From a virus, in IMG/VR virus record IMGVR_UViG_3300010413_000018, positions 1-64,000 of that record: a stretch of DNA of 64,000 nt; one strand, given 5' to 3'. The translations under genes were made by a program, and so were the position numbers. The notes beneath the pieces were generated by a model that worked only from the letters and a program-made list of their open reading frames with translations, was not told where the DNA came from and made no database searches. Positions 1-64,000 of this stretch are shown one piece after another. Position 1 is the stretch's first letter, and every line of letters starts with the position of its first letter.

Positions 1-707
1 GTCAAATCTTCGTCGACCGGACTGCTCTCACACGGAATATCAATGATACCGCCCTTGCGCCGTACCCGAGCGATCGCCTTTTGAGCTTTAGCGACTTCGT
101 CGGCTGCTTCGGTCAGCGTGATGTCGTGCTGTACGCCAATGTACTTTTCGGGTTCACCGGCTAACGACCGTTCCATCGTTTGTGCTAACTTTGCTGCTTC
201 TACCGCCTGACGCGTAGTCGTCGCAATCTCCCGAAACAACCGCGTCGCCTCCCGTGGGTTCTTCGGTTCGTGAATAGCCAACTCTTCTTCGACCCGTCCG
301 GCTAGCTTTACCGCGCCCTTTAATATTTGTTGGACCGACGCCATCAACGCGATCGCGGTGTGCCGCGCGCCGCGTACCATTTTCACTTCTTCCATCCGTT
401 GTTGTATTGCGTCGTCCTCCGCCCGTACTCGCGTCATCTGATCTCGGCCGGCCTGTTGCTTTGCGAGGTTCTGTATTTCCGCTTCGCGGAGCGTAGCCAG
501 CCGTGCACGTGCGGCTTGCTGCTCCTCGAATATCACGTCTTTTAACGGCCGAAACCCACGGTCCGGCCACCCGCGCTCCCAAGCCTTCTTCGTCGTGACC
601 CGGTTGATCCCGGAGCGCGCGGCACACCTTGTGAAATTTCCAGGCGTGTCCCGGAAGCCTTCAAGCATCGCATTGTACTTTTTTTCATCGATCTGATATC
701 CGCCCAT
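1..707 (-). CDS. Partial HTH/coiled-coil protein, small-terminase-like
   Basis: An open frame of 235 codons runs off the left edge with no stop, so the C-terminus is missing. The ATG at 707 follows AAGGTC, a weak ribosome-binding site. Residues about 8-50 look like a DNA-binding helix-turn-helix (NFTRCAARSGINRVTTKKAW), followed by a long, highly charged, Ala/Glu/Arg-rich helical stretch. An N-terminal HTH plus a coiled-coil body is the usual plan of phage small terminase subunits, which recognise packaging sites. That identity is an inference from architecture, and another DNA-binding phage protein is possible. It is transcribed leftwards, away from the satellite zone that starts just upstream. 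Confidence 0.6.
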   Translation of the reverse strand, partial: MGGYQIDEKKYNAMLEGFRDTPGNFTRCAARSGINRVTTKKAWERGWPDRGFRPLKDVIFEEQQAARARLATLREAEIQNLAKQQAGRDQMTRVRAEDDAIQQRMEEVKMVRGARHTAIALMASVQQILKGAVKLAGRVEEELAIHEPKNPREATRLFREIATTTRQAVEAAKLAQTMERSLAGEPEKYIGVQHDITLTEAADEVAKAQKAIARVRRKGGIIDIPCESSPVDEDL

Positions 708-819
708 GACCTTAAAGTTAGCGCTATCGGTGCCACCACGTCAAATTAAAAGCTTAAGTAATCACTCAGCGATCTAATTGTTCATTATTGCTACCTCACG
801 CACCGTTTACGGTTTGATT
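708..819. other. Non-coding leader between terminase-like gene and satellite
   Basis: No supported gene is present. The stretch is AT-rich near 740-800 and presumably holds the promoter for the gene starting at 707, but no convincing -35/-10 pair stands out. The ordered repeat begins at 820. Confidence 0.5.
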
Positions 820-999
820 AGTGCGCAATGAACGTTATGAACGTTGGGTGAACGTAATGAAAGCGCAATGAACGTAATGAAAGCGCAATGAACGTAATGA
901 AAGCTCAATGAGCGCTACCAACGGCTGGTGAACGGTATGAACGTTGGGTGAGCGTTACCATTGGACAATGAACGTAATGAACGTTGGGTGAGCGCTATG
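820..999. repeat. 9/11-bp alternating satellite, array 1a
   Basis: Exactly 180 bp that parses without remainder into nine 20-bp units, each an 11-bp module plus a 9-bp module. Modules start AACG-like and end in TG or CC. The 11-mers include AACGTTGGGTG, AAAGCGCAATG (twice), AACGGCTGGTG and ATTGGACAATG; the 9-mers include AACGTAATG, AACGTTATG and AGCGCTACC. The internal letters vary, yet module length alternates strictly. No plausible reading frame uses it; the frame crossing 961-1233 is a by-product of the repeat. Confidence 0.9.
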
Positions 1000-1035
1000 A
1001 TAATGGGGAACGCTCATAACCATGGTTACTGTGGT

Positions 1036-1086
1036 AATTACTTAAGCAAGGGCGGTTTTTCGCGGTTTTTTCTTACCCGTCAGGAA
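1036..1086. repeat. 51-bp block, copy A
   Basis: Matches 1408-1458 at 49 of 51 positions. The core reads GGGCGGTTTTTCGCGGTTTT then TTCTTACCCGTCAGGAA. A GC-rich segment followed by two T-runs gives it a terminator-like look on the plus strand, though copy A lacks a perfect stem. A shorter, decayed relative lies at about 3853-3882. Both full copies sit between a 9/11 array and a hairpin element, so the block is one part of a larger composite unit. Confidence 0.85.
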
Positions 1087-1166
1087 CATCACCAACAGTA
1101 CCATCATCACCAACAGTGTAGGCGCGCCGCGTCTATTGCCGGGAATGGTTATTGGGGTTTTGAATC

Positions 1167-1190
1167 ACAGGATTACTGCTCACGCTGTAA
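1167..1190. repeat. Hairpin element (ACAG..TTACTGCT..CTGT), copy a
   Basis: Reads ACAG-GATTACTGCTCACG-CTGT-AA, so the ends can pair around a conserved loop core ATTACTGCT. It lies two bases before the next 9/11 array. The minus strand reads GTGAGCAGTAATCCTG, the same string that forms the start of the small gene at 4242. Confidence 0.75.
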
Positions 1191-1192
1191 TG

Positions 1193-1341
1193 AGCACTCC
1201 CAACGGTGCCCCAACGTTACCATTGGACAATGAACGTTATGAACGGTGCCCCAACGTTACCATTGGACAATGAACAATACCAACGTTGGGTGAACGGCAT
1301 GAACGGGGCATGAACGTTACCAACGGCTGATGAACGTCAGG
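1193..1341. repeat. 9/11-bp alternating satellite, array 1b
   Basis: A leading 9-mer (AGCACTCCC) is followed by seven exact 20-bp units (1202-1341). Modules shared with array 1a include ATTGGACAATG, AACGTTATG and AACGTTGGGTG. AACGGTGCCCC and AACGTTACC each occur more than once here. Length alternation is unbroken. It then decays into ATAATGGTGAGCG, much as array 1a ends in ATAATGGGG. Confidence 0.9.
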
Positions 1342-1407
1342 ATAATGGTGAGCGTTGGTAACTATGGTTATTGGTTCATATGGTTCACTACTGCATGCAC
1401 TATATTG

Positions 1408-1458
1408 AATTACTTAGGTAAGGGCGGTTTTTCGCGGTTTTTTCTTACCCGTCAGGAA
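1408..1458. repeat. 51-bp block, copy B
   Basis: Second copy of the block at 1036-1086, with two differences. Here GGTAAG (near 1417) and CTTACC (near 1444) form a 6-bp inverted repeat around the T-rich core, making a terminator-like hairpin plausible. It is followed by a GC-rich stretch containing GGGGCGCCGTG and GCCGGGGAAAGG, which resembles the stretch after copy A. Confidence 0.85.
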
Positions 1459-1546
1459 ATATTCCCTACGGTAGGTTAACCATACGGGGTGGGGCGCCGT
1501 GCTCACGTTTTATCATGCCGGGGAAAGGTTGGCGCGCTGGGGAATA

Positions 1547-1568
1547 ACAGATTTACTGCTAACTCTGT
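1547..1568. repeat. Hairpin element, copy b
   Basis: ACAG-ATTTACTGCTAACT-CTGT followed by AAAT. The loop matches the copy at 3391-3420 exactly. It marks the switch from the 9/11-type zone to the CTNNR satellite, which starts 10 bp later. Confidence 0.8.
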
Positions 1569-1578
1569 AAATAATAAG

Positions 1579-2183
1579 CTAAGCTAAGCTGAGCTGAGCT
1601 ACGCTCTACTTCACTACACTAGACTATGCCTGCTCCGCTCTGCTCTGCTCTGCTCAGCTAGGCTAAGCTCAGCTAGGCTAAGCTCAGCTCATCTTCACTC
1701 CGCCTGCTCGGCTCTACTGCGCTATACTACGCTACACTTTGCTGAACTCCGCCTGCTCGGCTCTACTGCGCTCAGCTTCGCTCCACTTAGCTATACTATG
1801 CCTGCTTCACTTTGCTTTACTGGGCTTTGCCTGCACTCTGCTCCACTTTGCCTGCTCTACTTAGCTAAACTATGCTAGGCTACGCTCAACTTTGCTAGAC
1901 TTCGCCTGCTCTACTTAGCTGCACTCGGCTCCACTTAGCTTAACTTAGCCTGCTCTGCTGCACTATGCTTTGCTTCACTAAACTTAGCTCCACTTCGCCT
2001 GCTCTGCTTTACTTGGCTCCGCTCAGCTCCACTGTGCTTTGCTCCACTATGCTTTACTTCACTATGCCTGCTCTGCTTTACTATGCTACACTCGGCTTTG
2101 CTGCACTCTACTACGCTACGCCTGCTCTACTTCGCTCGGCTGCACTATGCTCCACTTTGCTATACTGAGCCTGCTCTGCTTTG
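1579..2183. repeat. CTNNR pentamer satellite with CCTG punctuation
   Basis: All 605 bp parse into 112 pentamers of form CTNNR plus eleven CCTG tetramers and one extra C (560+44+1). Only one pentamer, CTCAT, breaks the R rule. Between CCTG marks there are 10, 14, 9, 9, 9, 10, 8, 9, 13, 10 and 9 pentamers, then a final 2. Positions 3-4 vary freely, so this is not a simple microsatellite. It ends at 2183, directly against the stop codon of the next gene (TTA at 2184-2186). Frames inside it have the biased composition of the repeat and are not called as genes. Confidence 0.95.
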
Positions 2184-2816
2184 TTAGTCGCCCAGTTTGA
2201 AATGCCCCATCCCAATACCGCAGGATGTCTTCGAATCCGCTCGTCCCGCGCCAATACCGACCTGCATGCCTACTCGGCTCAATAGGTTGGCAATATCCTG
2301 TTGAGAGAATTGATCGGCGTCAAAACGGACCGTTATGCTCGCTTCCCAACCTTCCGGTAGCAGTCCGCGCGCTAGCACATTGGGCGATCCATCGGCGTTA
2401 CGCGTCATTGACACGTTTTTTTGAAATTCGCCTTTAGTAATGCGGATCAACGGCGTGTGCTCCTCGTTGTCGTAGCCGTCAGCCTCGGTAAAAATAGACA
2501 GCTTGGCGAGGGTCATCTTGAAACCACAAAGTTTACAAGCGCTGACCATTGCGTTACGAAACATATTGGCCGGTAAACCAGCCCAACCATCTGTTGACCA
2601 ATGCACTGAACGCGGCCAGGTCGCGTCGAAGTCAGTGCCTTCCCTACTACGGCGTACATTACGCTTTGAACCCTCAGCGTACGCCGCAATAAATCCGTCG
2701 CGGTTCTGGAACTTATTGGATAAGTACGGGCTGGTGCCAATTAGGGTAAACTTGGCGTATTGAAAGTTGGGCGCAGTGATCTGCACCGTTGCAGTTTTTT
2801 TAGTTTTTGCTACCAT
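2184..2816 (-). CDS. Conserved phage-type protein with glycine-rich C-terminal loop
   Basis: 210 aa, function not recognised. It is a compact, probably soluble protein. Residues about 70-100 contain HWSTDGWAGLPANMFRNAMVS, and the last 30 residues contain VGIGAGRADSK then GIGMGHFKL. A Gly-rich loop after alternating strands recalls RAMP/Cas7-like ferredoxin folds, but no other Cas gene is present, so this is only a fold-level suggestion. Its start overlaps the end of the upstream gene by 17 nt, pointing to a two-gene operon with 2800-3336. Its stop codon touches the CTNNR satellite, so that repeat would form the transcript's 3' end. Confidence 0.8.
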   Translation of the reverse strand: MVAKTKKTATVQITAPNFQYAKFTLIGTSPYLSNKFQNRDGFIAAYAEGSKRNVRRSREGTDFDATWPRSVHWSTDGWAGLPANMFRNAMVSACKLCGFKMTLAKLSIFTEADGYDNEEHTPLIRITKGEFQKNVSMTRNADGSPNVLARGLLPEGWEASITVRFDADQFSQQDIANLLSRVGMQVGIGAGRADSKTSCGIGMGHFKLGD

Positions 2817-3336
2817 TGGTGGTTCCTTTGCTGGTGTTTACTAAACTCGGCGCTAAGTTCTTTATCGCCGACCAAACTTTATTGATGCTCGGATCGTTAA
2901 TGTATTGATATTTATCCGCGATCGCTTGCAGTTGTTGCTTGGCCTTTAAATAAATGCCGTGCTTTTCTTCTTCGGTTAGCATCGTCCAAGGTTTGTAATC
3001 TCCGCATTTGCTAAACGGCTTTTGAGCGTTACTCGGCACTCCGTGGAGCACGCCAACCGAAATGACTTTCTTTTTTGGAGTGATCACTGTCACTTTGACG
3101 GATTGAATCAAATAACTAGCGCGCTTAAGTCGATATTTATGCGCGGCTGCTTCATCATCCCATTCAAATTCGTCGTGTAGTGCGTGATTCGGGTCTTCCG
3201 CTTCCTGTAGCACTAACGCTGGGGTTAGCTTGCTGTGCTTTTTTCTGATCGCAGCAAAAGCACGTCCAACGTTGTTGGCGTCAGTGCGTAAAACGTATCC
3301 ATCGCGTTTTTCATAAACTATTTTGCTTGCAGCCAT
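2800..3336 (-). CDS. Conserved phage hypothetical protein
   Basis: 178 aa from the ATG at 3336, chosen because AAGGAAGGAAAATACC precedes it; an upstream in-frame ATG at 3366 has no such site. The central segment ALHDEFEWDDEAAAHKYRL followed by a hydrophobic strand matches a pattern I recall from many phage and prophage proteins of unknown role. No enzyme motif is visible. The C-terminal 50 residues are Ser/Thr/Asn-rich. It is first gene of a two-gene unit isolated between the two satellite zones, which suggests the unit and the repeats may be functionally linked. Confidence 0.8.
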   Translation of the reverse strand: MAASKIVYEKRDGYVLRTDANNVGRAFAAIRKKHSKLTPALVLQEAEDPNHALHDEFEWDDEAAAHKYRLKRASYLIQSVKVTVITPKKKVISVGVLHGVPSNAQKPFSKCGDYKPWTMLTEEEKHGIYLKAKQQLQAIADKYQYINDPSINKVWSAIKNLAPSLVNTSKGTTNGSKN

Positions 3337-3390
3337 GGTATTTTCCTTCCTTTTAAGTGAATGCACTAATTAATTATTTTTGACACATTT

Positions 3391-3420
3391 ATTTACAGAT
3401 TTACTGCTAACTCTGTAAAT
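3391..3420. repeat. Hairpin element, copy c (perfect 8-bp stem)
   Basis: ATTTACAG (3391-3398) pairs perfectly with CTGTAAAT (3413-3420) around the 14-nt loop ATTTACTGCTAACT. It is the best-formed copy and lies one base before a 9/11 array. Confidence 0.85.
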
Positions 3421-3421
3421 G

Positions 3422-3600
3422 AGCGTATTACCCACGTCACCAACGTAATGAACGCGTTATGAACGCTACCAACGCGTTATGAACGTTACCAACGGTGGGT
3501 GAACGTTACCAACGCGTGATGAACGTAATGAACGTTGGGTGAACGCTACCAACGGTGGGTGAACGCTACCAACGGTGGGTGAACGTAATGATAGCTGGTG
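3422..3600. repeat. 9/11-bp alternating satellite, array 2a
   Basis: From 3451 on, 11-mers and 9-mers alternate (AACGCGTTATG, AACGCTACC, AACGGTGGGTG, AACGTTACC and others). The most regular stretch repeats the 20-mer AACGCTACCAACGGTGGGTG. One irregularity, two consecutive 9-mers, occurs at 3433-3450. The array ends at ATAGCTGGTG, just before another hairpin element. Confidence 0.9.
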
Positions 3601-3604
3601 AACG

Positions 3605-3630
3605 ACAGATTTACTGCTAACTTCGTAAAT
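3605..3630. repeat. Hairpin element, copy d (decayed right arm)
   Basis: ACAGATTTACTGCTAACTT followed by CGTAAAT. The loop is identical to copies b and c, but the right arm has lost the CTGT match, so it should not fold as well. It sits in the same position at the edge of an array. Confidence 0.7.
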
Positions 3631-3728
3631 AAAAAGTATCAAAAATAGTAAAAGCGCGATGAATTAATGAACAATCGGATAAAAGCACCAGCATTTAAAA
3701 ATAAGTGACTCCGCTTTTAGCCGTTACC
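3631..3728. other. AT-rich non-coding gap
   Basis: No gene, stem or promoter could be supported here. It separates array 2a from array 2b and contains short A-rich runs. Confidence 0.5.
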
Positions 3729-3848
3729 AACGTGACCATTGGACAATGAGCACTACCAACGGCGCCCCAACGTTACCAAAGCGCAATGAACGTTACCAAA
3801 GCGCAATGAACGTTACCATCGTGGTACCAACGGTATGATAATGCGGCG
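3729..3848. repeat. 9/11-bp alternating satellite, array 2b
   Basis: Exactly 120 bp, six 20-bp units. Modules include ATTGGACAATG, AAAGCGCAATG (twice) and AACGTTACC (three times), the same words used in arrays 1a and 1b more than 2 kb away. It ends with ATAATGCGGCG, matching the ATAATGG ends of arrays 1a and 1b. Confidence 0.9.
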
Positions 3849-3889
3849 AATGGCTGTTACGCGGCTTTTTCTCTGCCGGGAAGATTACC

Positions 3890-3929
3890 AACACTCCCCC
3901 AACGTAATGAACGGCGCCCCAACGTTACC
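3890..3929. repeat. 9/11-bp alternating satellite, array 2c
   Basis: Two units (AACACTCCCCC, AACGTAATG, AACGGCGCCCC, AACGTTACC) after a short GC/T-rich block (3853-3882) that looks like a decayed form of the 51-bp block. Confidence 0.85.
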
Positions 3930-3932
3930 ATT

Positions 3933-3956
3933 TACAGGATTACTGCTCACGCTGTA
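3933..3956. repeat. Hairpin element, copy e
   Basis: TACAG-GATTACTGCTCACG-CTGTA gives a 5-bp stem with the same loop as copy a. It closes the second repeat zone about 35 bp before the stop codon of the first ZR gene. Confidence 0.75.
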
Positions 3957-3990
3957 GTGCTATCCTAACGGGTTGGTTACGGCGCGAGCG

Positions 3991-4242
3991 TTACCCTTCG
4001 CCTTCTTCTTCGTACATGTCATTGGCGTCAGCTAAACGTTGTTCGTCTGTTTTTACGCTTAGACCGAATTGTTTTCTTAATTTAGTCGGTATTGTAACCA
4101 GTTTAGCCGGATTGTTTGTGTGCACCAACCTGTATGCAATTCCAAGTTCCTCCGGTATCGGTTCGCCGTAGCAAAGGCGGCAGAACTTTTCTCTGCGACC
4201 GCTACAGCGCGGGCAAACTACTTTTTCAGTATTACTGCTCAC
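3991..4242 (-). CDS. ZR-family small two-CxxC protein (ZR1), GTG start
   Basis: 83 aa, and defines the family used below. A CPRC knuckle (10-13) and a CRLC knuckle (21-24) followed by YG are likely to hold one zinc ion, like half of a DnaJ cysteine-rich domain. Then come Pro, LxxAY and a hydrophobic helix, and a second amphipathic helix with LR (about 55). The tail is acidic (EEEGEG). Start is GTG at 4242 inside a GTGAGCAGTAATACTG string that is also the intergenic hairpin element. It overlaps ZR2 by 11 nt and is last of a long co-directional chain. Biochemical role unknown. Confidence 0.85.
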   Translation of the reverse strand: MSSNTEKVVCPRCSGRREKFCRLCYGEPIPEELGIAYRLVHTNNPAKLVTIPTKLRKQFGLSVKTDEQRLADANDMYEEEGEG

Positions 4243-4474
4243 GCTGTAAGATCTTTCTTAATTTCAATACGTGCTGAATACGCACGTACCCATCGGTCAT
4301 CATTAGTATGTAAGCCGCAGCGATCTCTTCAATGACTTGGCCGGTATTATCACACAACGCGCAAATGTCAGCGTTATAGGTCGTGTCAGCGCCAACACAA
4401 TGGAACCCTCTATTTTGCTCGCGCACCGGAGTGCAACGCGGGCAGGGAGTCAGTTTGGCGTCGTCTTGGCTCAT
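4232..4474 (-). CDS. ZR-family protein (ZR2)
   Basis: 80 aa. Knuckles are CPRC (11-14) and CALC (38-41) with a 23-residue linker that holds a spare Cys and His (25-26). AAAYILMM follows. The ATG at 4474 overlaps the upstream stop as ATGA, which decides the start over an in-frame ATG 15 nt further up. The C-terminal helix ends in KLRKILQREQ. The longer, polar linker is the part that differs most from its neighbours. Confidence 0.85.
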   Translation of the reverse strand: MSQDDAKLTPCPRCTPVREQNRGFHCVGADTTYNADICALCDNTGQVIEEIAAAYILMMTDGYVRIQHVLKLRKILQREQ

Positions 4475-4695
4475 TTCGCATGCCCCCAACGTTCCTCGTA
4501 AACATTTGGTAAGTCAAAAGCGCGCCGCAGCTCATCACACTGTTCTGAACTCGGCACTTTGCATTCTTCGAAGCCTTCACGCAACAATAAATAAGCAGTG
4601 CGCAGATCAGCAGGGATCTCGCGATCGTAGCACAAACGACACGCGTACATATATCCACCACAGCGCGGGCATTGTACTGCTTTCCTGGTCTTCAT
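4471..4695 (-). CDS. ZR-family protein (ZR3)
   Basis: 74 aa with a minimal linker: CPRC (9-12), CRLC (19-22). TAYLLL and the helix QCDELRRAFDLP follow, the latter very close to EQLRRNFDLP of ZR8. The start ATGAAG overlaps the stop of ZR4 by 4 nt. With ZR4 it forms a pair that looks duplicated at ZR9/ZR10. Confidence 0.85.
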   Translation of the reverse strand: MKTRKAVQCPRCGGYMYACRLCYDREIPADLRTAYLLLREGFEECKVPSSEQCDELRRAFDLPNVYEERWGHAK

Positions 4696-4904
4696 GGCGC
4701 TATCCCTGCTTTGTCTAGCTTTTCAATAATGCGATCGTACTCTGCCCACATAAAAGGCCCGTCATCGTCAGGTAGCAGAAGCTCGTACGCGGCCAAACGC
4801 TCTTTTGATACCCACCCTTTACCTTTACACATACCACAACCGCACCAACCGGCTCGCTCGCACTGAGGACAGCGCACTTTTCCTTTTCTTGGGTTACTGC
4901 TCAT
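4692..4904 (-). CDS. ZR-family protein (ZR4)
   Basis: 70 aa. CPQC (12-15) and CGMC (23-26) with an additional Cys at 21. AAYELLL follows. It begins MSSN, the same N-terminus as ZR1, and ends IIEKLDKAGIAP, nearly the same end as ZR10. It overlaps ZR5 by 11 nt and ZR3 by 4 nt. Confidence 0.85.
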   Translation of the reverse strand: MSSNPRKGKVRCPQCERAGWCGCGMCKGKGWVSKERLAAYELLLPDDDGPFMWAEYDRIIEKLDKAGIAP

Positions 4905-5187
4905 TTTGTAACTCCGCGAGTAACTGTAAAACCGTGCTCTCTAATGGACGCCAAACATACTTACCTAAATCAGGTATGATCAAACGGACCGCAACCGCAT
5001 AATGAGTCGGCACTACACCGCAGCCAGTGCAAAACACACATACAATATCGTGGTCATCATGAAGTATCTGTTTCTTTGTGTTCACCCAGAGACGAGGTTC
5101 CTTGCTTGACGGTAGGCTTTTACCGCGCGTTAGTTTTCCGTACCCGTAACAAATGGGGCACATTTCTCTTTTAGTGTTAATGCTCAT
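4894..5187 (-). CDS. ZR-family protein (ZR5), long linker
   Basis: 97 aa. CPIC followed by YGYG (10-17) is DnaJ-like; the second knuckle CVFC (50-53) lies 36 residues on, with an extra Cys at 56. The linker is basic and contains HDDHD. The AY motif has become YAVAV, so this is one of the more divergent members. Starts MSIN, and overlaps ZR6 by 4 nt. Confidence 0.8.
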   Translation of the reverse strand: MSINTKREMCPICYGYGKLTRGKSLPSSKEPRLWVNTKKQILHDDHDIVCVFCTGCGVVPTHYAVAVRLIIPDLGKYVWRPLESTVLQLLAELQNEQ

Positions 5188-5384
5188 TCTGTATCCATTT
5201 GTCGGGTTAGTTTAGCAATTTCATAAAACTGCAGAAATCCGTCTTCATCTGCCAGTAGCGCGTACGCGGTAGCCAACGATCTCGGCACGCGCCAATTAGC
5301 TAAACACAATGGGCATAACACGCTCCGGCCGGTATGCGCGCACCTAGGACAATCTACCAAATCATTGTTATCCTGACCGTTCAT
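5184..5384 (-). CDS. ZR-family protein (ZR6)
   Basis: 66 aa, among the shortest. CPRC (12-15), CPLC (24-27), then VPRSLATAYALL and a short C-terminal helix. The N-terminus is polar and acidic. Seven bases separate it from ZR7 downstream, one of few junctions in the chain without overlap. Confidence 0.85.
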   Translation of the reverse strand: MNGQDNNDLVDCPRCAHTGRSVLCPLCLANWRVPRSLATAYALLADEDGFLQFYEIAKLTRQMDTE

Positions 5385-5391
5385 AGCGCGT

Positions 5392-5613
5392 TCACTCGTT
5401 TTCCATTGCTATTAAATTCTCTCGCAACGCTTTGGCTTCCGAGGTAAGGCTCATCACTATTTCTTTTCCAGTGTCTGAGTCAATTGTTAACGGAAATCTC
5501 ATATAATATGCGGCAGTCCACGATTCAGGTACGCCGCGCTGACCTTGACAAAATGAGCAAAGCGCACGGCAGCCACAACGTGGGCATGCAACCCAACGTT
5601 CATACCTGCTCAT
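5392..5613 (-). CDS. ZR-family protein (ZR7)
   Basis: 73 aa from the ATG at 5613, chosen because it overlaps the stop of ZR8 as ATGA. CPRC (10-13) with Cys15, then CSFC (19-22) and QG. TAAYYM replaces the usual AYxLL. An unusually long polar stretch precedes a final helix rich in Glu and Leu. Confidence 0.85.
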   Translation of the reverse strand: MSRYERWVACPRCGCRALCSFCQGQRGVPESWTAAYYMRFPLTIDSDTGKEIVMSLTSEAKALRENLIAMENE

Positions 5614-5849
5614 TCCCAATCCTTATTTACTGGTAAGTCAAAGTTCCGCCGTAACTGCTCACATTTTGCTTCTGAAAGCCCAAAATACTTATTACCACTA
5701 GACATCAATATGTACGCTACTCTCAGCTCAATTGGAATCCTTTTTCCGTAGCACAATGGACACTTCGATAAAACACCATCGCACCAAGGACACACTTCTT
5801 CCTGCGGTATCATTGGGCTAAATAATTCTTCGTTTACTTCGTCTGCCAT
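5610..5849 (-). CDS. ZR-family protein (ZR8)
   Basis: 79 aa. A 19-residue acidic N-terminus precedes CPWC (20-23) and CPLC (30-33), with only six residues between the knuckles. VAYILM and EQLRRNFDLP follow; the latter is almost shared with ZR3. Overlaps ZR9 by 16 nt. Confidence 0.85.
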   Translation of the reverse strand: MADEVNEELFSPMIPQEEVCPWCDGVLSKCPLCYGKRIPIELRVAYILMSSGNKYFGLSEAKCEQLRRNFDLPVNKDWE

Positions 5850-6079
5850 CGTTCAATATCCATTAATAATGCTGCGGTTTCTGGTGGCGATGGGTGCACT
5901 GGGTAGCCGCGTTCAGTGCTTAGTAAAAAACTGTACGCGGTAGCTAAGTCTTCAGGCACTTTGTGCTTACCGCGACATAGCGTGCAACTCCCAGCGTAAA
6001 TACGATCTCCGTCGTACGGCCAATTCAACGCGCAACAACGCGGGCAGTTTACCATTGGTTGCGTCTTCCTTTTCTTCAT
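5834..6079 (-). CDS. ZR-family protein (ZR9)
   Basis: 81 aa from the ATG at 6079 (ATGA overlap with ZR10; an upstream in-frame ATG would extend far into ZR10). MKKRK start resembles MKTRK of ZR3. CPRCC (12-16), CTLC (32-35), then KVPEDLATAYSFLL. The C-terminal part has a Pro-rich insert (PVHPSPPE). Confidence 0.85.
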   Translation of the reverse strand: MKKRKTQPMVNCPRCCALNWPYDGDRIYAGSCTLCRGKHKVPEDLATAYSFLLSTERGYPVHPSPPETAALLMDIERWQTK

Positions 6080-6318
6080 GGTGCTATCCCGACGTTCTTG
6101 AGCTTGGTCAGTATTTCTATCCACTGGTCAACGCTTAAAATCGGTCCTCCTCCGGCCCAAAACTGTACGCCTTCCGGTAGTAGCATCGTAAATGCCACGT
6201 GCCGTTCAGGCGTCAAATAGCCTGTGCCACGACATAAACCGCAGTACTTGTACTTAAATGTCCCTCCTCTACCAGTAAGGCAGGCCGGACACTGTATTAA
6301 TTCTCCTTTAGATTTCAT
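6076..6318 (-). CDS. ZR-family protein (ZR10)
   Basis: 80 aa. CPAC (10-13) and CGLC (26-29) followed by RGTG. HVAFTMLL stands in for AYxLL. The insert FWAGGGP is Gly-rich. The C-terminus LTKLKNVGIAP echoes ZR4, and in both cases the stop is overlapped by an ATGAAG start. Confidence 0.85.
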   Translation of the reverse strand: MKSKGELIQCPACLTGRGGTFKYKYCGLCRGTGYLTPERHVAFTMLLPEGVQFWAGGGPILSVDQWIEILTKLKNVGIAP

Positions 6319-6530
6319 TCGCCGATCACTTCCTTACGTAGCTTCTCCAACCGTTCTGCCATCGCCCAAACGTCGTACTCCTGTAAAGCTCGTTCAACAT
6401 CATCCTTAACCAACCAAAAAGCCGCGTTTAATGCTGGAGATACGTAACCGCGCCCTAAACACAGTTGACACGTGCCGATTGAAACGTACTGACAAAACTG
6501 CGCTGGGCACACTATCCGGCTCTTCCTCAC
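6315..6530 (-). CDS. ZR-family protein (ZR11), altered first knuckle
   Basis: 71 aa. The first knuckle is CPAQFC (8-13), with four residues between the cysteines instead of two. The second is normal, CQLC (21-24). AAFWLV follows, and the C-terminus is a charged helix LEKLRKEV. Metal binding may be changed or lost. Overlaps both neighbours by 4 nt. Confidence 0.8.
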   Translation of the reverse strand: MRKSRIVCPAQFCQYVSIGTCQLCLGRGYVSPALNAAFWLVKDDVERALQEYDVWAMAERLEKLRKEVIGE

Positions 6531-6808
6531 GTCTTCCTACCCTTCCTCAGTGCTACCAAGTCTTCATAATGCGCGAAGTAATCGTCGTCTTCTTCTTTTT
6601 GTGTTAACAGCACGTACGCGATTTTATCTTCTGGAGTCACCTTTTTAGTACCACAACAAAGTGGACAAGTAACGAATTTAAAATCCCAGCGTGGATTGGC
6701 TTTCCTAATTACTGTTTCTTCAGGAACGATTCCATAATATTCGTACGGTGCACAATATACCATGCCTTCATTAGAACAAAGCGGACATTTAACTTTTTTA
6801 GTACCCAT
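6527..6808 (-). CDS. ZR-family protein (ZR12), long linker
   Basis: 93 aa from the ATG at 6808; a longer form from 6847 would overlap ZR13 by 50 nt and has no better start site. CPLC (8-11), lone Cys19, CPLCC (48-52). The 36-residue linker is aromatic-rich (YEYYG, RWDFKF). IAYVLL follows. The C-terminus is acidic then basic (RKGRKT). Confidence 0.8.
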   Translation of the reverse strand: MGTKKVKCPLCSNEGMVYCAPYEYYGIVPEETVIRKANPRWDFKFVTCPLCCGTKKVTPEDKIAYVLLTQKEEDDDYFAHYEDLVALRKGRKT

Positions 6809-7085
6809 ACTTATCCCATAAGTGATCAACTTCAACATTGAACTCAAGCGCTTGATAGGTATGCAGACAGTCTGTTTCCAAGTCAGGATGCTTTAGATAC
6901 AGAGCCGCGCTCACCGGTTCAGGCAGTTTGCCCGTACCTTTACAAATTGGGCAAGGCTTTTGATTATAATGAACGCCAGGAACATCAGGTGGCACTACAA
7001 AGCCTGACTGAATCCAACATAAGCGATCCACCCATTTTACTCCTTCACATACGGGGCAAAGAATCCGTTTTACGCGCTTACTCAA
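6798..7085 (-). CDS. ZR-family protein (ZR13), TTG start
   Basis: 95 aa if started at TTG 7085, which follows AAAGAGG at good spacing and overlaps the stop of ZR14. An ATG-only reading would begin at 7160, deep inside ZR14. CPVC (10-13), Cys23, CPICKGTG (45-52), the last being a textbook DnaJ-type CxxCxGxG. SAALYL replaces AYxLL. Confidence 0.75.
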   Translation of the reverse strand: MSKRVKRILCPVCEGVKWVDRLCWIQSGFVVPPDVPGVHYNQKPCPICKGTGKLPEPVSAALYLKHPDLETDCLHTYQALEFNVEVDHLWDKYGY

Positions 7086-7383
7086 AATACCTCTTTCTTT
7101 GTTTTTTAGACAAACTAATCCCGTCTGGACTTTGCATCTTAAAGTAGCACCCATGATCAAAAAACTGATGAAACGGCATCTTTAGCCCATCGACTTGCGT
7201 TCTTATAGTCCATATTTCAGATACACTAACGCGCTCTACACTCAAACTGTCGCTAACAAGTAATAAGTACGCGGAAGCTAGTGCAGCCGATACTTTACGC
7301 TGCTGGCTACAAAGGAAGCACGTTCCTTTATGCTGCACATCTTTACAGCGCGGGCACGGTACCTTTTCATGATTTTTTATCAT
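7078..7383 (-). CDS. ZR-family protein (ZR14), extended C-terminus
   Basis: 101 aa. CPRC (10-13), CFLC (22-25), SAYLLL. About 35 residues more than the family norm follow the last helix, basic and aromatic, ending KKQRKRYFE. The extension overlaps ZR13's start region by only 8 nt, so it is not an overlap artefact. Confidence 0.8.
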   Translation of the reverse strand: MIKNHEKVPCPRCKDVQHKGTCFLCSQQRKVSAALASAYLLLVSDSLSVERVSVSEIWTIRTQVDGLKMPFHQFFDHGCYFKMQSPDGISLSKKQRKRYFE

Positions 7384-7585
7384 ATAATAAATCTATTTTC
7401 ATTTGGCTAACATCATCGATAGCCGGTGGAACGTCGGGCGTGTTCGCACACAATAGCGCGTAACCGATCATTATTATTTCCGGTATTGGCTTTCCGTGGC
7501 ACAGCCCACAGCCTTTCCACGCTGGAGTTTCTGGGCTTAAAATATGACACCCACAACGCGGGCATGTTAACGACGGATCGCTCAT
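7367..7585 (-). CDS. ZR-family protein (ZR15)
   Basis: 72 aa. CPRCGC (8-13), CGLC (26-29) then HGKPIPE. IGYALL follows. The linker holds a Trp (PAWKG). The C-terminal helix is QMKIDLLYDKKS. Overlaps ZR14 by 17 nt and the upstream non-ZR gene by 4 nt. Confidence 0.85.
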   Translation of the reverse strand: MSDPSLTCPRCGCHILSPETPAWKGCGLCHGKPIPEIIMIGYALLCANTPDVPPAIDDVSQMKIDLLYDKKS

Positions 7586-7770
7586 GAAGCCATCAGCTGA
7601 CGGTTAAACTCCACCGTTATTGGACCGCTGAACACTTCCCCACCGTCAGCATCGGTGCACACCATGTAGTCTTCCTCCGACACTGGGGCGATCTTCAGCT
7701 TTTCACCGTCAAACTCAATACGTACAAGGCGTCCGTCTTTTAGTTCGAGCGTTATTTTCGTCTCTTTCAT
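7582..7770 (-). CDS. Small non-ZR protein in the ZR chain
   Basis: 62 aa, not recognised and without cysteine pairs. It looks like a small beta-rich protein (ITLELKDGRLVRIEFDGEKL). TAGGAGTACCAA gives a good ribosome-binding site for the ATG at 7770. First gene of a minus-strand transcript ending in the ZR1-15 chain, back to back with the divergent lipoprotein gene at 7830. Confidence 0.8.
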   Translation of the reverse strand: MKETKITLELKDGRLVRIEFDGEKLKIAPVSEEDYMVCTDADGGEVFSGPITVEFNRQLMAS

Positions 7771-7799
7771 TTGGTACTCCTATGTAAAATTGCTACTAT
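7771..7799 (+). promoter_or_regulatory. Promoter for lipoprotein gene
   Basis: TTGGTA (7771-7776), 17-bp spacer, TACTAT (7794-7799) on the plus strand, about 30 bp before the lipoprotein start. Confidence 0.6.
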
Positions 7800-7829
7800 T
7801 TAGTTAATGCTCGGACGTTGGAGATTTGA

Positions 7830-8003
7830 ATGAAAAAAGTGATTTTCCTTTTGTTGGTCGCGGTTTCTTTACTAGGTAGCTGCTTGCTAATTGACTCAGA
7901 TATTGACGTCGACAGCGACATCACCATCAATAACGATCTTCCACCCAATAAACTAAATGTTGCTTTTGACGACGACGCTGGAGTAGATCCCGATCTGTTT
8001 TAG
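7830..8003 (+). CDS. Small predicted lipoprotein
   Basis: 57 aa: a short basic N-terminus MKK, hydrophobic core, then lipobox LLGSC with Cys18 as the predicted lipidated residue. The mature part is very acidic (repeated Asp) with PP. GGAG lies 7 nt before the ATG and a -35/-10 pair lies upstream. Likely exported and anchored in a membrane. Candidate roles are an outer-membrane spanin or a superinfection-exclusion protein; neither is shown. Its last 77 bases overlap the 3' end of ZR16 on the other strand. It is the only plus-strand gene within 3991-9909. Confidence 0.75.
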   Translation: MKKVIFLLLVAVSLLGSCLLIDSDIDVDSDITINNDLPPNKLNVAFDDDAGVDPDLF

Positions 8004-8250
8004 TGTAACCAGGCAACGGAATTCCCATTTCTTCCATAAACGCTTGCAAGTCCGGGCCAGTAGGTGCGCTCGCCCCAAGCTTTAGTGCAAACGCGGTCAC
8101 TACTGTTTGATCCAACTTTTTAGATCCACGGCACAACGGACACATATCACCTTTAAAAATACTTTTAGGGAATATGCGATAGTGGCCATCCGCTGTTGCC
8201 ATCAGTACAACTTCCCCTTTCCCACCACATAATGGACATTTTTCCATCAT
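7927..8250 (-). CDS. ZR-family protein (ZR16)
   Basis: 107 aa. CPLCGGKG (5-12) and CPLCRG (37-42), with a 28-residue linker. TAFALKL follows. The last 25 residues (QRRRQKQH and on) are antisense to the Asp-rich end of the lipoprotein gene, so this tail may be shaped by the overlap. Start overlaps ZR17's stop as ATGA. Confidence 0.8.
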   Translation of the reverse strand: MMEKCPLCGGKGEVVLMATADGHYRIFPKSIFKGDMCPLCRGSKKLDQTVVTAFALKLGASAPTGPDLQAFMEEMGIPLPGYTKTDRDLLQRRRQKQHLVYWVEDRY

Positions 8251-8396
8251 TTCTTTTTAGCTCCAAAGCGCTTAGCGATTCGTGTGAATTCGGTGTAATT
8301 CGGCAGCTTATCAACCGTGTCTACCAATATCAGGTAAGCGGCATGCAGAGCAGGCGTTACTTTTGATTTACCATTACAAATTGGACATGGCACCAA
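8247..8396 (-). CDS. Half ZR protein (ZR17), single CxxC
   Basis: 49 aa from TTG 8396 (GTG 8393 also possible). It keeps only one knuckle, CPICNGKSKV, then AAYLIL and the C-terminal helix. The codon chain up to the ZR18 stop has no second CxxC, so this looks like a ZR gene that has lost its first knuckle. Its stop is overlapped 4 nt by the ATG of ZR16, as between intact neighbours, which argues it is still translated. No clear ribosome-binding site. Confidence 0.6.
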   Translation of the reverse strand: MVPCPICNGKSKVTPALHAAYLILVDTVDKLPNYTEFTRIAKRFGAKKK

Positions 8397-8400
8397 CTCA

Positions 8401-8586
8401 TTATTTAAACATACTGACAAGTTCTCTAACCTGAGTTCCCGGTATTAAAGTTTTACGCTCATCTTCTAATAAAATGTACGCTGTACGCAATTCTTCAGAA
8501 ATCGGCTTACCTTTACATAATGCACACAACGCGTCTCTTCTCGGTGCGTAGCAGCCACAGCGCGGGCACGGTTTTTCATTCGCCAT
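8401..8586 (-). CDS. ZR-family protein (ZR18), near-minimal
   Basis: 61 aa, the shortest complete member. CPRCGC (7-12), CALCKGKPIS (21-30), LRTAYILL, then VRELVSMF. Because it has little else, it is a good core template for the family. Overlaps ZR19 by 11 nt. Confidence 0.85.
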   Translation of the reverse strand: MANEKPCPRCGCYAPRRDALCALCKGKPISEELRTAYILLEDERKTLIPGTQVRELVSMFK

Positions 8587-8890
8587 TATACTCGTCTTCT
8601 CCTACGTCAATGCGTAGTTGCTGTAAGTTAAAAAACAAGTCTGAGTACCTACGCCACCTTAGATCTCTATCAATCTGATCGACGACCAACAAATAAGCCG
8701 CGTTGAGTTCTTTGGATATCGCTTTGCCGTGGCATAACAAGCAACCCACCTCAATCTTACCGCATGTAGGGCACCCGCCGTACTTTAATAATTGCAGTTG
8801 CGGCTTAATAGGCAAACCGTGACAAAACGGGCACTCATTGATCAATACTTTATAAATAGTTTTACAATATGGACATCGAATAACGCGCAT
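8576..8890 (-). CDS. Double ZR protein (ZR19), four CxxC
   Basis: 104 aa with four knuckles: CPYC (6-9), CPFCHG (20-25), CPTC (40-43), CLLCHGKAIS (50-59). The first pair is followed by PIKPQLQLLK, a worn copy of the region before the AY helix; the second pair by AAYLLV. Best explained as an in-frame fusion of one truncated and one complete ZR unit. Shares a single base with the upstream gene. Confidence 0.85.
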   Translation of the reverse strand: MRVIRCPYCKTIYKVLINECPFCHGLPIKPQLQLLKYGGCPTCGKIEVGCLLCHGKAISKELNAAYLLVVDQIDRDLRWRRYSDLFFNLQQLRIDVGEDEYNGE

Positions 8891-9207
8891 TATTGAGTTG
8901 ATAAGTTTCTATTTCCTAGTTGTGCCAGCTCAAAGCGCTCTTTCCACTCTTCAAGCGAAATGAACGTTTCGCCATGAGTATCGTCCCATACGATCCACCC
9001 ACCGGCCATGTCTGACAGCCACTTCAAGGCTTCTAAGTCGCGCTCAGAAATCTGTCCTTGTCCGTAGTGAAACGGTGCCTCACGCAACATGGCGTACCAC
9101 AACGTGTACTCTAATCCCATCATCCATCCGGCGCAGTAGCACCGTTCGGAGATCTCACTCATGTACTTTGCTAATACAAACGCTTGAATGCTAAGTATAG
9201 GATGCAT
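8890..9207 (-). CDS. Phage hypothetical protein, Trp-rich
   Basis: 105 aa, not a ZR protein and not recognised. The N-terminal half is helical (CAGWMMGLEYTLWYAMLRE) with a Cys pair CYC. The middle has WLSDMAGGWIVWDD. AAGAAAGGAAATACC precedes the ATG. Leads the transcript into ZR19-16 with a one-base overlap (TAATG type). Confidence 0.8.
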   Translation of the reverse strand: MHPILSIQAFVLAKYMSEISERCYCAGWMMGLEYTLWYAMLREAPFHYGQGQISERDLEALKWLSDMAGGWIVWDDTHGETFISLEEWKERFELAQLGNRNLSTQ

Positions 9208-9244
9208 GGTATTTCCTTTCTTATTAAGTTAATGCCGTTCCAAA

Positions 9245-9469
9245 TTATTTTTGTACCTTATCTTGCGCTTTCAGCATTAAAATTAGGTCACGCGTCTCAA
9301 TGCCAGTCGGATGCGTATTCCCGTGCATAATCAAAAGGTACGCAGTTACGTAATACTCAGGAACCGGCACTCCACCGCACAATTGACACCAGGACGTGCC
9401 ATCAGCGCGTCTAATACCGCGCCCACGGCAACGCGGGCAGTTATAAGGCTCTAGTGTCGGTGTGCCCAT
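9245..9469 (-). CDS. ZR-family protein (ZR20)
   Basis: 74 aa. CPRCRGRG (11-18) and CQLCGG (28-33), linker with Trp. TAYLLI follows. The last helix LILMLKAQDK lacks the usual LR pair. Overlaps ZR21 by 29 nt. Confidence 0.85.
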   Translation of the reverse strand: MGTPTLEPYNCPRCRGRGIRRADGTSWCQLCGGVPVPEYYVTAYLLIMHGNTHPTGIETRDLILMLKAQDKVQK

Positions 9470-9656
9470 AGCGCTTTCTTAACTCTTCAATATGCTTAAC
9501 TTCGTTACACTCTAAGGCGCGCCCCCAGTAATCCGGGAATCCGTATAAACGATAAGCAGCAGCCAATTCAGTTGGAACGTAGCGCACTCCTGCGCACAGA
9601 TAACACGATCCTAAATACGTTCGACCGCAGTTACATCTAGGGCACCTTACATCCAT
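9441..9656 (-). CDS. ZR-family protein (ZR21)
   Basis: 71 aa. CPRCNC (5-10), CYLCAG (18-23), AAAYRLY, then an aromatic loop (GFPDYWG) and IEELRKRYG. First ZR gene of this minus-strand cluster; no strong promoter was identified in the 46 bp upstream. Confidence 0.85.
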   Translation of the reverse strand: MDVRCPRCNCGRTYLGSCYLCAGVRYVPTELAAAYRLYGFPDYWGRALECNEVKHIEELRKRYGHTDTRAL

Positions 9657-9702
9657 ATTAGGTGAATGGGCGACTGTAAAAGTTTTTGTAAACTTACGGC
9701 GC

Positions 9703-9909
9703 CTACCCAGTCGCGACGAGCTTCAGCGGCTCTTCCTGCTCTTCCGGGATGGGTTCCTTCTCCGGATCCGGATCAAAGTCATCGTCAAAGTTATCATCAT
9801 CCGAATCAAATTCCGCACAAATAGAGGCGCCGTCCGGTAAATGCACGGTTAAAACAGTCGGATGCAACGTACGAAAAAGCTTTATCAGTTCACGTAGTTC
9901 TTTCCGCAT
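9703..9909 (-). CDS. Small acidic protein
   Basis: 68 aa. A basic N-terminal helix (MRKELRELIKLFRTL) leads to a strand-like stretch and then a very acidic run (SDDDNFDDDFDPDPEKEPIPEEQEE is its composition, about residues 36-60). Not recognised; the tail could mimic nucleic acid or act as a linker. Divergent from the operon at 10045. Confidence 0.65.
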   Translation of the reverse strand: MRKELRELIKLFRTLHPTVLTVHLPDGASICAEFDSDDDNFDDDFDPDPEKEPIPEEQEEPLKLVATG

Positions 9910-9991
9910 ACAAGTATTGTGCCAGCTCGTATATTAATGATCAAGTTACTGGTTATTTTGATGTAAGTTACTGTAAGCATAATTATTTTAT

Positions 9992-10038
9992 TTGCAACGT
10001 TACTTTTTATTTGCAAACGTAACAAAATGAAGTATGCT
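9992..10038 (+). promoter_or_regulatory. Tandem-box promoter P1
   Basis: TTGCAA at 9992 and again at 10011 (19 bp apart, separated by ACGTTACTTTTTAT), then a 16-bp spacer and TATGCT (10033-10038). Start is predicted about 7 nt on, at the A of ATGGAC (10045). The proximal TTGCAA serves as -35; the distal box is extra and conserved in nine other promoters, so it may be an activator or operator site. Confidence 0.8.
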
Positions 10039-10044
10039 TTAAAT

Positions 10045-10368
10045 ATGGACAGCAACAAAGGAAATAAGATGGGAAACAGCGAAAAAACAACAATCAACAC
10101 CGTTTACTACACCGCTTACGCGTTTGCATCAACCCTAATCGCCGCCGTCGACGACAGAGACGCTGACTGGGATCTGGTTGACCAGACCGCAAAAGACACC
10201 GTAGCCGCGTGTGAAGAAGTTGTTCCTAGCCCAGCCCTTAGCCGCGCGCTCGACTACGCGGAAGCGATCGTGAACCGCGAAGCCAAAGCCACCTACGAAG
10301 CCATCAAAAACGTAGCCGGCCTTGACGACGCGCTTATGAGCGAGCTGTCCACCCTACTCTGCAACTAA
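10045..10368 (+). CDS. Phage hypothetical protein, paralogue of 19959
   Basis: 99 aa if started at ATG 10069 (AAAGGAAATAAG precedes it), or 107 aa from a leaderless ATG at 10045; both are in frame. An apparent ATG at 10027 lies inside the promoter and is rejected. Mostly helical and acidic. The segment VPSPALSRALDYAEAIVNRE matches LPGNALSNVLQIAESMTG of the protein at 19959, so the two are distant paralogues, each behind the same promoter type. Function unknown. Confidence 0.75.
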   Translation: MDSNKGNKMGNSEKTTINTVYYTAYAFASTLIAAVDDRDADWDLVDQTAKDTVAACEEVVPSPALSRALDYAEAIVNREAKATYEAIKNVAGLDDALMSELSTLLCN

Positions 10369-10381
10369 TAAAGGCTCAAAC

Positions 10382-10750
10382 ATGGACGAAAACACCAGAA
10401 ACAAAGTCGCGAAACTGCCTGTGTGGGCGCGCAACCTAATAAACCAGCTTGAAGTGGAAGTCGCTTGCTACCAGCACGAGATCGAAACCTTGAAGCAAGT
10501 AAAAACGTCGCGGATCTACTACGGTTTTGAAGCATCACAGCGTGGCATGATGCCGATCCCCGACGACGGTCCAGTCACCTTCATGATGGGTCAGCTAAAG
10601 CCAGAAAACGAGTTTTCGCGAATACGTATCAGCTACGATCGCGACGCGCTTGAACCGGACAAATGGCTGACTGTAAGCAGTGACCTCGGCGCCCTTCTGG
10701 TAAAGCCGTGGGCCAGCAACATGATCAAGATCAAGATCGAAGATCGGTAA
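10382..10750 (+). CDS. Conserved phage hypothetical protein
   Basis: 122 aa. Begins with a helical stretch LPVWARNLINQLEVEVACY followed by a predicted coiled coil, then a beta-rich domain (FSRIRISYDRDA, WLTVSSDLGALLVKPWASN). I recall similar proteins (LPxWAxxLIxxLE) in many phages, without a function. AAAGGCTCAAAC precedes the ATG. Its stop is followed directly by the ATG of ZR22. Confidence 0.8.
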   Translation: MDENTRNKVAKLPVWARNLINQLEVEVACYQHEIETLKQVKTSRIYYGFEASQRGMMPIPDDGPVTFMMGQLKPENEFSRIRISYDRDALEPDKWLTVSSDLGALLVKPWASNMIKIKIEDR

Positions 10751-11014
10751 ATGCCAAAGCAAGAAATGGTGATGTGCCCGCGATGCTACTTTTTTTGCGT
10801 GGCACCACCACGCCAAGGGGAAGAGTGTCATACTCAATGCGCGCTATGCGGTAATAAAAAGCAAGTTCCAGAAGATCTTGCTACCGCATACGCGCTAGTT
10901 GAAGACCACCTTCACGGCCACCCTACCACCAACGAAACGATCCGGCTAAAAAACGATTACTGGGGATGTGAATGGCGCCTAGAAATTGAACAGTCTAAAA
11001 ATCATCCCAAATAG
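10751..11014 (+). CDS. ZR-family protein (ZR22), plus strand
   Basis: 87 aa. CPRC (9-12) and CALC (30-33) with two spare cysteines (16, 26). KQVPEDLATAYALV is close to ZR9. Third gene of the P1 operon, immediately after the preceding stop. Its last 20 nt overlap the end of ZR23 coming from the other strand, so the two share a convergent junction without a terminator. Confidence 0.85.
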   Translation: MPKQEMVMCPRCYFFCVAPPRQGEECHTQCALCGNKKQVPEDLATAYALVEDHLHGHPTTNETIRLKNDYWGCEWRLEIEQSKNHPK

Positions 11015-11297
11015 ACTTATTTTTAACTAATCGGTACCACTTCGGTAAATCACGCGATAACCGTGCGGTTTCTTTATTGTTTTTCTCTCCGCTGTAAGTT
11101 TGGCGAACTTTCCGAGCTACGTCTTCATTCTTAAAACCTGACTTATCGTCACTGTCGTATAATAACCGATACGCGGTACTCATTTCTTCCGTAACCGATC
11201 GCGCTCCTTCGCATAACCGGCAGCCGTTAGGTCGGCGCCATGGGCTACCATGACACATCGGGCACGCTACGTTTTCTTTCTTACGCTTGGGCATCAT
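10995..11297 (-). CDS. ZR-family protein (ZR23), basic tail
   Basis: 100 aa. CPMCHGSPW (12-20), CRLCEG (26-31), STAYRLL. After the last helix a 30-residue Lys/Arg/Asn-rich extension follows (SGEKNNKETARLSRD). Overlaps ZR24 by 17 nt. Confidence 0.85.
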   Translation of the reverse strand: MMPKRKKENVACPMCHGSPWRRPNGCRLCEGARSVTEEMSTAYRLLYDSDDKSGFKNEDVARKVRQTYSGEKNNKETARLSRDLPKWYRLVKNKSIWDDF

Positions 11298-11514
11298 AAT
11301 CCTTTCTCAAGCTTAGTGCAGTTTCTCGCGAAACTGATTCTCCAACGTTCGAAATAAGCGCGTAAGCGGTTGCTAGATCTGAATTGACACTATTTGTCCC
11401 GTAGCATAAAACGCAGTCAGTAAACCCAAAATATCCGCCGTCAACGTCTACGCCACCACAGCGCGGACATTCCACCTTACTTAGATCGCCGTCGATTTTT
11501 CTGTCGCTGGGCAC
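11281..11514 (-). CDS. ZR-family protein (ZR24)
   Basis: 77 aa. CPRCGG (16-21) and CVLCYG (34-39); the linker is Gly/Asp/Phe-rich (GVDVDGGYFGFTD). NSDLATAYALI and SLRKDY follow. Overlaps ZR25 by 38 nt. Confidence 0.85.
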   Translation of the reverse strand: MPSDRKIDGDLSKVECPRCGGVDVDGGYFGFTDCVLCYGTNSVNSDLATAYALISNVGESVSRETALSLRKDYDAQA

Positions 11515-11716
11515 TAAAGTCCTTTTTCAACTGATAAATCTCGTTTGAAGATGGCGCCGTACCGTCTTCATGCTTCAAAAGTAAATACGCGGTTTCCAAG
11601 TTTTTTGAAACGTAGCCGCGCGTCCCACACAAAAAACACACGCACGTCTCGTTCCACGCGTTTTTCATACCGGCCGTACCGCCACAATGCGGGCAGTCTT
11701 TATGCTTCTTAGTCAT
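11477..11716 (-). CDS. ZR-family protein (ZR25)
   Basis: 79 aa. CPHCGGTAG (8-16), Cys25, CFLCGTRGYV (27-36), ETAYLLL. A basic tail (RQKNRRRSK) lies within the overlap with ZR24 and could reflect that overlap or nucleic-acid binding. Confidence 0.85.
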   Translation of the reverse strand: MTKKHKDCPHCGGTAGMKNAWNETCVCFLCGTRGYVSKNLETAYLLLKHEDGTAPSSNEIYQLKKDFSAQRQKNRRRSK

Positions 11717-11903
11717 AGCCTAAGTCTACCCTTACTTTTATTGTTTCTTCGATCGTTAACCAGCCACCGGTTGAAGCGTCAACTGTAAGCTTGTAAGCGG
11801 CAGCCAAATCTTCGGACACACGCCGCGTATTGGCGCACAACGAACACGGAACGCCGATCCCGTCGCAGCGCGGACACACTTCACTGTGGTCGTTGTTTAT
11901 CAT
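11709..11903 (-). CDS. ZR-family protein (ZR26)
   Basis: 64 aa from the ATG at 11903; starting at 11957 would add 18 residues that only retrace ZR27 in another frame. CPRCDGIG (10-17), CSLC (20-23), AAAYKL. Very short linker of six residues. Confidence 0.8.
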   Translation of the reverse strand: MINNDHSEVCPRCDGIGVPCSLCANTRRVSEDLAAAYKLTVDASTGGWLTIEETIKVRVDLGYD

Positions 11904-12159
11904 ACCCAAACAACCTGCGTAGCTCGCGCACTTCCCGCGCTTCCGGATGGGCCTCATCCTCTCCGATCAATAAAATATACGCTGTCTTCAGCTTTTCAGA
12001 GATCGGCTTACCCTCACACAGTGAACATTTACGGTACTGCCAGCCTTTTGGCCGCCACCCTTTCTCCGGACAGCGCGGGCACCCGTTTCTAATCCTTCCT
12101 TTGTTAACGCGTGGGGGGCGCCGTACGCGCCCCAAACCCCAGCCTCTAAGTCTTCGCAT
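11881..12159 (-). CDS. ZR-family protein (ZR27), Arg-rich N-terminus
   Basis: 92 aa. A strongly basic 25-residue N-terminus (RRLRGWGLGRVRRPPRVNKG), unlike other members, precedes CPRC (27-30) and CSLCEGKPIS (45-54). TAYILL and VRELRRLFGY follow; the C-terminal half closely resembles ZR18. The basic arm suggests RNA or DNA contact. Confidence 0.8.
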   Translation of the reverse strand: MRRLRGWGLGRVRRPPRVNKGRIRNGCPRCPEKGWRPKGWQYRKCSLCEGKPISEKLKTAYILLIGEDEAHPEAREVRELRRLFGYDKQRPQ

Positions 12160-12162
12160 GAT

Positions 12163-12495
12163 TTACCCGATCATCAACTCCGCGTAGTCCTCCAGCTCGC
12201 TAAGAACCTCCAAATAACCGGAAGAATGTCCTTCTTCCCACGCACGGTCAGCGGCTTTACGGCCGTTCTTGTGGTTTTCCAACCCACACGCGCGAATCGC
12301 TTCACATATGAACAACTCTTCAAGTCGCCTACTTTCCGCGCGGTACGCTCTATTCTTCTCCAAATACGCGTCACGAATATCTTTACGTTTCGCAGATTGC
12401 CGATCTGGCGCTTCCGGAAATGAAAGCTTGTTTTCAAACTCGCCGGCTTGAATACGCTCTTCTAACGCCTCTATTTTAACTCTATCTAGTGCCAT
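12163..12495 (-). CDS. Charged helical protein
   Basis: 110 aa from the ATG at 12495, preceded by AAGGAGAAAACA. All-helical, high in Arg/Glu/Lys, with a central YLEKNRAYRAESRRLEELF and a C-terminal helix ending in LSELEDYAELMIG. Not recognised. Begins the transcript into ZR27-23, driven by promoter P2. Confidence 0.75.
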   Translation of the reverse strand: MALDRVKIEALEERIQAGEFENKLSFPEAPDRQSAKRKDIRDAYLEKNRAYRAESRRLEELFICEAIRACGLENHKNGRKAADRAWEEGHSSGYLEVLSELEDYAELMIG

Positions 12496-12557
12496 TGTTT
12501 TCTCCTTATTGTTTGCAGTTACCACAAAATAAATCGGCTTTTCGCCTCACAGGTTTT

Positions 12558-12604
12558 AGTATAACTCATTTTGTTATGGTTGCAAATAAAAAGTAACGTT
12601 GCAA
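12558..12604 (-). promoter_or_regulatory. Tandem-box promoter P2
   Basis: Minus strand: TTGCAA (12604-12599), TTGCAA (12585-12580), 16-bp spacer, TATACT (12563-12558). The boxes are 19 bp apart as in P1. Here the leader is about 60 nt long before the AAGGAG site. Confidence 0.8.
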
Positions 12605-12607
12605 ACT

Positions 12608-13132
12608 TTATTCTTCTGCGTACACCCTTTTCCAACTTTCAATAAACGCCACGATCGCCTTGGCGCCTTCCGGGTTCATTGATATTACAGTATACTCAAA
12701 CGTAGGTGTAAAGTTGGATAGGTGCAGCCACCGTAAAAACTCCATCACCGTGCTGTTCTCGCCTAAGTCGTGATCAAGGTACATATGATCCGGTAAGCCG
12801 TACCTCTGCACGTGAAACTTAGCTAATTCCACACAGTTAGCCCAAATCACTAGCGCGTCCCTCGGTATGTCATGGTCTCGATCCTTTCCGGGATTGCGCA
12901 CGTCATCCAACCACAAAATGTAGCGGATCGGTTGATCCAATAAAACACTTTTTAATTCACGTGCTGACTGCCCGTCTAACCCGTAACAATTATCTGCCTT
13001 CTCTAGAGCGTACGCTGCAGCTAAAAACTCCGGCACTTCACCGGTATCCTCGCAAAAAAAGCATCGCCGTTGACTAAAAAGTGCCTTCGCCATGTAACAG
13101 TGTGGACATTTAGCATACCCTGGTTTCATCAC
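12608..13132 (-). CDS. ZR-cREC fusion protein (ZR28)
   Basis: 174 aa. Residues 1-65 are a complete ZR unit: CPHC (9-12), CFFC (24-27), AAAYAL, ARELKSVL. Residues about 70-170 match the pattern of the cyclic-phosphate-processing receiver-like family (cREC): ILWLDDVRNPG (72-82) with an Asp pair, a central W/A helix, and YLDHDLG (118-124) with Asp-His-Asp. The family assignment is from memory of its signature. cREC is predicted to act on RNA or nucleotide cyclic phosphates, so the fusion hints that ZR domains work near nucleic acids. Overlaps ZR29 by 4 nt. Confidence 0.8.
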   Translation of the reverse strand: MMKPGYAKCPHCYMAKALFSQRRCFFCEDTGEVPEFLAAAYALEKADNCYGLDGQSARELKSVLLDQPIRYILWLDDVRNPGKDRDHDIPRDALVIWANCVELAKFHVQRYGLPDHMYLDHDLGENSTVMEFLRWLHLSNFTPTFEYTVISMNPEGAKAIVAFIESWKRVYAEE

Positions 13133-13332
13133 TTTTCTCCGTACTGAGTGCGTAAATTATCAATAAGCTCAATTATTTGTAAACTCGTGCGCGCTGTATC
13201 AATCATCAAAATGTAAGCCGCGCGCGTACAAGGTTGTACTTTATGCTTACCTTTACATAGCAAGCAATTTTTGAACTTAATCAGCTCACAACGCGGGCAG
13301 TCTACTAGCTGTGTTTTCTTCTTCCAGTGCAT
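13129..13332 (-). CDS. ZR-family protein (ZR29)
   Basis: 67 aa. CPRC (12-15), CLLCKGKHKV (23-32), RAAYILM, IDNLRTQYG. A -35/-10 pair lies just upstream (13339-13366), and the predicted transcript start falls at or next to the ATG, leaving almost no leader. Confidence 0.85.
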   Translation of the reverse strand: MHWKKKTQLVDCPRCELIKFKNCLLCKGKHKVQPCTRAAYILMIDTARTSLQIIELIDNLRTQYGEK

Positions 13333-13338
13333 TAATGG

Positions 13339-13366
13339 TTAATACCCGCGCCACAACTTTTTGTAA
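13339..13366 (-). promoter_or_regulatory. GGGTATTAA-type promoter for ZR29
   Basis: Minus strand TTACAA (13366-13361), 16-bp spacer, TATTAA (13344-13339) preceded by CGGG. The same GGGTATTAA string occurs before the genes at 27372 and 21303, suggesting a second promoter class in the window. Confidence 0.6.
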
Positions 13367-13376
13367 ATATTTTTGT

Positions 13377-13423
13377 TTGCAACGTTACTTTTTATTTGCA
13401 CTAACCCTAAAATGAAGTATGCT
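13377..13423 (+). promoter_or_regulatory. Tandem-box promoter P3
   Basis: TTGCAA (13377), TTGCAC (13396), 16-bp spacer, TATGCT (13418-13423). Predicted start at about 13430, the A of the ATG, so the message is probably leaderless. Confidence 0.8.
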
Positions 13424-13429
13424 TTAAGT

Positions 13430-13645
13430 ATGGACAAACGCTACAGAAAAATCAGTCAAAAAGAACGACAGGCAATGATTGACGACAGAAAAGTACAACT
13501 TCGCTCATTATGCAACGAAGTAGGATCTTGTGCTAACGAAGAACGCAGAATTTTACAAGCGGACATCAAGCGGTTAGAAAACCGCAGCCGTAAAGTTGTT
13601 TTTGACACATACGAAAGAACTGTCTGTTACGCCAGTTCAAAGTAA
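13430..13645 (+). CDS. Small basic helical protein, leaderless start
   Basis: 71 aa from ATG 13430, the predicted first base of the transcript; no ribosome-binding site is present. A start at an earlier ATG would place coding sequence over the -10 box. Helical and rich in Arg/Lys/Glu (QKERQAMIDDRKVQLRSL) with three cysteines. Function unknown. Confidence 0.7.
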   Translation: MDKRYRKISQKERQAMIDDRKVQLRSLCNEVGSCANEERRILQADIKRLENRSRKVVFDTYERTVCYASSK

Positions 13646-13670
13646 AACCCTAACCCTTTCGGAGGTTTTC

Positions 13671-13943
13671 ATGAAAGTTTCTCTTACCGCGATCGCTACC
13701 CTAACCGCTTCCCCTAACAACACCGAGCTACGCGGCCAACGCGCTAGCCGCACGGTTGTTTTCGGCGAATTTTCGCGCTATTGCTTGTTCGCCGTGCATG
13801 TGCGCGAAGGTAACCGCGTTATGTGGATGGTCGAAGACGCCGAGACCGTAGATCCGGAAACCGGCCTATCGGAAGTTATTCGCCAGGCTTGGACTCCGCT
13901 TGAGGCAGTAAAAGGCCTGGAAGCTGAATTCGCAACGACGTAG
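13671..13943 (+). CDS. Phage hypothetical protein
   Basis: 90 aa from ATG 13671, which follows CGGAGGTTTTC; an earlier in-frame ATG at 13596 has no site and overlaps the preceding gene. Small alpha/beta protein (YCLFAVHVREGNRVMWMVED) ending in an acidic helix. Second gene of the P3 transcript, followed by a terminator. Confidence 0.75.
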   Translation: MKVSLTAIATLTASPNNTELRGQRASRTVVFGEFSRYCLFAVHVREGNRVMWMVEDAETVDPETGLSEVIRQAWTPLEAVKGLEAEFATT

Positions 13944-13965
13944 TTTGCACGTTTCCCAAAAGTTT

Positions 13966-13993
13966 AGGCGGCTCCTGGCCGCCTTTATTTTTT
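13966..13993 (+). terminator. Rho-independent terminator
   Basis: AGGCGG (13966-13971) pairs with CCGCCT (13979-13984), then TTATTTTTT. Ends the P3 transcript just before P4. Confidence 0.8.
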
Positions 13994-14008
13994 AATAAAA
14001 AAAGTTGT

Positions 14009-14055
14009 TTGCAACGTTACTTTTTATTTGCATATCCCACAAAATGAAGTATGCT
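14009..14055 (+). promoter_or_regulatory. Tandem-box promoter P4
   Basis: TTGCAA (14009), TTGCAT (14028), 16-bp spacer, TATGCT (14050-14055). Predicted start at 14062, the A of ATG. Confidence 0.8.
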
Positions 14056-14061
14056 TTAAAT

Positions 14062-14343
14062 ATGGACAAAAACACAAATAAAACCTACACCGTAGAAGTT
14101 TTTCGAAGCACTAACCGCATCAGCATCGTAACCGGTACGGTAGCGGAGCTGACCCGTCATTTTATGTACACGCTGCAAGCTGGAGCTTCCTACCAGCACG
14201 AGCGCGGCAACAAAAAGATCAACCTAGCGCCGAAGAACATAACCGCGCTTTTGGCAAACCTGAATAAAGCCAGCGCTAACGTTTCTTGCAACGGTAGCCG
14301 AAACAAAACCTACGCACTTTCCCAGTTTGACGAGCAAAATTAG
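14062..14343 (+). CDS. Phage hypothetical protein, leaderless start
   Basis: 93 aa starting MDKNTNKTYTVEVFRS at the predicted transcript start. Appears alpha/beta with a Lys/Asn-rich C-terminal half (NGSRNKTYALSQFDEQN). No recognised family. First of a two-gene unit with 14353. Confidence 0.7.
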   Translation: MDKNTNKTYTVEVFRSTNRISIVTGTVAELTRHFMYTLQAGASYQHERGNKKINLAPKNITALLANLNKASANVSCNGSRNKTYALSQFDEQN

Positions 14344-14352
14344 AGGCAACCA

Positions 14353-14628
14353 ATGAACAGCACACAAAAACATACAGTTCAAACGATAAACGACCTCCTA
14401 GTTCAAAACGGTGTTGACGCGCTAATTAAAGTAACGACCGGTAAGTGGCGCGCTTCTTGCACCAACTCCGCTGCTAAAAAGCAAACATACCTTAGCGGCC
14501 AGTGGGTGGCGTCTCACCGACGATCGCGCGGTACCGTTGAAGCGCTCCGGAACGCAGTAGTAGCGTCCGGCTTTTCAGTAGTTGATACTTGGGCCGACGA
14601 TTACAATGTCGGTGTCGTTTTTAATTAG
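14353..14628 (+). CDS. Phage hypothetical protein
   Basis: 91 aa. AGAGGCAACCA precedes the ATG. Begins with a helix (TINDLLVQNGVDALIKV) then a basic middle (TGKWRASCTNSAAKKQTY) and a hydrophobic end. Could be a small nucleic-acid-binding protein, but nothing decisive is seen. Promoter P5 begins 10 bp past its stop. Confidence 0.7.
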   Translation: MNSTQKHTVQTINDLLVQNGVDALIKVTTGKWRASCTNSAAKKQTYLSGQWVASHRRSRGTVEALRNAVVASGFSVVDTWADDYNVGVVFN

Positions 14629-14637
14629 ATATTTTAT

Positions 14638-14685
14638 TTGCAACGTTACTTTTTATTTGCACGTACCACAAAAGCGTGGTATACT
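14638..14685 (+). promoter_or_regulatory. Tandem-box promoter P5
   Basis: TTGCAA (14638), TTGCAC (14657), 17-bp spacer, TATACT (14680-14685). Closest of the set to a consensus sigma-70 -10. The leader ATGGACAATAACA is shared in spirit with the other transcripts. Confidence 0.8.
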
Positions 14686-14724
14686 TAAAGCATGGACAAT
14701 AACACTGCAACAAGGGGTAAAATA

Positions 14725-15228
14725 ATGTTACGAAAAGAAAGAAATCAAGAGTGCGCGCGAAATTGGCTTCAAACCAGCAAAAATACACTAATGAATCTTC
14801 TGGAAGGTGAAATGCGATCCGCACTATCAGCCGAAGCGATCGACCATATTGGGCGCGCCGTTCTCGAAATAAGCGACGCTCAGCGCGCGGTACGTAAAGC
14901 CAGCCAACCCGTAAAAAAAGAAAAAGCGCCGGAAGCGATCAAGTTCACCGACGTGATGAGCGTGTACTCCGGTAAAGCCGGGCACTGTTGCTGTGGTTGT
15001 TCCGGAAAGCACACTTACCGCTCCGAAACGCGGGAGCAAGCCGGTAAAAATCGTGGCTACGCCATAGGTGACGACGAGGTCAACGACAGCTCTGTAAAGC
15101 GTATTTTGAGCACCATGAATCAACTAATCGCCAGTAACAAACCGTGCGAAATTGATATGCCGTCCGACTGGGGGCACATAGCTATAACGTTCGGCTCGCG
15201 GCTTTACGTCGCCTACCTAAGAAAGTAA
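14725..15228 (+). CDS. Phage hypothetical with CCCGC motif
   Basis: 167 aa from ATG 14725 (AAGGGGTAAAATA upstream); an in-frame leaderless ATG at 14692 would add 11 residues. The N-terminal half is a coiled coil (EAIDHIGRAVLEISDAQRAV). The middle holds VYSGKAGHCCCGCSGKHTY, a cysteine cluster I recall from uncharacterised phage proteins, likely metal-binding. The C-terminal part is alpha/beta. Leads an operon with the SspB homologue and two ZR genes. Confidence 0.75.
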   Translation: MLRKERNQECARNWLQTSKNTLMNLLEGEMRSALSAEAIDHIGRAVLEISDAQRAVRKASQPVKKEKAPEAIKFTDVMSVYSGKAGHCCCGCSGKHTYRSETREQAGKNRGYAIGDDEVNDSSVKRILSTMNQLIASNKPCEIDMPSDWGHIAITFGSRLYVAYLRK

Positions 15229-15237
15229 CCTAACCTG

Positions 15238-15603
15238 ATGAACTCAGCTAAGAAACGCCTTGTAGAATATTTAATCCAGGCCGGATCCGTTTACGTCCAT
15301 CTGCTCACCCGAGCGGATGGCGTTTACGTTCCAGAGCACCTTAAAGCGACTCCCACTACCGCGTTACAGATCGGCTACAACTTTCCCGTGCCGATCCCGG
15401 ATCTAAAAATCGACGATACCGGTATAACCGCCACATTGTCGTTCAGTCGTACGCCGTACCTGTGCTTTGTACCGTGGGACGCAGTCTTCGCGATCACTAA
15501 CGAGGCCGGCCAAGGCGCACAATGGCCTATCGACGGCGAGCTGCTGCTTGAGCCGGAAGATAAACCCGAGGAACGGCGCCCCAAGCTTAGGTTGGTAAAA
15601 TGA
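15238..15603 (+). CDS. sspB: SspB-like ClpXP adaptor
   Basis: 121 aa, near the usual SspB size. Characteristic features appear in order: VYVHLLTRADGVYVPEHL (18-35), LQIGYNFPVPIPDLKIDD, ITATLSFSRTPYLCFVPW (62-79) and GQGAQWP, then a charged tail ending KLRLVK that may serve as the ClpX-binding segment. In bacteria SspB tethers ssrA-tagged and some other substrates to ClpXP. A phage copy could redirect host proteolysis or steer tagged phage proteins. The next ZR gene starts inside its stop (ATGA), so the two are translationally coupled. Confidence 0.85.
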   Translation: MNSAKKRLVEYLIQAGSVYVHLLTRADGVYVPEHLKATPTTALQIGYNFPVPIPDLKIDDTGITATLSFSRTPYLCFVPWDAVFAITNEAGQGAQWPIDGELLLEPEDKPEERRPKLRLVK

Positions 15604-15809
15604 GTCAAGAAACAAAACAAACAATGGCGTGCCCGCGCTGTACTGGCGTGGGTGCGTTTATACCTTGGCATAGTTGTGCACTTTGTCACAACCGTAAAGC
15701 AGTTCCAGTAGAGGTAGGTACCGCGTACAATTTGTTGCGCGACGACGGCGAACCCCACCTATCACAAGTTCGAACTGATTGGCTTTTAAGGCAATTTAAA
15801 AATGAGTGA
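15600..15809 (+). CDS. ZR-family protein (ZR30), plus strand
   Basis: 69 aa. CPRCTGVG (11-18), CALC (26-29) then HNRKAVPVE, GTAYNLL. The 4-nt overlap with sspB and 8-nt overlap with ZR31 put it in the middle of the P5 operon. Confidence 0.85.
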   Translation: MSQETKQTMACPRCTGVGAFIPWHSCALCHNRKAVPVEVGTAYNLLRDDGEPHLSQVRTDWLLRQFKNE

Positions 15810-16038
15810 AAAACTTGTTACCTGCCCGCGCTGTCAGTCTGCTTGGTGGCCAATGGATAAAGATCTGTTATTTCCCGGTTATTGTGCGCTCTGTCAAGGC
15901 GCGCGTACCGTTAGTGCCGCGCTATCAAGCGCCTACCAACTATTTCTCGACGAACGGTTTAAATACGATCAACACCCCGATGCAATTCTTACTCGGACGA
16001 TCGTCAAGACAGTAGACAATGACAGCAACGCGCGCTAA
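15802..16038 (+). CDS. ZR-family protein (ZR31), plus strand
   Basis: 78 aa. CPRC (8-11), CALCQG (28-33), SSAYQLF. The linker (SAWWPMDKDLLFPGY) resembles that of ZR9 (ALNWPYDGDRIYAGS), so these two are probably closer relatives despite lying on opposite strands. Overlaps the next gene by 20 nt. Confidence 0.85.
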   Translation: MSEKLVTCPRCQSAWWPMDKDLLFPGYCALCQGARTVSAALSSAYQLFLDERFKYDQHPDAILTRTIVKTVDNDSNAR

Positions 16039-16393
16039 ACGCCAAGAGCGCGATCGTCAAGCAATGGCTGCGGCGCCGTTAACAAAAGAACTCCATGATT
16101 TAATGCGACGCATGTACCGCTACTCAAAGCACCAGCCGGTAATAAAAAGCCGTAGCTCTTCGCTAAGCTATCAGTGTAACTTCCTCTGGACAGGTATGTA
16201 CTGGGTCGGAACTGGCGTTTACAAGCAACGTATTACCGCCATCAGGGATTTACGTCGGTGCGCCACCAAGCTACTTGAAGCGCAAGTTTGGAGCACCAGC
16301 ACGTACACACGGCTTATTGATCGCTTAGAAGCGATTGAAGTTGGCCTTGCCTTAATCAGTAGCCCAGCTTTAAAGAATATCTGCGATCGTTAG
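16019..16393 (+). CDS. Phage hypothetical protein, helical
   Basis: 124 aa. Basic N-terminal helix (TRAKRQERDRQ), Trp/Tyr-rich middle (FLWTGMYWVGTGVYK), and C-terminal LIDRLEAIEVGLALI. The last motif has a counterpart in the proteins at 17820 and 27772, so these ZR-linked genes may be distant relatives. Last of the P5 operon; its 3' end overlaps ZR32 by 24 nt from the opposite strand. Confidence 0.7.
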   Translation: MTATRAKRQERDRQAMAAAPLTKELHDLMRRMYRYSKHQPVIKSRSSSLSYQCNFLWTGMYWVGTGVYKQRITAIRDLRRCATKLLEAQVWSTSTYTRLIDRLEAIEVGLALISSPALKNICDR

Positions 16394-16633
16394 ATCAACG
16401 GTCAAGCTTAATACCGACGTCTCATTCAACGGGTACGTCTGTGTATCAGCTCCAAACACTAACTGAAACGCTGCAACACGCTCTTCAGTAACTTCTTTTT
16501 TACCTTTACAAAAAGTACAAATGTCACCGCGCGCGTTTTCCGGCCTCTGGCTCGCAATGTAACGTATTGGCCAGCCAAACTTGTAAACTCGGCCGTCGCC
16601 GCGACAAACCGGACACCTAAGCCGCTTACTCAT
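16370..16633 (-). CDS. ZR-family protein (ZR32)
   Basis: 87 aa from the ATG at 16633 beside the ZR33 stop. CPVCRGDG (7-14), CTFCKGKKEV (39-48), 28-residue basic linker (FGWPIRYIASQRPENARG), AAFQLV. The C-terminus is hydrophobic and lacks LR. Confidence 0.8.
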   Translation of the reverse strand: MSKRLRCPVCRGDGRVYKFGWPIRYIASQRPENARGDICTFCKGKKEVTEERVAAFQLVFGADTQTYPLNETSVLSLTVDLTIADIL

Positions 16634-16838
16634 CCCGATCCTCAAGTTCATAGCGCACTTGTCTTGCGTCTAAAATAGACGGTAAATAGCCGTCTTCAGT
16701 GCCCATAAAAGCGTACGCTGTCGCTAGCGCTTTATAGATGCGCTTTGCATCGTCGCACAACGCGCACGGTTCCCCGCAGCTGGTTTCGATAAGAAACGGC
16801 TTATAGCTACCGCCTTTACAGCGCGGACAATCAACCAC
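16626..16838 (-). CDS. ZR-family protein (ZR33)
   Basis: 70 aa. The knuckle starts at residue 4 (CPRCKGGS), then Cys21 and CALC (25-28). TAYAFM follows. C-terminal helix is acidic (RYELEDRDE). Overlaps ZR34 by 8 nt. Confidence 0.85.
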   Translation of the reverse strand: MVDCPRCKGGSYKPFLIETSCGEPCALCDDAKRIYKALATAYAFMGTEDGYLPSILDARQVRYELEDRDE

Positions 16839-17097
16839 GATGACTACTCTCTAAATCAGCGATCAACTGACTAACGAACTTGATTGTGCGCACAACTGGA
16901 TTCAAAAGTGCTATCGCGGTGTAGGCCTCTTCAGTTACCCGTTGTGCTCCCTGACAAAGTGGACACGGGATGGGCTCAGCGCCTCCTAAGTTATAGCGCA
17001 CCAATTGATCATTCCACGCCCAATAAATTCCATCAACGCAAACCACCGTCCCCACTCCTTGGCAAACCGGGCATCTATACGTTTTAACGGCCGTCAC
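16831..17097 (-). CDS. ZR-family protein (ZR34), long linker
   Basis: 88 aa. CPVCQGVG (9-16), Cys20, CPLCQGAQRV (45-54). The 32-residue linker contains YWAWNDQLVRYN. YTAIALL replaces AYxLL. Overlaps ZR35 by 4 nt. Confidence 0.85.
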   Translation of the reverse strand: MTAVKTYRCPVCQGVGTVVCVDGIYWAWNDQLVRYNLGGAEPIPCPLCQGAQRVTEEAYTAIALLNPVVRTIKFVSQLIADLESSHRG

Positions 17098-17372
17098 TGC
17101 GCCCTCCGATACGTTTTTCGTAGCTCGTCAATGTCTTCGAAAAAGTCAACCTTATTATTTAATGTTAAAGAAAACGCAATGGACAGCTCTTCGTCCACGT
17201 CACACGCGCCGTAACAAAGTGGGCATCTGCGCACTGCTGTAAATCCGTAGCGCTTCCATTTTTTACGATCTTTAAAAGTCACATTATGATACGGCGCTAG
17301 TGTCAAACGACTCACTCTAATTTCGCCAGCTCCTCCACATACCGGACACGTGACTTTTTTACTGCGTGGCAT
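17094..17372 (-). CDS. ZR-family protein (ZR35), basic long linker
   Basis: 92 aa. CPVCGGAG (9-16) and CPLCYG (50-55) with 37 residues between, very basic (FKDRKKWKRYGF). SIAFSLTL then IDELRKTYRR. The conserved CxxCxGxG of the first knuckle is the clearest DnaJ-like feature here. Confidence 0.85.
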   Translation of the reverse strand: MPRSKKVTCPVCGGAGEIRVSRLTLAPYHNVTFKDRKKWKRYGFTAVRRCPLCYGACDVDEELSIAFSLTLNNKVDFFEDIDELRKTYRRAQ

Positions 17373-17601
17373 ATGACTTCCTAAATTCTCTTAGTTCTTC
17401 GATTGTGGGATACCTATTAGTTTCCTTAAAAAGAGCATACGCGGTAAGCATCTCACGATCCGGTATTGCGCCTTTACCTTCGCATAATGGACAAGGGTAG
17501 CTATCCCACACTAAACGTTCTTCACCTTCACGTATGTACGCCACTGTCTTAAGCCCATGACAATGTGGACAATTCAATGGGCGCCCTCTACGCTTCGCCA
17601 T
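17359..17601 (-). CDS. ZR-family protein (ZR36), RGRP start
   Basis: 80 aa. MAKRRGRP resembles an AT-hook core and precedes CPHCHG (11-16) and CPLCEGKG (37-44). TAYALF and LREFRKSY follow. The RGRP tripeptide-plus-arginines suggests minor-groove DNA contact; this is a suggestion from the motif alone. Confidence 0.85.
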   Translation of the reverse strand: MAKRRGRPLNCPHCHGLKTVAYIREGEERLVWDSYPCPLCEGKGAIPDREMLTAYALFKETNRYPTIEELREFRKSYATQ

Positions 17602-17827
17602 AACCCATCTCCACGCGTAGCTGTTTAATATCAGCAGAGTTTAAGTAGGTATTCTGGCGCTTTAAAATGAATGCAGTTGCCAATAGCCTAATGACCTTCT
17701 GCTTGCCTAAACAAAGCGCACAAGGATCTGGCGTATACTTCCATTCTCCCGATTTCTTGTCGTAGCCAGCGTACACTCCGTAATATCCAGTGCCTTTACA
17801 GGCTGGACACTTTACCTTTTTAGACAC
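17588..17827 (-). CDS. ZR-family protein (ZR37)
   Basis: 79 aa. CPACKGTG (7-14) and CALCLGKQKV (36-45), linker Tyr/Lys-rich (YYGVYAGYDKKSGEWKY). ATAFIL and KQLRVEMGY follow. Overlaps the upstream non-ZR gene by 8 nt. Confidence 0.85.
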   Translation of the reverse strand: MSKKVKCPACKGTGYYGVYAGYDKKSGEWKYTPDPCALCLGKQKVIRLLATAFILKRQNTYLNSADIKQLRVEMGYGEA

Positions 17828-18218
17828 TAATACGATCTCCTTCTGCTAGTAAGCGGAGTGCGCCTTCTACCGCGTCCAATTGATCCCAAAACTCTTCTAC
17901 TCCGTTATGCTCCCACTGACTACATTTGATAGGCTGTACTTTTTTAAATACAATATCTGCATACGCACGAAGTAAGCGTAAACGAGAAAGTGCTTGAGAG
18001 CGAGATATAATCGCTGCAGTCGTCTTGAAGTAAAACCGTTCAAACGTAGCGCCGTACTGCGCTTCAAAATCTGCATGCCCCCGACATAAAAACCCTAGTT
18101 CAATGATGATCGTTTCAAGGCTATACACTTGGTTAAAATAATATGTATCAGGTACGGTTTGAGCACGCACCTTTAAAAAGTTTTCAACCTGCTCTGTAGA
18201 TAACCGCATCATCGGCAT
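17820..18218 (-). CDS. Phage hypothetical protein, helical
   Basis: 132 aa, no cysteine knuckles. Helical throughout; C-terminal WDQLDAVEGALRLLAEGD aligns by eye with LIDRLEAIEVGLALI of 16019. Contains IIIELGFLCRGHADFE. Overlaps ZR38 by 10 nt. Function unknown. Confidence 0.75.
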   Translation of the reverse strand: MPMMRLSTEQVENFLKVRAQTVPDTYYFNQVYSLETIIIELGFLCRGHADFEAQYGATFERFYFKTTAAIISRSQALSRLRLLRAYADIVFKKVQPIKCSQWEHNGVEEFWDQLDAVEGALRLLAEGDRISV

Positions 18219-18490
18219 TGTACGTCACTCCGTAACTGACGCAGCTCTTCATCTTCTGGAACTTCATCGTCATCCCAATCAGCGGTCACTAGCGCGTACG
18301 CGGCGTACAACTCATTTGAAATTAAACCTGCTCCTTCGCACAATCGGCAATTATTCCATATTATGTTTCGTTGTGCAGGTTCATTGACTGGTGTTTGATC
18401 ATAAATAAGCGTATAATCGCCGCCTCTCCCATCGCAAGCCGGACATCTATTTCTTTCTTCTTTTGTTGGCCTGATTTTCCTGCTTTGCAT
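18209..18490 (-). CDS. ZR-family protein (ZR38)
   Basis: 93 aa from the ATG at 18490; earlier starts would retrace the gene at 18447-18632. CPACDGRGG (16-24), CRLCEGAG (48-55), 28-residue linker, AAYALV. An acidic insert DWDDDEVPEDEE precedes LRQLRSD. Confidence 0.75.
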   Translation of the reverse strand: MQSRKIRPTKEERNRCPACDGRGGDYTLIYDQTPVNEPAQRNIIWNNCRLCEGAGLISNELYAAYALVTADWDDDEVPEDEELRQLRSDVQCR

Positions 18491-18632
18491 AAGCGATCGC
18501 TGCATCTCCGTCAAAGGTACTGAATGCACCATCCGGGCTAGTCCACACGAACGCATAGCTGTATTGTCCTTTACGCCGTTGTCGTCGTGTCCAGCCTGCT
18601 CGAAATAAGTATCCGACGTCTTCACTTCTCAC
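18447..18632 (-). CDS. Small hypothetical protein
   Basis: 61 aa, GTG start at 18632 overlapping the upstream stop by 4 nt. Sequence such as GYLFRAGWTRRQRRKGQYSY and FVWTSPDGAFSTFDGD looks like a small beta-rich basic domain; C-terminus KRRKK. It overlaps ZR38 by 44 nt in another frame. Unknown. Confidence 0.65.
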   Translation of the reverse strand: MRSEDVGYLFRAGWTRRQRRKGQYSYAFVWTSPDGAFSTFDGDAAIAYAKQENQANKRRKK

Positions 18633-18886
18633 AACTGCTCTTTGTTAATACGTAAAAGGTATTTAACCGCACAACGCTTACACGTATTGTGCTTTAAATG
18701 AAAGTCAACTATAGGAACATCCAAGTCCCAACCCATCCTTTCTTTTACATGTCCGCACAAGCTTTCCGTAGTAATTCCTCCTCCGAGCTTGCGTCCTTCC
18801 TTAGTCAACTCACGAATATGCCAAAGCGCGTGCGGACCCGCGCAGTTCGATTCACAAAACGAATACTCCGTTTTCTTCTTACCCAT
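18629..18886 (-). CDS. Cys/His-rich phage hypothetical protein
   Basis: 85 aa. Cysteines and histidines arranged as CxxxC (11-15), H19, H23, CGH (44-46) and CKRC (68-71) with flanking His suggest a metal site, but spacing does not match the ZR family. RINKEQL end. Overlaps its neighbour upstream by 8 nt. Confidence 0.75.
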   Translation of the reverse strand: MGKKKTEYSFCESNCAGPHALWHIRELTKEGRKLGGGITTESLCGHVKERMGWDLDVPIVDFHLKHNTCKRCAVKYLLRINKEQL

Positions 18887-19193
18887 GGTGCCTCTTTTGT
18901 AAGCGTTTAGGCAACATCGCGTAGGCTTCGTCTATTAGCTCTTGAACGGTACCTGGAACCTCCGTTCCATTTACCACCAACTTATTAGCTAGCACGATCG
19001 CTTCGCCGTCAGAATCCTCTTTACACACTTCAAACGACACCGTCCGGTTATCGCTTAGTACCTCAGCCTCAAAGTTATAGCCGGCCGACTCTAACGCAGA
19101 AGCTTTCGCCAACGTGGTGTCATCCACTGTAAGCTTGATAGATCGGCGCTTTCCTCCCGGCCTAACAAATTGTGTAAACTCAACGCTTGCCAT
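18879..19193 (-). CDS. Conserved phage-type hypothetical protein
   Basis: 104 aa from the ATG at 19193 (AACTGGAGGTAAA upstream). Alternating strands (VEFTQFVRPGGKRRSIKLTV, FEAEVLSDNRTVSFEV) and a C-terminal helical tail. I recall similar proteins in phages, function unknown. A stable hairpin lies in its leader. Confidence 0.75.
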   Translation of the reverse strand: MASVEFTQFVRPGGKRRSIKLTVDDTTLAKASALESAGYNFEAEVLSDNRTVSFEVCKEDSDGEAIVLANKLVVNGTEVPGTVQELIDEAYAMLPKRLQKRHHG

Positions 19194-19214
19194 TTTACCT
19201 CCAGTTAAGATTGC

Positions 19215-19242
19215 CCTCCCCGCAGGAGTATAAACGGGGAGG
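19215..19242 (-). promoter_or_regulatory. Leader hairpin, 8-bp GC stem
   Basis: CCTCCCCG (19215-19222) pairs with CGGGGAGG (19235-19242). On the minus strand it lies 22 nt before the start of 18879-19193 and has no T-run, so it is more likely a processing, stability or translational element than a terminator. Confidence 0.55.
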
Positions 19243-19258
19243 ACGGTTGGACAACACA

Positions 19259-19765
19259 CTAAGGATTACGTTGTAAAAACCTTACAATATTTTGCAGTTC
19301 ATTTCGAACCGCATGCAGTTTAGATAAGCGATCGTGATACTCGTTGTTAACTCCACCGTTCGTACCATCAAGGTGCGCGCTACGCTTATACATTTCAACC
19401 ACTTCAACGGCGTTTTCAACGGCCGTTAGCTGGTCCTGGTACATGCTAAGAAGTTCAACTTTTGGTACGCCGTCGACACAATCCCACTCCGAACAGAACT
19501 CTATTAATTCCTTAATTTGATTAGCGATCAACTTGAGAGACGCTTCCTGATCTCCTTCAATCAAAAATCCGACCTCTTCATTGCCGTACAAGAACTCCGC
19601 CAGTATGGCGCCTTCGGAGTCTACTTGCACCTCAAAAAACAAGCTGATGTCGTATCCGTCTACCTTCGGCCAGGCCACTACGTTGTGCCCGCGATCACGT
19701 AGTACGTTAATAAGCGCTTGGGTAAGATCGTCGATGCGCGCTTGATCTTGCTTAGCCTCCGTCAT
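19259..19765 (-). CDS. Phage hypothetical protein
   Basis: 168 aa from the ATG at 19765, preceded by GGAGATGAGC. An acidic alpha/beta N-terminal half (WPKVDGYDISLFFEVQVD) is followed by two helical segments, the last predicted coiled coil (HDRLSKLHAVRNELQNIV). No motif recognised. Overlaps the membrane-protein gene upstream by 14 nt. Confidence 0.75.
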   Translation of the reverse strand: MTEAKQDQARIDDLTQALINVLRDRGHNVVAWPKVDGYDISLFFEVQVDSEGAILAEFLYGNEEVGFLIEGDQEASLKLIANQIKELIEFCSEWDCVDGVPKVELLSMYQDQLTAVENAVEVVEMYKRSAHLDGTNGGVNNEYHDRLSKLHAVRNELQNIVRFLQRNP

Positions 19766-19958
19766 GCTCATCTCCTGTCGGTCCAATTAGTTCAAGCATA
19801 AACCGTACTGCGTACAGTAGCACCAGTACAAAAATTCCGAATGCAATAGAAAACTGAAAGTTATCTTCACCAGTTTTAATGAGCTGTATTGTGTCCGCAA
19901 AAAAATTCAGCGCGTATGATACTAGCAATAAGCTCAGTATGCTAACCAATGCCAACAT
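19752..19958 (-). CDS. Small membrane protein, two TM segments
   Basis: 68 aa. TM1 about 2-22 (LALVSILSLLLVSYALNFFA), TM2 about 36-58 (FSIAFGIFVLVLLYAVRFML); short polar loop and a hydrophilic tail. Could be a holin-like or superinfection protein, but it lies away from the lysis-like cluster at the right end. Directly follows the stop of 19959 with no gap. Confidence 0.75.
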   Translation of the reverse strand: MLALVSILSLLLVSYALNFFADTIQLIKTGEDNFQFSIAFGIFVLVLLYAVRFMLELIGPTGDEHDGG

Positions 19959-20270
19959 CTAGCAGGCTCCCTTTAGCGCGTGGGCGCAGTATTCGTCGCG
20001 TAGCGTTTGTTCGAGGTTAAGGTCAGCGTCGCGAAGGTAAAGCTCAAAAGCTACGCCGTCTTTGGTCCCGGTCATCGACTCGGCGATCTGTAAAACGTTG
20101 CTGAGCGCGTTTCCGGGAAGGATCTCGCTCGCCGCCTCTAGCGCTTGTCGGCAAAGCTCGTAAATGTCTTCGCCAAAAGTGATTATAAAACCGGTCTGTT
20201 TCATCGTGTCAAGCGCTTTCGCTAGGTCGATTCCAACGCGGTAAATGTCGTTTATTGTAGCGGTTGTCAT
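19959..20270 (-). CDS. Phage hypothetical protein, paralogue of 10045
   Basis: 103 aa from the ATG at 20270 behind AAGGAGAAACAACA; an ATG at 20318 falls inside the promoter and is rejected. Helical; LPGNALSNVLQIAESM is the stretch shared with the protein at 10045-10368. Driven by P6. Confidence 0.75.
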   Translation of the reverse strand: MTTATINDIYRVGIDLAKALDTMKQTGFIITFGEDIYELCRQALEAASEILPGNALSNVLQIAESMTGTKDGVAFELYLRDADLNLEQTLRDEYCAHALKGAC

Positions 20271-20306
20271 TGTTGTTTCTCCTTGTTGTGTTGTCGTCAT
20301 ATTTAA

Positions 20307-20353
20307 AGCATACTTCATTTTGTTACGTTTGCAAATAAAAAGTAACGTTGCAA
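20307..20353 (-). promoter_or_regulatory. Tandem-box promoter P6
   Basis: Minus strand: TTGCAA (20353-20348), TTGCAA (20334-20329), 16-bp spacer, TATGCT (20312-20307). Confidence 0.8.
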
Positions 20354-20375
20354 ATTATTTATTTTTGGCTACCCC

Positions 20376-20960
20376 TTACCACGCTTCATTGTCGCCTTCC
20401 AGTAGCTGGAGAATTGAGATTAAATACGGAAAATCTTCTTCGCAACGACGTAAAAACGCGTGTATTGGCCCTTCTTCCGAAGCGCGCTCGCTCAACACTT
20501 TCACACACTTCAGTAACCTTTGAAGATCGCGCGCGCCGTTATTAATGACGTCATGATGAATGTACGCCAAGGTTTTATGCTTAAACAACCACTGATACAG
20601 CCTAAACCAATGAACAAAGTACGGCCGATCAGCAAGGTCAACCGGATAGGTATCAGCGGCTGGGTCTGGATAGCGTTCAAGATCAACCGTAAACATTCCA
20701 AGCTGTAATGAGCTAATTCCGTACGCTCTCGCTGAAAACTCAGGATGCTCGTACGGATTTACATGTGGTCGCAACCACTCAGAATACTTGGTTTTTTTCC
20801 ACGCATCCATGGCTTCTTCATGCCACCAAAATATACGCTTAACGACATCGTATCCTAGCGCTTTACTCACTGGGCACCAGCGCATTATTTGGTGTTCGCG
20901 CTTACGCATCTGGCGCCGTAGTTTGCGCCGTTTTCTTTTATACCGTTTGTTTCCCATCAT
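20376..20960 (-). CDS. Phage hypothetical protein, basic N-terminus
   Basis: 194 aa. The first 25 residues are extremely basic (KRYKRKRRKLRRQMRKRE). The middle is Trp/Tyr/His-rich (FWWHEEAMDAW, YFVHWFRLYQWLFKH). The end is helical. The basic arm suggests nucleic-acid binding. Unknown family. Confidence 0.75.
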   Translation of the reverse strand: MMGNKRYKRKRRKLRRQMRKREHQIMRWCPVSKALGYDVVKRIFWWHEEAMDAWKKTKYSEWLRPHVNPYEHPEFSARAYGISSLQLGMFTVDLERYPDPAADTYPVDLADRPYFVHWFRLYQWLFKHKTLAYIHHDVINNGARDLQRLLKCVKVLSERASEEGPIHAFLRRCEEDFPYLISILQLLEGDNEAW

Positions 20961-20965
20961 TAAAT

Positions 20966-20990
20966 ATTACCGGCCATTAAGACCGGTAAT
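20966..20990 (-). terminator. Hairpin, possible weak terminator
   Basis: ATTACCGG (20966-20973) pairs perfectly with CCGGTAAT (20983-20990). On the minus strand it is followed by ATTTAA rather than a strong T-run. It lies between the stop of 21049 and the start of 20960. Confidence 0.5.
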
Positions 20991-21048
20991 ACCCTTTCAG
21001 CATGTTTTCTACTATGTCCAATTGATCTCGCCGGTTACCTCCAGTCTG

Positions 21049-21303
21049 TTAGTTGTCTATACCTTGCAGCGACGTGCTGCGAAAAATTAGCGTTTTTTGA
21101 CAGTGTTTGCGTTTCGGTTGTCCAACCCAACGACTCCACGCGTAGCGATCGCTCATCTTTACAAAGCACAAGCCGGATACGGCCGGTAAATCGACAACCC
21201 AAACAGCTTGATTGTCACGCATCACCGCGCGTAGTATTCTTACCTCACCGTTAGCGATCCGCTTGTCCAATGAACTGAGTAACTTTTGGTCAGTGATAAG
21301 CAT
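21049..21303 (-). CDS. Small hypothetical protein
   Basis: 84 aa from the ATG at 21303, which follows TGGAGGTTGTA. Helical N-terminus (LITDQKLLSSLDKRIANG), then beta strands (VRILRAVMRDNQAVWVVDLP). Basic C-terminus. Unknown. Confidence 0.7.
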   Translation of the reverse strand: MLITDQKLLSSLDKRIANGEVRILRAVMRDNQAVWVVDLPAVSGLCFVKMSDRYAWSRWVGQPKRKHCQKTLIFRSTSLQGIDN

Positions 21304-21347
21304 TACAACCTCCATTAATTACTAAATACGGCTCGCTGCGGTTATGA

Positions 21348-21376
21348 TTAATACCCTTACACTTGGTAATTGCACG
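21348..21376 (-). promoter_or_regulatory. GGGTATTAA-type promoter (candidate)
   Basis: Minus strand TATTAA (21353-21348) preceded by AGGG; a -35 of TGCAAT (21376-21371) lies 17 bp upstream. Divergent from the promoter at 21392. Confidence 0.45.
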
Positions 21377-21391
21377 ATTGTCAAAAATTTT

Positions 21392-21419
21392 GTAAAACCA
21401 ATAGCGCTGGGCATAATAG
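21392..21419 (+). promoter_or_regulatory. Promoter for the radical-SAM-like operon
   Basis: TTGTAA (21392-21397), 16-bp spacer, CATAAT (21414-21419), followed 34 nt later by the start codon. Confidence 0.55.
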
Positions 21420-21452
21420 CAAATTGAACACTATCAACTTTTACAGGTGACA

Positions 21453-22292
21453 ATGTCTGAATACATTTTTAATCCAAAAACAAATGGTTCGCAAGTTCTC
21501 GGTTGCGTACCGCTGCACGGTCCTTGTCCGTTCGCGTGCGCGGACTGCTTTGCCCAATACAAGGACAAACGAGGGCGCTCTTACCTCGGGGAAAACTGGG
21601 AGCACACACCTAACATGCCTAGCTTGGAACAGGCTGAGAAGAAGATTATACGCGTTAACGACATTGGTGACTCGTCGGATCGTGTCAACCAAGTAGTCGC
21701 CGCCGTCCAATGCTACAAGCACCGCTTTTATAACACCTCGTTCACCGGCCGACTACAGCACTTCGACGCGCCGTTTATGCTGTCGGTAAATCCCGGTGAC
21801 CTTACCGACCAATCGTATCAGCAGATTCTTAGCCGGTTTCACAGCAATGCACTCGCGGTACGCGTTCGCGTCAATATGTGGAACGTCCACGTCGTGCAAG
21901 AAGTGATCAATCACTACACTGCGGTAGGAATACCGGTCATCATGACGTTCATGGCCTATCATGAAACGCCGATCCCACGCGAATACGAGCAATACTACAA
22001 AGATCGCCAACGGACCATCAATAACTACTACTGCATCACGCAAGAAGGTTGGGACAAGGTACTGGCTCAACTGCAGTTAAATGAACTCACTTTGACGTGC
22101 GGACGCGACGCTACCACCCACGCCTGCACCGCGTGCCGTAACTGCGAAAAGCTTTACGTCCTACACATGCTTCGACGTGACCATAATATTAAACCGGACG
22201 ACGCCGCTGAACTCTTCGACCTACTGAAGTCCGAACAGCAAGACGAGGTTTACGCCAAATGGTTAAATCCATCGAAGAACCTGTATACATAA
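21453..22292 (+). CDS. Radical-SAM-like protein
   Basis: 279 aa from ATG 21453 (AGGTGAC upstream; an in-frame GTG two codons earlier is also possible). Near the N-terminus GPCPFACADCF gives CxxxCxxC, the signature that binds the 4Fe-4S cluster in radical SAM enzymes. Further on, LSVNPGDLTD and GIPVIMTFMAYHE fit strands of a partial TIM barrel. A second cysteine group CTACRNC near 229-235 may bind an auxiliary cluster. Substrate unknown. It begins a five-gene plus-strand operon. I am fairly sure of the fold class, not of the reaction. Confidence 0.7.
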   Translation: MSEYIFNPKTNGSQVLGCVPLHGPCPFACADCFAQYKDKRGRSYLGENWEHTPNMPSLEQAEKKIIRVNDIGDSSDRVNQVVAAVQCYKHRFYNTSFTGRLQHFDAPFMLSVNPGDLTDQSYQQILSRFHSNALAVRVRVNMWNVHVVQEVINHYTAVGIPVIMTFMAYHETPIPREYEQYYKDRQRTINNYYCITQEGWDKVLAQLQLNELTLTCGRDATTHACTACRNCEKLYVLHMLRRDHNIKPDDAAELFDLLKSEQQDEVYAKWLNPSKNLYT

Positions 22293-22840
22293 TCCCGCGA
22301 ATCAAAAATAAAAAAGATTCGTATCGTATCTGGGAGCAAGGCGGTTTCGGTAATCGCCTGCAAGCTTGGTTCTCTCTAGAAGAACTGCGCGAAGCTTCAT
22401 ACTCGGGCCAAGTAGGGATCCGCTACAGCGATGTGCGTGGAGGCGGTTCCTTATTTGTGCCGTTTCTAGATCAAGACACTCTTACCGCGAAAGTTGAAGA
22501 GCTGGAAGAAAAGGGATATCGGCGCGCCGACATGGTGTTCAGCGAGATGGCTCCTGATTACGCGCTGACCATTAACGGTGAGGTTAATGACTTCTGGGAT
22601 TTATGGTATTCACACGTAAAAAAACCTATGCGGATCGCCTTGAAAGAGTGGAGTCGCCACGAATCCGGTGTCCGCGCACGAATGATTATTCGGCAGTTCA
22701 TGAACGATGCTAGCTATGCTGATTTGTGCGCACTAATGGATCTCTATCCTGCCCACACAATTGAGTTTAGCTGCTATCCTTTCCACTTGGGTAATATCCC
22801 TGGTCGAAATTCAGTTATCTGGGAAGTGCGTAAATACTAA
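22259..22840 (+). CDS. Phage hypothetical protein, partner of radical-SAM-like gene
   Basis: 193 aa, overlapping the preceding gene by 34 nt. Contains YRIWEQGGFGNRLQAWFSLE and several conserved-looking Trp/Tyr positions (FWDLWYSHVKK). No cofactor motif found. Tight coupling suggests it acts with the radical-SAM-like protein. Confidence 0.7.
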   Translation: MVKSIEEPVYIIPRIKNKKDSYRIWEQGGFGNRLQAWFSLEELREASYSGQVGIRYSDVRGGGSLFVPFLDQDTLTAKVEELEEKGYRRADMVFSEMAPDYALTINGEVNDFWDLWYSHVKKPMRIALKEWSRHESGVRARMIIRQFMNDASYADLCALMDLYPAHTIEFSCYPFHLGNIPGRNSVIWEVRKY

Positions 22841-23172
22841 TGCCGGATCAAGAAAAAACCCCTAAAATGATCCTGCTAGACACCAGCAATCTGGAAGAGA
22901 TTGAAGGTGCCCTAGCACTACTCAATACCGAAGACGGCATCACCGCGTATCGGTACGCGCTCCTAACCTTTCCTCTACCAGAAAATCAATACGACTTTGA
23001 GCTAGCGTATAGAGGCGCTGACTTCGCGTTTGCTTGGGATGAAATACGTAATCAAATTCGTGATGAGCTAAAATACAACCCCAACATCAGCGAAGAATAC
23101 TCTAAAGCGCTACGTTGGGTGCAAAAAATTATGTACGATCTCGTAACTGAAAAGAACCTTCCAACATTTTGA
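22840..23172 (+). CDS. Small helical phage protein
   Basis: 110 aa, start sharing one base with the previous stop (TAATG). LTFPLPENQYDFELAYRGAD followed by WDEIRNQIRDELKYNP and two more helices. I recall this plan (an N-terminal strand, then an acidic helical bundle) in small phage proteins of unknown function. Confidence 0.7.
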   Translation: MPDQEKTPKMILLDTSNLEEIEGALALLNTEDGITAYRYALLTFPLPENQYDFELAYRGADFAFAWDEIRNQIRDELKYNPNISEEYSKALRWVQKIMYDLVTEKNLPTF

Positions 23173-23180
23173 CAGGTAAC

Positions 23181-23534
23181 ATGAAGTTCACCATCGACAC
23201 CACCAAACTAGCCAACCAAGTGAAGCTATGCCGGCGAAACTTACGCTCTGATCGCGTCAAGGTTTGCGCCCAATGCCCATTTGAAGACATCATTGTTCAC
23301 CGGTATCCTGAGCTTCAAAAACTGTTCGTAGCAAAACGGCGTAGTGTTGCCAGAAAAACGCATGTGTCTGCTGCAGGCACTTTAGTTGTGGAGACAACAC
23401 AAGTGCATAATTGCTGGAACTGCGGGCACACTAAAAACGCTTGCTTTAACAAGCAGTTTCCTCCAAAAAAAAGCTCAGAAGGGCGCGACTGTCACCTTTG
23501 GATACCAGTAGGCGCGGATGACGGCCAGCTTTAA
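23181..23534 (+). CDS. Cysteine-rich hypothetical protein
   Basis: 117 aa from ATG 23181 (CAGGTAAC upstream). CAQC (31-34) and CWNCGH (77-82), with further Cys at 87 and 102, suggest one or two metal sites. Lys/Arg-rich overall. Spacing is unlike the ZR family. Unknown function in the same operon. Confidence 0.7.
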   Translation: MKFTIDTTKLANQVKLCRRNLRSDRVKVCAQCPFEDIIVHRYPELQKLFVAKRRSVARKTHVSAAGTLVVETTQVHNCWNCGHTKNACFNKQFPPKKSSEGRDCHLWIPVGADDGQL

Positions 23535-23772
23535 TCAGCGATCGCAGTGCGAGCAGTGCTTCAACGAAAACTGTGGCGATCGCGGTAAGCGCAACATTCA
23601 CTGGGACGGTAAGCGCAACTACTGCAGTCGGTTCAAGACGGACCCTAATAAGGCCGACACGCTGCCTCCGCCACCTCAAGGTAAAAGCTTAGAGGAGTGG
23701 CAGCGCGACCTTGCGAAGGCTATGAAGGGCATGCGTGTCTTTTTAAAACAAAACGCGCGCTCGACAGACTAA
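23518..23772 (+). CDS. Small cysteine-rich protein
   Basis: 84 aa. CEQCFNENC (11-19) and a later Cys (36), with H28, resemble a zinc-binding module; a Pro-rich joint (LPPPPQGKS) leads to a charged helix. Overlaps the preceding gene by 17 nt and is the last coding gene of this operon. Confidence 0.7.
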   Translation: MTASFNQRSQCEQCFNENCGDRGKRNIHWDGKRNYCSRFKTDPNKADTLPPPPQGKSLEEWQRDLAKAMKGMRVFLKQNARSTD

Positions 23773-24021
23773 GCGGTATTGGGCTATCAATAAAAGCGTG
23801 TGGGGGCAACTGCCACTCTTATTGACTACCGCGCCGTATCAGAGCGCGCTGGCCACCGTTCCACTGTAAGTGCGCCTGCTACACCGGAAACCAGCAACCG
23901 GTATCGTAACAGGGGAAGGACGCGCACGAACAGCTGGCTTGTGGTTATGTTAAGCGTAGCCGAGAAGCGCGCTCGCGGTCAACTGATTTCCATTAAAGAA
24001 AAAAGCCGGCCGTAGCCGGCT
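23773..24021 (+). ncRNA. Candidate structured RNA
   Basis: About 250 bp without a convincing gene but with nested pairings. Helix 1: GCGGTA (23773) with TACCGC (23827), enclosing TCAATAA/TTATTGA. Helix 2: GTGCGC (23870) with GCGCAC (23922), enclosing CTG/CAG and ACCGG (23883)/CCGGT (23898). Two AGCGCGCT palindromes follow. It ends in the AGCCGGC hairpin. It lies directly after the stop of 23518-23772, so it may be a 3' UTR-derived RNA. No known RNA family was recognised. A 71-codon frame inside (23800-24015) is probably spurious. Confidence 0.5.
23998..24021 (-). terminator. Terminator for minus-strand genes 24508-24041
   Basis: AGCCGGC (24004-24010) pairs with GCCGGCT (24015-24021) around a 4-nt loop. 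On the minus strand it is followed by TTTTTT, a strong rho-independent form; on the plus strand the tail is weaker (CTATTCTC). Confidence 0.8.
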
Positions 24022-24040
24022 CTATTCTCTGAAGTTTATT

Positions 24041-24319
24041 TTAAAGTTCGGTTGCGCACCCCATCGGAATTCCATGAACAAGCGGATTGTACCGCCTATC
24101 TATTTTACCTTCAGCTTCAAGGTAACGGTATTCAGTTGCCGCGTCTTCAACCGACAGCGCGTGCGTCGCGTAATGCCATACTGCGGCGCCAGTCGGTATA
24201 CGGCCGGCCGGCAGTACGCATACAAGCGGATCTTTCCAACCACAACGTTCCAGGTCAAATACCAACCAAACTGAAAAGCGCTTCATTCCGGACCAAGTTC
24301 TTCGCTTTCTGATCTTCAT
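24041..24319 (-). CDS. Phage hypothetical protein
   Basis: 92 aa. A basic start (MKIRKRRTWSGMKR) precedes a small alpha/beta domain (FSVWLVFDLERCGWKDPLVCVL, WHYATHALSVEDAATEYRYL). GGGAGTAAGCT precedes the ATG. Second gene after P7. Confidence 0.7.
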   Translation of the reverse strand: MKIRKRRTWSGMKRFSVWLVFDLERCGWKDPLVCVLPAGRIPTGAAVWHYATHALSVEDAATEYRYLEAEGKIDRRYNPLVHGIPMGCATEL

Positions 24320-24322
24320 AGC

Positions 24323-24508
24323 TTACTCCCAGCCTTTAATGTTCGCGTTGTAATGTAAACCGGATCTTATAGCCGCGCGGAACGCTTCAGCCGGATTCGT
24401 AAACGTAGTTGCGCCGTTTACAGTTTCGCGGTTACTGCTACCTGGCTTTACAAAGATCCAGTTAGCCGTGCCAAAACAATCGGCTGTTTCTCGTACCAGT
24501 GTGATCAT
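24323..24508 (-). CDS. Small phage protein
   Basis: 61 aa from the ATG at 24508 (AAGGAGAATTCA upstream); a leaderless in-frame start at 24532 would add MDNNKENS. Contains WIFVKPGSSNRETVNGATTF and NPAEAFRAAIRSG, an alpha/beta mini-domain. Unknown. Confidence 0.7.
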   Translation of the reverse strand: MITLVRETADCFGTANWIFVKPGSSNRETVNGATTFTNPAEAFRAAIRSGLHYNANIKGWE

Positions 24509-24538
24509 TGAATTCTCCTTGTTGTTGTCCATACTTAA

Positions 24539-24585
24539 AGGATAACAAAAAATTGAATGAATGCAAATAAAAAGTAACGTTGCAA
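24539..24585 (-). promoter_or_regulatory. Tandem-box promoter P7
   Basis: Minus strand: TTGCAA (24585-24580), TTGCAT (24566-24561), 16-bp spacer, TATCCT (24544-24539). Confidence 0.75.
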
Positions 24586-24587
24586 AT

Positions 24588-24619
24588 AAAAATGTAAGTT
24601 TTTACCTACAAACTAGGTA
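24588..24619 (-). terminator. Probable terminator for 24623-24970
   Basis: TACCTA (24603-24608) pairs with TAGGTA (24614-24619); on the minus strand AAAACTTACATTTTTATTT follows. Weak stem, correct position. Confidence 0.5.
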
Positions 24620-24622
24620 TTC

Positions 24623-24970
24623 TTACCCGTCTATCATCGTCTCAGCTATTGCGTGTTCTTTAATCCACGCAACCACCGCATCATGCGTTTCGTCGCCGGC
24701 ACCGCGCTCTCGCTCAACCCATTTTAAGGTCTGTACCTCTTTCACAATACTTTGATCCTCGGCTTTCACCAAGCACCCGCGCACCGTAATAAGACACGCG
24801 TCGTACGCGAACAGCCACTCCATCCCGTATTCTCGATGCTGTTGTGGATCGTAACCTAACCGGCTACCCATTTCTTCGACAATGTCGGCCTTTACACGTG
24901 TGACCCACACTGGCTCGCGGCGACTCTGGCTGTAACTCTGGCTCTGACTCTTGCTGCTGTTCCCACTCAT
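24623..24970 (-). CDS. Hypothetical protein with overlapping N-terminus
   Basis: 115 aa if started at MSGNSS (24970). The first 20 residues are a Ser/Gln run (SSKSQSQSYSQSRR) encoded by a simple repeat that the upstream gene reads in another frame as Glu/Pro/Gln. The remainder is a plausible helical domain (VKADIVEEMGSRLGYDPQQH, EWLFAYDACLITVRG). A GTG further in, near VWVTRV, is an alternative start that would remove most of the overlap. Confidence 0.65.
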   Translation of the reverse strand: MSGNSSKSQSQSYSQSRREPVWVTRVKADIVEEMGSRLGYDPQQHREYGMEWLFAYDACLITVRGCLVKAEDQSIVKEVQTLKWVERERGAGDETHDAVVAWIKEHAIAETMIDG

Positions 24971-25181
24971 TGTAAACCCGCATTCCGTTTTCATCGTGGC
25001 TGACCATGAATTTAATTAGTTTTTTGATTACATTTTCATATCGCGCTAACCGACGCTGCTGGCGCGCTACTTTGGATCGCAACTCAACCAGCTCAATGGC
25101 GTCAGCATTACGAGTCCTGATACCGGCCTGGTCTAAATCAAACCGTAGTGCTTTTTCTTCCAATGACAGCTCGTTAGCCAT
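24864..25181 (-). CDS. Coiled-coil hypothetical protein
   Basis: 105 aa. Residues about 5-60 form a coiled coil (SLEEKALRFDLDQAGI, LRSKVARQQRRLARYENV). The C-terminal part (QQQESEPELQPESPR) is low complexity and lies in the 107-131 bp shared with the next gene. Either both are read or the end is eroded. Confidence 0.65.
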   Translation of the reverse strand: MANELSLEEKALRFDLDQAGIRTRNADAIELVELRSKVARQQRRLARYENVIKKLIKFMVSHDENGMRVYNEWEQQQESEPELQPESPRASVGHTCKGRHCRRNG

Positions 25182-25578
25182 TAATCCTTCTCACTTCCTG
25201 TTTGATACCGGTTTCAACCTCATCAGCGATCTTGTCGCATTTCTCTCCACCTTCTTCACGAAGTAGCTTTACGGCGTGCGCTAACACTGAAAGTAGTCGA
25301 TCTTTGGATAAACCGGTAAGGTCAAGACGCTTAGCAGACGCCACTAAACGTGCCTTCCACCATTGATCGACAAGCTCTGGAGTTTCTTCATGGATCCGTT
25401 GTTGCGCCCAGCGCTCACGCGGATATTTCCAACCGTCCAGAGTCCACTTCGAACCATCGTCCAGCTCTATGAACCGTTTTAAAACGCGCTTAACGATACG
25501 GCGCCGTAAAATCGGCGAACTGAAATGCCCAACAATAGTCATGACCCGTTGCCCTTCATACCAAACTTGATCGCTCAT
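25174..25578 (-). CDS. Phage hypothetical protein
   Basis: 134 aa. N-terminal small beta domain (VWYEGQRVMTIVGHFSSPIL, IELDDGSKWTLDGWKYPRER), then a helical region rich in Lys/Leu. AAGGAGCAATAA precedes the ATG. First gene after P8; the start overlaps nothing. Confidence 0.75.
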   Translation of the reverse strand: MSDQVWYEGQRVMTIVGHFSSPILRRRIVKRVLKRFIELDDGSKWTLDGWKYPRERWAQQRIHEETPELVDQWWKARLVASAKRLDLTGLSKDRLLSVLAHAVKLLREEGGEKCDKIADEVETGIKQEVRRING

Positions 25579-25610
25579 TTATTGCTCCTTAGGTAGTTGT
25601 CCTTACCCTA

Positions 25611-25657
25611 AGGATACAATAAAAAAGTATGAATGCAAATAAAAAGTACAGTTGCAA
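25611..25657 (-). promoter_or_regulatory. Tandem-box promoter P8
   Basis: Minus strand: TTGCAA (25657-25652), TTGCAT (25638-25633), 16-bp spacer, TATCCT (25616-25611). Confidence 0.75.
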
Positions 25658-25658
25658 A

Positions 25659-26087
25659 CTAATATTTCCACCTGTACAGCGATACCGCTGTACGAAAAGC
25701 ATCCGTAGCGGCTTTTAAATCAATGGCCTGCCCGAGTAAATCGTGCGTGAACCGCATCCTGTATGCAATATCTCCCATGAGTACAGTATCTAGGTTAGCG
25801 CGCTGCTCCATCAGTTGTGCGTCTTCATACCCGATTACGGCTAACTGCTGAAATTTGCTTGCTACATAGATAAATAGCCCATGGTCAAAACCGCTAATCG
25901 CCGCTTTGTAAAGCGCGACTGTCGCATCCGCTGTATCAAAAAACAAAGTTGTGCAATAGCTTTGCTCGATCGCTGACCAATCTACGTTTTTATACGCTAA
26001 GCAAATACCCCAAGCGCGCTCTCTTGCCAGGTCATACGGCCCAACAAGAGCACTCTTCGCAGCTCCAAGTTCTTCAAACTTCATCAT
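25659..26087 (-). CDS. Phage hypothetical protein, helical
   Basis: 142 aa, helical with many Ala and aromatic residues (SYCTTLFFDTADATVALYKAA). Ends LYRWKY. Overlaps the upstream gene by one base (TAATG). The 3' end runs into the P8 boxes. Unknown. Confidence 0.7.
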   Translation of the reverse strand: MMKFEELGAAKSALVGPYDLARERAWGICLAYKNVDWSAIEQSYCTTLFFDTADATVALYKAAISGFDHGLFIYVASKFQQLAVIGYEDAQLMEQRANLDTVLMGDIAYRMRFTHDLLGQAIDLKAATDAFRTAVSLYRWKY

Positions 26088-26947
26088 TAATTTGCGTTGC
26101 GCCCCTTTATTTCACTGTGGGTCATAACGCGTGCATTCGGCAAATTCTTCATCAAGTCTTCAGTGACACCGAACTGTGCGATCGGCCGGCTTAGATCCGC
26201 TCGCTTTACGTACGAACCTGCTAACCGGCTTACATACTTGTGCTCGTCTGTTTCTAAGATCCCAGACATCGAACTTAAAAAACAAAACAAGTTCATTTTC
26301 TGTTTGTCGCCTACTGTTTCATGATAAACAAATCCCTTCGGACTATCGTAAAGCTTAAAAAGCTTACTGTGAAACAAAATATGGCTTAATTGCACTGACG
26401 AAACTGTCCCAAAAGCGTTAAGCGCCGTCGCCATTATGCGAGCGATCGCGTTTACATCTTTCGGCGGAAAGCTTTTTTTAGCCGGATCCCATCCAGGGTA
26501 AAAACGACTTTTAGTTATGTCGGTAGTTCCGAATCCCAAGCACTGCCCGGTATTGGCCAACTTTTCGTCTCCATACACCATATCCTTCCAGGTTAGGTCG
26601 GCCGTCGCCATAAAACCAGTTGCTTTTTGTTTTCCATCTGGCAACTGCTCGGTTCCAACGGTAATAGGCACCCCACTAGTTAAGTACTTATCGTAAGGCT
26701 CACACAGCATGTTAAGCATGTTGAACGGCGAACACATGCGAACCCCATTCGCGTAAATCCCGTAGTTACCCACCAACTCCCCAAAATCCCCGTCTACTTT
26801 AAACGGTTTAAAAGCCCAGTCAGTAAGATTTACCGGATCTAACTGAATTAATTCGTTCATCAGCGATGACGCTAATCGAGCGACGTACACTGGATCCACG
26901 TCTTGCCACAGCTTACGTATGAATTCTTCTAAGTTATTAATCTGCAT
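26087..26947 (-). CDS. Phage hypothetical protein
   Basis: 286 aa, not recognised. Begins with a helical stretch (NNLEEFIRKLWQDVDPVYVA), then mixed alpha/beta with PFNMLNMLCEPYDKYLTSG and GQCLGFGTTDITKSRFYPG. AGAAAGGAAAACC precedes the ATG. No catalytic signature or membrane segment. It is middle gene of a three-gene unit 27372-25659. Confidence 0.75.
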   Translation of the reverse strand: MQINNLEEFIRKLWQDVDPVYVARLASSLMNELIQLDPVNLTDWAFKPFKVDGDFGELVGNYGIYANGVRMCSPFNMLNMLCEPYDKYLTSGVPITVGTEQLPDGKQKATGFMATADLTWKDMVYGDEKLANTGQCLGFGTTDITKSRFYPGWDPAKKSFPPKDVNAIARIMATALNAFGTVSSVQLSHILFHSKLFKLYDSPKGFVYHETVGDKQKMNLFCFLSSMSGILETDEHKYVSRLAGSYVKRADLSRPIAQFGVTEDLMKNLPNARVMTHSEIKGRNAN

Positions 26948-26958
26948 GGTTTTCCTTT

Positions 26959-27372
26959 CTAATTTGGTAAAGCTTCCTTCAAATATACCGTTAACGCTAT
27001 TAAGTCAGCTTCTTTTTTAATTTTTTGTGCGCACTGTGCCAATTCATCAAGAATAGTGAAACCTTTTTCCTTCAGCATTTTAAAACTTATTTCTGCCATA
27101 ATTGCCAGCATTAAGCTGTGCCCAGCAACGTCTTGGCACACCGTTACAACTTCTTCTGGCGAACCAACTCCTTGGTGAATTCCTGTTATTGTCACTGACT
27201 GCAAGCTAGCGTATACGCTTTCAACACGCCAAAACGCCACTAACGGATCTTTACTACCGCGCGCCGCTTCCGCTACTTTCGATAGCTTCTGATAAAATAC
27301 TGACAGCTCTTGAGTTAATGGTGCTATGCGCTCTAGCGCACCTTGAATAGCTTCATTCGATGGATTTGTCAT
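26959..27372 (-). CDS. Phage hypothetical protein, helical
   Basis: 137 aa, all-helical, with a central hydrophobic helix (HSLMLAIMAEISFKMLKEKG). Starts right at the predicted transcript start of the upstream promoter, with little or no leader. Unknown. Confidence 0.7.
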   Translation of the reverse strand: MTNPSNEAIQGALERIAPLTQELSVFYQKLSKVAEAARGSKDPLVAFWRVESVYASLQSVTITGIHQGVGSPEEVVTVCQDVAGHSLMLAIMAEISFKMLKEKGFTILDELAQCAQKIKKEADLIALTVYLKEALPN

Positions 27373-27379
27373 TACTTAT

Positions 27380-27407
27380 TTAATACCCACCTTCAAAAAA
27401 TTTGTAA
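27380..27407 (-). promoter_or_regulatory. GGGTATTAA-type promoter
   Basis: Minus strand TTACAA (27407-27402), 16-bp spacer, TATTAA (27385-27380) preceded by GTGGG. Same layout as at 13339-13366. Confidence 0.6.
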
Positions 27408-27457
27408 TATTTTTACGCAATTATGTTAAAATTTTCCTAATCGCCCAATTACTCAAT

Positions 27458-27757
27458 ATGCCTACTTCTCATCCACAAGTACCTTGCCCGGCCTGCGATG
27501 GCACAGGAACAGTCCTTACAGACCAGAAAAACCCACTACGGCCATACGATCGCCCACGCGTCGCCTGTAAACTTTGTGGTGGTTGCAAAGTAGTGCTCGT
27601 CGAAGTAGACAGCGCTTGGAAACTCTTACACGAATCACTCGACTACAGTGCTTGCCTATGGCGTATTTGGCAAACAATGCCATTATACCTACATCCTAAA
27701 GCACGCCTCCTAATAGAAGCCGACCAGTTTTGTGCTTGGGGATCCAAAAACCACTAA
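27458..27757 (+). CDS. ZR-family protein (ZR39), isolated
   Basis: 99 aa. CPACDGTGTV (10-19), CKLCGGCKVV (37-46) with Cys43, then DSAWKLL in place of TAYxLL. The C-terminal 40 residues (CLWRIWQTMPLYLHPKARLL) are longer and more aromatic than usual. It lies 9 kb from the other ZR genes, so it is an outlier. No clear ribosome-binding site. Confidence 0.8.
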   Translation: MPTSHPQVPCPACDGTGTVLTDQKNPLRPYDRPRVACKLCGGCKVVLVEVDSAWKLLHESLDYSACLWRIWQTMPLYLHPKARLLIEADQFCAWGSKNH

Positions 27758-27771
27758 GCGCTACCACTACT

Positions 27772-28200
27772 ATGAACGACAATATCTACTACGGACTCAA
27801 CTTTAACGACCCTGGAATAGGCCTTGAATCCTGCATATATCGCGACTCTACCATCTTTGAACATTTACGAAAAACCGTCAGCCTAACGGATGTCACATAC
27901 CGCTTATACACCGATCCGCCTACTTTACACCCAACTCACTTTAAAAAGCAGTACGGCAGTCTAATTGAAAAACTCAATCTACAGATCATGCACCTTACTC
28001 AACTACGAAAAAAGATTGGGACTCAAGAAATTATCCCAGTCAAAACGATTAAAAAAATACTATATCGTTTAAAATGCGTCGTGGCGGTCTTTAAAGAAGA
28101 CCTCAACCCGCTACGAAGCATTGCGGAAAACGTCCAAACAATCAAAGACGATATTCAATTTATTGAAGACGCACTCGCACTGCTTACCACCGAGGTTTAG
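27772..28200 (+). CDS. Phage hypothetical protein, helical
   Basis: 142 aa from ATG 27772 (an upstream in-frame ATG at 27730 lies inside ZR39). The C-terminal half is helical, ending DDIQFIEDALALLTTEV, similar in pattern to the ends of 16019 and 17820, which also follow or precede ZR genes. The 3' end overlaps the next gene (opposite strand) by 4 nt. Confidence 0.7.
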   Translation: MNDNIYYGLNFNDPGIGLESCIYRDSTIFEHLRKTVSLTDVTYRLYTDPPTLHPTHFKKQYGSLIEKLNLQIMHLTQLRKKIGTQEIIPVKTIKKILYRLKCVVAVFKEDLNPLRSIAENVQTIKDDIQFIEDALALLTTEV

Positions 28201-28520
28201 CCGCGCGATCCTACGCGTCGCGATCCACGCTCTGTTTTTAGCAGTTTCTTCATCATGAATACGGAACCTTCAGATGTCGCAATCGCGTACACCGCAATCA
28301 TTGGAATCAACTTCGTAATATCGTTCGCTTGAAACGCGCCCCAGATGTGTTTCCACACCAATAAGTGACATATAAGCCACACTGTATTTGAGCAATAAGC
28401 TGCCCAACGATGGTACGCAGGATCTCCAGAGTTACGGGATCGTGAAACCCACGTAAACGCCATGTTCTGTAAAAACGCTACTACGGCCAGCACCGCTAGC
28501 CATCCAATCTGTTCCAACAT
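28197..28520 (-). CDS. Small membrane protein
   Basis: 107 aa with about three hydrophobic segments (LAVLAVVAFLQNMAFTWV; WAAYCSNTVWLICHLLVW; LIPMIAVYAIATSEGSVFMM) and a strongly basic C-terminus (KTERGSRRVGSRG). Topology and size would suit a holin, but position away from other lysis candidates makes that uncertain. Confidence 0.7.
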   Translation of the reverse strand: MLEQIGWLAVLAVVAFLQNMAFTWVSRSRNSGDPAYHRWAAYCSNTVWLICHLLVWKHIWGAFQANDITKLIPMIAVYAIATSEGSVFMMKKLLKTERGSRRVGSRG

Positions 28521-28542
28521 ATCATGCCCTTTTATTAGCTGT

Positions 28543-28881
28543 TCAAATTGCCTCTATAAACCGCACGCGTTGCCGTGGAGATCGAAAGGTCTGATAGTAA
28601 AACTGACTAACTGCAGCACTAGTTTTACGTGAGCATTGCCCACATTTTCCTGTTGGTGAAGGGCGCGCGCACTGCGGACACCTAACAGCATGATAAGCCG
28701 GTAAAGAAAATACTTCGTACGGACGGTTTAACGCTTTACGGTATTCCGTAATCATGCCAGCTACAGTGAAGTACCGTGTCTCGCACGTGTACCCGTCCGA
28801 TCGCGCTACGCGCACACAATACCGTCCACCGGCCGGTTCCGCACTTTCAGGATAAATATGAAGAAACACTGCAAACTGCAC
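28543..28881 (-). CDS. Zinc-ribbon-containing hypothetical protein
   Basis: 112 aa. N-terminal beta domain (YCVRVARSDGYTCETRYF), then CPQC (68-71) and CGQC (79-82), a compact zinc ribbon, then a basic helix (SPRQRVRFIEAI). Not of ZR type: no AY helix follows the second knuckle. Confidence 0.75.
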   Translation of the reverse strand: MQFAVFLHIYPESAEPAGGRYCVRVARSDGYTCETRYFTVAGMITEYRKALNRPYEVFSLPAYHAVRCPQCARPSPTGKCGQCSRKTSAAVSQFYYQTFRSPRQRVRFIEAI

Positions 28882-28889
28882 GCCTATTC

Positions 28890-29414
28890 CTACTTTCCGG
28901 TGGAACCGAATCCACCTGTACCGCGATCTGAGCTTGTAAAGTCTTTAACTTTAATCACTGCACCATGTGAAACTGGAACAATCAACAACTGCGCGATCCG
29001 ATCATTCTTTTTGATTAGTCGATATGTGTCACTCTGCACCGGTTCGCTATCCGGATCCATCGGCACCGACATCAAGCATACGATGATTTCTCCGCGATAC
29101 CCGCTATCCACGACTCCTGGTTGGTTCGCCACGATTAAACCTTGCTTACACGCTAATCCCGAACGTGAGCACACCAAACCGACGTACCCAAACGGAATCT
29201 CAATGGCGATGCCAGTGCCGAACGCTATTCTCCGGAAGTCTTCCTTGAAACTCACTTTACCGGTCGCCGCGAACATGCGCTTCATTAAATTTAGGTCATC
29301 TCCTATGACGCGATTAGCGTGAAGGTCAAATCCCGCATCGCCGGTAAACTGCGGCTCTGGCACAACGGCATCATCTACCAAACACTTATACTTTAATGGC
29401 GGATACACTGTCAT
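28890..29414 (-). CDS. dut: dUTPase
   Basis: 174 aa from the ATG at 29414; the longer frame from 29495 only retraces the upstream gene. Trimeric dUTPase motifs are present in order: DAGFDLHAN (1), SRSGLA (2), GVVDSGYRGE (3), DRIAQLLI (4), and a Gly-rich RGTGGFGSTG at the C-terminus (5). It hydrolyses dUTP to dUMP, lowering uracil incorporation and feeding thymidylate synthesis, consistent with thyX and the dCMP deaminase in this window. The insert between motifs 1 and 2 is longer than usual. Confidence 0.95.
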   Translation of the reverse strand: MTVYPPLKYKCLVDDAVVPEPQFTGDAGFDLHANRVIGDDLNLMKRMFAATGKVSFKEDFRRIAFGTGIAIEIPFGYVGLVCSRSGLACKQGLIVANQPGVVDSGYRGEIIVCLMSVPMDPDSEPVQSDTYRLIKKNDRIAQLLIVPVSHGAVIKVKDFTSSDRGTGGFGSTGK

Positions 29415-29415
29415 A

Positions 29416-29610
29416 TTAAATCTCCAGCACCGCGTCAGCGTCCAGATCAAACTCAGCCGGTAAAGTTTTTGTGATGCACAGCACTTTATAACCATTCTTA
29501 CGCTGAATCGCTATAAACTCTTCCGAGTATGGACGCGGTTGAACAAAAAAGCGCGGCTCACCTGGTTTAACCAGTACCCACATTTCAAGTTTCATCGGTA
29601 CTTTCGCCAT
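29416..29610 (-). CDS. Small hypothetical protein
   Basis: 64 aa. Beta-rich (LEMWVLVKPGEPRFFVQPRP, GYKVLCITKTLPAEF), acidic C-terminus. Followed one base later by the dUTPase start. Unknown. Confidence 0.65.
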   Translation of the reverse strand: MAKVPMKLEMWVLVKPGEPRFFVQPRPYSEEFIAIQRKNGYKVLCITKTLPAEFDLDADAVLEI

Positions 29611-29617
29611 ATTCCTC

Positions 29618-30232
29618 CTAACCTATTAGTTTTGAGAACTCTCCAAATTGCTCGAACGCTTCCATAAATAGTTTAATACGCGTACCGTAATAAATTAGTG
29701 CGAGCGGCGTCGGATACATCTGTTCGTAGCCTGCAAACGCGATCGGATTCAATAAGTTCAAGCACGTCGCGCGCTTGGCGTGATAGCGATACCACTTCCG
29801 ATTCGTCCTTACAGGAACCAAAAACAAGTGCTCGCGGTTGTTTATACCTTTACTGAGCCACATGTTCAAGTTATTGAACGGCGGATTACAGAACGTACGA
29901 TCTGGCCAATCAATAGACAAACCAGCCCCAACTCCTATCGAATACTTCGGGGAAGAAATAAATACCCAGTTTTCAATAAAGGTGTTGTATTTACCAATCA
30001 CATGATGCTCGGCCGGTATCAGTGAATTTGCATTGCTACAAGGGTCAAGCTCAACACCTTCAGGCCATAAAACCAAAAGCGCGTCAGCCATAGCTTGTGG
30101 CGTATTAATATCCTGAGGCCGATCCTGGCCGCCTACCCGTGCGCCAAAAAACGATCTCATTGCACGTAACGAATAGTCACGCCCGACCGGTAAATGAATT
30201 TTACTTTCTTTAGTACGCTTTGTTCGCGCCAT
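29618..30232 (-). CDS. Phage Dam-type DNA N6-adenine methyltransferase
   Basis: 204 aa. VELDPCSNANS resembles the AdoMet-binding motif and DRTFCNPPFNN contains NPPF, the catalytic (D/N)PP(Y/F) of N6-adenine methylases. This matches the phage Dam family that lacks a separate recognition domain. It is likely to modify phage DNA against restriction or mark strands. No cognate endonuclease adjoins it. Confidence 0.88.
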   Translation of the reverse strand: MARTKRTKESKIHLPVGRDYSLRAMRSFFGARVGGQDRPQDINTPQAMADALLVLWPEGVELDPCSNANSLIPAEHHVIGKYNTFIENWVFISSPKYSIGVGAGLSIDWPDRTFCNPPFNNLNMWLSKGINNREHLFLVPVRTNRKWYRYHAKRATCLNLLNPIAFAGYEQMYPTPLALIYYGTRIKLFMEAFEQFGEFSKLIG

Positions 30233-30307
30233 TTAGTATTCCTTCCAGTTAGTAGCCCAATACTCGAAAGGATATATCAAATAGACTACGCCGACAATTT
30301 TTTAGGC

Positions 30308-30589
30308 TCAGTTTTTGTCAAACTTACCATCAAGGCAGTCGGAGTTCATGCACGAATATCCTAGGATATCCTCACCGTCTTCACGTCCAGGAGCTTCAGC
30401 TGTTAGTCGAAGCCAACCCGCGTGCTTTACACGTATAGCTTCAAGCCTAGCGCCGCACTTTTCACAGTAAAGCTCTTCGGGTTCCGGAGGCGTGCGTGGA
30501 ATAAACGGCTTAGGTCGCTCAGTAATCGGCTCGTGACAACGTACTACTTCAAGTTGAACGGTTTTGGCTTCTGATCGTGCGGTTCTCAT
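30308..30589 (-). CDS. Zinc-ribbon protein, leaderless start
   Basis: 93 aa. CEKCGARL (42-49) and a distal Cys pair (CMNSDC, 80-85) form a likely zinc ribbon; the N-terminus has PRTPPEPEE. The ATG at 30589 coincides with the transcript start predicted from P9, so translation is probably leaderless. Confidence 0.75.
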   Translation of the reverse strand: MRTARSEAKTVQLEVVRCHEPITERPKPFIPRTPPEPEELYCEKCGARLEAIRVKHAGWLRLTAEAPGREDGEDILGYSCMNSDCLDGKFDKN

Positions 30590-30595
30590 GCTTTA

Positions 30596-30642
30596 ATTTT
30601 AGTTTATTACAGAACGAATGCAAATAAAAAGTAAGATTGCAA
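30596..30642 (-). promoter_or_regulatory. Tandem-box promoter P9
   Basis: Minus strand: TTGCAA (30642-30637), TTGCAT (30623-30618), 16-bp spacer, TAAAAT (30601-30596). Box spacing 19 bp as elsewhere. Confidence 0.75.
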
Positions 30643-30643
30643 A

Positions 30644-30678
30644 AAATTATAGTAAGTGCTTGAAGTTACAGCACTTAC
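30644..30678 (-). terminator. Strong terminator after the YkgJ-like gene
   Basis: GTAAGTGCT (30652-30660) pairs with AGCACTTAC (30670-30678), a 9-bp stem; on the minus strand ATAATTTTTT follows. Directly upstream of P9. Confidence 0.85.
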
Positions 30679-30681
30679 CAA

Positions 30682-31410
30682 CTATTCTGCAATACTACTT
30701 TGTAAATCATCTAGCGTTTTGGTAAGCGAATCTCCGCTAGGCGCGCGCTCTTTTACAGTCACGATGTCTCGGGTTTTCTCACGCAATGTTGCTAACCCGA
30801 ACTCAAAGCCAACGTTCGCAAAAGTTATAGCGACAGGGAGCGGTAGCAAAACTGCCGGAATGCGCAAGTCCTTTCCGACTAGTTTATTTACGCGGGTAAG
30901 CGCTTCAAAGTAATGCTCCGGATTGATAAAGCGACCACTTTCAGCGTTGTTCTCACAAAGTTTGGCATCATCCAACGCCAAGCGTACACGACACGCGATC
31001 GGCCGACACTGATACACTGTGCAATGACCGTCCACGTTTAATAACCCGCAGTTTACCTGCTTCGCAAACCACGCGTCCGGACCGTCTTCCCCGTACAAAT
31101 CCGGCTCTTTGCTGATCATCGCGACATGGCCGGCTATTGTATTTTTTGATTTCTGATAAATACCCCATCGCATGCCGTCGCGAGTAAGGTACGCCATAAT
31201 AAACAACGCTTCCGGAATGCTCACCATAACCAACTGCTTACAGCAAGCTGAGCACCCTTTCTTGCATGAAAAGCTTAACTTTTGACTGTCCGCCAATTTC
31301 ACGATCGCTTCATCAACCACAGTCATCAGCTTACTGTATGGCGCTACCGCGTCCATTATACGCCCAACGCCAGGCGCCATTATTCTTTTTTGTGTTGGTC
31401 TAAATCTCAT
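30682..31410 (-). CDS. YkgJ-family cysteine-cluster protein
   Basis: 242 aa. CKKGCSACCKQL near residues 49-60 and CTVYQCRPIACR near 131-142 give the paired clusters (CxxCC and CxxY..RPxxCR) typical of the YkgJ/UPF0153 family, thought to bind zinc or iron. Role in phages unknown. Its start overlaps the stop of the upstream gene by 4 nt. Confidence 0.8.
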   Translation of the reverse strand: MRFRPTQKRIMAPGVGRIMDAVAPYSKLMTVVDEAIVKLADSQKLSFSCKKGCSACCKQLVMVSIPEALFIMAYLTRDGMRWGIYQKSKNTIAGHVAMISKEPDLYGEDGPDAWFAKQVNCGLLNVDGHCTVYQCRPIACRVRLALDDAKLCENNAESGRFINPEHYFEALTRVNKLVGKDLRIPAVLLPLPVAITFANVGFEFGLATLREKTRDIVTVKERAPSGDSLTKTLDDLQSSIAE

Positions 31411-31955
31411 TTTAACCCCGCTAAAACTTCTACATCGTGTGATTTAAATACAGAATACTTCGGTGATGTTTGAATCATTGTGTTGATCGCTTTACAAACT
31501 AGTATGCGCGCTTGAAGCAACTCTTCCTGGTCTTTTATTTTCCACTTTTGGGATATGCGCTCCACCAAGTACCCATGTAGGTGCAACAGATTATTATACG
31601 GTCCTATGTATCCAGTGTCGTCTTCGTTCTTAATGAACAAGTCGCCATTGTTACGCCAGTCTGCATCGCGCAGTAACTCTACACAAAACTCTAGCTTTAA
31701 TTGTGCTATTGTCTCCGTGCTCAACTCAGCATCCCCGGTTTTGCTGTGACACTTACAATCTCCACCACACGAATGCTGTGCCTTATTGGTGTCAAGCCAA
31801 TGAAACGTCACACTCATTCCGCCAATATTGTCGCCGGTTACAGTGACGTTGATATCCTTGGCTTCTGGCAATCCTGAAATTTTTTCTTTTAGCCCTGGAT
31901 AAATTAAATTTAGCACTTCCATCAGCCCAAGATGGACTGCGCGTTCCTGTCGCAT
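31407..31955 (-). CDS. Phage hypothetical protein
   Basis: 182 aa. HSCGGDCKCHSK near residue 61 is a Cys/His cluster. Acidic C-terminal half with repeated Leu. The start lies 12 bp from the preceding stop. No family recognised. Confidence 0.7.
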   Translation of the reverse strand: MRQERAVHLGLMEVLNLIYPGLKEKISGLPEAKDINVTVTGDNIGGMSVTFHWLDTNKAQHSCGGDCKCHSKTGDAELSTETIAQLKLEFCVELLRDADWRNNGDLFIKNEDDTGYIGPYNNLLHLHGYLVERISQKWKIKDQEELLQARILVCKAINTMIQTSPKYSVFKSHDVEVLAGLK

Positions 31956-31967
31956 ATTTGCCCTCCA

Positions 31968-32498
31968 CTAGTTTGCAAACGAAATACCCGAAAGCGGATC
32001 TCCTTTTGGTGCTGCTATTCCTGATTGCTGTAAGCTGGTGTTTGCCCGTTGTGCTAACCGCTTAAGCGCTAATGCTTTAACTTCTGGTTTTATTTGACTA
32101 CTGCCGGCCGACTCAGCCGGTATTGACGCGGGTGCCCGGCTGGCTAATGGCACTGGCGTAATGTGATCTTTGTTAAAGCGAATGTCCATCTCCGTGCGAA
32201 TCGCAACGACTGCTTCGCGTAAGTATCTCACGTTTTCTTCGTTCTGCGAAAAACGCGTCTTAGTGGCTTGCAGGGATTCTTTAACGATCCCTTTAAGTTC
32301 GTTAATCTCTTGCGCTTGCGCTTCAACTGCTGCTGTTAACTTAAGGATTTCTTTGTCCCTTTTTGACATCAAAACGTCACACCCTAACGGTGCCAGCGCG
32401 CCACAAATAGTAAGAAGCGCGGCTATAGCTGCTAAGATTGCCGCGCGTTTCTGCCACTTCTTTGTTGTTTCTGGAGATACCGACGAAGATCGGGCCAT
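31968..32498 (-). CDS. Membrane-anchored coiled-coil protein
   Basis: 176 aa. Short polar N-terminus, one TM segment about 18-45 (RAAILAAIAALLTICGALAPLG), then a long coiled coil (EILKLTAAVEAQAQEINELK). The C-terminal third is Pro/Ala/Ser-rich. Plan resembles inner-membrane spanin or tail-related membrane proteins; not decisive. Confidence 0.7.
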   Translation of the reverse strand: MARSSSVSPETTKKWQKRAAILAAIAALLTICGALAPLGCDVLMSKRDKEILKLTAAVEAQAQEINELKGIVKESLQATKTRFSQNEENVRYLREAVVAIRTEMDIRFNKDHITPVPLASRAPASIPAESAGSSQIKPEVKALALKRLAQRANTSLQQSGIAAPKGDPLSGISFAN

Positions 32499-32505
32499 TG
32501 CACCC

Positions 32506-32898
32506 TCACAGTAAAGTTGGTTGGTGAAAAGGCGTTGAACTCATTTTCTCTAAGAATTCTCGACACTTTTTACCGTAGTGATTCACAATTGTTCCTGGAA
32601 GATTATAACGCGTTTTAGTTATTTCTTTAGCTTCAACGCATCCAATATACAATAGCACATCTTGAGTTTTATTGGGATCATCCGCGAAGTGCGGATATAA
32701 ATACGACGGCTCGTTCCCTAACGTATGCACCGGATGTGGGTCTAAGTATTTCACATGATGTGTGACCACTGTAACCGTTTGCGGCATGTTTTCCAACCTT
32801 ACTTGCCACGCACGCTTCATCTCCATCAACTCTGTCATCTGCCACATTACAAATAAAAACGTACATATAGCAGCCAAAGTTATTGTCGTGAATCGCAT
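32506..32898 (-). CDS. Single-TM or secreted hypothetical protein
   Basis: 130 aa from the ATG at 32898. N-terminal hydrophobic segment (FTTITLAAICTFLFVMWQM), then a soluble domain containing TVVTHHVKYLDPHPVH and a Cys pair (about 88, 113). Likely periplasmic or membrane-anchored. Paired with the coiled-coil gene 8 bp downstream, so the two could be partners. Confidence 0.7.
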   Translation of the reverse strand: MRFTTITLAAICTFLFVMWQMTELMEMKRAWQVRLENMPQTVTVVTHHVKYLDPHPVHTLGNEPSYLYPHFADDPNKTQDVLLYIGCVEAKEITKTRYNLPGTIVNHYGKKCREFLEKMSSTPFHQPTLL

Positions 32899-32927
32899 GT
32901 TAACCTCCATATTCTAATTATGCGTAA

Positions 32928-32957
32928 TTGGCAATTTTTTTGTAATCCTGCTACTTT
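32928..32957 (+). promoter_or_regulatory. Promoter for 32978
   Basis: TTGGCA (32928-32933), 18-bp spacer, TACTTT (32952-32957); AAGGAG precedes the start codon. Divergent from 32506-32898. Confidence 0.5.
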
Positions 32958-32977
32958 AATCTCAAGAAGGAGCCCTT

Positions 32978-33850
32978 ATGGCATACCCAACTGGCATCGG
33001 CCTTTATCTACGCGGATTAACTCAAAAGAAACACGGCAGTCCGGCCGTCGCCGCTAAAATGGCGAAAGACCACGGTGTCTCGTTTGTTTGCCTAATGTCC
33101 GCCTGGCAAGACGTTAAAAAAGATACCGGTAAACCCTACATGCTGCACTCCAATGGTCGTGACGCCACCGTTATTGCGCAATACGCAGAAGCCTTCTCCA
33201 ATACTGATATAGAGGTATTAATTTGGGGATTTCCACGAGCTGGTGGGGAAGACGAATACATTGATCGACTTGGACACGTTACCGAAGTGTGTGATGGCAC
33301 CATCGGCGGATGGCTACACGATCCAGAAGTTTACTACAAGTGGAAACTAAAAAGCCAAAAGCCAGATATTACAATGCGCGGCCAGGAAGAATTCTCAAAA
33401 GACGCTAAACCTATTTCGACCAAAGCCTTATGGATCAAAGAGTGCGCACAAAAGCTAGTGCGACTTAGTTACCAAAATGATTGCTGCGGCGAAAAATTAG
33501 GATTCACCAGCTACGGTATGGCGCCGTACCACAAAATGTACCCTTGGGAAGTATTTGGTGGACACGGATTCGGTAGCCCTCAGCTTTACTCCGTAAGCCC
33601 AAAAGAAGTCGACTTAGGCATACGCGCTTGGCGTCAATACGGCTGGCAGCACATCATTCCTTCCGTCCCTTTGTTCGGAAAAAACAGCGAAGCCAAACTC
33701 CACGCGCACCTAAGCAACTTTGTCGACGGAGAAGAAAACATCACCGGTTTTCTCTTTTGGTCGTGGCAGCAAGCGTCTCCGCTTGAATGGAAAGTGATCA
33801 AGCGGTGGTCCGAATGGTTGCGGCGAGGTGCGTGTTCGCTACCTCTTTGA
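32978..33850 (+). CDS. TIM-barrel-like protein, candidate glycoside hydrolase
   Basis: 290 aa, single plus-strand gene among minus-strand neighbours, with AAGAAGGAGCCCTT before the ATG. GIGLYLRGL near the start, VSFVCLMSAWQD, VLIWGFPRAGG and a C-terminal GFLFWSWQQASPLEW suggest an (alpha/beta)8 barrel of the glycosidase type, perhaps a muralytic enzyme or an enzyme acting on surface glycan. Catalytic acids could not be assigned from sequence alone. No signal peptide. Confidence 0.55.
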   Translation: MAYPTGIGLYLRGLTQKKHGSPAVAAKMAKDHGVSFVCLMSAWQDVKKDTGKPYMLHSNGRDATVIAQYAEAFSNTDIEVLIWGFPRAGGEDEYIDRLGHVTEVCDGTIGGWLHDPEVYYKWKLKSQKPDITMRGQEEFSKDAKPISTKALWIKECAQKLVRLSYQNDCCGEKLGFTSYGMAPYHKMYPWEVFGGHGFGSPQLYSVSPKEVDLGIRAWRQYGWQHIIPSVPLFGKNSEAKLHAHLSNFVDGEENITGFLFWSWQQASPLEWKVIKRWSEWLRRGACSLPL

Positions 33851-34270
33851 TCCAGTTGGACTCGGTAAGCCGTATGGAAAGTCTAACGAGTGGCTCAAAT
33901 CGTTAATATGAATGTTTAAATCGCTCGCAGTAAAGTACTTGCAGATCAAGTTGCGCACTGTACGTGTTTCAAACGTACGACAAGAATACACGTCAAGTAC
34001 GCAGTAATGGTGCTCCGGCCACGAATGTAAGGCAGCGTGGGACGTTGACAGCACAACTACACCAGTAACCCCACCTTCATCCTCTTCGCACTCCATCCCC
34101 AGTTTTTCAACCTGAATGGGCACCGAATAACAAATCGGAGAAGCAAGCGCGCGCATTCCGATCTTCTCAACCAGATCGGCTAAAAATAAATGCACTTTTT
34201 TTGGAGAGCCTAGTGCTTCGCGCGAGCCAATAAACTTGACTTTAATGTGTTTACCTTTACGCGGGTCCAT
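33839..34270 (-). CDS. speH: AdoMet decarboxylase-like protein
   Basis: 143 aa from the ATG at 34270 (AGGAGGTAGTTTTG upstream). STSHAALHSWPEHHYCVLD near residues 75-93 aligns with the conserved SHxxxHxWPExxxxxxD region of prokaryotic S-adenosylmethionine decarboxylase. That enzyme self-cleaves before the Ser to form pyruvoyl. In bacterial enzymes the residue before that Ser is usually Glu; here it is Thr, so self-processing needs testing. It could alter host polyamine or AdoMet pools. Its 3' end overlaps the plus-strand gene by 12 nt. Confidence 0.75.
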   Translation of the reverse strand: MDPRKGKHIKVKFIGSREALGSPKKVHLFLADLVEKIGMRALASPICYSVPIQVEKLGMECEEDEGGVTGVVVLSTSHAALHSWPEHHYCVLDVYSCRTFETRTVRNLICKYFTASDLNIHINDLSHSLDFPYGLPSPTGSKR

Positions 34271-34292
34271 CAAAACTACCTCCTAAGTAGTG

Positions 34293-34727
34293 TCAATTGT
34301 ACTCTTCGTCGTTAAATCCATCTCTATCGATGAATTCTTTTCCTAAAAGCCTAAATATACAAGACACAATTGATTTGGCTTTGCGAATCGGTGGATAACC
34401 ATACACTGGACCGCTAGGTTCAAAGCTAACTTGTGAAAAAAAGTTAATAAACGTTTTCAACGGTACGCCGTACTGAATCCCTAACGAAACCGCAATTGCC
34501 AAGCAATTAAAAAGACCACGAATAATAGATCCTTCTTTTTGAATATCAATAAAAATCTCACACAAAGATCCATCGTCGTATCGTCCGACTCCCAAATAAA
34601 ACTCATGCCCGGTCATTATTAATTTGAAAGTCTCGGATCTCCTCTTGTTCGGTGGCTTACGTGGATGGTGGTGTGATCCACAACTACACTCGTCGCATTG
34701 TTGATAATCGGTATCGTTTTCCAGCAT
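34293..34727 (-). CDS. Stand-alone TSCPD domain protein (RNR-associated)
   Basis: 144 aa from the ATG at 34727, directly after the upstream stop. Begins with a Cys/His-rich tail-like piece (CDECSCGSHHHPRK), then the TSCPD pattern: EIFIDIQKEGSIIRG, SLGIQYGVPLKTFINF, FEPSGPVYGYPPI, SIVSCIFRLLG. This domain is normally the C-terminal part of class II (adenosylcobalamin) ribonucleotide reductase. Here it stands alone, with no NrdJ catalytic chain in the window. It could act on the host enzyme or be split off from a gene elsewhere. Confidence 0.8.
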   Translation of the reverse strand: MLENDTDYQQCDECSCGSHHHPRKPPNKRRSETFKLIMTGHEFYLGVGRYDDGSLCEIFIDIQKEGSIIRGLFNCLAIAVSLGIQYGVPLKTFINFFSQVSFEPSGPVYGYPPIRKAKSIVSCIFRLLGKEFIDRDGFNDEEYN

Positions 34728-34728
34728 C

Positions 34729-34968
34729 CTACACCGCCGAGTCCTTAAACCATACGTACCACACACGCAGTACATATCCAGCCAATACTACTGATTGTAA
34801 TACTAAAAATAAATTATGCGTTAAAACCGCTGACCAAATCCAAAATAACTGGGCCACAAGCATCACTGCTTGCCCTGAAGCTTGTTTGCGTTCAATCCCA
34901 TACATCGCGCGTAAAACCAGTACGAATGCTATAAAGCTTACTATTTCTTTCCCGTATTGTTCAAGCAT
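34729..34968 (-). CDS. Small membrane protein
   Basis: 79 aa from the ATG at 34968. Hydrophobic stretches IVSFIAFVLVLRAMYG, VMLVAQLFWIWSAVL and FLVLQSVVLAGYVLRVWY suggest two or three membrane passes. GTGAGAGGTGCC precedes the ATG. Function unknown; lies between sbcC-like and TSCPD genes. Confidence 0.7.
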   Translation of the reverse strand: MLEQYGKEIVSFIAFVLVLRAMYGIERKQASGQAVMLVAQLFWIWSAVLTHNLFLVLQSVVLAGYVLRVWYVWFKDSAV

Positions 34969-34976
34969 GGCACCTC

Positions 34977-36710
34977 TCACAAAACCTTGATAGTACCGTT
35001 ATTAACTTCTAAGTGCAACGCCACGTCAAGATAATCTTGAACATAGCGCGAATGCGAAATTACAACTATTGGACGTTCTTTCGCCATTTCCGACAATGCT
35101 TCAGATACTGCGGCGACGCCCGACGCGTCAAGGCTGTCAAACACCTCGTCAAAAAACAGCGTTCCTTGATCAATGCCTTGCGCAGCATTCGCAACCGTCG
35201 CCATCGCCATCGTTAAAGATACATCCACACGACGCCGCTCACCACCGCTAGCTGCCTTATAGCCGTATCCCCCACCAAAGCCATGCACGATCAACGACAG
35301 CTTATCGGACACTGCTCCCGATCCCTTTTCAGAATACGGCTTTAGCTCAAGAGACGCGTTAGGTGGATCATCGGTAATCTTAGCTAGCCAATAACTAGCC
35401 AACGACTCAATACCGCTCAACGCGTGGCCTAACACCTGAGTGCGCACTCCGCGCAAACCTAGTACACCCTCCACTGCTTTTAGAAACTTAACGCGATCCG
35501 CACAATCGCGTACAGCCTTTATTTTCCCTTTTATAGTAGCGTGTAACGTGACGCGCGCGCTTTCAAGGCTGGCAACTTTAGCTTCTTCATCACGCACTCT
35601 TTGCTCCGCACGCGCAACCCGATCGTCGTGCTGCTTTTGCTTAGCCGCGCGCACGCGCTCATTAGCAACGCGGAGCTTTCCGTCAGCGTTGTTTACTTGT
35701 TGGCGTAGTTCCCTAATTTGGGTAGTCTTAGCGGCTCGACTTTTTTCTAACGCAGAGTTTTCGGTAGTGGCTAGCGCTTTTACTTGCTTCACACGATCCA
35801 CCAATGCTTGCAAACTAACAATAATGGATTCGCGCATTTCTTTCGGAATGTCTTGATGGCACGTTGGACACTTCCCTTTTGTCAGCCCAACAGTCTCATT
35901 TTGCTTGATCTCCAACTTGGTCTCCGCTTTTGTTACTGATGCTTCCAACTCACGCATTCGCGATGCCATGGTTTGCAAGCTATCTTCTTCCGCACTTAGT
36001 GCTTCACGTAAGTGTGCTACCGCGTTTTCCAAGTCTGTAATCTCTTCCGGTGTAGGCGGTTTATCCTCTTCTTCGTCGTCTAATCCTTGCTCCAGCGTTT
36101 CTCTGGCTAAACGGAGGGTTTCTTCCGCACGCGCCTTTTGATCCTTCAACCCAGAGTAGCGTATCTTCTCTTGAGTAAGCTCGCGCTCTTCCCGCTCCAA
36201 ATCACGCTCTGCAAGGCGAAGATCTTCCCGACATAGCTTTAGCCCTCCGTCGAAGCATTCAAGCCCTAAGAAGGCCTCTATGAGCCGTTTACGCTCGCCG
36301 TCGGTCGCAAGCGTAAAGTGAGACGCGTCGTGTGAAGAAAACACATGTGTGCGTTTCCATAAGTCCCACGACATTATGGCGCTTTCCAACGCTTCTTTTG
36401 CCTTGGTTTGGGTGTTAAACCTCTTTCCCCGTACCGAGTTTAAATCCAACGATACTTTTCCGCCTTTTGTGGACTTTCGTGTTACTTCTACGTCACCGGC
36501 TGAAACCGTTACAAAACCGGCTACGTCTTTTTGCCAAGGCGTGGCTCCACGCAGTGTCTTCCCCCAGATACCAGTAGACACTGCCTCAATAATTGTTGAC
36601 TTTCCAGCACCGTTTTTTCCAGTGATCAACACTATTCCCGATGCTGGAAGTTCAACATTCACCTGTGCATACTTAGCGAAATTCTTTGCTTCAATGGTTT
36701 TTACCAGCAT
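34977..36710 (-). CDS. SbcC/gp46-like recombination nuclease ATPase subunit
   Basis: 577 aa. Walker A GKNGAGKST near residue 31, long coiled coil with a CPTC zinc hook in the middle, ABC signature SGGERRRVDVS, Walker B LFFDEVFDSLD and a switch His (ISHSR). This is the SbcC/Rad50/T4 gp46 plan; with the SbcD-like gene at 38395 it should form a nuclease complex that resects DNA ends for recombination. It is shorter than cellular SbcC, as phage versions are. Overlaps nothing but follows the next gene by 4 bp. Confidence 0.92.
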   Translation of the reverse strand: MLVKTIEAKNFAKYAQVNVELPASGIVLITGKNGAGKSTIIEAVSTGIWGKTLRGATPWQKDVAGFVTVSAGDVEVTRKSTKGGKVSLDLNSVRGKRFNTQTKAKEALESAIMSWDLWKRTHVFSSHDASHFTLATDGERKRLIEAFLGLECFDGGLKLCREDLRLAERDLEREERELTQEKIRYSGLKDQKARAEETLRLARETLEQGLDDEEEDKPPTPEEITDLENAVAHLREALSAEEDSLQTMASRMRELEASVTKAETKLEIKQNETVGLTKGKCPTCHQDIPKEMRESIIVSLQALVDRVKQVKALATTENSALEKSRAAKTTQIRELRQQVNNADGKLRVANERVRAAKQKQHDDRVARAEQRVRDEEAKVASLESARVTLHATIKGKIKAVRDCADRVKFLKAVEGVLGLRGVRTQVLGHALSGIESLASYWLAKITDDPPNASLELKPYSEKGSGAVSDKLSLIVHGFGGGYGYKAASGGERRRVDVSLTMAMATVANAAQGIDQGTLFFDEVFDSLDASGVAAVSEALSEMAKERPIVVISHSRYVQDYLDVALHLEVNNGTIKVL

Positions 36711-36714
36711 CCGC

Positions 36715-37527
36715 CTACTCTTTCGTTAATACTTGATGCAATTCCTCAATCGTCATGAACGGAACAAAAAAGCGAAAGTCCTTCCGCTGAATGCCTGGCG
36801 TCGGCATCGTATACGGCGGTACACGATTTAAGTACTGCGGATACGCTTCCATACCACGCGCGAACTTACCTTTGGAATTCAGCGCATCCTGCCACGGTTT
36901 CCATAACGGAGATGCCCGCCCTGCTTTCGCCGGCCGTACCAACCAGTCACCGTCTACCGCTCCGATCGTTGATCCTTTTCCCTCAAACGTACGCACCCAA
37001 GGGTTTCTAGTTGTATGACCAGCGGTAGTGTGAGCATACACCTTCACCCACGGCCGACCGGCTTTACAAAACTCATCACGTACCTGATCGGCGAATCCTC
37101 CTTCACCTCCGGGACCGAGTTTTGTTTGATTTGCTTTTGGGGAGCCGGGAACGTCGCCGGTTAGGCAACAGTAAAGGATTATGTGAAGGGGATGTTCGGC
37201 GTCTTTTCCGTTGGCAGTGATAGAAAGAAGGAGATGTGCGAGATTGCCAGCATCTTCGCAACGGACCCCGCATTGTATGCCCTTTGACCATCCATGCATA
37301 AAGAATGCGACGTCATTAAACATCATGGCGTCGTCGTTTAATTCTTTGAAAGCTGTGTATAAATCGGCTCGTCGACCCGGCATACTTTTCGATACATCAA
37401 TGCGAATTGTTTCGTGGTTGCCGGGGATCACTTTTGCGAAGCGGTCGGCTTCTGGACTAAACGCACCGGTATAGTCCTTCTTCCCGTTAGTGTTACGGTC
37501 GCCTGTAATAATCAAAGTATCGCCCAT
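36715..37527 (-). CDS. Putative clan-CD (caspase-like) protein, unconfirmed
   Basis: 270 aa. FFMHGWSKGIQCG (about 77-89, HG) and LHIILYCCLTGD (about 114-125, hydrophobic strand then Cys) are spaced as the catalytic His and Cys of caspase-like peptidases. GGFADQVRDEF and YAHTTAGHTTRNPWVRTF follow. I recall similar sequences in Pseudomonas and Ralstonia phages without function. Alternatively an unrelated alpha/beta hydrolase-type fold. First residues (GDTLIITGDRNTNGK) suggest the start is right. Confidence 0.6.
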   Translation of the reverse strand: MGDTLIITGDRNTNGKKDYTGAFSPEADRFAKVIPGNHETIRIDVSKSMPGRRADLYTAFKELNDDAMMFNDVAFFMHGWSKGIQCGVRCEDAGNLAHLLLSITANGKDAEHPLHIILYCCLTGDVPGSPKANQTKLGPGGEGGFADQVRDEFCKAGRPWVKVYAHTTAGHTTRNPWVRTFEGKGSTIGAVDGDWLVRPAKAGRASPLWKPWQDALNSKGKFARGMEAYPQYLNRVPPYTMPTPGIQRKDFRFFVPFMTIEELHQVLTKE

Positions 37528-37528
37528 T

Positions 37529-37753
37529 TTATAACCCTTTCTGCTCGAACTTTAGTAGTGTGTTTAAAACCGTTTCGTAGTCCTCTTGCACAACGATATC
37601 ATCGTTGATCTCTTTGACGTACAGACGCGTTGCGCTTTCATCTTCTTCGTATGAACTCAACGCGGCTATTTCCCTCGGCCGTACAAAAAGCACTTTATTA
37701 CCGCGCCGTAGAGTAAACTTAATAAACTCGCCTTGCTGTTTTTCTTTTGCCAT
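37529..37753 (-). CDS. Small hypothetical protein
   Basis: 74 aa. Predicted small beta domain (FIKFTLRRGNKVLFVRPREI) with an acidic second half. The upstream gene region (37754-37762) is a 9-bp gap. AGGAGCGACG precedes the ATG. Confidence 0.7.
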   Translation of the reverse strand: MAKEKQQGEFIKFTLRRGNKVLFVRPREIAALSSYEEDESATRLYVKEINDDIVVQEDYETVLNTLLKFEQKGL

Positions 37754-37762
37754 CGTCGCTCC

Positions 37763-38398
37763 TTACGAATAGATTGAAATATCGTCGAATAATACCGGCA
37801 CCCGCGCCTGCACCTCATCACAAAGAGGTACCATGAGTTGACGCATTTGCGGATGCGCGCGTGGACTAGTACGTTGAAAGAAAATGTGCCCCCATTGGCG
37901 AAGATTCGCAGTCGCGACGATCTCAGTCTTAAGACCGGTCGGTAGAACAGAACGCGCTTCTTCCGGTTTAGCTCCGTCGTCTAGCAGTTTAAAGTACTGT
38001 TCTTCGGCTTGCTCGCAGCTCTTTTTCCATTCCTGATAAACCCGTTCGCCCTTCGCAAAAAACAACGGCTCAATGACGGTTATCTCTCCACCAAACTTCC
38101 CCTTGGCGTAGTTACAATAGCGTGTGCTTTCTTGAGAATACGATACCAACCTATGGCGAACCAACTCATGCGTGAATCCCCTTTCACACACGAACTTAAC
38201 CGTCATAGTGGAATGCTCAATAACGCTCAGATGTGCCGGCCGATGCGACAGTAAGCGCTTAATAAATTCCAATGCAGACGTGTCGGTGATTTTGTCTTCC
38301 GACTTATAACACGTACGTCCGGCCAGTTCGATAAGCTTCAACACTTCAAGCCCATCGTCCAGTTTTAAGATCTCGTAGCTTGGCTCAAGTATTCTCAT
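37763..38398 (-). CDS. thyX: Flavin-dependent thymidylate synthase
   Basis: 211 aa. ThyX motif RHRLVSYSQESTRY (RHRxxSxxxxSxR) at about 79-92 and EHSTMTVKFVCERG before it. Converts dUMP to dTMP using FAD, NADPH and methylene-tetrahydrofolate. Together with dut and the dCMP deaminase it supplies dTTP for phage DNA. The 4-nt overlap with the SbcD-like gene links it to the replication operon. Confidence 0.95.
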   Translation of the reverse strand: MRILEPSYEILKLDDGLEVLKLIELAGRTCYKSEDKITDTSALEFIKRLLSHRPAHLSVIEHSTMTVKFVCERGFTHELVRHRLVSYSQESTRYCNYAKGKFGGEITVIEPLFFAKGERVYQEWKKSCEQAEEQYFKLLDDGAKPEEARSVLPTGLKTEIVATANLRQWGHIFFQRTSPRAHPQMRQLMVPLCDEVQARVPVLFDDISIYS

Positions 38399-39510
38399 TT
38401 TCCTACCTTTCCTTTGGTTAGATATTCCTTTGCTTTGTGGTAAATCTGTTTACGATCCAGCCCCTCTTCCACTTCCATCTTATCGATGAACGCGGCGAGC
38501 GCTGCTTCCAAAGTGTTTTGTTCGCGCGCTGCGGTCGCGGCGTTGCACGCCGATTTCTCCGCTGTTTTCTTGTCCGGCACCACTTCAACTTCGGACACGT
38601 GCTTATCATCCAAAAGTTCTTTTCGGTACCCTTGCGCTTCAGTCATACGATCGGATTCCGCAGTAATCTGCAGATATACCGGACCGAGGTATTCCTTCGC
38701 TTTTTCAATAAGTTCATCATCGTCGATGCTCGCCTGTACAAAACGCGGTCCACTGATTTGATGGAGCTTTACCGATCGCTCATCAGGGTCAAACACGGCC
38801 AGTTTTCCGTACCCAGTTAAACCTGGATTGTCATAACCGGTCGGTACCAACGCACCAATCTGAATGATCTCACAGTTGTTATGCTGCCAGCGCTCGTGAA
38901 AGTGAAAGTTTCCGGCAACCACAAAGTCAAGCTTCAGCTTCTCAACCAAGCGCTTTAGCGTGTCCAACTTTATGGAATCCGGCGCGTCCCGTAAAAACTT
39001 CGGTGTACCACTGTGAGTTATTCCAGCATGAAACGCCAAAGCTCGCGCTCGCGACGAATCAACCGATGATGAAAACAGATCGCTAGCGGCTTTCGCTACT
39101 AACTTCTCCGATGACCCTGGCTGGAACGGAACACACGCTAACTCAACGTTAGAAAGCCGCATCAGCTTCGGCTCGTCAATGACATGCGCAACAGGTGCCA
39201 ACGGTCCAAGCGCATGGTCGCCTTTTTCGTTCGTAACAATCTCATGGTCGCCCAACACAAGCACAATGTCCAATCCAGCCTGCTTAATGGTAGTTTGCAG
39301 TAACGCTATAATCTGTGGTTCCATCCGCACGTAGTCTAAAAAGTCGCCGGCTACTAGCAGTACTCCACACTTCTCACGTTTTGCTACCGCGATCGCTTCA
39401 TCAAACGCGGCTAGGATCAAACAGCACCGCGTGTTCATTCCAGCGTCTACTTTACCGCCATGCCGCTTATGATTCCCCACATGAATGTCACTTACACACG
39501 CTATACGCAT
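38395..39510 (-). CDS. SbcD/gp47-like nuclease subunit
   Basis: 371 aa from the ATG at 39510 (GGAGG nine bases upstream). Metallophosphoesterase motifs: SDIHVGN (DxH) near the N-terminus, GDFLD (GDxxD), LGDHE (GDHE variant of GNH[DE]), FHAGIT and VAGNFHFHERW (xGHxH-like). Two-metal nuclease partner of the SbcC-like protein. The C-terminal 100 residues are charged and probably bind the coiled-coil base. Confidence 0.92.
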   Translation of the reverse strand: MRIACVSDIHVGNHKRHGGKVDAGMNTRCCLILAAFDEAIAVAKREKCGVLLVAGDFLDYVRMEPQIIALLQTTIKQAGLDIVLVLGDHEIVTNEKGDHALGPLAPVAHVIDEPKLMRLSNVELACVPFQPGSSEKLVAKAASDLFSSSVDSSRARALAFHAGITHSGTPKFLRDAPDSIKLDTLKRLVEKLKLDFVVAGNFHFHERWQHNNCEIIQIGALVPTGYDNPGLTGYGKLAVFDPDERSVKLHQISGPRFVQASIDDDELIEKAKEYLGPVYLQITAESDRMTEAQGYRKELLDDKHVSEVEVVPDKKTAEKSACNAATAAREQNTLEAALAAFIDKMEVEEGLDRKQIYHKAKEYLTKGKVGK

Positions 39511-39530
39511 TGGCTTTAACCTCCATTTAA

Positions 39531-39815
39531 TCACCAAAATCCGCCCTGGTTTTCGTTCTCATCCGACGGTATGGCGTCAGACCGTAAAATCGCAGACTGT
39601 TGATCATACCCAACGCGCTTTGCGCACGTGTCCATATCAGTAGCAAACGCAAGGCGCCCTTCCGTGTAACCCGTCTTGTACTCCTCCGCTAAATCCGGAC
39701 GAGTCTTATGCTCAATAAACGACGTGTTCATCACTTTGTCGCCAGCTCCGTCACGCCACCCGCGCCGATACGCGTGGAATAACTCACTCGGAAGCTTCTG
39801 TTGTTTCTGTTTCAT
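39531..39815 (-). CDS. Conserved phage hypothetical protein
   Basis: 94 aa from the ATG at 39815. FHAYRRGWRDGAGDK and EYKTGYTEGRLA form two similar GxxxG-containing helices, a pattern I recall from many phages. It overlaps the end of recA by 32 nt. Function unknown. Confidence 0.75.
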   Translation of the reverse strand: MKQKQQKLPSELFHAYRRGWRDGAGDKVMNTSFIEHKTRPDLAEEYKTGYTEGRLAFATDMDTCAKRVGYDQQSAILRSDAIPSDENENQGGFW

Positions 39816-40818
39816 CGAGTAAGGCATTTGCTACCTCCACATTTTCAGGTACATCCCAACCAAGCGCCGCAACACTTTCTTTGTACGCTTTGGTGCTCAT
39901 TTTTGTATCCTTCGCAATAACTCCACGATCTTTCGCATGGGAAAGTGTCGTCCACGCGTTATTCCAACCGGAAGCGTAGTCCAAACGCACCAACGCTTTA
40001 CGATACGGCGGACTAAATCGACTCTTCACTACCAAGAAAGTGATTACCTTCGCTATGTGATCGTTGGTTTTGTTATCCTTTACGGCTTTACCGCCGAGTA
40101 GCTGCAAGCGTAACGATGCGTGAAACTTCACCGCTTTACCGCCAGGTGTGGTGTCTTTGTTTCCAAATACTACACCCACCTTTTCACGTAGTTGATTAAT
40201 ACACACCATGCAAACTTTTGATCGCTTAATGCGCGGACCAATAATGCGCATGGCTCGTGATAGCGCTGCAGCCTTTTTGGCCGCGTGTTCCTTGGTGTCA
40301 AATCCTTCCTCAAACTCCGCTTTCGTAGACGCTGCCGCTATTGAATCCCAAACTATTACGGACGGCCCAACGTCTTTTTCAGCTTCTAGCGTACGTAAAA
40401 ATACGTCAACACCTTCCAACAGTTCTTCAATATGATCTGGTTGAGCGAGAAGTAAATCGTTAGTGTTCACACCAAACAACTGCGCGCGCTCTGGATCAAA
40501 CGACTGCTCCGAATCCCACAACGCGGCTAATCCTCCAGCGCGCTGAGCTGCGGCTAGAAAAGAATAACCCAGAGAGGTCTTCCCCCCACCTTCTTCTGAA
40601 AACAACTCTACTATGCGACCGGCCGGTAAACCACCAATACTGAACAGAAAGTTATCGATCACTTCTACACCAGTCGGAATAACGTGCTCAACAGACTGTA
40701 TTTGTAGGCCTTCCCGTAGTAGTGTCACCGAGCCTTTTCCCAACGCTTTATTAATCGCGTCGAAAACCGCTTTTACGTGGTCCGCTTTTTTTGTGCTAGC
40801 TGCTGCTTTCTTCGCCAT
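39784..40818 (-). CDS. recA: RecA-family recombinase
   Basis: 344 aa. Walker A region SEEGGGKTSLG (canonical GPESSGKTT altered), catalytic Glu-containing WDSEQSFDPER, Walker B VIVWDSIAAASTKAE, loop-2-like TPGGKAVKFHASLRLQL. Smaller than cellular RecA, as in UvsX-like phage proteins. Forms filaments on ssDNA for recombination-dependent replication, working with the SSB-like protein and SbcCD-like nuclease in the same operon. Confidence 0.93.
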   Translation of the reverse strand: MAKKAAASTKKADHVKAVFDAINKALGKGSVTLLREGLQIQSVEHVIPTGVEVIDNFLFSIGGLPAGRIVELFSEEGGGKTSLGYSFLAAAQRAGGLAALWDSEQSFDPERAQLFGVNTNDLLLAQPDHIEELLEGVDVFLRTLEAEKDVGPSVIVWDSIAAASTKAEFEEGFDTKEHAAKKAAALSRAMRIIGPRIKRSKVCMVCINQLREKVGVVFGNKDTTPGGKAVKFHASLRLQLLGGKAVKDNKTNDHIAKVITFLVVKSRFSPPYRKALVRLDYASGWNNAWTTLSHAKDRGVIAKDTKMSTKAYKESVAALGWDVPENVEVANALLDETETTEASE

Positions 40819-41101
40819 CTTCTTCCTCAGCTTCAGTAATATCGCACTCAGCGGCTAAAAGCCTAATGTTATGTTTTAGGTACGCGGACACTTTTTTAAA
40901 ACCTTCATCTTCCATGTCACTAGTAAATCCGCGAAACTTAGTACGCGCTGGATACGCACGTGTGATAACACCGTTTTCGTCTTCTTCATATTCTATTACC
41001 CAACCAAACAAATGAAGAATTCTATTTGCAAACCAGATTAACCCAGTTTCTTGAAATTCTTTCCACGACTTTTCTTTGATCCACTCAATCTTATTGGCCA
41101 T
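40796..41101 (-). CDS. Conserved phage hypothetical protein
   Basis: 101 aa from the ATG at 41101. LIWFANRILHLFGWVIEYEED near the N-terminus is a pattern I associate with a widespread small phage protein family of unknown role. Acidic, Ser-rich C-terminus overlaps recA by 23 nt. Confidence 0.75.
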   Translation of the reverse strand: MANKIEWIKEKSWKEFQETGLIWFANRILHLFGWVIEYEEDENGVITRAYPARTKFRGFTSDMEDEGFKKVSAYLKHNIRLLAAECDITEAEEEDGEESSS

Positions 41102-41423
41102 CTTCATTCCCTTCAATTAACCGCGCCGTATACTCACGCACCGTCTCAGCCTGCACGTTATAAAGATTCCAACGCGCCCCTTCCTCGTCGCGCAAGCGAA
41201 CCATAATCTCGTACTCTTCGTTCTGGTGGTCGCCTTCTTGCTCGATAAGTTCAGCGTAGTTTTCCGCAGCGTCTTCTTCGTCAATACCGCGCACTACGCG
41301 TGCGTCTTCTTCAGTTTCATCGTTGCGTTCGTAACAATCCCACTGTGGCTTACACTTATGGTTGCTTGTGCTACCATCCGCGATCTCAAAACAGTACTCT
41401 CCGCATACAGGACACTGCTTCAT
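41091..41423 (-). CDS. Zinc-knuckle acidic protein
   Basis: 110 aa from the ATG at 41423 (TGGAGGGTACG upstream). CPVCGEYC (4-11) plus a later C (24) and C (30) near the N-terminus likely bind zinc; the rest is strongly acidic (ETEEDARVVRGIDEEDAAEN). Not ZR: only one clear CxxC knuckle and no AY helix. Confidence 0.75.
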   Translation of the reverse strand: MKQCPVCGEYCFEIADGSTSNHKCKPQWDCYERNDETEEDARVVRGIDEEDAAENYAELIEQEGDHQNEEYEIMVRLRDEEGARWNLYNVQAETVREYTARLIEGNEDGQ

Positions 41424-41447
41424 CGTACCCTCCATTAGTAAAGCGCA

Positions 41448-41465
41448 AGGGTGGCCTCCCACCCT
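41448..41465 (-). promoter_or_regulatory. Intergenic hairpin
   Basis: AGGGTGG (41448-41454) pairs with CCACCCT (41459-41465). It lies between the stop of the SSB-like gene and the next start, with no T-run, so a processing or stability role is likelier than termination. Confidence 0.5.
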
Positions 41466-41484
41466 CACACTTTTAACCTGCTAT

Positions 41485-42339
41485 CTAAACGTCGTCTTCG
41501 TCTTCAAACTCATCGTCATCGACAATTTCGTAATCCGCGTCAAACGCTTCATCCTGTGCCATGCGTTGAGGGCGCGCTCGGGACGCGCTCTTTCCGCTTT
41601 GTTGCCCGGAAGTACGCCGTTGTTGGGTTCCGGACGTCAGTTGCTTGCGAGCTGGAGGATCTTCGCCGCGTAAGCGTGCCATGATCTCTTCTTCAGTCGG
41701 AACCAACGCAAACCGGTTAAGGTCGTGCATTCCGACGCGCCAAGCTTCCATCTCATCCGGATCCTCCGTAAGAGGTCGCGACTTACGCGCCATGTTCACC
41801 GAGTACTTGGTGTCGAACTGACCGGTGCCTTCTCGATCAATAACGACGTCGAAGCCATCAGTCGGATGTGTGTAGTCTCCACCCACGTCTTCATCACGCC
41901 GTAGCTTAACCAATGCTTCGTGGATCGTCTTTCCGAAAGCCAGCACTTTAGGACCAGCGTCTTCGTCTTTTCGATCAATAGCATTCGCGAACACGCGCCT
42001 CTTGGCTTGCAATGATCGTGCTTGTTCGGCGTCAGCCGGATTACCGGTTTTGCGAAGTTGATCTGACATTTGACAAGCCGGACAACGCTTTTTTGCCATA
42101 AGGCGCGGACAAGTAAATGACCACTTTTTACCATCCGGCAGTTCGATGTAATGCTGATAAACGATCTGAAACGGAGAGGTCCGGCCGGCAGCTGGCGGCA
42201 TAATTCGAACGACGTTCTTACCGGGTTCCAGCTTTAAATAATCAGTGCCGGATCCTTCTTTTGCTAGAGCTTCTTGCTCTTCGGTTGCAGCGTCTTCAGT
42301 GTATGTACCCCATTTTTGTAGATTAGTTCCTTTTCCCAT
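41485..42339 (-). CDS. gp32-like single-stranded DNA-binding protein
   Basis: 284 aa. N-terminal region DYLKLEPGKNVVRIMPP, then FTCPRLMAKKRCPAC forming the zinc site seen in T4 gp32-type SSBs, an OB-like core and a long acidic C-terminal tail (DADYEIVDDDEFEDEDDV). Coats ssDNA and recruits replication and recombination partners through the tail. Transcription may restart here because an AT-rich leader with a hairpin lies upstream. Confidence 0.9.
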   Translation of the reverse strand: MGKGTNLQKWGTYTEDAATEEQEALAKEGSGTDYLKLEPGKNVVRIMPPAAGRTSPFQIVYQHYIELPDGKKWSFTCPRLMAKKRCPACQMSDQLRKTGNPADAEQARSLQAKRRVFANAIDRKDEDAGPKVLAFGKTIHEALVKLRRDEDVGGDYTHPTDGFDVVIDREGTGQFDTKYSVNMARKSRPLTEDPDEMEAWRVGMHDLNRFALVPTEEEIMARLRGEDPPARKQLTSGTQQRRTSGQQSGKSASRARPQRMAQDEAFDADYEIVDDDEFEDEDDV

Positions 42340-42445
42340 TTGATATGCTCCTATTTTTTATTTTTGCTATAATGCCTAAACGGCTATTCGCATATGTTGA
42401 TATTTGGTCTAACTAACCGTACGCAAACGTACGGGTTGGTTTTAT
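42340..42445 (-). promoter_or_regulatory. Leader with 7-bp hairpin upstream of SSB
   Basis: CCGTACG (42417-42423) pairs with CGTACGG (42428-42434). On the minus strand the leader after it contains ATTATAG near 42370 and ends with AGGAGCATATCAA at the start codon. On the plus strand the stem is followed by GGTTTTATTTAA. It may separate the dCMP deaminase transcript from a second start for the SSB gene. Confidence 0.45.
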
Positions 42446-42982
42446 TTAACTTCTGCGAAGGTACGCGCATCCATCACAAATCACGCACTCACAATTTTTT
42501 GGTCCTGCGCAGCTATAGCCTTCGTACTCTCCGCCAAGCGCGCGACAATCTTCACCGTACCACTGCACAGTCACTCCGCATTCGTTAAACATTTGCAGCG
42601 CGATACGAAAATGTTGCCCCCAATCCGGATCTTTAAAGTCAGGCCTACGCGCTACCACTTTTTTGATTCCAGCTTGAATAATGGCTTTAGCACAATCAGA
42701 ACACGGAAACCACGGCACGTATATTGTGCATCCTACCAACGACTTAGCCGCATTCCAAATTGCGTTTTGTTCTGCATGACACGTAAAAAAATACTTGTTT
42801 TCCGGTGTGTACTTTTCCGGATCCTCATCGTCACAACCACGTGGACATCCATTATATCCGTGCCCCAGTACAGTGTGGCGATCATCCACGATTACTGCTC
42901 CGACTTTCCTTCCCGGATACTTACTCCAGTTTGCAAAGTATTCGGCCAGCTCCATGAATCTCTTTTCCCAGTTAGTCTTCAT
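42446..42982 (-). CDS. dcd: dCMP deaminase
   Basis: 178 aa. Zinc-binding deaminase signature CHAEQNAIWNAA (HAE) and PWFPCSDCAKAI (PCxxC). Extra cysteine-rich C-terminus (CECVICDGCAYLRR) is unusual. Deaminates dCMP to dUMP, substrate for ThyX. The symbol is given loosely; phage dCMP deaminases are often named cd. Confidence 0.9.
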   Translation of the reverse strand: MKTNWEKRFMELAEYFANWSKYPGRKVGAVIVDDRHTVLGHGYNGCPRGCDDEDPEKYTPENKYFFTCHAEQNAIWNAAKSLVGCTIYVPWFPCSDCAKAIIQAGIKKVVARRPDFKDPDWGQHFRIALQMFNECGVTVQWYGEDCRALGGEYEGYSCAGPKNCECVICDGCAYLRRS

Positions 42983-43022
42983 AACCGCTATCCTATTCTA
43001 CTGGTGGTAAAAGTAAAAAAAG

Positions 43023-43712
43023 TTACCGAGTTAATTTGTTGGCTATCATTTGATCCCTAACCACCGGATCTGACATCATCTCAACGCGGAGCTTCGCCCC
43101 CAACGACTGCAGCATATCGCGCTTCGCCATTAAAGCATCACAGCGATTCCGTAGTGCCTGGCGCGCTGCTTCTGCCTCTACCAATGCAAGGTTTGCATCC
43201 TGTACGCGATCGTCAAGTTGAACCTTCGCTTCCAAGTCGCCAACCGTCATCTTGACGCCAGAAGCGTTCGCAAACTCACGTGTTTCCATTGTCACCAACG
43301 CTTTAGTTTCGTCGGCGCGCAACTTCGCCAGCAAGTATTCGCGAAGCGCAATGGAATACTTCTCGTTCCAGTACGCTATATCGGCCGGCAGACGTATGAA
43401 CTCTTCTTCCAGCGCTTCCGGTTCAATCTGTACGCACTCGTACAAATAGGTGTCGATCTCAATGTCGCGCACCACCGTCGTGTCGTTTACTTTATTGTTT
43501 GGTTGCGGAACTTCTTTTGCTTCCAGTTTTTCTTTTTTAGTCATGTCGGCATCCTTATATGGTGATAGTATTTTTCTGTTTTTACCAAAGATATAATAAG
43601 CTCTGTTTGGATCGCGCCCACCTAAATTCAACGAATCTAAATGCTGCGGAGATAAGTACGTAGCACACCAACCAATCGCAAAATCATCAGCAGCTTGTTC
43701 CTCTTCTGTCAC
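43023..43712 (-). CDS. Conserved phage helical protein beside DNA polymerase
   Basis: 229 aa from GTG 43712, which overlaps the polymerase stop as GTGA; an internal ATG at 43544 (AAGGATGCCGAC upstream) gives 173 aa and may be the real start. The part from about residue 70 (LRADETKALVTMETREFANA, DDRVQDANLALVEAEAARQAL) is a long amphipathic helix pair. Proteins of this type in phages lie near recombination genes and may act as recombination mediators similar to UvsY; that is inference. Confidence 0.7.
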   Translation of the reverse strand: MTEEEQAADDFAIGWCATYLSPQHLDSLNLGGRDPNRAYYIFGKNRKILSPYKDADMTKKEKLEAKEVPQPNNKVNDTTVVRDIEIDTYLYECVQIEPEALEEEFIRLPADIAYWNEKYSIALREYLLAKLRADETKALVTMETREFANASGVKMTVGDLEAKVQLDDRVQDANLALVEAEAARQALRNRCDALMAKRDMLQSLGAKLRVEMMSDPVVRDQMIANKLTR

Positions 43713-46267
43713 GCTAGTTTGTAATCTTCCAATGAACCCCACGCCGTACCCACCTTCAAATCGGCTACCAAAGGAACACCAGCACTCGGCCAGGACTCCA
43801 TTATCCTAACCGCGTTATAACATACTTCGTCTTTCGCGCTTTCTTCAACGTGAAACATCACGCTGTCGTGCACGGTTAATACCAACTCGGCCGGAACCGC
43901 GTCTTCTTTGAGCCACTTCACCAGTTGCACTATCGACGCTAAACAGAAATCGCTGGCAGTACCTTGCACGGGAGTATTCAACGAAGCGTTCTCCGCGCCG
44001 TTCCTACGTCGGTCATCCGGGTCCGCTATGTTTACTAACGGACGGCGCCGCGCTTCTTGGCCGTCCCACCAAGTGTGGGTGTAACCGGTCTTACGCGCAT
44101 TAATGATCTGTTGCTTGCACCAACGGTTAAACACCGTAAACTGCCCCTTAATGGCGTTAACGATGTTCTCAGCTTCCTGCACGGTGCAGCCAATTTTACC
44201 GGCCAAACCTTTCGGCGTCATCCCATAAATCACACCAAAGTTCGGAACCTTGGCCTTACTACGGTGCTCTTTTGTTACTTCGCTCGGCGGTATACCCCAA
44301 GCCACTTGCGAAATAAGTTCGGCCGTCTTTTGATGATAATCCACGCCCGATTGCCAAATTTTTAGCATCTTAGGATCTTGGCACAACATAGATGCGACGC
44401 GCAGTTCAAGCTGGGAGAAATCTGCTTCCACAAAAATGTAACCTTCACGCGCTACGAACAAATCCCGCGCCATCTTTGACTCTACATCTTTTGGCCGCGC
44501 TATGTTTTGTAAATTTGGGTTTACAGCTGATAAACGACCCGTGCGAGTACCGTCAATCTTAAATGACGGATGAATGCGCTCGTCATCGCAGATATGGCGT
44601 TGGATGCCTTTCGCGAATCCGTGTAACTTTGTCAAACGACGCCATTCTAATAAGTCATCCACTACAGGATGCTGACCTTTTAGGGCTTTCAACGATTCGC
44701 TATCAGTCGACGGACCACCGCTGTTGGTAAGCTTAGGAGGATGCAACCCAATCTTTTTAAACAGTAAAGCGCTCACACTGGCCGGACTGTTGGGTTTTAA
44801 ATCCTTGTACTGAGCAAAGCGATTTTGCACGTCATCCATCTTGGTTTCAAGATGCTTTTGGTAAAGCTTCGCATTCTCCATACTAGTAGGAATACCCCAG
44901 CACTCAATCTGCTTTATTGACTGATTTGCGTCCTTTACTATTACGTCCCAAACGCGCTTTACCGGTGCGTTCTTCTCAAGACGCTTCTCTAAAAGCTCAC
45001 AAACTCTGGCAGTAGATAACGCGTCGCGCGCACAGTAACGAACTAATATCTCCCACGGTAGTAAACCGTACGCGTACGTTTTAGAGCTTTCATCAGGGTT
45101 CTCACACGCAGCTAGAATAAGCGGATCTACTCCGTTGGGATCTAGTAAAAACGAATCTTTATCTTTAATGTACTCACGTCTAGCTTTCGCAATAACTCTG
45201 CACGCTTTAACAAGCGCTTCTTCGGCCTCGCCTTTAATTCCACCCAAACCCACCAGCTCAGCCATCACATCCAAGCTGGCATCAACATCGGCATACAATA
45301 AACGGCGCCACAACCGGCTATCCCCATGGTAGTTGGCTAACTCAGCGCCTAACCCAGAGTCCACCGCATGAGCATCATACTTCAAGTTCTGCCCAACTTT
45401 TTTTACCTGACGATCGTTCAACAGTTTAATCAACGGACCACGCGTAGGCTTACGGATCAAACCGTCACGATCCCAAACAAAAACTTCGTTGGAATACCGC
45501 GCTACTGCCGCGAGAGTAACCACCTGGAACTCTTTCTTGTACATCATCCCAGCGGTTTCTGTGTCAAACGAAAACCACAACTCTTGGCGTAATGCTTCAC
45601 ACGCGTATTCCGCGTCTTGCGCGTTCTCGACCACGTAGCAGTATTCTTCCCAAGGCGGTAGTGCTGGCATCGCGCAGTTTAACGCATAGCGTAGATCACT
45701 TTCAAACCAATTTCGAAGAAACCTATTTCGCATCGCACTGACCGGATTCATCAACTCAAATACCGGTATCGGCGTGCACGTACCATCTATGTCTTCGTTG
45801 TATAGCCAGCCGTACCCGCGCCGTACCGATTGAGCTTGAACCGATCTACCCAAAACGCTATTTATTGCTTTGTTTCCCATAGCAATAACACGCTTTGGTT
45901 GAACTTCGCGAATGGTAGCCGCTAAATGCCCACGGCACGCGGCTAGTTGCTTGTCACCTATAGCAGTGCTTCCTGGCGCGCAACGTATTCCATTATCATA
46001 AGCAACTGGCCCATCAAAGTACGAGTTTACTAATTTTCGTACGTAACGGCCGGCTGGTCCGCTAAACGGTATGCCAGCCCGATCTTCCATTACGCCAGGG
46101 TACTCACCGACGATAAGGATCCCTCCCGGATCTCCTTCTGCCATCATGCAAATGTTTCGCGCTGATTCCCCAAATTTGCATAACTGGCAAGAAGGATCCG
46201 AGTCAATAGGCGTAGCAACTTCAACAGCTGCTAACGGAGTATCTTTATATAACGGAATTTGACGCAT
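43709..46267 (-). CDS. UDG-like / DNA polymerase I (family A) fusion
   Basis: 852 aa. Residues about 1-200 resemble a family 4 uracil-DNA glycosylase: CQLC and a Cys pair, GEYPGVMEDRAGIPFSG, then a helix-rich tail with MNPVSAMRNR. Then a 3'-5' exonuclease-like domain (FSFDTETAGMMYKKE). The polymerase has motif A VEADFSQLELRVASM, motif B SKAKVPNFGVIYGM and motif C LTVHDSVMFHVE. The fused glycosylase may survey template uracil. It is the longest gene in the window and central to the replication operon. Confidence 0.9.
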   Translation of the reverse strand: MRQIPLYKDTPLAAVEVATPIDSDPSCQLCKFGESARNICMMAEGDPGGILIVGEYPGVMEDRAGIPFSGPAGRYVRKLVNSYFDGPVAYDNGIRCAPGSTAIGDKQLAACRGHLAATIREVQPKRVIAMGNKAINSVLGRSVQAQSVRRGYGWLYNEDIDGTCTPIPVFELMNPVSAMRNRFLRNWFESDLRYALNCAMPALPPWEEYCYVVENAQDAEYACEALRQELWFSFDTETAGMMYKKEFQVVTLAAVARYSNEVFVWDRDGLIRKPTRGPLIKLLNDRQVKKVGQNLKYDAHAVDSGLGAELANYHGDSRLWRRLLYADVDASLDVMAELVGLGGIKGEAEEALVKACRVIAKARREYIKDKDSFLLDPNGVDPLILAACENPDESSKTYAYGLLPWEILVRYCARDALSTARVCELLEKRLEKNAPVKRVWDVIVKDANQSIKQIECWGIPTSMENAKLYQKHLETKMDDVQNRFAQYKDLKPNSPASVSALLFKKIGLHPPKLTNSGGPSTDSESLKALKGQHPVVDDLLEWRRLTKLHGFAKGIQRHICDDERIHPSFKIDGTRTGRLSAVNPNLQNIARPKDVESKMARDLFVAREGYIFVEADFSQLELRVASMLCQDPKMLKIWQSGVDYHQKTAELISQVAWGIPPSEVTKEHRSKAKVPNFGVIYGMTPKGLAGKIGCTVQEAENIVNAIKGQFTVFNRWCKQQIINARKTGYTHTWWDGQEARRRPLVNIADPDDRRRNGAENASLNTPVQGTASDFCLASIVQLVKWLKEDAVPAELVLTVHDSVMFHVEESAKDEVCYNAVRIMESWPSAGVPLVADLKVGTAWGSLEDYKLA

Positions 46268-46271
46268 GCAA

Positions 46272-47066
46272 CTAGTTAGCGATCTGCAATCCTACGGCCG
46301 TCCGACGTACACGACTTTCAAGCTGGCTTTCGTTTATGCGTGACAAAACTGGGCACACTGCTTTATACTGCACCGCTGCCGCTACCACCGCATCGATGGT
46401 TTTGTTGCCGTTGTCTTCAAGAGTAGCTACGACATCCCGCAACGACGTGCACTTCAATAGCTCAGCGATAAGTTTCTCGTCGCCTTCCAACGGCTCCCCT
46501 TCATCCTCTTCCGGAGTTTCTTCCACAGTTTTTACCGGTTCGTCGTCTTCATCTTCTACAATCGACGTATCTTCCGCCAACGGATCGGCCTCTTCTTCTT
46601 CAACTGGGGTTTCCGGCTCTTCAGGACTCCCAACGGACGCTGCTTCTTCTACCGGCTCAGCTGCTTTCTGTTCTTCTTTCTTCGGTCTACCGCGACGAGT
46701 ACGACGCTTTTTCTCTTCAGGTTTTTTATCCGGCTCAGGTTCGTCTTCCTTGGCCTCTTTTTCTGGTTCAACGTAAGTCATCGGAACGTCATCCGGCACG
46801 TCGGTTGTGGTTTCTCCAACTGGAGCATCGGTAGCCACCGGATGCGTAACAGTAGCTTTTACTGCGCCCATTCGTTGGAGCGAATCACGTATTATTCTTG
46901 ACGCTTCTTCCGTGTCATATTTAGATTCGAGCTTGGCTAGAATTTGTGTTACCTCAGCCAACGAATTAACTTGGATCACAATACAACCGTCTTCGTACGC
47001 GATCTTCCGCTCGGTACCAAGAATTTTTGCCGTCCCTGTGAACTCTGTAATTGATTCAATAGCCAT
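46272..47066 (-). CDS. Acidic-linker protein with AT-hook-like motif
   Basis: 264 aa from the ATG at 47066. N-terminal globular part (about 1-80), then a long disordered acidic linker containing RRTRRGRPKKEE, an AT-hook-like core (RGRP), then a C-terminal helical domain (LLKCTSLRDVVATLEDNGNK). Could bind AT-rich DNA. Located between polymerase and primase genes. Function unknown. Confidence 0.7.
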   Translation of the reverse strand: MAIESITEFTGTAKILGTERKIAYEDGCIVIQVNSLAEVTQILAKLESKYDTEEASRIIRDSLQRMGAVKATVTHPVATDAPVGETTTDVPDDVPMTYVEPEKEAKEDEPEPDKKPEEKKRRTRRGRPKKEEQKAAEPVEEAASVGSPEEPETPVEEEEADPLAEDTSIVEDEDDEPVKTVEETPEEDEGEPLEGDEKLIAELLKCTSLRDVVATLEDNGNKTIDAVVAAAVQYKAVCPVLSRINESQLESRVRRTAVGLQIAN

Positions 47067-47068
47067 TG

Positions 47069-47389
47069 TTAGTCCTCTTCCTTTTCCCAAAGACCGCGCT
47101 CACACGCGATCCATTTTGTGATTATTAAGTTACCGTCTCCGCCTTCCTCGAAAACCTCACTGTCGTCGTGGATTTGGCTCTTCGGAATCCAGTGTTCAGC
47201 GCGATCCTCGTCTTCGCCCAATACGACGAGAATTGCCTTTTCCGTTTCGCGTAAACACTGAGCTTCATCTATTATGACGTTATCGCCATCATATTCATCT
47301 ATCATATCAAGTTGCCCTTTCGTAAAAGTAAATGTAGCAGGCAAGGTCAGGTTTAGCTTAACTTTTTTTCCCTGACAATTTATTGTCAA
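47069..47389 (-). CDS. Phage hypothetical protein
   Basis: 106 aa. Small alpha/beta domain AILVVLGEDEDRAEHWIPKS then IITKWIACERGLWEKEED. I recall the W(I/V)PxSQI region from many phage proteins of unknown role. Precedes the gene above by 2 bp and overlaps the primase by 32 nt. Confidence 0.75.
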   Translation of the reverse strand: MTINCQGKKVKLNLTLPATFTFTKGQLDMIDEYDGDNVIIDEAQCLRETEKAILVVLGEDEDRAEHWIPKSQIHDDSEVFEEGGDGNLIITKWIACERGLWEKEED

Positions 47390-48257
47390 TTTTTAATCCT
47401 GCTGCTTTCAAAACCATCGCAAAAAAAGTGCTCTCGTCGTAGTTTCCAGGGTCGGTGTCTGGTCCTAAGCGCAAAAAATTCGTGCGCTTACCAAATAGTT
47501 TTAAATGATGCGCTAAAGCGTGGCTTTCTTCCCACGCATCTCCGTCTAGCACAATCACGATCGGCCGTTCTGTTTTTCTTAAAATTTGTACATGGCTGTT
47601 AGTTGGCTTTCCTAAGCAAGCCACCGCGTTAGGCCAATGTGGTAGTGCGTCAAAAATACCCTCGACTACAATCAATGGGACGCTAGTCTTTTTGTATACT
47701 GCTTCCATGTTAAACAGGATTTCACCACGTGGCATGTGCTTCGGGTATAAGTATTTTAATTCCGGATCTTTAGCCCACGATCTACCAACCCACCCGTACG
47801 GCTGCCCATCAAACACCACCGGAACCACAATTCTATACGCCGCATACCCGCGCACAGATGCTCCAATATTAGCTGCTTCCCACACGGGCTTATCTACGCG
47901 GCGCCGCACTAATTCATCTCGCGCAGGAGCGAATATTGTGGCGGTTGAACCCGGCTCTTTCCACAACGGATAATAACCTTCCGGAAGTTCTAGATTTGGC
48001 GCTTCGGTATCTTCTGGCTCTTCTTCAACTTCAAAGTCTTCATAACCTGTGGGTGGAGTTTTTAGACGTCCGGATGCGTGGCATCTAAAACAATGATAAG
48101 CCCACTCCGTCGCCAAAATACCTAATGCACGCTTTGTATCAGGCGTGCCGACGCGCGCTTCACACAATGGGCAATCGACGCGGTGCCATCCTTTTGTAGA
48201 CGGCTTTGCATACGCAAATGCTGCGGCTACTAATTCTCTATCAGACTGTTTCGTCAT
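47358..48257 (-). CDS. DNA primase (Zn finger plus TOPRIM)
   Basis: 299 aa from the ATG at 48257. CPLC and CFRC (residues about 30-75) make the zinc-binding domain; VVEGIFDALP (E motif) and VIVLDGDAWE (DxD) form the TOPRIM core that makes RNA primers for the DnaB-like helicase encoded just upstream. Missing the helicase-binding C-terminal part of DnaG, as usual for phage primases. Overlaps the helicase by 17 nt. Confidence 0.88.
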   Translation of the reverse strand: MTKQSDRELVAAAFAYAKPSTKGWHRVDCPLCEARVGTPDTKRALGILATEWAYHCFRCHASGRLKTPPTGYEDFEVEEEPEDTEAPNLELPEGYYPLWKEPGSTATIFAPARDELVRRRVDKPVWEAANIGASVRGYAAYRIVVPVVFDGQPYGWVGRSWAKDPELKYLYPKHMPRGEILFNMEAVYKKTSVPLIVVEGIFDALPHWPNAVACLGKPTNSHVQILRKTERPIVIVLDGDAWEESHALAHHLKLFGKRTNFLRLGPDTDPGNYDESTFFAMVLKAAGLKIDNKLSGKKS

Positions 48258-50604
48258 CAGCTGCTGCAACTGGAACAATAATAGGAGCTATGCGCCCCAT
48301 ATCAAACTCGTGTGGCAATGGTCCGGCCGTCGTGTCGGCTATGCCTATCCTGTTCTTTAACATGCAAAATTCAAGCTGCGTGCCGTCTTCTTTTTTGTTT
48401 ATTGCTAACACCATATCAGCTACACGCACTTTTTCCTGACTGTCAGCCAAACTATCAATAGTGAGTTTCTTGCGCCCTTTTTCTTTGGCGCGCTGGGGTT
48501 GGCTAGCAGTCCAAACCCACATGTTTTTCTCGACTGCAAAGTGACGTAAGCCTTCGTACACCTTGCTCATTTCACGATAGCTTGAATCATCGGTTTTTCG
48601 CGCCCCCAACTTATCCGCGTAGTCCACCACCAGTAAGTCTACTGGTCGCTTTAAATCTGCTTCGATTTTTTCTACAAAATCCCGGACATCTTCCAGTGTG
48701 GTTACCTTGGGAGTGAATTCCTCAATAACGCAAGTTCCCATTTTCATTGTCGCGGCTTTGGCTTTAGCTTTATCAAGTGAATCCGTCAGTATGTTGTTGG
48801 TCGGAATATCAAAAAGGTTAGCAAACAACCGCGCTAGAATTAACGGTTTAGGGAGTTCCAACGTAATAAACACCGTCAGTAAGTCTGGATTGCGAATTGC
48901 ACACGCCGCAATGTGAGACAAGAAGATACTGTTGTGTGTAACTGTAAAATCATCCAACAAATAGCGTCCATCTCCGTCAAGAGTAAACCCAAAATAATCT
49001 TCTTTTCCACACGGCTTGATCTCGAACCGTGTGTTTTTATAATTTACCCTTTTCGTGTACTTAACGGCTTGCTTCCGCTTAATACGACACGGAATTTTCC
49101 ACACATCACCACCAATATAAACACGATAGTAAGTTCCTACTGCGCCTGTGTTACCGCAAACTTTTTGTACTGCTTTTCCGTATGCTGCTAATCCTACACT
49201 ACGCGCTAAAAACAGCACGTCATTAAATAGTTTTTCTGAAGCTGTTGAATATTCATAACTACGTTTAAACCCACGATATGATCCATCTGTGTCCAACAAT
49301 CCCGCCAATAAGCACAACCTGTCTGCAACACTCGCTACTTTGTATACATGCGGAATGAATTTTTCATGACAATTCTTACGGCGCAATTCGAAACGATCTA
49401 GAGCTTCTAAAATTGGGTTCTTCACCCCTTGAATACCAACAACACCGTATGTTTTTGCTGCACCATTATAGTTGTTTGAACGTAGTGAAACACGCAACCC
49501 ATACACTGTAACAATATCTTTCAAGTAATCTAAAATCTCTTGGTCTGCTGTTGTAATATTCAACGACCCGCTAGTAGTGCTCCCATCTCCTAAAACAACT
49601 CCAAACAGATACGGATCAATAGGAAGCTCCACCCTTCCTTGAAAAGTAGCCGCGCAACGAACCAACAATGACCGTTTCTGCTTCTTCGCCGACCACGTTA
49701 AAAACTCTTTTACACTTACGTCCACCAAAGGCTCTTTACCATTGACCGCTACCGTGAGAATATGATCCAAATTTACTCGCCACGGATCTCCTCTCTTCGG
49801 AACAATTTCTACCATTTCATCGTGGCCGGTATTGGTCTGCAATACTGTCCTAAAACCACTCTCAGGAGCTGCTAATAAATCACCTCTACAAATATCCTCA
49901 ACCTTCTTTATGGAACCATCTGCCATTAATATACCTTGCCCCTTGGCATGGCACTTACCGCCTCCCGGTCCCGCTACCACAACTCCTAACCCAGAACGCC
50001 ATAATCCACCTTCCATCAAAGTTTCAATTTCAGGCACATCAAATCCCAACCGTACTACACTTTGCAGTTGCGAGATTAAATCAAAAGCTCCGGCGCTAGA
50101 GATATCTAAGCCTTTAGTTTCTTCAGTGGCTCCTAAGCGGTCAACGCGTTGTAAAGTCTCGACTGATTGACTGATATCCTTGCGCTTACCAAAAGAATCA
50201 ATTGCTACTTCCAATGCTTCGCGCTGTTTACGGCGCTTTAGAATCGGAATGATCTCGTTGGCGATCTGTTCGAGGTTAGGCTGTTCTTCGTTGTCGTCAA
50301 ATTCATCAAAGAAATCCAGACAAGCGTTTATTTCTTCTTGAGAGACAGAACCCTCTTCCCGCATGCGATTCAACCGTTGAATCACGATAACGTCGCTGGA
50401 AGGTCCGGAACCGGTCTCGTTCGCTATTACCTGAGCGGTCTGCATCAGGCGTAAAGCAACGTCATCCTTGAGAGCGCTCGGCTCGATGTAATTTCCTATG
50501 CGATTGTAAAGTTTGGGTTTACGACAAAGCGACACCACCATGTCGCGCTCGAAGTCTGGGTCTAATCCGTAAAGTTCAACGTCTTTCTTACGCTTTACTC
50601 CCAT
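48241..50604 (-). CDS. dnaB: DnaB-like replicative helicase with intein
   Basis: 787 aa precursor from the ATG at 50604 (AGGAACGTGCCC upstream). Residues 1-217 are the N-terminal domain and the start of the RecA-like fold. The Walker A GPGGGK is interrupted after Lys by an intein and resumes with Ser, giving GPGGGKS after splicing. DKAKAKAATM and VDLLVVDYADKLGAR (Walker B) and SLADSQEKVRVADMVLAI (helicase motif) follow. Hexameric replicative helicase partnered with the primase. The mature protein would be 446 aa. Confidence 0.9.
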   Translation of the reverse strand: MGVKRKKDVELYGLDPDFERDMVVSLCRKPKLYNRIGNYIEPSALKDDVALRLMQTAQVIANETGSGPSSDVIVIQRLNRMREEGSVSQEEINACLDFFDEFDDNEEQPNLEQIANEIIPILKRRKQREALEVAIDSFGKRKDISQSVETLQRVDRLGATEETKGLDISSAGAFDLISQLQSVVRLGFDVPEIETLMEGGLWRSGLGVVVAGPGGGKCHAKGQGILMADGSIKKVEDICRGDLLAAPESGFRTVLQTNTGHDEMVEIVPKRGDPWRVNLDHILTVAVNGKEPLVDVSVKEFLTWSAKKQKRSLLVRCAATFQGRVELPIDPYLFGVVLGDGSTTSGSLNITTADQEILDYLKDIVTVYGLRVSLRSNNYNGAAKTYGVVGIQGVKNPILEALDRFELRRKNCHEKFIPHVYKVASVADRLCLLAGLLDTDGSYRGFKRSYEYSTASEKLFNDVLFLARSVGLAAYGKAVQKVCGNTGAVGTYYRVYIGGDVWKIPCRIKRKQAVKYTKRVNYKNTRFEIKPCGKEDYFGFTLDGDGRYLLDDFTVTHNSIFLSHIAACAIRNPDLLTVFITLELPKPLILARLFANLFDIPTNNILTDSLDKAKAKAATMKMGTCVIEEFTPKVTTLEDVRDFVEKIEADLKRPVDLLVVDYADKLGARKTDDSSYREMSKVYEGLRHFAVEKNMWVWTASQPQRAKEKGRKKLTIDSLADSQEKVRVADMVLAINKKEDGTQLEFCMLKNRIGIADTTAGPLPHEFDMGRIAPIIVPVAAADDETV
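48931..49953 (-). mobile_element. LAGLIDADG intein in DnaB Walker A
   Basis: 341 residues. It starts with Cys (CHAKGQGILMADGSIKK, block A-like) at codon 49953-49951 and ends VTHN at 48931; the flanking residue is Ser. LFGVVLGDGST (about 115-125 in the intein) and LAGLLDTDGSY are the two LAGLIDADG motifs of the homing nuclease. The final Asn and preceding His, and the Ser +1, support splicing. The coordinates follow directly from the frame. Confidence 0.9.
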
Positions 50605-50725
50605 GGGCACGTTCCTATCCGCGTGTTAGTCATCCAAATCGTCTCTAGCAACTCCGCAAACGATGAAGAGTCCCGATACCCTCGGATTGGCGAACGAACG
50701 CCGTCAGGTCGGTGTTTTGTCCAGG
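50605..50725 (-). other. Short intergenic region upstream of dnaB
   Basis: 121 bp. Contains AGGAACGTGCCC at the dnaB start; no terminator or promoter was confidently identified, so cotranscription from 51571 is possible. Confidence 0.4.
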
Positions 50726-51571
50726 TTAGGTCCATATCCATTCCCCTTTGAGCGCACGCTTTTTGAGTTGTGCGTGATACGCATCAATTTCTTGTTGCAC
50801 AGTCTTAAGTAAAAGTTTGTAGTTTGTTGGGAAAAACCGATCTACTACCGCGTCCACGGTCGCTTGGGTAGGATCCTCAAGCTGAGCGAGCGCATGGCGC
50901 ATGCTGTAGTGATCGTAAATTAATTTCTTGTGAAGCGGAGTGAAAATTGTTCTACCTTCTAAACCGTAGCTTTCGCGTACTGCGTTGTACCATCCACCGC
51001 GTTTTTCCAAGCGACTGTGAGAAAATACCCAGTTGAGTGGTGGTACTGCGCTTTTGGCTTTCTTCCGGCGCTTATTGCACTTCTCACCGTCGGATTGTTT
51101 TGTCAGCATAGCTTCCATTCGGCGATAACTGAAAATAATCCACGAAGCAGGTTGAACTGAAAACTCTATCATCAAATCCGCAGCGCGTAAAAGTATTTTT
51201 CTATTTTGCTTAATCGGATCGAAGTATGTCTCAGTTTTTCCCTTCTTTAGCTTTCGCGATCGGAACGGCCAATAAATTTTTCCAGTCAGGTACTCAATGG
51301 TGTTACGCCATGTCATTGCCATAAATGCAACTTTGGCGTCGTCGCTCCATGTTGGATCAACAAACGGCGGCGACGGAACGCGGCACCATCGCACCAACGG
51401 CCAAGGCGGAATGTCCTGGTACTGATTCCAAGCTTTACGCTTTGAGGCGGGTCGTGGGCCTGGACGGCCAATCATGGTGGTAGCGGTGGCACTCGTGGTG
51501 ATTAGGCCAGCACGGGTCAAGGTGGAGGTGAGTTTTTTAGAGTCTACGTTGTGTAAGTCGTTGGATGACAT
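50726..51571 (-). CDS. Phage hypothetical protein
   Basis: 281 aa, not recognised. Polar Thr/Ser-rich start (TLTRAGLITTSATATT), then Trp/Arg-rich segments (YQDIPPWPLVRWCRVPSPPF) and a helical C-terminus (VDRFFPTNYKLLLKTVQQEI). Possibly nucleic-acid binding given basic patches. It follows the terminator region at 51605. Confidence 0.7.
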   Translation of the reverse strand: MSSNDLHNVDSKKLTSTLTRAGLITTSATATTMIGRPGPRPASKRKAWNQYQDIPPWPLVRWCRVPSPPFVDPTWSDDAKVAFMAMTWRNTIEYLTGKIYWPFRSRKLKKGKTETYFDPIKQNRKILLRAADLMIEFSVQPASWIIFSYRRMEAMLTKQSDGEKCNKRRKKAKSAVPPLNWVFSHSRLEKRGGWYNAVRESYGLEGRTIFTPLHKKLIYDHYSMRHALAQLEDPTQATVDAVVDRFFPTNYKLLLKTVQQEIDAYHAQLKKRALKGEWIWT

Positions 51572-51604
51572 TGAAGTCAGCTTAAATCATTTCTCTCGTC
51601 GTAC

Positions 51605-51655
51605 AAAAAAAGACGGGCTAGCACCTACATGTAGGTGCGCAGCCGTTCTTTTTTA
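51605..51655. terminator. Bidirectional terminator with perfect palindrome
   Basis: GCACCTACATGTAGGTGC at 51621-51638 is an 18-bp perfect palindrome; outer arms GACGG and CCGTTC extend the stem and both sides end in runs of A or T (AAAAAAAG and CTTTTTT). This should stop transcription from either direction and isolates the operon 60972-51792 from the genes below. Confidence 0.85.
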
Positions 51656-51791
51656 TTTGTAAAAAAGACTGACTCGACTTAAGAATTTAAATTATATTAA
51701 TACTTAATAATTAATTCTTAAATTTCGCGTAACGCGCACGCGACATTATAGTATTAGTGAGCGCCGTATTTAAGTTTAAAACTTAACAGGA
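51656..51791. other. AT-rich intergenic region with dyad, candidate origin
   Basis: TTAAGAATT (51679-51687) and AATTCTTAA (51713-51721) form a 9-bp dyad around a 25-bp AT-only core, followed by CGCGTAACGCGCACGCG. An AT-rich unwinding-like element next to a GC-rich cluster and near the helicase genes would fit an origin or a promoter hub. Neither is demonstrated. A TTACTGC fragment like the hairpin element touches the next stop codon. Confidence 0.45.
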
Positions 51792-52004
51792 TTACTGCGT
51801 GGCTAGTTTGTTGATACGCTTTACCTGAATTCGCTGAATTTCTAGCTTTTGAATATCTTTAAGCCTAAACAAGATATGTGTTTTGAATTTGTACGATCTT
51901 ATTGCTCCTTGGCTTACAAGTTCACTTAAATTTTTTCTTCGTATGTGCAGTATTTTTGCTGCTTCTGCGGAATTAATAAGGGTGTACTGTGTATTTATTA
52001 TCAT
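51792..52004 (-). CDS. HTH protein, excisionase/MerR-like
   Basis: 70 aa. TLINSAEAAKILHIRRKNLS and LVSQGAIRSYKFKTHILFRL give the winged-helix pattern of excisionase-type (HTH_17) regulators. Basic C-terminus. DNA-binding regulator candidate, partner unknown. Confidence 0.75.
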   Translation of the reverse strand: MIINTQYTLINSAEAAKILHIRRKNLSELVSQGAIRSYKFKTHILFRLKDIQKLEIQRIQVKRINKLATQ

Positions 52005-52027
52005 AGCATTACTGCTCTTTCTGTTTA

Positions 52028-53458
52028 TTAAGAGGGCTCCGGCGCATCAGTTTTAGTGACACTCAACGCTGAAATCACAGTGACGTCGTGGCCTTCGCGC
52101 TCATATGCATTCTTCCTAGCGTGTGAATGCTTAATCAACATGCGATTGCCTTCGTCAATAAAATCCCAAACTTGAAACGTGTTGCCTTTACCTTCTGCAG
52201 TTCGCATTCCCCGGCCAATACGCTGTAAGGTGGCGATCACACTTTTACCTGCTGCCGCGACGATCACAGATTTGAGTTCTGGTATGTCGGCGCCTTCTTG
52301 TAGTACCACTGAACAAATCAACACATCTATGTCTGCGCGCACTAAACGTTCAATCGCGGCTATTCGACTGGGAGTCATGGTAGTGCCCCATACAAATTCC
52401 GCGTTTAAACCGGCCTGTTGAAACCGTTGCAGTAGGGCTTTACCGTGCTTTATTTCTTTTACAAAAACGAGCGCTGGCTTGGCAGCTACTTGCGCAACTT
52501 GGGTAATGATTTGATTGCGCTTAGTGTTGCGCACGATGCCTTCACCGTACGCTCCTTGAAATGTAGGCGCGCGGCTTACGGCTGGAGCTTTTACCATTTT
52601 GATATCAGGCTTGGCTAGCAACCCACGCTCAATCAGTACTTCAGGTCTAAGCCTATAGATAACTGGTCCGAGTGTTCCAATTGCGAGTAAACTTCTACGG
52701 TCATCGCGCGCTAACGGTGTTCCTGAGATTCCAATGCGATAGTACGCGTTTGGTATTTGGCGAGTAACTTCGTAAAACGTGTCAGCAGCGACAGTGTGGC
52801 TCTCATCAATAATTACACCTTGAATGCCTTGAAGAAACTTTCTTGCGCGTATTGTTTTTGGATTGGTAGAGTTTTTTGGTTCGTCTTTAAGCGCTCCATG
52901 TAGTGTTTGAAAAGTGGCTGCTGTAAACCGTTCTTCTTCCCAACGGCCGTCTCCGATTCGGCCCACTACCGCTCCAGTACGCTTTACGTAACGATCGGCT
53001 GCTTGGTGCATTAGGTTTTCACGATGCACAAGAAAAAGCCAGCGACATGGAAAAGCAACCGCTAGGCCTACTGCTATTTCTGTTTTTCCCGCTCCAGTCG
53101 GAAGCCACAGAATACCGCGAGTACGTTTAGCTGCTGCGCGGACAGCAATAAACTGATAGTCACGAAGCCAATTTAAATCAGCGCTAGTGTCGCGAGTAAT
53201 AGGTTTGATACGTAGGTCTATAACATTTACGTCGAAGCCTTGGTCTTTCGCGGCTTTATAAACCATTTGAGTGAATCCGCCAGGAAATGTCTTAGAAAAT
53301 AAACTGTAAAGATGGCGCCGCGTATCACCGCTTTTGGTGAATTTTTTGTTCCAAAAGCGCGCTTTAGCGTCGTCAAAAGACAGGTATTCGTAGAGCCAAG
53401 CAGTTTCATCTTCGTTGGCAACTACTTTTGTTAAAAGATTAGAAAGTGTTAGTTGCAT
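52028..53458 (-). CDS. SF2 helicase, UvsW-like
   Basis: 476 aa. Motif I LPTGAGKTE, motif II IIDESHTV (DESH), motif III ISGTPL, later LICSVVLQEGADIPE and motif VI LQRIGRGMR. N-terminal 90 residues are helical. This is the DEAD/DEAH-type repair or branch-migration helicase plan of phage UvsW-like proteins. Likely unwinds or anneals branched DNA in recombination. Confidence 0.92.
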   Translation of the reverse strand: MQLTLSNLLTKVVANEDETAWLYEYLSFDDAKARFWNKKFTKSGDTRRHLYSLFSKTFPGGFTQMVYKAAKDQGFDVNVIDLRIKPITRDTSADLNWLRDYQFIAVRAAAKRTRGILWLPTGAGKTEIAVGLAVAFPCRWLFLVHRENLMHQAADRYVKRTGAVVGRIGDGRWEEERFTAATFQTLHGALKDEPKNSTNPKTIRARKFLQGIQGVIIDESHTVAADTFYEVTRQIPNAYYRIGISGTPLARDDRRSLLAIGTLGPVIYRLRPEVLIERGLLAKPDIKMVKAPAVSRAPTFQGAYGEGIVRNTKRNQIITQVAQVAAKPALVFVKEIKHGKALLQRFQQAGLNAEFVWGTTMTPSRIAAIERLVRADIDVLICSVVLQEGADIPELKSVIVAAAGKSVIATLQRIGRGMRTAEGKGNTFQVWDFIDEGNRMLIKHSHARKNAYEREGHDVTVISALSVTKTDAPEPS

Positions 53459-53460
53459 TT

Positions 53461-53868
53461 TTAGCGGTTGCTGCCGTACATTATGCGCTGATATAGCTTC
53501 GGTATTGCTTGATATTGTTGTGCAAGTGATTGGGTGTCAATGTAGCGTTTAAGCTGCATCTTTTCTTTCACTAAAATGGACTTGACTACCTTTTCTCCGA
53601 TTAAACGGTGGATGAATTTTTCGTCACGTTTAGTTCTTTTTGCTGCTTCGCTAACCGAAATGTAGCCGATTGGAATTTTGGTTGGTGCGTTGAGTTTGTC
53701 TACTAGTGATTTTTTTATAAGCCGTTGGTTGGCGACTTCGATAGAGGTTATTTTTCCATTTTTAACCCAACGCCAAACGGTTGAAAAAGCAACATCAAGG
53801 ACGATGGCTGCTTCGGAGATGGTGTAGTAGTTCGCGGTAGCGGGTAGCTCTAGTTTCTTTTTTGGCAT
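53461..53868 (-). CDS. Double HTH protein
   Basis: 135 aa. Two excisionase-like HTH units: YYTISEAAIVLDVAFSTVWR (about 15-34) and YISVSEAAKRTKRDEKFIHR (about 68-87), each followed by a short basic wing. Likely binds paired DNA sites. Lies 2 bp from the SF2 helicase start. Confidence 0.8.
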   Translation of the reverse strand: MPKKKLELPATANYYTISEAAIVLDVAFSTVWRWVKNGKITSIEVANQRLIKKSLVDKLNAPTKIPIGYISVSEAAKRTKRDEKFIHRLIGEKVVKSILVKEKMQLKRYIDTQSLAQQYQAIPKLYQRIMYGSNR

Positions 53869-53887
53869 GTTTTCACCTTTACCTGTA

Positions 53888-54355
53888 TTATGCAGGATTC
53901 TTTTTTTGTGTCAACTTTTCACTTACCATAGAAAGTAAAAGTTGGCGCGCGCCTGGCCACCCCGTCAGTCTATGCGCACCTATAAATGCGGTTTGATCCG
54001 TTTCATTTGCGGCTAAATGCTGGAGAAACATTAGGCGCAGTTCGCGTGTAGTGCGAGGATATGATTTCGCTCGCGTTTTTGTAAGAACAATATCTGCCCA
54101 ATTTGGAATCCACAATCCATAGATCGCGGTTTGCTCGTAAATGCGCCCTCCGGATAGGCTTACCATTTCGCGTTTAGTAGGTACGTTTCCTTCTCTAATA
54201 AGCCGTTTCCAGCTACCATCAAGTATGCACCAGCCCTCTTGGATCATGCGATCATAAATCACTTGAAACTTACAGAAGTCTGAGTTTTGGTGTGCTTCTA
54301 TGTTCTTGGAAAAACAGCGTTTTCCGCATTTCGGACATCGCCAATACCTGCTCAT
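53888..54355 (-). CDS. Zinc-finger phage protein, paralogue of 58022
   Basis: 155 aa. CPKCGKRCFSKNIEAHQNS near the N-terminus is a C2H2-like finger (CxxC...H...C). GWCILDGSWKRLIREGNVPTKRE and WIPNWADIVLTK follow, both matched in order in the protein at 58022-58543. Distant paralogues, possible DNA- or RNA-binding adaptors. Overlaps the next gene by 4 nt. Confidence 0.8.
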   Translation of the reverse strand: MSRYWRCPKCGKRCFSKNIEAHQNSDFCKFQVIYDRMIQEGWCILDGSWKRLIREGNVPTKREMVSLSGGRIYEQTAIYGLWIPNWADIVLTKTRAKSYPRTTRELRLMFLQHLAANETDQTAFIGAHRLTGWPGARQLLLSMVSEKLTQKKNPA

Positions 54356-54897
54356 CTACGCTCCCACAGTTTTTGTATACGCGCGTCGTTCTTGATTGCT
54401 CGCCGCGCTAAACGAGTGGCGTGATAAACCTTGTTTATGTGACAGTGGTTTCGTTTAGCCACTTCTTCAGCCGATAGCTCGTCCAGAATGAACTGGCGTG
54501 CTAGGTGGCTGTTTGGTTGTTGTTTGAGAATGAAATTAATACGCCGCTTTATTTTTCTTTGCCAGCGTGCTTCGGCCAATTCTTTTTCTATTTCAACGTC
54601 TTCTACACCGGTTTCCGGGAGTAACTCTTCGTTTTGAAGTTTGACAATTTCGTGGAGTCCATGCCAGCTTGACGATACCGGAGCTTTGGCGCGTACAATG
54701 TGTTGGTACACAACGCGGCGCGCTACGATCCGCGCGTACGCTTTTAGGTCATTGCCGGTTAAAGCTTTCCGTCGTGTTGATGCCCAAAGAGCTAAGTACG
54801 CGGCATTGAAACAGTCTTTTTCATGGTCCGGCATTTTGAACTTCGTTGCTGCTTTGTGTGCTTCGGTTTTTAGTATTGATACAATGCTTTGTTCCAT
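54352..54897 (-). CDS. Sigma-factor-like protein
   Basis: 181 aa. Residues about 20-70 (KDCFNAAYLALWASTRRKA, AYARIVARRVVYQHIVRAK) resemble sigma-70 region 2, and the C-terminal LARQFILDELSAEEVAKRNH then INKVYHATRLARRAIKND looks like a region 4 helix-turn-helix. It might direct polymerase to the tandem-box or GGGTATTAA promoters here; no evidence shows which. Alternatively a plain transcription regulator. Confidence 0.7.
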   Translation of the reverse strand: MEQSIVSILKTEAHKAATKFKMPDHEKDCFNAAYLALWASTRRKALTGNDLKAYARIVARRVVYQHIVRAKAPVSSSWHGLHEIVKLQNEELLPETGVEDVEIEKELAEARWQRKIKRRINFILKQQPNSHLARQFILDELSAEEVAKRNHCHINKVYHATRLARRAIKNDARIQKLWERR

Positions 54898-54906
54898 CCC
54901 TGTCTC

Positions 54907-55500
54907 CTATATAAAGTTTTGCTTAAATGCTCGCTTCACTTTTTGCCCATGATCCTTTACTTGCAGAATAATAGGCAATCTACTACGCTTTATTGATTCT
55001 GTATAACTTCCTACTTGAATTCCCAGTACTTCACTGAGTTTAAATGGATCTTTGTACTTATGCGCTTCTTTAATTATTTTCCATGGTCGCCGCGATCGTT
55101 TCTTTTTTGTTGCGATGAAAATGGGTACTAATGATTTTTGAAAGCGCCATGCGTTGTAATGAAACAACACACGAAACATGATGTTGTTGGCTACGCGCCA
55201 TTCCGCTAGTTCCATTTCAGTGAAGAAGTCTTCTAAGCGCGCGGCTATTCCATCGTGCACAGCAGTAGGTACAAAAGGAAATTCACAGCGTTCTCCCTCC
55301 TGGCTAGCTTGACGTTGGCGAACTGCAGGGTACGGGCTGTCAACATACAGTTTTGACAAGTTGCCGCGTTTTTTCCAAAAAAAGTAATGCTCTTCACGAT
55401 TAACGCGTTCATACAGTACGGCTATTGAACCCCATTTACCGGTGATAGATCGCCCGTTTACAATATTCCAGCATAGATTGGAGTTTGAATTATTTTCCAT
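54907..55500 (-). CDS. Phage hypothetical protein
   Basis: 197 aa. Alternating strands at the start (SITGKWGSIAVLYERVNREE), then a basic middle (FIATKKKRSRRPWKIIKEAH). The C-terminus is also basic. The DNA-binding impression is weak. Overlaps the next gene by 11 nt. Confidence 0.7.
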   Translation of the reverse strand: MENNSNSNLCWNIVNGRSITGKWGSIAVLYERVNREEHYFFWKKRGNLSKLYVDSPYPAVRQRQASQEGERCEFPFVPTAVHDGIAARLEDFFTEMELAEWRVANNIMFRVLFHYNAWRFQKSLVPIFIATKKKRSRRPWKIIKEAHKYKDPFKLSEVLGIQVGSYTESIKRSRLPIILQVKDHGQKVKRAFKQNFI

Positions 55501-56335
55501 TTTTCAACATTTTTCTTACGCCAGCATGGTTGTTCAAAGCATTCATAGCCGTTCGCACTGCTTGTAAAACGTTTTGTTGATGGATTTTTGCTTTGATGTG
55601 GCGCTTTACATTAACTATTTCTTTTTGGCACACACGGCAGTAGTTTTTCGTGATAAAAGCACCTGTATCGCGCGCTTCTTTAAACCAACCATCGCACAAA
55701 ATGAAGCGATCGGTTAGTGGCTCTGCTAGGGCTACGTAGTGAAATTTTGTCTTTTCACGGTCCATTACACCTATTGTATACGGACCTATGTTGGTGGTTT
55801 CTTGTTTGCCAGTAACAAAACACTGCGTTACGATTTGACGTTTTCTAACTAAAAACTCGTTTGCAATCCACGGCGAAACATGCCGGTTTAGGTATTCGTT
55901 GAACACAAGTGCTTTCCGTTTATCGCGCATATCTTCGTTTATTTTGGTAATTGGCCAGCTTAAAATTTCTTCAGGTTTGTTGACTTTTTTTGCATAAAAT
56001 CGTTCTTGGCGAATATCTGTGCTTCTAACAAATACAGTTTCAAACAGAGCTTTATTGAAACGATTAAAGTACTCGTGTGTGAGTATGCGTCTAATCGGGA
56101 CCGTGGGTTGCTGGGCGCCTTCTAACTGCGCGCGTATAAAGCTCACTACCGATAGGCAAGTTACAGCGCTGAGTTTATTGGCGCTATCAGCTAGCGTCTC
56201 ATTATGCTTAGTACAGTCTGATGATAAATGTCGCACTTGAAAGTTTTCATCTAACGCTATGTGTACCATGTGCTTACCGGTTTTTGATAATGCACACGGC
56301 ACTTGAAAACTGTATCTTTGGTCTATTGTACGCAT
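55490..56335 (-). CDS. Phage protein with C-terminal C2H2-like finger
   Basis: 281 aa. Residues 1-220 form a mixed alpha/beta body with no familiar motif; about residue 230 onward CRVCQKEIVNVKRHIKAKIH has C-x2-C and H-x5-H as in C2H2 fingers (unusual spacing). Similar fingers of phage-encoded type bind nucleic acid. The start falls 64 bp before the AAA gene. Confidence 0.7.
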   Translation of the reverse strand: MRTIDQRYSFQVPCALSKTGKHMVHIALDENFQVRHLSSDCTKHNETLADSANKLSAVTCLSVVSFIRAQLEGAQQPTVPIRRILTHEYFNRFNKALFETVFVRSTDIRQERFYAKKVNKPEEILSWPITKINEDMRDKRKALVFNEYLNRHVSPWIANEFLVRKRQIVTQCFVTGKQETTNIGPYTIGVMDREKTKFHYVALAEPLTDRFILCDGWFKEARDTGAFITKNYCRVCQKEIVNVKRHIKAKIHQQNVLQAVRTAMNALNNHAGVRKMLKNGK

Positions 56336-56398
56336 GGCTATACTTTCAGTTTGAAGTGCCCCTCTACGAGCGACACTCCATACTCAACGCACAGACAG

Positions 56399-57553
56399 TT
56401 AGCTCCCTTTGATTCCGGCTGCAGTCATGACTTTGTTCATCTTCGTTAAGACTGGCCGTGCTTCTTTGTGTTTTAAGTGCCCGGCTTGAGCCATGCGCCT
56501 GGCAGGTCCAAAGACGATGTCTTGGGCGCCTTTTCCGGCTATTCCAGCTAGGATCGTCCAAAGCTTTTTGGCGCGCGCGTCACGGTTTTTTGCTCCTTCA
56601 GGAATTACTAGCGCGGTACAAGCTGAAAGAACCGCGTAAGTACGATCTAGACGTTTTGCGTTGTGCTCGAATTCTTCTTTGCCTTCGAGAATAGCGACCG
56701 GATCGGGAAGGTCATGCTCGTTCAAGAACGTGAATAGTTCTCCTATTACCGGTTCGCCTACATACGACGATAGCAGTGCGATTTCTTCGTTTTCGTCTAG
56801 TAGGTGAATGGTGCTGGTGGCCATGGCTCGGGTAACCATTTCCCATGTACGACGACTCGGCCAAGCGCCACTGGCTTTTGGATCATGTGCTGCCGGCATC
56901 TTGTGAAGCAGCTCTGGACGTCGCTTTACAAAAGCCGCGATTTTACCTTTTGCTTTTGCGAACTCTTCCGGCCATGCCGCTAAAACGCGTTTTTCTTCGT
57001 CTTCCGGTTTTAAGGTTTCGGAAACTTCGTCACCGACTTCGTTTTCGATAAGCCAGTCGATCCAGTTTTCAACGGTTCCCGCGTTGAATGGAAGATGCCC
57101 CATGCGGTTGGCCAATGGAGGCGGTAAGTCGTAACCGGCTGCCGCTTCTTCCACCGCGTTGTACGCCGCGATAGTGCGTACTCCTGGCGGAAGTGCGTGT
57201 CCACCGATCCGGCCTTCGAGGAACAGTCCCAACAATGGCGGTTGAAGGGCTGGCGGAGCAGTAGTCAGCTCATCGACGAATACAATACCGCGTTTCTGTT
57301 CCATGAAGTATTGCGCCCATTCTGGAGGCGGATACGTCAGCACGTTGTTTTCCGGAACCGGAACAACGCCAAACGCGCCTTCTCCGCGCTCACCTGGCGA
57401 CAGAATTTCACAGTGCATTCCGCACGATTTTGCGATTTGTTTTATTTGAGAGGTTTTGCTTGTTCCGGGAGACGCGACGAGTGCGAGCTGTAAACCCCAC
57501 CCACGAATGGTCGGCGTGAACAAGACTGCTTTGATGATTTTTTTCATATCCAT
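56399..57553 (-). CDS. MoxR-like AAA ATPase
   Basis: 384 aa from the ATG at 57553, behind GGAGG; a GTG 18 nt earlier is possible. Walker A ASPGTSKTSQ, Walker B GIVFVDELTTAPP, sensor-like RTIAAYN. With the VWA gene at 58543 it fits the MoxR-VWA pairing, where the ATPase acts as a chaperone-like remodeller of a VWA partner. Promoter P10 sits directly upstream. Confidence 0.85.
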   Translation of the reverse strand: MDMKKIIKAVLFTPTIRGWGLQLALVASPGTSKTSQIKQIAKSCGMHCEILSPGERGEGAFGVVPVPENNVLTYPPPEWAQYFMEQKRGIVFVDELTTAPPALQPPLLGLFLEGRIGGHALPPGVRTIAAYNAVEEAAAGYDLPPPLANRMGHLPFNAGTVENWIDWLIENEVGDEVSETLKPEDEEKRVLAAWPEEFAKAKGKIAAFVKRRPELLHKMPAAHDPKASGAWPSRRTWEMVTRAMATSTIHLLDENEEIALLSSYVGEPVIGELFTFLNEHDLPDPVAILEGKEEFEHNAKRLDRTYAVLSACTALVIPEGAKNRDARAKKLWTILAGIAGKGAQDIVFGPARRMAQAGHLKHKEARPVLTKMNKVMTAAGIKGS

Positions 57554-57618
57554 GTTGCTATTATCCTCCACCCCAAACTAAGGTGTTGGGAAACCGTTGG
57601 TTGTTAGTTATTCTTTAG

Positions 57619-57666
57619 ATTATTGCATAAAAAAAGTAAGCTTGCAAATAAAAAAGGTAGTTGCAA
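57619..57666 (-). promoter_or_regulatory. Tandem-box promoter P10
   Basis: Minus strand: TTGCAA (57666-57661), TTGCAA (57647-57642), 17-bp spacer, AATAAT (57624-57619). Drives the MoxR-like gene. Confidence 0.7.
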
Positions 57667-57671
57667 ACAAA

Positions 57672-58025
57672 TTAACTCAATAACTTCTCTGCCGCTACAA
57701 GAATTTCAAACTCCATAATCACTGGATCTACGTCAATAATGCGGTCTTTTTCTGGAATAGACTTCGCAATAAATTTTAATAAGTTGAGTATGCGCTCTAA
57801 CAGTGTTCCCGGAAACATGCCGTCTTCGGAGAAAAAGTTTGGATTCCTCCAAAAAGGGCGCTCGCGGTCAGTATGAAGCCCGGCTTGAAAAACTGCTGCA
57901 TCAAAAATGACACGCACTTCTCCAATTGCTTGAAATGGTAATACTTGAAAATATTTGTTGACTACATATACCGCGTAGCGAAGATTCATAACTACTAATT
58001 CTTGCTGGCTGTTAAAGCGATTCAT
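57672..58025 (-). CDS. Phage hypothetical protein, helical
   Basis: 117 aa. Mostly helical (NNLRYAVYVVNKYF region and LLERILNLLKFIAKSI). Its end lies just upstream of P10. Overlaps the finger protein at 58022 by 4 nt. Unknown. Confidence 0.65.
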   Translation of the reverse strand: MNRFNSQQELVVMNLRYAVYVVNKYFQVLPFQAIGEVRVIFDAAVFQAGLHTDRERPFWRNPNFFSEDGMFPGTLLERILNLLKFIAKSIPEKDRIIDVDPVIMEFEILVAAEKLLS

Positions 58026-58543
58026 TTTTTCTTGAAATATGATAGTTTTAGCATCTCTTGGATGTCAGATAAACGCAGTGCCCCTAGTATGTGTTCGCGT
58101 GCAGTTGGGTTTTTCCAGACAAAAATTAATAATTCATCGCAGAACTTAGTGGATAGTTTAGGCGGTTCACCATCAATTAATGCAAATGCAGGGTCTCTGT
58201 TAGTCACTTCGTTTAATGCTTGAATTAATGTGGCTGCCCATTCTGGAACAAAAAAGCTTGTGCAATACGGCTTTCTTGGTTGTGCATGATATAGGCCATC
58301 CCAGCCATTAACTACACATGACCATGATTGTATCAAACCGCTACGCGGTATTTTAAGCTTACGGATCGGAAACCCTTCTTCTTCGAGTAACAACGCTCCC
58401 CACCTACTACCTATTGGCGCCCATCCTAAGCGTTCCATTTCTTGTTGATTTTGACGAGCTGTACATGAGACGCTTCTTTGATGCTCGTCCAACGGGAAAG
58501 CATTAGATAATACCTTCCCGCATTTTGGACAAACGTGAGACAT
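58022..58543 (-). CDS. Zinc-finger phage protein, paralogue of 53888
   Basis: 173 aa from ATG 58543 (overlaps the VWA stop as TAATG). CPKCGKVLSNAFPLDEHQRS is the finger; GWAPIGSRWGALLLEEEGF matches GWCILDGSWKRLIREGNV of 53888. Downstream regions share WxxxWAATL. The pair probably arose by duplication within the phage lineage. Confidence 0.8.
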   Translation of the reverse strand: MSHVCPKCGKVLSNAFPLDEHQRSVSCTARQNQQEMERLGWAPIGSRWGALLLEEEGFPIRKLKIPRSGLIQSWSCVVNGWDGLYHAQPRKPYCTSFFVPEWAATLIQALNEVTNRDPAFALIDGEPPKLSTKFCDELLIFVWKNPTAREHILGALRLSDIQEMLKLSYFKKK

Positions 58544-60054
58544 TATGCGGCTTTCGGCTGGATTTTTACTTCGCCGTCCTCGTCGATCTCGATCATGGTG
58601 CCCCAATCTATTTGGCCGTTCCAGTCACCATTTTTGGCCGGCCAAGGGATACGGCGCCCACTACCCACCAATACCCAAATCACATGAATGTCTGGAGGTG
58701 GGTTTTCGGGAGCTGGTCCACAACCGTCGGTGATAAAAACCAGAACTTGTGGCTTTTCGTGTTTGGGTAAGCGCTCGATCGCCTCAAAGCCAGGGCAGAA
58801 ATCAGTTCCGCCACCACCTTTGAGTAGCTCGGTAAGTTCACGCACATGCTGTACTTTTTTGAAACTTTGGACCTCGGCGTCTAACGCCGCGAAAGTAACT
58901 TCGGCGCTCGCAGCCTGCAGCACTCCGTTGCTCTCTTCAACTGCCAGTTTCAGCTCTTCTTTTCCCATTGACCCACTTGTGTCAACTAGGATGGCTACGC
59001 GCGGCACGGGAGTAAAATAGCTCGGCATTATGGCGCATCCGCGTCCATATCCTAATCCACCTTGGCGGCGACTTGGCTTATGGTAGGCCAGGTCAACGGC
59101 TCCGGCTTTACGGGCAATGTACATGCGGCACGCGCGGCGTAGCTTAGTGCGCCAGTCAACCTTGGGCGGTGATAGTTCGGTTTCAGCCCAACGCATCCAA
59201 TCTCCAGGTACGTTTCCTCGCCCTTTTTGCGCTTCTTGGTTGATCGCTTCAGCGGTTTGCTTCCGGATCATTGTGGTTTCAACCGGTGAACGACCGCCAC
59301 CAGCTTCTTTACGCGCTTTGTCTTCCTGAGCCGCTGGAAGGCCTCCGGATGCGGATCCACACCAGCCGGCTCCTACTTGCGGCGCGCTTGGAGTTTTACC
59401 GTTACCTTGGCCTTTTCCTTTTCCTTTTCCTTTATTTTTTCCTTGGCCTTTGCCTTGACCCTGTCCTTGGCTTTCTTGTTCTCCTTCGCTGTCTCCATCG
59501 CCTTGGCCTTGGCCTTGGCCTTGGCCTTGGCCTTGGCCTTGCTCTGCCATTTTTTGAAGCGCTTCGCGTATTTGCTGTTCCATCGCGTCGCGTTGAGGAT
59601 CCCATTCTTTCCGCAGTAGTTGATAGTATTCTTCAGCGGTTAAACCGTCGTCAAACTTGAAGTTTTTCGGAAGCGCTATGCCTTCCGGTAACGACCAACA
59701 CGCTTCGACTAAATCGTCATTGATCTCGCAATCAGCGGCTACATTCCACACTGCTTTTTCGTAAACGTCTTCATTGGGATGTGGTTTGATGCCCATCGCT
59801 TGAGATCGTTCAAAGTGCGCGCGTAAAATGTGCGATACTTCGTGCACTAAGCATCCCGCTATTTCTGCTACTGAATGCTCAACAACAAAGTCCGGATCCA
59901 CTACCATGATTCCGTCATGTGATACACCCATGGTACCGTAGCCTTTTGCTTCTATCGGGATTAACGAAAAAAGAGCGACGCGAAACCACGCCCACTTTTT
60001 GATCGCCATCAACCGCGCTGCCGCTAGTTTTTCATTCCAAGTTAGGTCTTCCAC
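58543..60054 (-). CDS. HExxH peptidase-like / VWA fusion
   Basis: 503 aa. N-terminal half contains CLVHEVSHILRAHFERSQ, an HExxH zinc-peptidase signature (DUF2201 type). A long Gln/Gly repeat (residues about 160-205, GQGQGQ...) then Lys/Gly-rich linker follows. The C-terminal half has LVDTSGSMG (VWA metal-ion site DxSxS) and GGGGTDFCPGF. This is the VWA partner of the MoxR-like ATPase. Its job in phages is unknown; protein remodelling or host-enzyme inactivation are options. Confidence 0.85.
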   Translation of the reverse strand: MEDLTWNEKLAAARLMAIKKWAWFRVALFSLIPIEAKGYGTMGVSHDGIMVVDPDFVVEHSVAEIAGCLVHEVSHILRAHFERSQAMGIKPHPNEDVYEKAVWNVAADCEINDDLVEACWSLPEGIALPKNFKFDDGLTAEEYYQLLRKEWDPQRDAMEQQIREALQKMAEQGQGQGQGQGQGQGDGDSEGEQESQGQGQGKGQGKNKGKGKGKGQGNGKTPSAPQVGAGWCGSASGGLPAAQEDKARKEAGGGRSPVETTMIRKQTAEAINQEAQKGRGNVPGDWMRWAETELSPPKVDWRTKLRRACRMYIARKAGAVDLAYHKPSRRQGGLGYGRGCAIMPSYFTPVPRVAILVDTSGSMGKEELKLAVEESNGVLQAASAEVTFAALDAEVQSFKKVQHVRELTELLKGGGGTDFCPGFEAIERLPKHEKPQVLVFITDGCGPAPENPPPDIHVIWVLVGSGRRIPWPAKNGDWNGQIDWGTMIEIDEDGEVKIQPKAA

Positions 60055-60072
60055 TTATTGCTCTCCTTATTG

Positions 60073-60972
60073 CTAGTTATTGTCGTCCGGTTCGCACATT
60101 AGTATGGCACCGGTAATTTCTGTGTCTAAGTCGTCAATGTGCCGTTGAAGTTCAGGCAATTGACGTGAAAATAGTGATTCGTAGTGTGCTACTTTTGATC
60201 GCACTTCTTGCGCGCGCCGTTGTCGTGTTTGCAGTGCCCGCAATCCTAGCGCATTGTCGCCTTCGCGGTTAATTTCTTCTTCAATGGCCGCGACTGCAAC
60301 TTCTGCTTCTGCTTTGATCGCGGCTAATACGGCGTCAACGGCGTCTTCTTCTTCAACGGCCGGTATACGGAATATTTTAATTCCAGCGCACGCTTCGTGA
60401 ATAGCTTCGCAGTAACGATGCCAGGTATCAACTTGATCGCGCGGTATAAAGTAAATTCCACCGGATTCGCGTAGACTGACTGCTTTGCATGTGCCAGCGA
60501 GGCGTCCCCAAAGCCAGCGACCTCCAAATACGCGGGAAGCCATGGTATTACGATATTTTTCAAACTGTTCACGTATTTGTTCTGCTTGTGGATGATCTTT
60601 CGGCGCTACTTGAACCACCGGTTGAATCGTTTTATTGCCTTGCTGGTCGGTTATTTCTTGGCGGCGAATGCGTGCTTTTAGCATGTTGCTGGTGTTATAC
60701 GTTAATTCTTCGTCAGTGGCTTCTTCATGCACGAGCGCGAAACCGCTTTTACCGGCGAGCTTGCGTAACAACACGCGATAGCCGCTTTTCATTTCTTCTA
60801 AAACGCGTTGAAGGGCGAATTCTTCCGTTGGTGGAGACGGTAATAGGTCTTCAGGTAACCCGTGGTTTAGCCAGGTTTCGTGAAGTTTTTGTAAGTCGAC
60901 GTCACCGCTTAGCCGACAATAAGTTATTTCTCCGGCAGTTTCTAAACCGCTGATGGCAATTATATCTGTCAT
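60073..60972 (-). CDS. DUF6744-like phage protein
   Basis: 299 aa. SLRESGGIYFIPRDQVDTWH and the charged helical C-terminus (EVRSKVAHYESLFSRQLPEL) match the pattern I recall for the DUF6744 family found beside MoxR/VWA genes in phages. Likely the third component of that module. AAGGATTGCAAAC precedes the ATG. Confidence 0.7.
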   Translation of the reverse strand: MTDIIAISGLETAGEITYCRLSGDVDLQKLHETWLNHGLPEDLLPSPPTEEFALQRVLEEMKSGYRVLLRKLAGKSGFALVHEEATDEELTYNTSNMLKARIRRQEITDQQGNKTIQPVVQVAPKDHPQAEQIREQFEKYRNTMASRVFGGRWLWGRLAGTCKAVSLRESGGIYFIPRDQVDTWHRYCEAIHEACAGIKIFRIPAVEEEDAVDAVLAAIKAEAEVAVAAIEEEINREGDNALGLRALQTRQRRAQEVRSKVAHYESLFSRQLPELQRHIDDLDTEITGAILMCEPDDNN

Positions 60973-61007
60973 GTTTGCAATCCTTCTGTTTTTTTGCGTC
61001 TTACCCT

Positions 61008-61037
61008 ATATTATGCAACTTTACTTATTTTTTGCAA
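61008..61037 (-). promoter_or_regulatory. Promoter of the 60972 gene
   Basis: Minus strand TTGCAA (61037-61032), 18-bp spacer, TAATAT (61013-61008). Lacks the distal second box. Confidence 0.6.
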
Positions 61038-61052
61038 TCCTTTTTACTGCTC

Positions 61053-61082
61053 TTGGCGCTTTTTGGTAAGATTGCGTATAAT
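61053..61082 (+). promoter_or_regulatory. Promoter for the plus-strand operon at 61118
   Basis: TTGGCG (61053-61058), 18-bp spacer, TATAAT (61077-61082), a perfect -10. Back to back with the promoter of the minus operon. Confidence 0.75.
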
Positions 61083-61117
61083 TTGCCAATTTGATTAATT
61101 AATAGTAAAAGGCACTT

Positions 61118-61324
61118 ATGAGCCAAAATAATAAATTCACGCACGAAGAAATGCGTAAAGCCGCTGAATTACAAGATCGTCTGATGGATATGGCTATGCG
61201 CGGTACTGATGATCCGGCTGGAGCAATATTGGCGTTGTCGCAGGCAGCGTCTACCCTTTGCCTGCGTCATAAAATATCGCACACAGATATACTACAGCGC
61301 GTACAAAATACTACCCGAAATTAA
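61118..61324 (+). CDS. Small helical protein
   Basis: 68 aa, helical (THEEMRKAAELQDRLMDMAM) with a hydrophobic end. First gene after the promoter at 61053. Unknown. Weak site AAAGGCACTT before the ATG. Confidence 0.65.
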   Translation: MSQNNKFTHEEMRKAAELQDRLMDMAMRGTDDPAGAILALSQAASTLCLRHKISHTDILQRVQNTTRN

Positions 61325-61328
61325 ATTA

Positions 61329-61760
61329 ATGGCTAAACGCGAGAAAGACCCAAAAAACGTCCGTAAAGGCCGGCTAAGCCGTCGGAAGGGCAAAGTGTGG
61401 GAACGGGAAGTTGCGCGCTCTCTGCGCCCGATTTTCGGCGATAGCGTTCATCGTGGTCATCAAGACGCCAGAGGCGGATCCGGCGCCGGGGAAGGGTCTG
61501 ATATTGAGGGTACACCTTTTTACATGGAATGTCGGCATGAAGCTACGTACGATTGGCGTCGACACTTTCGCGAAACTCAAGCAAAACGCGCAGAACGCGG
61601 CGACGATCGACCGATGGTTTTGGTAGCGAAGGACGGTAAGAAACCTCCAGGTTGGAAACCTGGCACTCCCGGAACTCCTCCGATCGCCATTATGCTGTGG
61701 GAAGATCTTTTAAAACTTTTGGAGATTGTGCATGATCGAAAAGATAGTAATAGCGGTTGA
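61329..61760 (+). CDS. PD-(D/E)XK-like endonuclease
   Basis: 143 aa from ATG 61329. GKVWEREVARSLRPIF (conserved Glu), RGGSGAGEGSDIEG (D of the core) and YMECRHEA (E-x-R, Lys changed to Arg) fit the nuclease core of phage Holliday-junction resolvase or VSR-like enzymes; RGGS suggests resolvase type. The Lys to Arg change should be noted in any activity test. Overlaps the next gene by 29 nt. Confidence 0.75.
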   Translation: MAKREKDPKNVRKGRLSRRKGKVWEREVARSLRPIFGDSVHRGHQDARGGSGAGEGSDIEGTPFYMECRHEATYDWRRHFRETQAKRAERGDDRPMVLVAKDGKKPPGWKPGTPGTPPIAIMLWEDLLKLLEIVHDRKDSNSG

Positions 61761-62322
61761 TTTTGACGGAGTGTTAAATACGTATACGTCGGGGTGGGAA
61801 GGTTCTTCAGCTATCATTTCTGACAGCCCTAATGAAGGTGCTATAGAGTGGCTGCAAGCTGTCTTGTCTCACGGTGGCTTTGAAGTGTTCATCCATTCGT
61901 GTCGTTGTCGACAAGAAGAAGGGATCGCGGCGATGTATGCATGGCTACTTCGATATGGGTTGTCGCGTAAACTTGCGGATGAAATTGTGTTTACCAAGCT
62001 AAAGCCTAACGCTGAAATCTTTCTCGATGATCATGCTATGCAGTTTGTCGGGCGTTGGCCTACGTTTGAAGAGATCACGTCGTTTAAACCTTGGTATAAG
62101 CGCGGCGTTAAAGACATTCCACTCCAAAAAGCGGTGTATGAAGACGCAGCCAGTGAAGAAGAAGCGGAGCTTATTCAAAAGAGTGAGCATAAGTGCTTCT
62201 TATGCATGCACGGAGCAGTTTGTGAAGTGGCTAACGCGGCACTGCGCACTGAAATGTACGTAACCGTTTCCCGATGTTTGAGCTTTACCGAGATTCCGGT
62301 TCAGTTGGTTGGAGAACTTTAG
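61732..62322 (+). CDS. HAD-like hydrolase with C-terminal Cys cluster
   Basis: 196 aa. VIAVDFDGVLNTYTSG carries the DxDG motif, FIHSCRCRQ the Ser/Thr motif II analogue, and FLDDHAM the DD of motif IV. A C-terminal extension CFLCMHGAVCEV is unusual and may bind metal. Could be a nucleotidase or phosphatase. 3' end overlaps the minus-strand gene by 38 nt. Confidence 0.75.
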   Translation: MIEKIVIAVDFDGVLNTYTSGWEGSSAIISDSPNEGAIEWLQAVLSHGGFEVFIHSCRCRQEEGIAAMYAWLLRYGLSRKLADEIVFTKLKPNAEIFLDDHAMQFVGRWPTFEEITSFKPWYKRGVKDIPLQKAVYEDAASEEEAELIQKSEHKCFLCMHGAVCEVANAALRTEMYVTVSRCLSFTEIPVQLVGEL

Positions 62323-62602
62323 CGCGCTCGCGGTCAATAATACTTTTGGCCATAACCAATCGCGTTATTGCGTTGTGCAAGTGATCTTCCCCGTCTGGTT
62401 TTTTATATCCGTGGTATTGCCCCATACCGTACGCGATGTGCCCAATCGCTTTTAGTATGTGGTCATTGACGTCGTCTTTGGCCCATGTGTAGGGTGCGTG
62501 TTTGCTGATGCGATCGTCACTTAACAGGATGGCTACGAGTGCTCTTTTTGCTGTAGCGGTTAGTTCATCGAGTTCTTTTTCAAATTCTTCGTAGGCTGGC
62601 AT
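62285..62602 (-). CDS. Phage hypothetical protein, helical
   Basis: 105 aa. Helical with DDVNDHILKAIGHIAYGMGQ and HLHNAITRLVMAKSIIDRER; the latter resembles the dNTP-handling DUF5664-like proteins I recall, but identification is weak. Sits convergent with the HAD gene. Confidence 0.6.
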   Translation of the reverse strand: MPAYEEFEKELDELTATAKRALVAILLSDDRISKHAPYTWAKDDVNDHILKAIGHIAYGMGQYHGYKKPDGEDHLHNAITRLVMAKSIIDRERAKVLQPTEPESR

Positions 62603-63105
62603 TATCCTTTAATCCGTTCCCGCCGTTCAAGCCACGACTCGCCTAAGTTACGCAATACTATTACATCGGTTTGAGCGTAAGCAGCACGTTCGTGTTCGGC
62701 GTCTCTGTACATGTGTTTAACGCCGTATCTTAACATAGCGGTTACGTAATGTAAAAGAATCCACAGCATGCCTGAGCACCAGATTAGAATCCAGAGCCAC
62801 ACGTTCCACGTTAGCAGTCCTGTTATACTTCCAACGACAAAAGCTTTGGTATTTTCGTCAACCATTTGTCGCACATGAACGTGCTCGTGAGCTTTGGGAT
62901 GGTGGTTAGGTGCATAAATTACTGCGCGGCCAAACGTGGTGGAATAACCCCAATGACGAAAAAACCATTGGCGCCAAGTAGCTGCTAAAACGTAGTTCTC
63001 TTCCCAGCGTAAGTTAGTGGAAAATTGAAAGATCCAAGCCAAGCATGCTAATAGCCACGAGGCCAATGTCATCGGTAGTGAGGTTATAAATAGAATCCAA
63101 CGCAT
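62602..63105 (-). CDS. Membrane protein with HExVH-like motif
   Basis: 167 aa. Hydrophobic segments at about 1-28 and two near 95-125. PKAHEHVHVRQMV contains HEHVH, an HExxH-type zinc motif in a soluble loop. Membrane-bound metallopeptidase or envelope factor is possible. Overlaps the next gene by 1 nt. Confidence 0.7.
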   Translation of the reverse strand: MRWILFITSLPMTLASWLLACLAWIFQFSTNLRWEENYVLAATWRQWFFRHWGYSTTFGRAVIYAPNHHPKAHEHVHVRQMVDENTKAFVVGSITGLLTWNVWLWILIWCSGMLWILLHYVTAMLRYGVKHMYRDAEHERAAYAQTDVIVLRNLGESWLERRERIKG

Positions 63106-63542
63106 TACTTACTCCCTCCAATTAGTGCTGCTGTTACTCCGCCTGCTACCACTCCAATAAGTAACCATAAGATCGGCTTACCGGCAAACCAGCCATCAAG
63201 CGCCTCTTCTGATTCTCGCTGTACGCGCACCGCTTCTTCTAACGTGGACTTTGCTACTTTGGTTTCTTTTTCACTGATTTCAAGCGCTTCTTTAGTCAAC
63301 GTTAAGCGTTCCATGCGGATTGTCAGCTGTTCGTTCAGAAGAGTTATTTGCTTTTTTACAACAATTAATTCTTCTGAATCTTGCTGGGCTTTTTTTGCAA
63401 TATCAAGCGGTAGCCATACTCCTTCTTTACCGTCATGTGTTAGGGCTACCGCTTGAGCACACACTGGTGCCGCAATATTGCTGAGCCAAATGACTAGTAA
63501 AAAACTAGCGATATAACTGATTAAACCTGGCTGCGATTTCAT
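63105..63542 (-). CDS. Signal-peptide coiled-coil protein
   Basis: 145 aa. N-terminal signal-like segment (ISYIASFLLVIWLSNIAAP) with possible cleavage after VCAQA, then coiled coil (about 50-110) and a C-terminal TM (PILWLLIGVVAGGVTAALIG). Reminiscent of spanin or tail-related envelope proteins. Overlaps the next gene by 38 nt. Confidence 0.75.
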   Translation of the reverse strand: MKSQPGLISYIASFLLVIWLSNIAAPVCAQAVALTHDGKEGVWLPLDIAKKAQQDSEELIVVKKQITLLNEQLTIRMERLTLTKEALEISEKETKVAKSTLEEAVRVQRESEEALDGWFAGKPILWLLIGVVAGGVTAALIGGSK

Positions 63543-63840
63543 CGGCCGACCTCGTTTCGACTTCTTCCCGTACTTTAATCGCTTCTTTTTGCGTTTTAGT
63601 GATTTCTTTAGCGATCTGTTTGTCTTTTTCTTCGGCGTGCTTTTCTTTTTCTTGAATTACTTTTCGCTTGGTTTCAAGTTTCGCAATCTTACCGATGGCG
63701 TGCTCGACTTTTACCGCATCTTTTAGCTTACCGACTTTGCGTTCGTAAGCGCCCCACGCTAGCCAACCGACAACCATTGCGCTTAGTGCTCCCAGCAATA
63801 CTTGCCAGTGCTCAGTGATCCATTTCCACGCTTTTTTCAT
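63505..63840 (-). CDS. Inner-membrane coiled-coil protein, spanin-like
   Basis: 111 aa. One N-terminal TM (VLLGALSAMVVGWLAWGAY) then a highly charged coiled coil (EKEKHAEEKDKQIAKEITKT). The layout of an i-spanin; the lipoprotein at 7830 would be a candidate o-spanin far away, so no pairing is claimed. Confidence 0.65.
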   Translation of the reverse strand: MKKAWKWITEHWQVLLGALSAMVVGWLAWGAYERKVGKLKDAVKVEHAIGKIAKLETKRKVIQEKEKHAEEKDKQIAKEITKTQKEAIKVREEVETRSADEIAARFNQLYR

Positions 63841-63845
63841 GGCGG

Positions 63846-64000
63846 TTACTTCTTCGCTGGAGGTTCAGATTGATTAAACTCCAGCTCTATACCGCGCCGT
63901 TTGGCTATGCCTTTGATAATGGCAAATGCCCACGTTGAAATGATACCGGCTAACAGAAAATACAAGCACTTCGCGCTAGACGTATCGACGCCAGGCGAGG
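63846..64000 (-). CDS. Partial membrane protein at right edge
   Basis: At least 50 codons, continuing beyond the window. A hydrophobic segment (LYFLLAGIISTWAFAII) then a basic stretch (KGIAKRRGIELEF) and a short acidic/Pro tail ending PPAKK. Fits a holin or small envelope protein. No start is visible. Confidence 0.6.
   Translation of the reverse strand, partial: SPGVDTSSAKCLYFLLAGIISTWAFAIIKGIAKRRGIELEFNQSEPPAKK

Follow-up and report, generated by a model that had tools for sequence, protein, structure and literature searches.

Arrays of alternating 9- and 11-bp modules flank a VIPR RNA-guided locus in a phage

The window analyzed here, 64,000 nucleotides of a 140,728-bp virus record (IMGVR_UViG_3300010413_000018, positions 1 to 64,000), contains a VIPR RNA-guided system, recognized by comparison of its consensus with that published (PMC13142463), which is flanked on both sides by arrays of 9- and 11-bp modules (Table 1). 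VIPR (Viral Interference Programmable Repeat), an RNA-guided weapon between phages that was published in 2026 as older than CRISPR, uses guides of GGY/NN pentamers that match the target with one skipped base, and its genes have guide RNAs to either side (PMC13142463). As in the described loci, we find a Vipr RAMP protein with a predicted Cas7/Csm3 fold, a partner gene, and a pentamer array on the Vipr strand right after the Vipr stop. The VIPR system, bracketed by the 9/11 arrays, is the most informative feature of the region.

Table 1. Features of the array region, in window coordinates.
Feature	Coordinates	Strand	Description	Basis
Array A1	820..999	+	9 units x 20 bp; modules written on + strand	anchor spacing, self-match, parse
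Array A2	1193..1341	+	one 9-mer + 7 units x 20 bp	parse
Array B1	3422..3600	+	single 9+9 irregularity 3433-3450; 7 in-register units 3451-3590	parse
Array B2	3718..3848	+	3729-3848 = 6 units; extra first module 3718-3728	parse
Array B3	3890..3929	+	2 units	parse
VIPR guide (vrRNA) array	1574..2185	-	~12 segments of YNNAG pentamers (AGY/NN)	consensus comparison
Vipr protein	2184..2816	-	210 aa, Cas7/Csm3-like RAMP (predicted), phrog_4652	profile + predicted structure
VIPR partner gene (vap candidate)	2800..3366	-	188 aa, phrog_15946, HDEFEWDD motif	
tailX, 51-bp element	1036..1086	+	after A1; 96% identical to 1408-1458	
tailX copy, 51-bp element	1408..1458	+	after A2	
26-bp element	1167..1192	-	adjoins A2; inverted-repeat arms ATTAC/GTAAT	
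26-bp element	1547..1572	-	3' end (minus strand) of pentamer array	
26-bp element	3395..3420	-	between vap and B1	
26-bp element	3605..3630	-	after B1	
26-bp element	3934..3959	-	after B3	

The record encodes a single Vipr. Its AlphaFold2 model (mean pLDDT 82.8, pTM 0.77) retrieved CRISPR effector structures as all 50 of the Foldseek matches listed (best E 1.2e-6), with Csm3 as the best VIA-align match (Z 12.1, rmsd 3.7, 153 aligned); as modeled, the protein is a Cas7-like RAMP. The partner gene lies upstream of vipr on the same strand, in line with a vipr-accessory gene beside vipr, and its family also lies near Vipr in the relatives listed. Its product has no fold match in the PDB (Foldseek E 0.26 and Z 4.0 at best); by eye only, the predicted order of helices and strands is winged-helix-like. 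The guide array consists of tandem pentamers with a conserved consensus and a variable NN (entropy over 100 units: A 0.08, G 0.24 and Y 1.29 bits; NN 1.94 and 1.91), in segments that start with the 4-mer GCNN after AGCAG. Identical NN neighbors occur 8 times in 89, against 7.0 expected, so that word order is free. In contrast to the GGY/NN guides of PMC13142463 and of relatives, the first guide position is A, not G, in 110 of 122 units, and this AGY/NN consensus is common to this phage and one relative (L086). The changed constant base adds to the known VIPR guide arrays, and the switch between AGY and GGY therefore makes a protein-RNA contact rule testable. Ten guides of at least 7 dinucleotides, compared at a one-base skip with both strands of their own record and 2.6 Mb of fetched loci, gave no target above shuffled controls, and one guide used as an exact query in IMG/VR had no match. 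Self-targeting by the guides gained no support: nothing exceeded the control at a one-base skip, and the perfect skip-3 matches are the array itself. Rfam returned no match up to E 5 for positions 1-5400, and thus no hammerhead such as certain VIPR arrays are reported to carry. The sequence-only reading of this DNA had described neither the VIPR locus nor the pentamer array at 1574-2185 between the 9/11 arrays.

The five 9/11 arrays, all in one orientation, span 820-3930 (~3.1 kb) and are confirmed as real. They occupy the largest intergenic gap, split by the pentamer guide array and two genes. The coordinates originally proposed for them hold, as do the exact counts of nine units in A1 and six at 3729-3848, the latter preceded by a module that had not been listed. 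In a parse of 67 modules over the five arrays, 9- and 11-mers alternate at 61 of 62 junctions, in support of the strict alternation seen in the sequence-only reading; 65 modules end in TG or CC, and the sole non-alternating junction is the 9+9 at 3433-3450 that this reading had noted. Since module borders were assigned by the analyst, the spacing of the anchor (TG or CC)A[AG]CG, which does not depend on that assignment, provides independent evidence: within arrays it is 9, 11, 20 or 29, all lengths to which the alternation adds up, and 18 and 19 are confined to array ends. AACG itself is not universal at the anchor, as ATTGGACAATG and AAAGCGCAATG recur. For the four long arrays, self-match at lags 20, 40 and 60 lies 6 to 13 sd over dinucleotide shuffles, and their strongest lags are 20, 40, 60, 9, 11, 29 and 31; for the short fifth array (3890-3932), self-match at lag 20 lies 3.9 sd over shuffles. 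In the window, a 44-bp pattern of two units is matched exactly 12 times, versus never in 100 shuffles. The module ending is truly binary: among 65 tabulated modules none ends in TC or CG, the 9-mers (n = 33) ending in CC (18), TG (14) or GG (1) and the 11-mers (n = 32) in TG (24) or CC (8).

Module words are reused in different orders, as had been suggested: identical 11-mer pairs between arrays number 17, against 0.14 expected under independent columns, and the 31 units contain 28 identical 11-mer and 62 identical 9-mer pairs. Identical 11-mers are followed by the same 9-mer in 4 pairs versus 3.76 by chance, so words are unlinked; adjacent units are no more alike than in shuffled order (0.635 vs 0.655; 4165 of 5000 shuffles as high), and comparison of the five arrays found no module order common to any two. 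Simple slippage of a single 20-bp unit, against which the sequence-only reading had also set the pattern, is therefore a poor explanation. Ordinary phage minisatellites are likewise head-to-tail short repeats, but in two controls neighboring units resemble each other (L030, 0 of 3000 shuffles as high; L078, 28 of 3000), which is not the case in the 9/11 arrays. A third control, a short 6-bp repeat at window 59395, shows no neighbor similarity (1000 of 3000), so on short arrays the test has little power. Also rejected were coding sequence (the long arrays carry stops in all or most frames and share no long frame), a CRISPR array (the numerous identical 9-mer and 11-mer pairs do not fit constant repeats with unique spacers), and palindromes or pairing covariation inside the 20-bp units (the highest z, 3.7, came from a comparison of hundreds of column pairs and was treated as noise).

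Read on the Vipr strand, the pentamer guide array, A2 and B1 all terminate in a common 26-nt element. The inverted repeat of this element covaries (0 of 500 shuffles; 7 distinct sequences). Folding of tailX RNA (1000-1090) and of + strand RNA from 820-1100, 1160-1480 and 3400-3640 was no better than that of shuffles. The minus-strand RNA of B1 does fold better (z -3.3), the sole structure result pointing to RNA. Promoters were found twice, versus 4.4 expected.

We tentatively favor, with a probability of about 0.42, the view that the 9/11 arrays are cis-acting DNA arrays of candidate protein-binding sites, scrambled in register. The binder would be a phage protein, probably dimeric or filament-forming, on AACG-type half-sites that are paired at distances of 9 and 11 bp and repeat every 20 bp. 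Selection would keep the anchor bases and the spacing, while short in-register module exchanges (gene conversion or template switching), performed by the phage's own recombination enzymes, would scramble a small lexicon of words; the bound protein could then control or organize the VIPR region or nearby replication. We infer the binding, the identity of the binder and this role from the following. Column conservation is far more uneven than under uniform mutation (chi2 100; maximum of 20,000 null draws 57), and a single odd length occurs in 62 junctions. Words are shared without linkage or order while the 51-bp element is 96% identical after A1 and A2, the arrays carry stops and their + strand RNA does not fold beyond shuffles, and the pattern lies in one orientation in one 3.1-kb region and does not recur outside it in the record. 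Two HTH_17 proteins above the family cut-off, at 51792 and 53461, and UvsX-like and SbcCD-like recombination genes also count for binding sites. Vap is disfavored as the binder, because its family adjoins Vipr in relatives that lack 9/11 arrays.

Against binding sites count the folding of the B1 minus strand, a GC skew that has no turning point at the arrays, the failure to find a ParA-type ATPase, tubulin or tyrosine integrase in the record, and the helical phase. Every unit had been placed on one DNA face, a claim that is weak: at 10.5 bp per turn 20 bp make 1.9 turns, each unit lags by 34 degrees and nine units by most of one turn, so that units would be in phase only on DNA held at 10.0 bp per turn.

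Possible, though on balance unlikely, is a neutral satellite, in which functionless arrays derived from one short repeat were homogenized and scrambled by register-keeping recombination. The recurrence of whole-unit words across arrays is what gene conversion would give, and four identical 20-mer pairs, a slight excess of similarity among units of the same array (0.658) over units of different arrays (0.611; 8 of 2000 label shuffles) and a weak 40-bp similarity (213 of 5000) are in line with it. However, the uneven columns, the lone odd-length junction, the absence of TC/CG intermediates between TG and CC, and neighbors that are not more similar are at odds with such an origin.

Less probable still are noncoding guide-like RNAs, made of an array tract and a constant element, which would form an RNA class additional to the VIPR guides and be read by Vipr or another protein. 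The arrays are placed where VIPR loci have guide RNAs, on both gene flanks (PMC13142463), the shared 26-nt terminus and the folding of the B1 minus strand would suit an RNA, and the pentamer array likewise has free word order. Written on the Vipr strand, 9-mers have the form (GGY or CAY)-NN-CGTT and 11-mers the form (GGY, CAY or GGG)-NN-NN-CGTT. Nevertheless, a pentamer reading of the 9/11 arrays failed: in the four long arrays, lag 5 does not rank among the top ten. The variable columns hold 1.3-1.9 bits versus 1.9 for guide NN and are strongly coupled inside words, which does not resemble a code read base by base. The 26-nt element overlaps three coding junctions as well (4226, 4888 and 5171), the tail elements fold no better than shuffles, only one Vipr gene is present, and such arrays were seen in none of 146 fetched loci. 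We regard as a long shot a second information-bearing code, in which the order of discrete words, capped by the 26-nt element of the guide array, would be meaningful and read by Vipr, its partner or another protein.

Iterons and ParR-type centromere arrays are clusters of direct repeats, roughly 10-20 bp long, recognized by DNA-binding proteins that act cooperatively. The 9/11 arrays resemble them as clustered direct repeats of ~20 bp, in the largest intergenic gap of a phage that encodes a DnaB-like helicase and a DNA polymerase, but differ in their two alternating lengths, several discrete words, unlinked order and lack of identified partner genes. That the arrays serve the phage as a replication origin of iteron type, or as a partition site, is improbable, as GC skew has no turning point at the arrays, the guide array and two genes interrupt them, an unsystematic search identified no initiator protein, and the record, which may be incomplete, gave no match to a ParA-type ATPase (AAA_31) or tubulin (both controls positive; the control for ParM (StbA) was silent). 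CRISPR and TIGR arrays alternate constant and variable parts, as the 9/11 arrays do, whereas the latter have no long repeat or hypervariable spacers, reuse words across arrays and have a 20-bp unit. Ordinary slippage does not produce such freely combining words under strict spacing. The arrays would represent a new type of modular array if a protein or RNP reads them; if they are neutral, they would illustrate how a code can be mimicked by in-register exchange.

The 9/11 arrays are not a regular component of VIPR loci: in contrast to this locus, the main text of PMC13142463 describes none, and a filter for 20-bp arrays found none in the 146 loci fetched via Vipr or partner-gene searches, some of which overlap or come from contigs present twice. 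Similar DNA was not found in GenBank phages, plasmids or E. coli, and among the papers listed by literature searches none treats alternating 9/11 arrays. Pattern scans, which require the AACG anchor and thus miss arrays with another one, and from which the window's own genome or very close ones may be missing, gave no loci in GTDB genomes (stricter pattern) or in IMG/VR with a second, looser pattern. The first IMG/VR scan returned one locus (L056), a repeat in the coding frame of an unrelated virus, and four of the 146 fetched loci carry arrays of other periods.

The five arrays on either side of the Vipr locus are built from alternating 9- and 11-bp modules (coordinates in the table). Inside them the (TG|CC)A[AG]CG anchor recurs at spacings of 9, 11, 20 or 29 bp; 61 of 62 junctions alternate between the two lengths, and 65 of the 67 parsed modules end in TG or CC. 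Among the 65 modules tabulated over both lengths, the 9-mers end in CC (18), TG (14) or GG (1) and the 11-mers in TG (24) or CC (8). Within the 9-mer, columns 1, 3, 4 and 7 are almost invariant and columns 5 and 6 are variable, and across the 31 in-register 20-bp units (one 11-mer plus one 9-mer) conservation is uneven among columns (chi2 of 100 vs. a maximum of 57 in 20,000 uniform draws). The sequence-only reading had placed all units on one DNA face; this requires 10.0 bp per turn and fails at 10.5, where 20 bp make 1.9 turns and each unit is shifted by 34 degrees.

Arrays, genes and repeated elements in and around the VIPR locus
Feature	Position	Strand	Remarks
9/11 arrays A1, A2	820-999, 1193-1341	plus	
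9/11 arrays B1, B2, B3	3422-3600, 3718-3848, 3890-3929	plus	
Pentamer guide array, consensus AGYNN	1574-2185	minus (Vipr strand)	starts directly past Vipr stop codon
Vipr protein, 210 aa	2184-2816	minus	relatives 40 to 50% identical in many viral contigs
Partner gene	2800-3366	minus	family found beside Vipr in relatives
26-bp element bordering A2, B1, B3 and guide array	1167, 1547, 3395, 3605, 3934		
26-bp element at three gene junctions	4226-4251, 4888-4913, 5171-5196		overlaps stop/start between small genes on the minus strand (..EQ* followed by MSSN..)

Modules act as whole words, since identical modules in different arrays far exceed column-shuffled data for the 31 units, both for 11-mers (17 vs. 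0.14) and for 9-mers (45 vs. 13.8). Their order is free: identical 11-mer pairs also share the next 9-mer in 4 cases (chance expectation 3.76), and the best register between arrays lies at the shuffled-unit level in 10/10 array pairs (lowest 70/500), bearing out the earlier proposal that the same words recur in different orders. In contrast to two of the three minisatellite controls, in which adjacent units are alike, neighboring units of the 9/11 arrays show no such similarity (identity 0.635 vs. 0.655 with within-array order shuffled). Units two apart are somewhat more similar (0.702 vs. 0.656; 213/5000), as are, slightly, units of the same array compared with those of different arrays (0.658 vs. 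0.611; 8/2000). A 51-bp element after A1 is 96% identical to its copy after A2, so either word order has changed faster than this flank or the two arrays were never copies of each other.

The locus between the arrays can be assigned to VIPR because a Cas7/Csm3-like protein and a same-strand pentamer array are the marks of that system, which comprises an ancestral RAMP protein and guide RNAs of alternating GGY and NN, DNA being recognised with a one-base skip (PMC13142463). The AlphaFold2 model of Vipr (pLDDT 82.8) matches CRISPR Csm3/Cas7 subunits (best alignment Z 12.1, rmsd 3.7, 153 aligned); for the partner gene product, structure comparison gave no identification of the fold. Relatives of Vipr occur in at least 546 IMG/VR stretches and at 18 loci in GTDB genomes. 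The sole match among 50,697 GenBank phage records is in Cyanophage Cy-LDV1 (BK059895.1, 3001-3627; 45% identical, annotated as hypothetical protein). Pentamer arrays adjoin the Vipr gene in fetched relatives, with 6824/6824 counted units on its strand; run detection succeeded for 113 of the 147 sources (window included) and missed 34.

In contrast to the published GGY, the guide constant is AGY in the window (first base A in 110 of 122 units) and in its closest relative, L086 (array 2200-2610; 0.85 of 75 units; Vipr 51% identical). Only these two among the fetched sources have mostly-A arrays, with AGY/NN replacing GGY/NN; the next source reaches 0.33. Two further VIPR arrays (L032 and L033) are intermediate GGY/AGY, about a quarter of their units having A at this base. 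The window array divides into about 12 segments, each at a 4-mer step after AGCAG. Its NN positions are fully variable (1.94 and 1.91 bits), with no neighbor excess of identical NN (8/89 vs. 7.0 expected), and no targets were found for 10 guides in the phage's own record and 2.6 Mb of fetched loci, or for one guide searched exactly in IMG/VR.

The 9/11 arrays are a trait of the locus as this phage carries it and not of VIPR generally: 0 of 146 loci fetched via Vipr or partner-gene searches passed the filter for a 20-bp array without a 5-bp period (4 showed other periods), L086 has none, and the strict module pattern, with the AACG anchor demanded, matched no GTDB contig and a single IMG/VR contig, in a coding repeat (looser form, same anchor: 0 in IMG/VR). 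For window positions 1-12000, no near DNA was found among GenBank phages. The window makes up the first 64,000 bases of a 140,728-bp IMG/VR virus record. PHROG matches in it include a family A DNA polymerase, a DnaB-like helicase, a UvsX-like recombinase and SbcC/SbcD-like proteins; among the matches listed, the best GenBank phage polymerases share 25 to 29% identity with that of the window, and those of two short IMG/VR contigs reach 56 and 65%.

Our first-ranked, still tentative explanation (probability about 0.4) is that the 9/11 arrays are arrays of protein-binding sites. Sites read by a protein are favored by the uneven column conservation, the constant spacing and the binary module ending. 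We infer each functional step: a protein would read the sites, and short in-register exchange between modules, favored by the free word order, would scramble the words. Exchange that keeps register neutrally ranks second and seems somewhat less likely, the same conservation, spacing and ending pointing to protein-read sites. A guide-like RNA, third, is improbable; its main support is the 26-bp element, which on the Vipr strand lies directly 3' of A2, B1 and the guide array, and the main objection is that this element also lies over coding junctions. A replication origin or partition site, least probable of all, is in mechanism a special case of protein-binding sites, with separate predictions.

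The 26-bp element carries an inverted repeat with covarying outer arms, retained even where it overlaps the gene junctions (the second arm position shows three pair types; covariation score above all 500 shuffles, from 7 distinct sequences), and could serve as an operator or form a hairpin. Minus-strand RNA of 3400-3640 folds 3.3 sd better than shuffles (1/200), which the other folded regions do not. Elsewhere in the window, short 6-bp repeats (CCTTTT, GCCTTG) at 59395-59541, one of the minisatellite controls, lie within a 503-aa gene (58543-60054) with a PHROG match to an HNH endonuclease.

Follow-up and report, generated by a model that had tools for sequence, protein, structure and literature searches.

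What is the role of a 605-bp array of CTNNR pentamers, two letters of which vary, that abuts the end of a gene in a virus genome? The array occupies positions 1579-2183 of the 64,000-nucleotide stretch analysed here (the window), which comprises positions 1 to 64,000 of the IMG/VR virus record IMGVR_UViG_3300010413_000018. Judging from its sequence and that of the neighbouring gene, the array very probably encodes the guide RNAs (vrRNAs) of a VIPR system. Membership of VIPR is well supported at the protein and the guide-RNA level; the transcription of the array, the processing of its junctions and the existence of targets for its guides are what we infer from it.

VIPR systems were described in a preprint of April 2026, in which Vipr is a RAMP protein with an RRM core and a G-loop (PMC13142463). 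The vrRNAs alternate GGY and NN "or a related consensus" over 9-16 repeats, and seven VIPR types are distinguished (PMC13142463). Competing phages are repressed when the NN letters pair with double-stranded DNA in a pattern that leaves out one base each time; RNA binding, the 1-nt-skip code and repression are known for SUSP1 and close systems only (PMC13142463). Literature searches found no other VIPR paper.

Structure of the array

The array parses exactly into 111 CTNNR pentamers, one CTCAT, eleven CCTG tetramers and one extra C. A preliminary description had arrived at the same 112 pentamers and eleven CCTG in 605 bp, with CT..R kept in strict 5-nt phase around two variable letters and CCTG as a regular mark, and all of this agrees with our parse. 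Its count of one extra C also holds, and this C conceals a 12th CCTG (1830-1833, minus strand) inside a damaged unit. There are thus 12 marks, one of which precedes the damaged pentamer. The CTNNR chain score of the array is 112.1, whereas with first-order Markov shuffling the best score was 7.8 over 200 randomisations of the array and 4.0 over 10 of the whole window; chance is therefore excluded as the source of the array. No other site in the 140,728-base virus record has seven or more consecutive CTNNR pentamers.

Minus-strand reading gives a period of RGYNN, and the array in RNA sense, (AGYNN)n, consists of units of the form GGYNN(AGYNN)n AGCA. The mark then becomes AGC-A-GGC, in which a GGC pentamer comes after a 4-nt unit; the CAGG that it contains appears as CCTG on the plus strand. 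The first letter is G, not A, in twelve of the 112 pentamers; eleven of these directly follow an AGCA unit and the twelfth is at the damaged site. The first (5') AGCA|GGC junction, a CCTG on the plus strand at 2170-2173, terminates a leader of two pentamers. Further minus-strand junctions were parsed at 2121-2124, 2067-2070, 1998-2001, 1949-1952, 1905-1908, 1851-1854, 1801-1804, 1752-1755, 1703-1706 and 1629-1632. The units contain 8-14 pentamers (mean 10), and the longest unbroken guide unit (2002-2066, minus strand) has 13, with 12 NN plus a constant one. In RNA sense the array starts directly after the TAA stop codon of the gene at 2184-2816 on the minus strand (vipr, see below), and the 3' UTR placement proposed in the preliminary description is correct.

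A coding repeat was considered and rejected due to the many stops: the frames of the array contain 3-25 stops each, and the longest open stretch is 96 codons. At Rfam gathering thresholds no family was identified in the window; the search of five sources yielded only two tRNAs, both in L010, and no hammerhead.

Other repeats are present in the window. Another degenerate array, whose 20-nt period is made up of 9- and 11-nt halves (AACGNNAYS AACGNNGGGTG), flanks the VIPR locus on both sides, at 827-1017, 1193-1344, 3420-3608, 3727-3840 and 3881-3932. A pattern for it had no further match in the 140,728-base record, and among the fetched loci it matched only copies of this region. A 26-nt element of the ACAGATTTACTGCTAACTCTGTAAAT type, which contains a short inverted repeat, occurs in six copies within 700-5000 (1167-1192, 1547-1572, 3395-3420, 3605-3630, 3934-3959 and 4226-4251), two of which bracket the VIPR locus; the copy at 1547-1572 (minus strand), with an ATTTAC/GTAAAT stem, is just beyond the 3' end of the vrRNA array. 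A 51-nt repeat is present at 1036-1086 and 1408-1458 (96% identical). Short-period repeats with CCTTTT and GCCTTG units (59395-59541) lie within a gene (58543-60054) that matches an HNH-endonuclease family.

The motif GCGATCGC, which corresponds to the HIP1 site of cyanobacteria, is present 10 times in the whole window, with 1.5 occurrences expected. This excess may point to a cyanobacterial host. Among phage Viprs, the closest comes from a record labelled as a cyanophage; the DNA polymerase has only distant matches.

The adjoining gene encodes a RAMP protein

The gene that precedes the array (2184-2816, minus strand) encodes a protein of 210 amino acids that we identified as a RAMP/Cas7-like Vipr of family phrog_4652 (E 2.6e-8) by profile match, structural model and tree. 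Its AlphaFold model (pLDDT 86) matches Csm3/Cas7 chains, with a best Foldseek E of 5.5e-6 and a Z of 11.8. A profile built from 28 Vipr relatives matches PDB entry 36pp, "SUSP1 Vipr protein", at E 3.9e-46, and this was the sole PDB match at E <= 0.1. The relative encoded in another viral locus, L045, matches the same entry at E 1.3e-38; the window sequence alone does not match it. A glycine-rich C-terminal loop is present in the Vipr alignment. The phrog_4652 match, the 36pp profile match, the Csm3/Cas7 fold and this loop together provide the RAMP homologue of a VIPR system. No Pfam, NCBIfam or PADLOC model scored above its own cut-off for Vipr. When the window Vipr was used as a single query for related loci no relative was found, presumably because the family is too diverged.

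VIPR loci carry a vipr-accessory (vap) gene beside vipr, of which vap1-6 have been named (PMC13142463). In the window, a gene at 2800-3366 (minus strand) overlaps the start of vipr, although its own start may be at 3336, and matches phrog_15946 (E 9e-18). Homologues of this type were identified in seven other vipr/array loci (L151, L006, L003, L035, L103, L070 and L076), where some matches are weak (E up to 0.0029). We therefore consider the phrog_15946-like gene a candidate vap. Its structural model is poor (pLDDT 62) and falls below use for fold search. The neighbouring gene of Cyanophage Cy-LDV1, g33, has an EWDD motif in common with it, by eye only.

Related arrays in other viruses

A pattern of nine CTNNR pentamers around one CCTG was matched in five other viral contigs and in no bacterial or archaeal genome contig. 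Full parses of four loci (L002, L003, L006 and L035) revealed long arrays with CCTG spacing similar to that of the window. The preliminary description would have taken a lack of conservation in related phages as evidence against its reading; arrays with the same mark are present in other viruses, with a related gene.

Within each of the five CCTG arrays, a near-constant NN stands immediately before AGCA but not immediately after it. Among 20000 shuffles, values as low were obtained 0 times for the window, once each for L002 and L006, 23 times for L003 and 26 times for L035. We read the constant NN plus AGCA as a probable guide end signal. In the tree, the five corresponding Viprs group as a single clade (UFB 100 / SH-aLRT 96), apart from SUSP2 and LESphi2.

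Less restrictive scanning of viral sequences for nine CTNNR in a row returned at least 119 stretches, so the census is a lower bound. Sorting by NN diversity separated plain tandem repeats from degenerate arrays, and the degenerate arrays among the listed matches have CCTG, have 50-60-bp linkers or are unmarked. Two long CTNNR arrays beside vipr have no separators (L033, 8678-9032, 70 pentamers; L093, 10136-10310, 35 pentamers), and may correspond to the "staggered" guides, which overlap, described in the preprint.

Degenerate CTNNR arrays are strongly linked to the vipr family. We identified phrog_4652 in 39 of 50 degenerate-array records, and in none of 50 with plain pentamer repeats (Fisher p 8e-18). 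The former were chosen from the scan table for degenerate NN and include the window's own record; the latter are low-diversity records from the same table, unmatched for length or virus type. Several of the 11 degenerate-array records that lack phrog_4652 are short contigs. Five loci of the same kind were left out of the degenerate set (L015, L079, L098, L100 and L109), and three of these (L079, L098 and L109) carry a Vipr by local profile.

The linkage also has a direction. For 39 of 42 distinct Vipr genes, at least five RGYNN occur in a row on the same strand as the gene and no more than 3 kb away. In one case (L103) the arrays are antisense to vipr only, and two family members lack any RGYNN run of five. 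Thus, the working strand is very probably the minus strand, with AGYNN as the RNA sense. Contrary to the earlier proposal, the array is probably not a DNA satellite but would act from the opposite strand, as RNA. A half helical turn as the cause of the 5-bp period is wrong or unsupported, and a role in packaging or replication is without support. The earlier statement that no phage satellite of this form had been described is outdated, as YNNGG vrRNAs are described in PMC13142463.

Guides and candidate targets

A target was identified for an AGY array outside the window. A guide of 14 pentamers in L045 (3842-3911), decoded with a 1-nt skip and with 11 NN (22 bases) fixed, has exact matches in seven viral contigs. 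All seven fall in one primase/helicase gene (by PHROG match) and are counted as one event. In each target 12 of the 14 NN match without a break, the mismatches being the tail-adjacent NN and the last NN, and the skipped base is the wobble base of the codon. Patterns from other guides, with 18-22 fixed bases, had 0, 0, 0 and 1 matches in the same viral collection, and chance is therefore an unlikely source of the L045 match. This match of a guide to a phage primase indicates that AGY arrays probably follow the same 1-nt-skip code. If so, decoding could reveal the phage-against-phage targets of guides in many unnamed phages.

No convincing target emerged for the three guides of the window that were searched. 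Block 9, the longest unit (2002-2066), had no match in viral contigs with 10 NN and none in genomes with 11 NN, and block 10 had none in viral contigs. The single match of block 1, in L164, was judged to be due to chance, as 9 of 10 NN agree and no long reading frame puts the skipped base at the wobble position. An L006 guide, which has the same junction type as those of the window, had no match in viral contigs. A set of 99 unique guides of 9-16 NN (from 140 runs found) was compared with 1.2 Mb at skips of 0-3, and there was no excess over reversed guides. When compared with Cy-LDV1 and with the window itself, the window guides did not outperform shuffled ones.

Proposed function and alternatives

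The vipr gene and the downstream array read in one direction; a transcript that continues past the vipr stop codon would be a chain of about 11 guides. Each guide would start with GGYNN, continue with AGYNN repeats and end with the near-constant NN plus AGCA. Vipr may coat this RNA with one subunit per pentamer, so that RGY is held and NN is exposed. The successive NN would then pair with a competing phage's double-stranded DNA, with one target base left out after each NN (NNxNNx...), and the paired guide would block transcription at the target. The 4-nt junction breaks the register and could mark the end of a guide and the site of processing.

A bolder reading is a variant of VIPR that has no tail. 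Tentatively, and with a little less than even confidence, we propose that Vipr reads AGY/NN RNA, that a 4-nt RGCA|GGC junction replaces the folded tail, that about 11 guides are carried per 3' UTR, and that the single N of the junction breaks the register and so serves as guide end and processing site. If this is true, the locus would be an extremely compact natural multiplex RNA-guided array, made up of a single protein of about 210 residues and separators of 4 nt.

The start of the array at the vipr stop codon is also expected if the array binds Vipr for the gene's own control, as an autoregulatory 3' UTR or RNA scaffold in which the NN drift and do not guide, and the window guides are without a convincing target, as this would predict. 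However, the NN before the junction is near-constant and the NN elsewhere are variable, and the AGY array of L045 naturally matches the primase of another phage under the published code. We consider autoregulation of this kind improbable.

It is harder still to credit that a ring protein such as TRAP binds the AGYNN RNA multivalently, the RNA acting as a decoy or 3' UTR regulator. TRAP recognises NAG triplets separated by 2 nt, with about 11 triplets in a block, and the window array is comparable in that it has about 10 pentamers per block and an AG every 5 nt. Yet TrpBP (PF02081) is present in none of 40 array-bearing virus records, the partner actually present is a RAMP protein, and the hypervariable NN and the decoded L045 target would be left unexplained. 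Least credible of all, to the point of being negligible, is a functionless product of low-complexity slippage or misassembly: TRF reports short-period repeats at the array, but identical neighbouring NN pairs (10, against 8.5 +- 2.8 in shuffles) are no more common than expected, which speaks against simple slippage, the same anatomy is common to independent contigs whose Viprs are diverged (39-51% identity), and the linkage to one gene family is strong.

Relationship to known systems

Among the closest known systems are those of the SUSP1 type. VIPR type II includes Escherichia phage SUSP1 and a P. fulva prophage, with the structure in PDB 36pp (PMC13142463). Like these, the window system is phage-borne, has a single small RAMP protein and a pentamer guide RNA with three fixed and two variable letters, and has flanking intergenic arrays and, in the phrog_15946-like neighbour of vipr, a candidate accessory gene. 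It differs in its AGY/NN repeat, which fits the "related consensus" of vrRNAs and not the strict GGY of SUSP1. Whereas SUSP1 has a repeat tract followed by an invariable folded tail, the window units are joined head to tail by 4-nt AGCA|GGC junctions only. Due to the absence of a structured tail between units, we do not file the window system as VIPR type II. The family of the neighbouring gene is also different (phrog_15946, versus phrog_5926 beside the SUSP2 gene).

The nearest named Viprs are those of Cyanophage Cy-LDV1 (45% identity) and Rhodoplanes serenus plasmid 1 (51%), both annotated as hypothetical proteins. Their arrays, which follow vipr or the next gene, also have 4-nt junctions (GGCA|GGC), but the consensus is GGY/NN, the arrays are shorter and the units are more broken. 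The junction is common to the window clade and to these two, and the first letter of the triplet differs. Relative to the main text of the preprint, the AGY triplet, the 4-nt junction with a constant neighbour and the decoded AGY target are new, and its supplement may cover part of this. A lineage that combines the AGY triplet with a 4-nt separator provides natural variants for testing which bases are recognised by Vipr, where guides are cut and by what route arrays acquire them.

Class 1 CRISPR proteins Cas7 and Csm3 share the RAMP fold with the window Vipr, but their guide code is continuous and that of VIPR is broken up (PMC13142463). In passing, neither a CRISPR array nor a further cas gene was seen close to the window locus. 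The authors of the preprint propose that Vipr is older than CRISPR and that VIPR is its forerunner (PMC13142463). TIGR-Tas is reported to have tandem guide arrays carried by phage as well, and differs in having been discovered via a guide-RNA domain of Cas9. Its effector is presumably not a RAMP protein, unlike Vipr.
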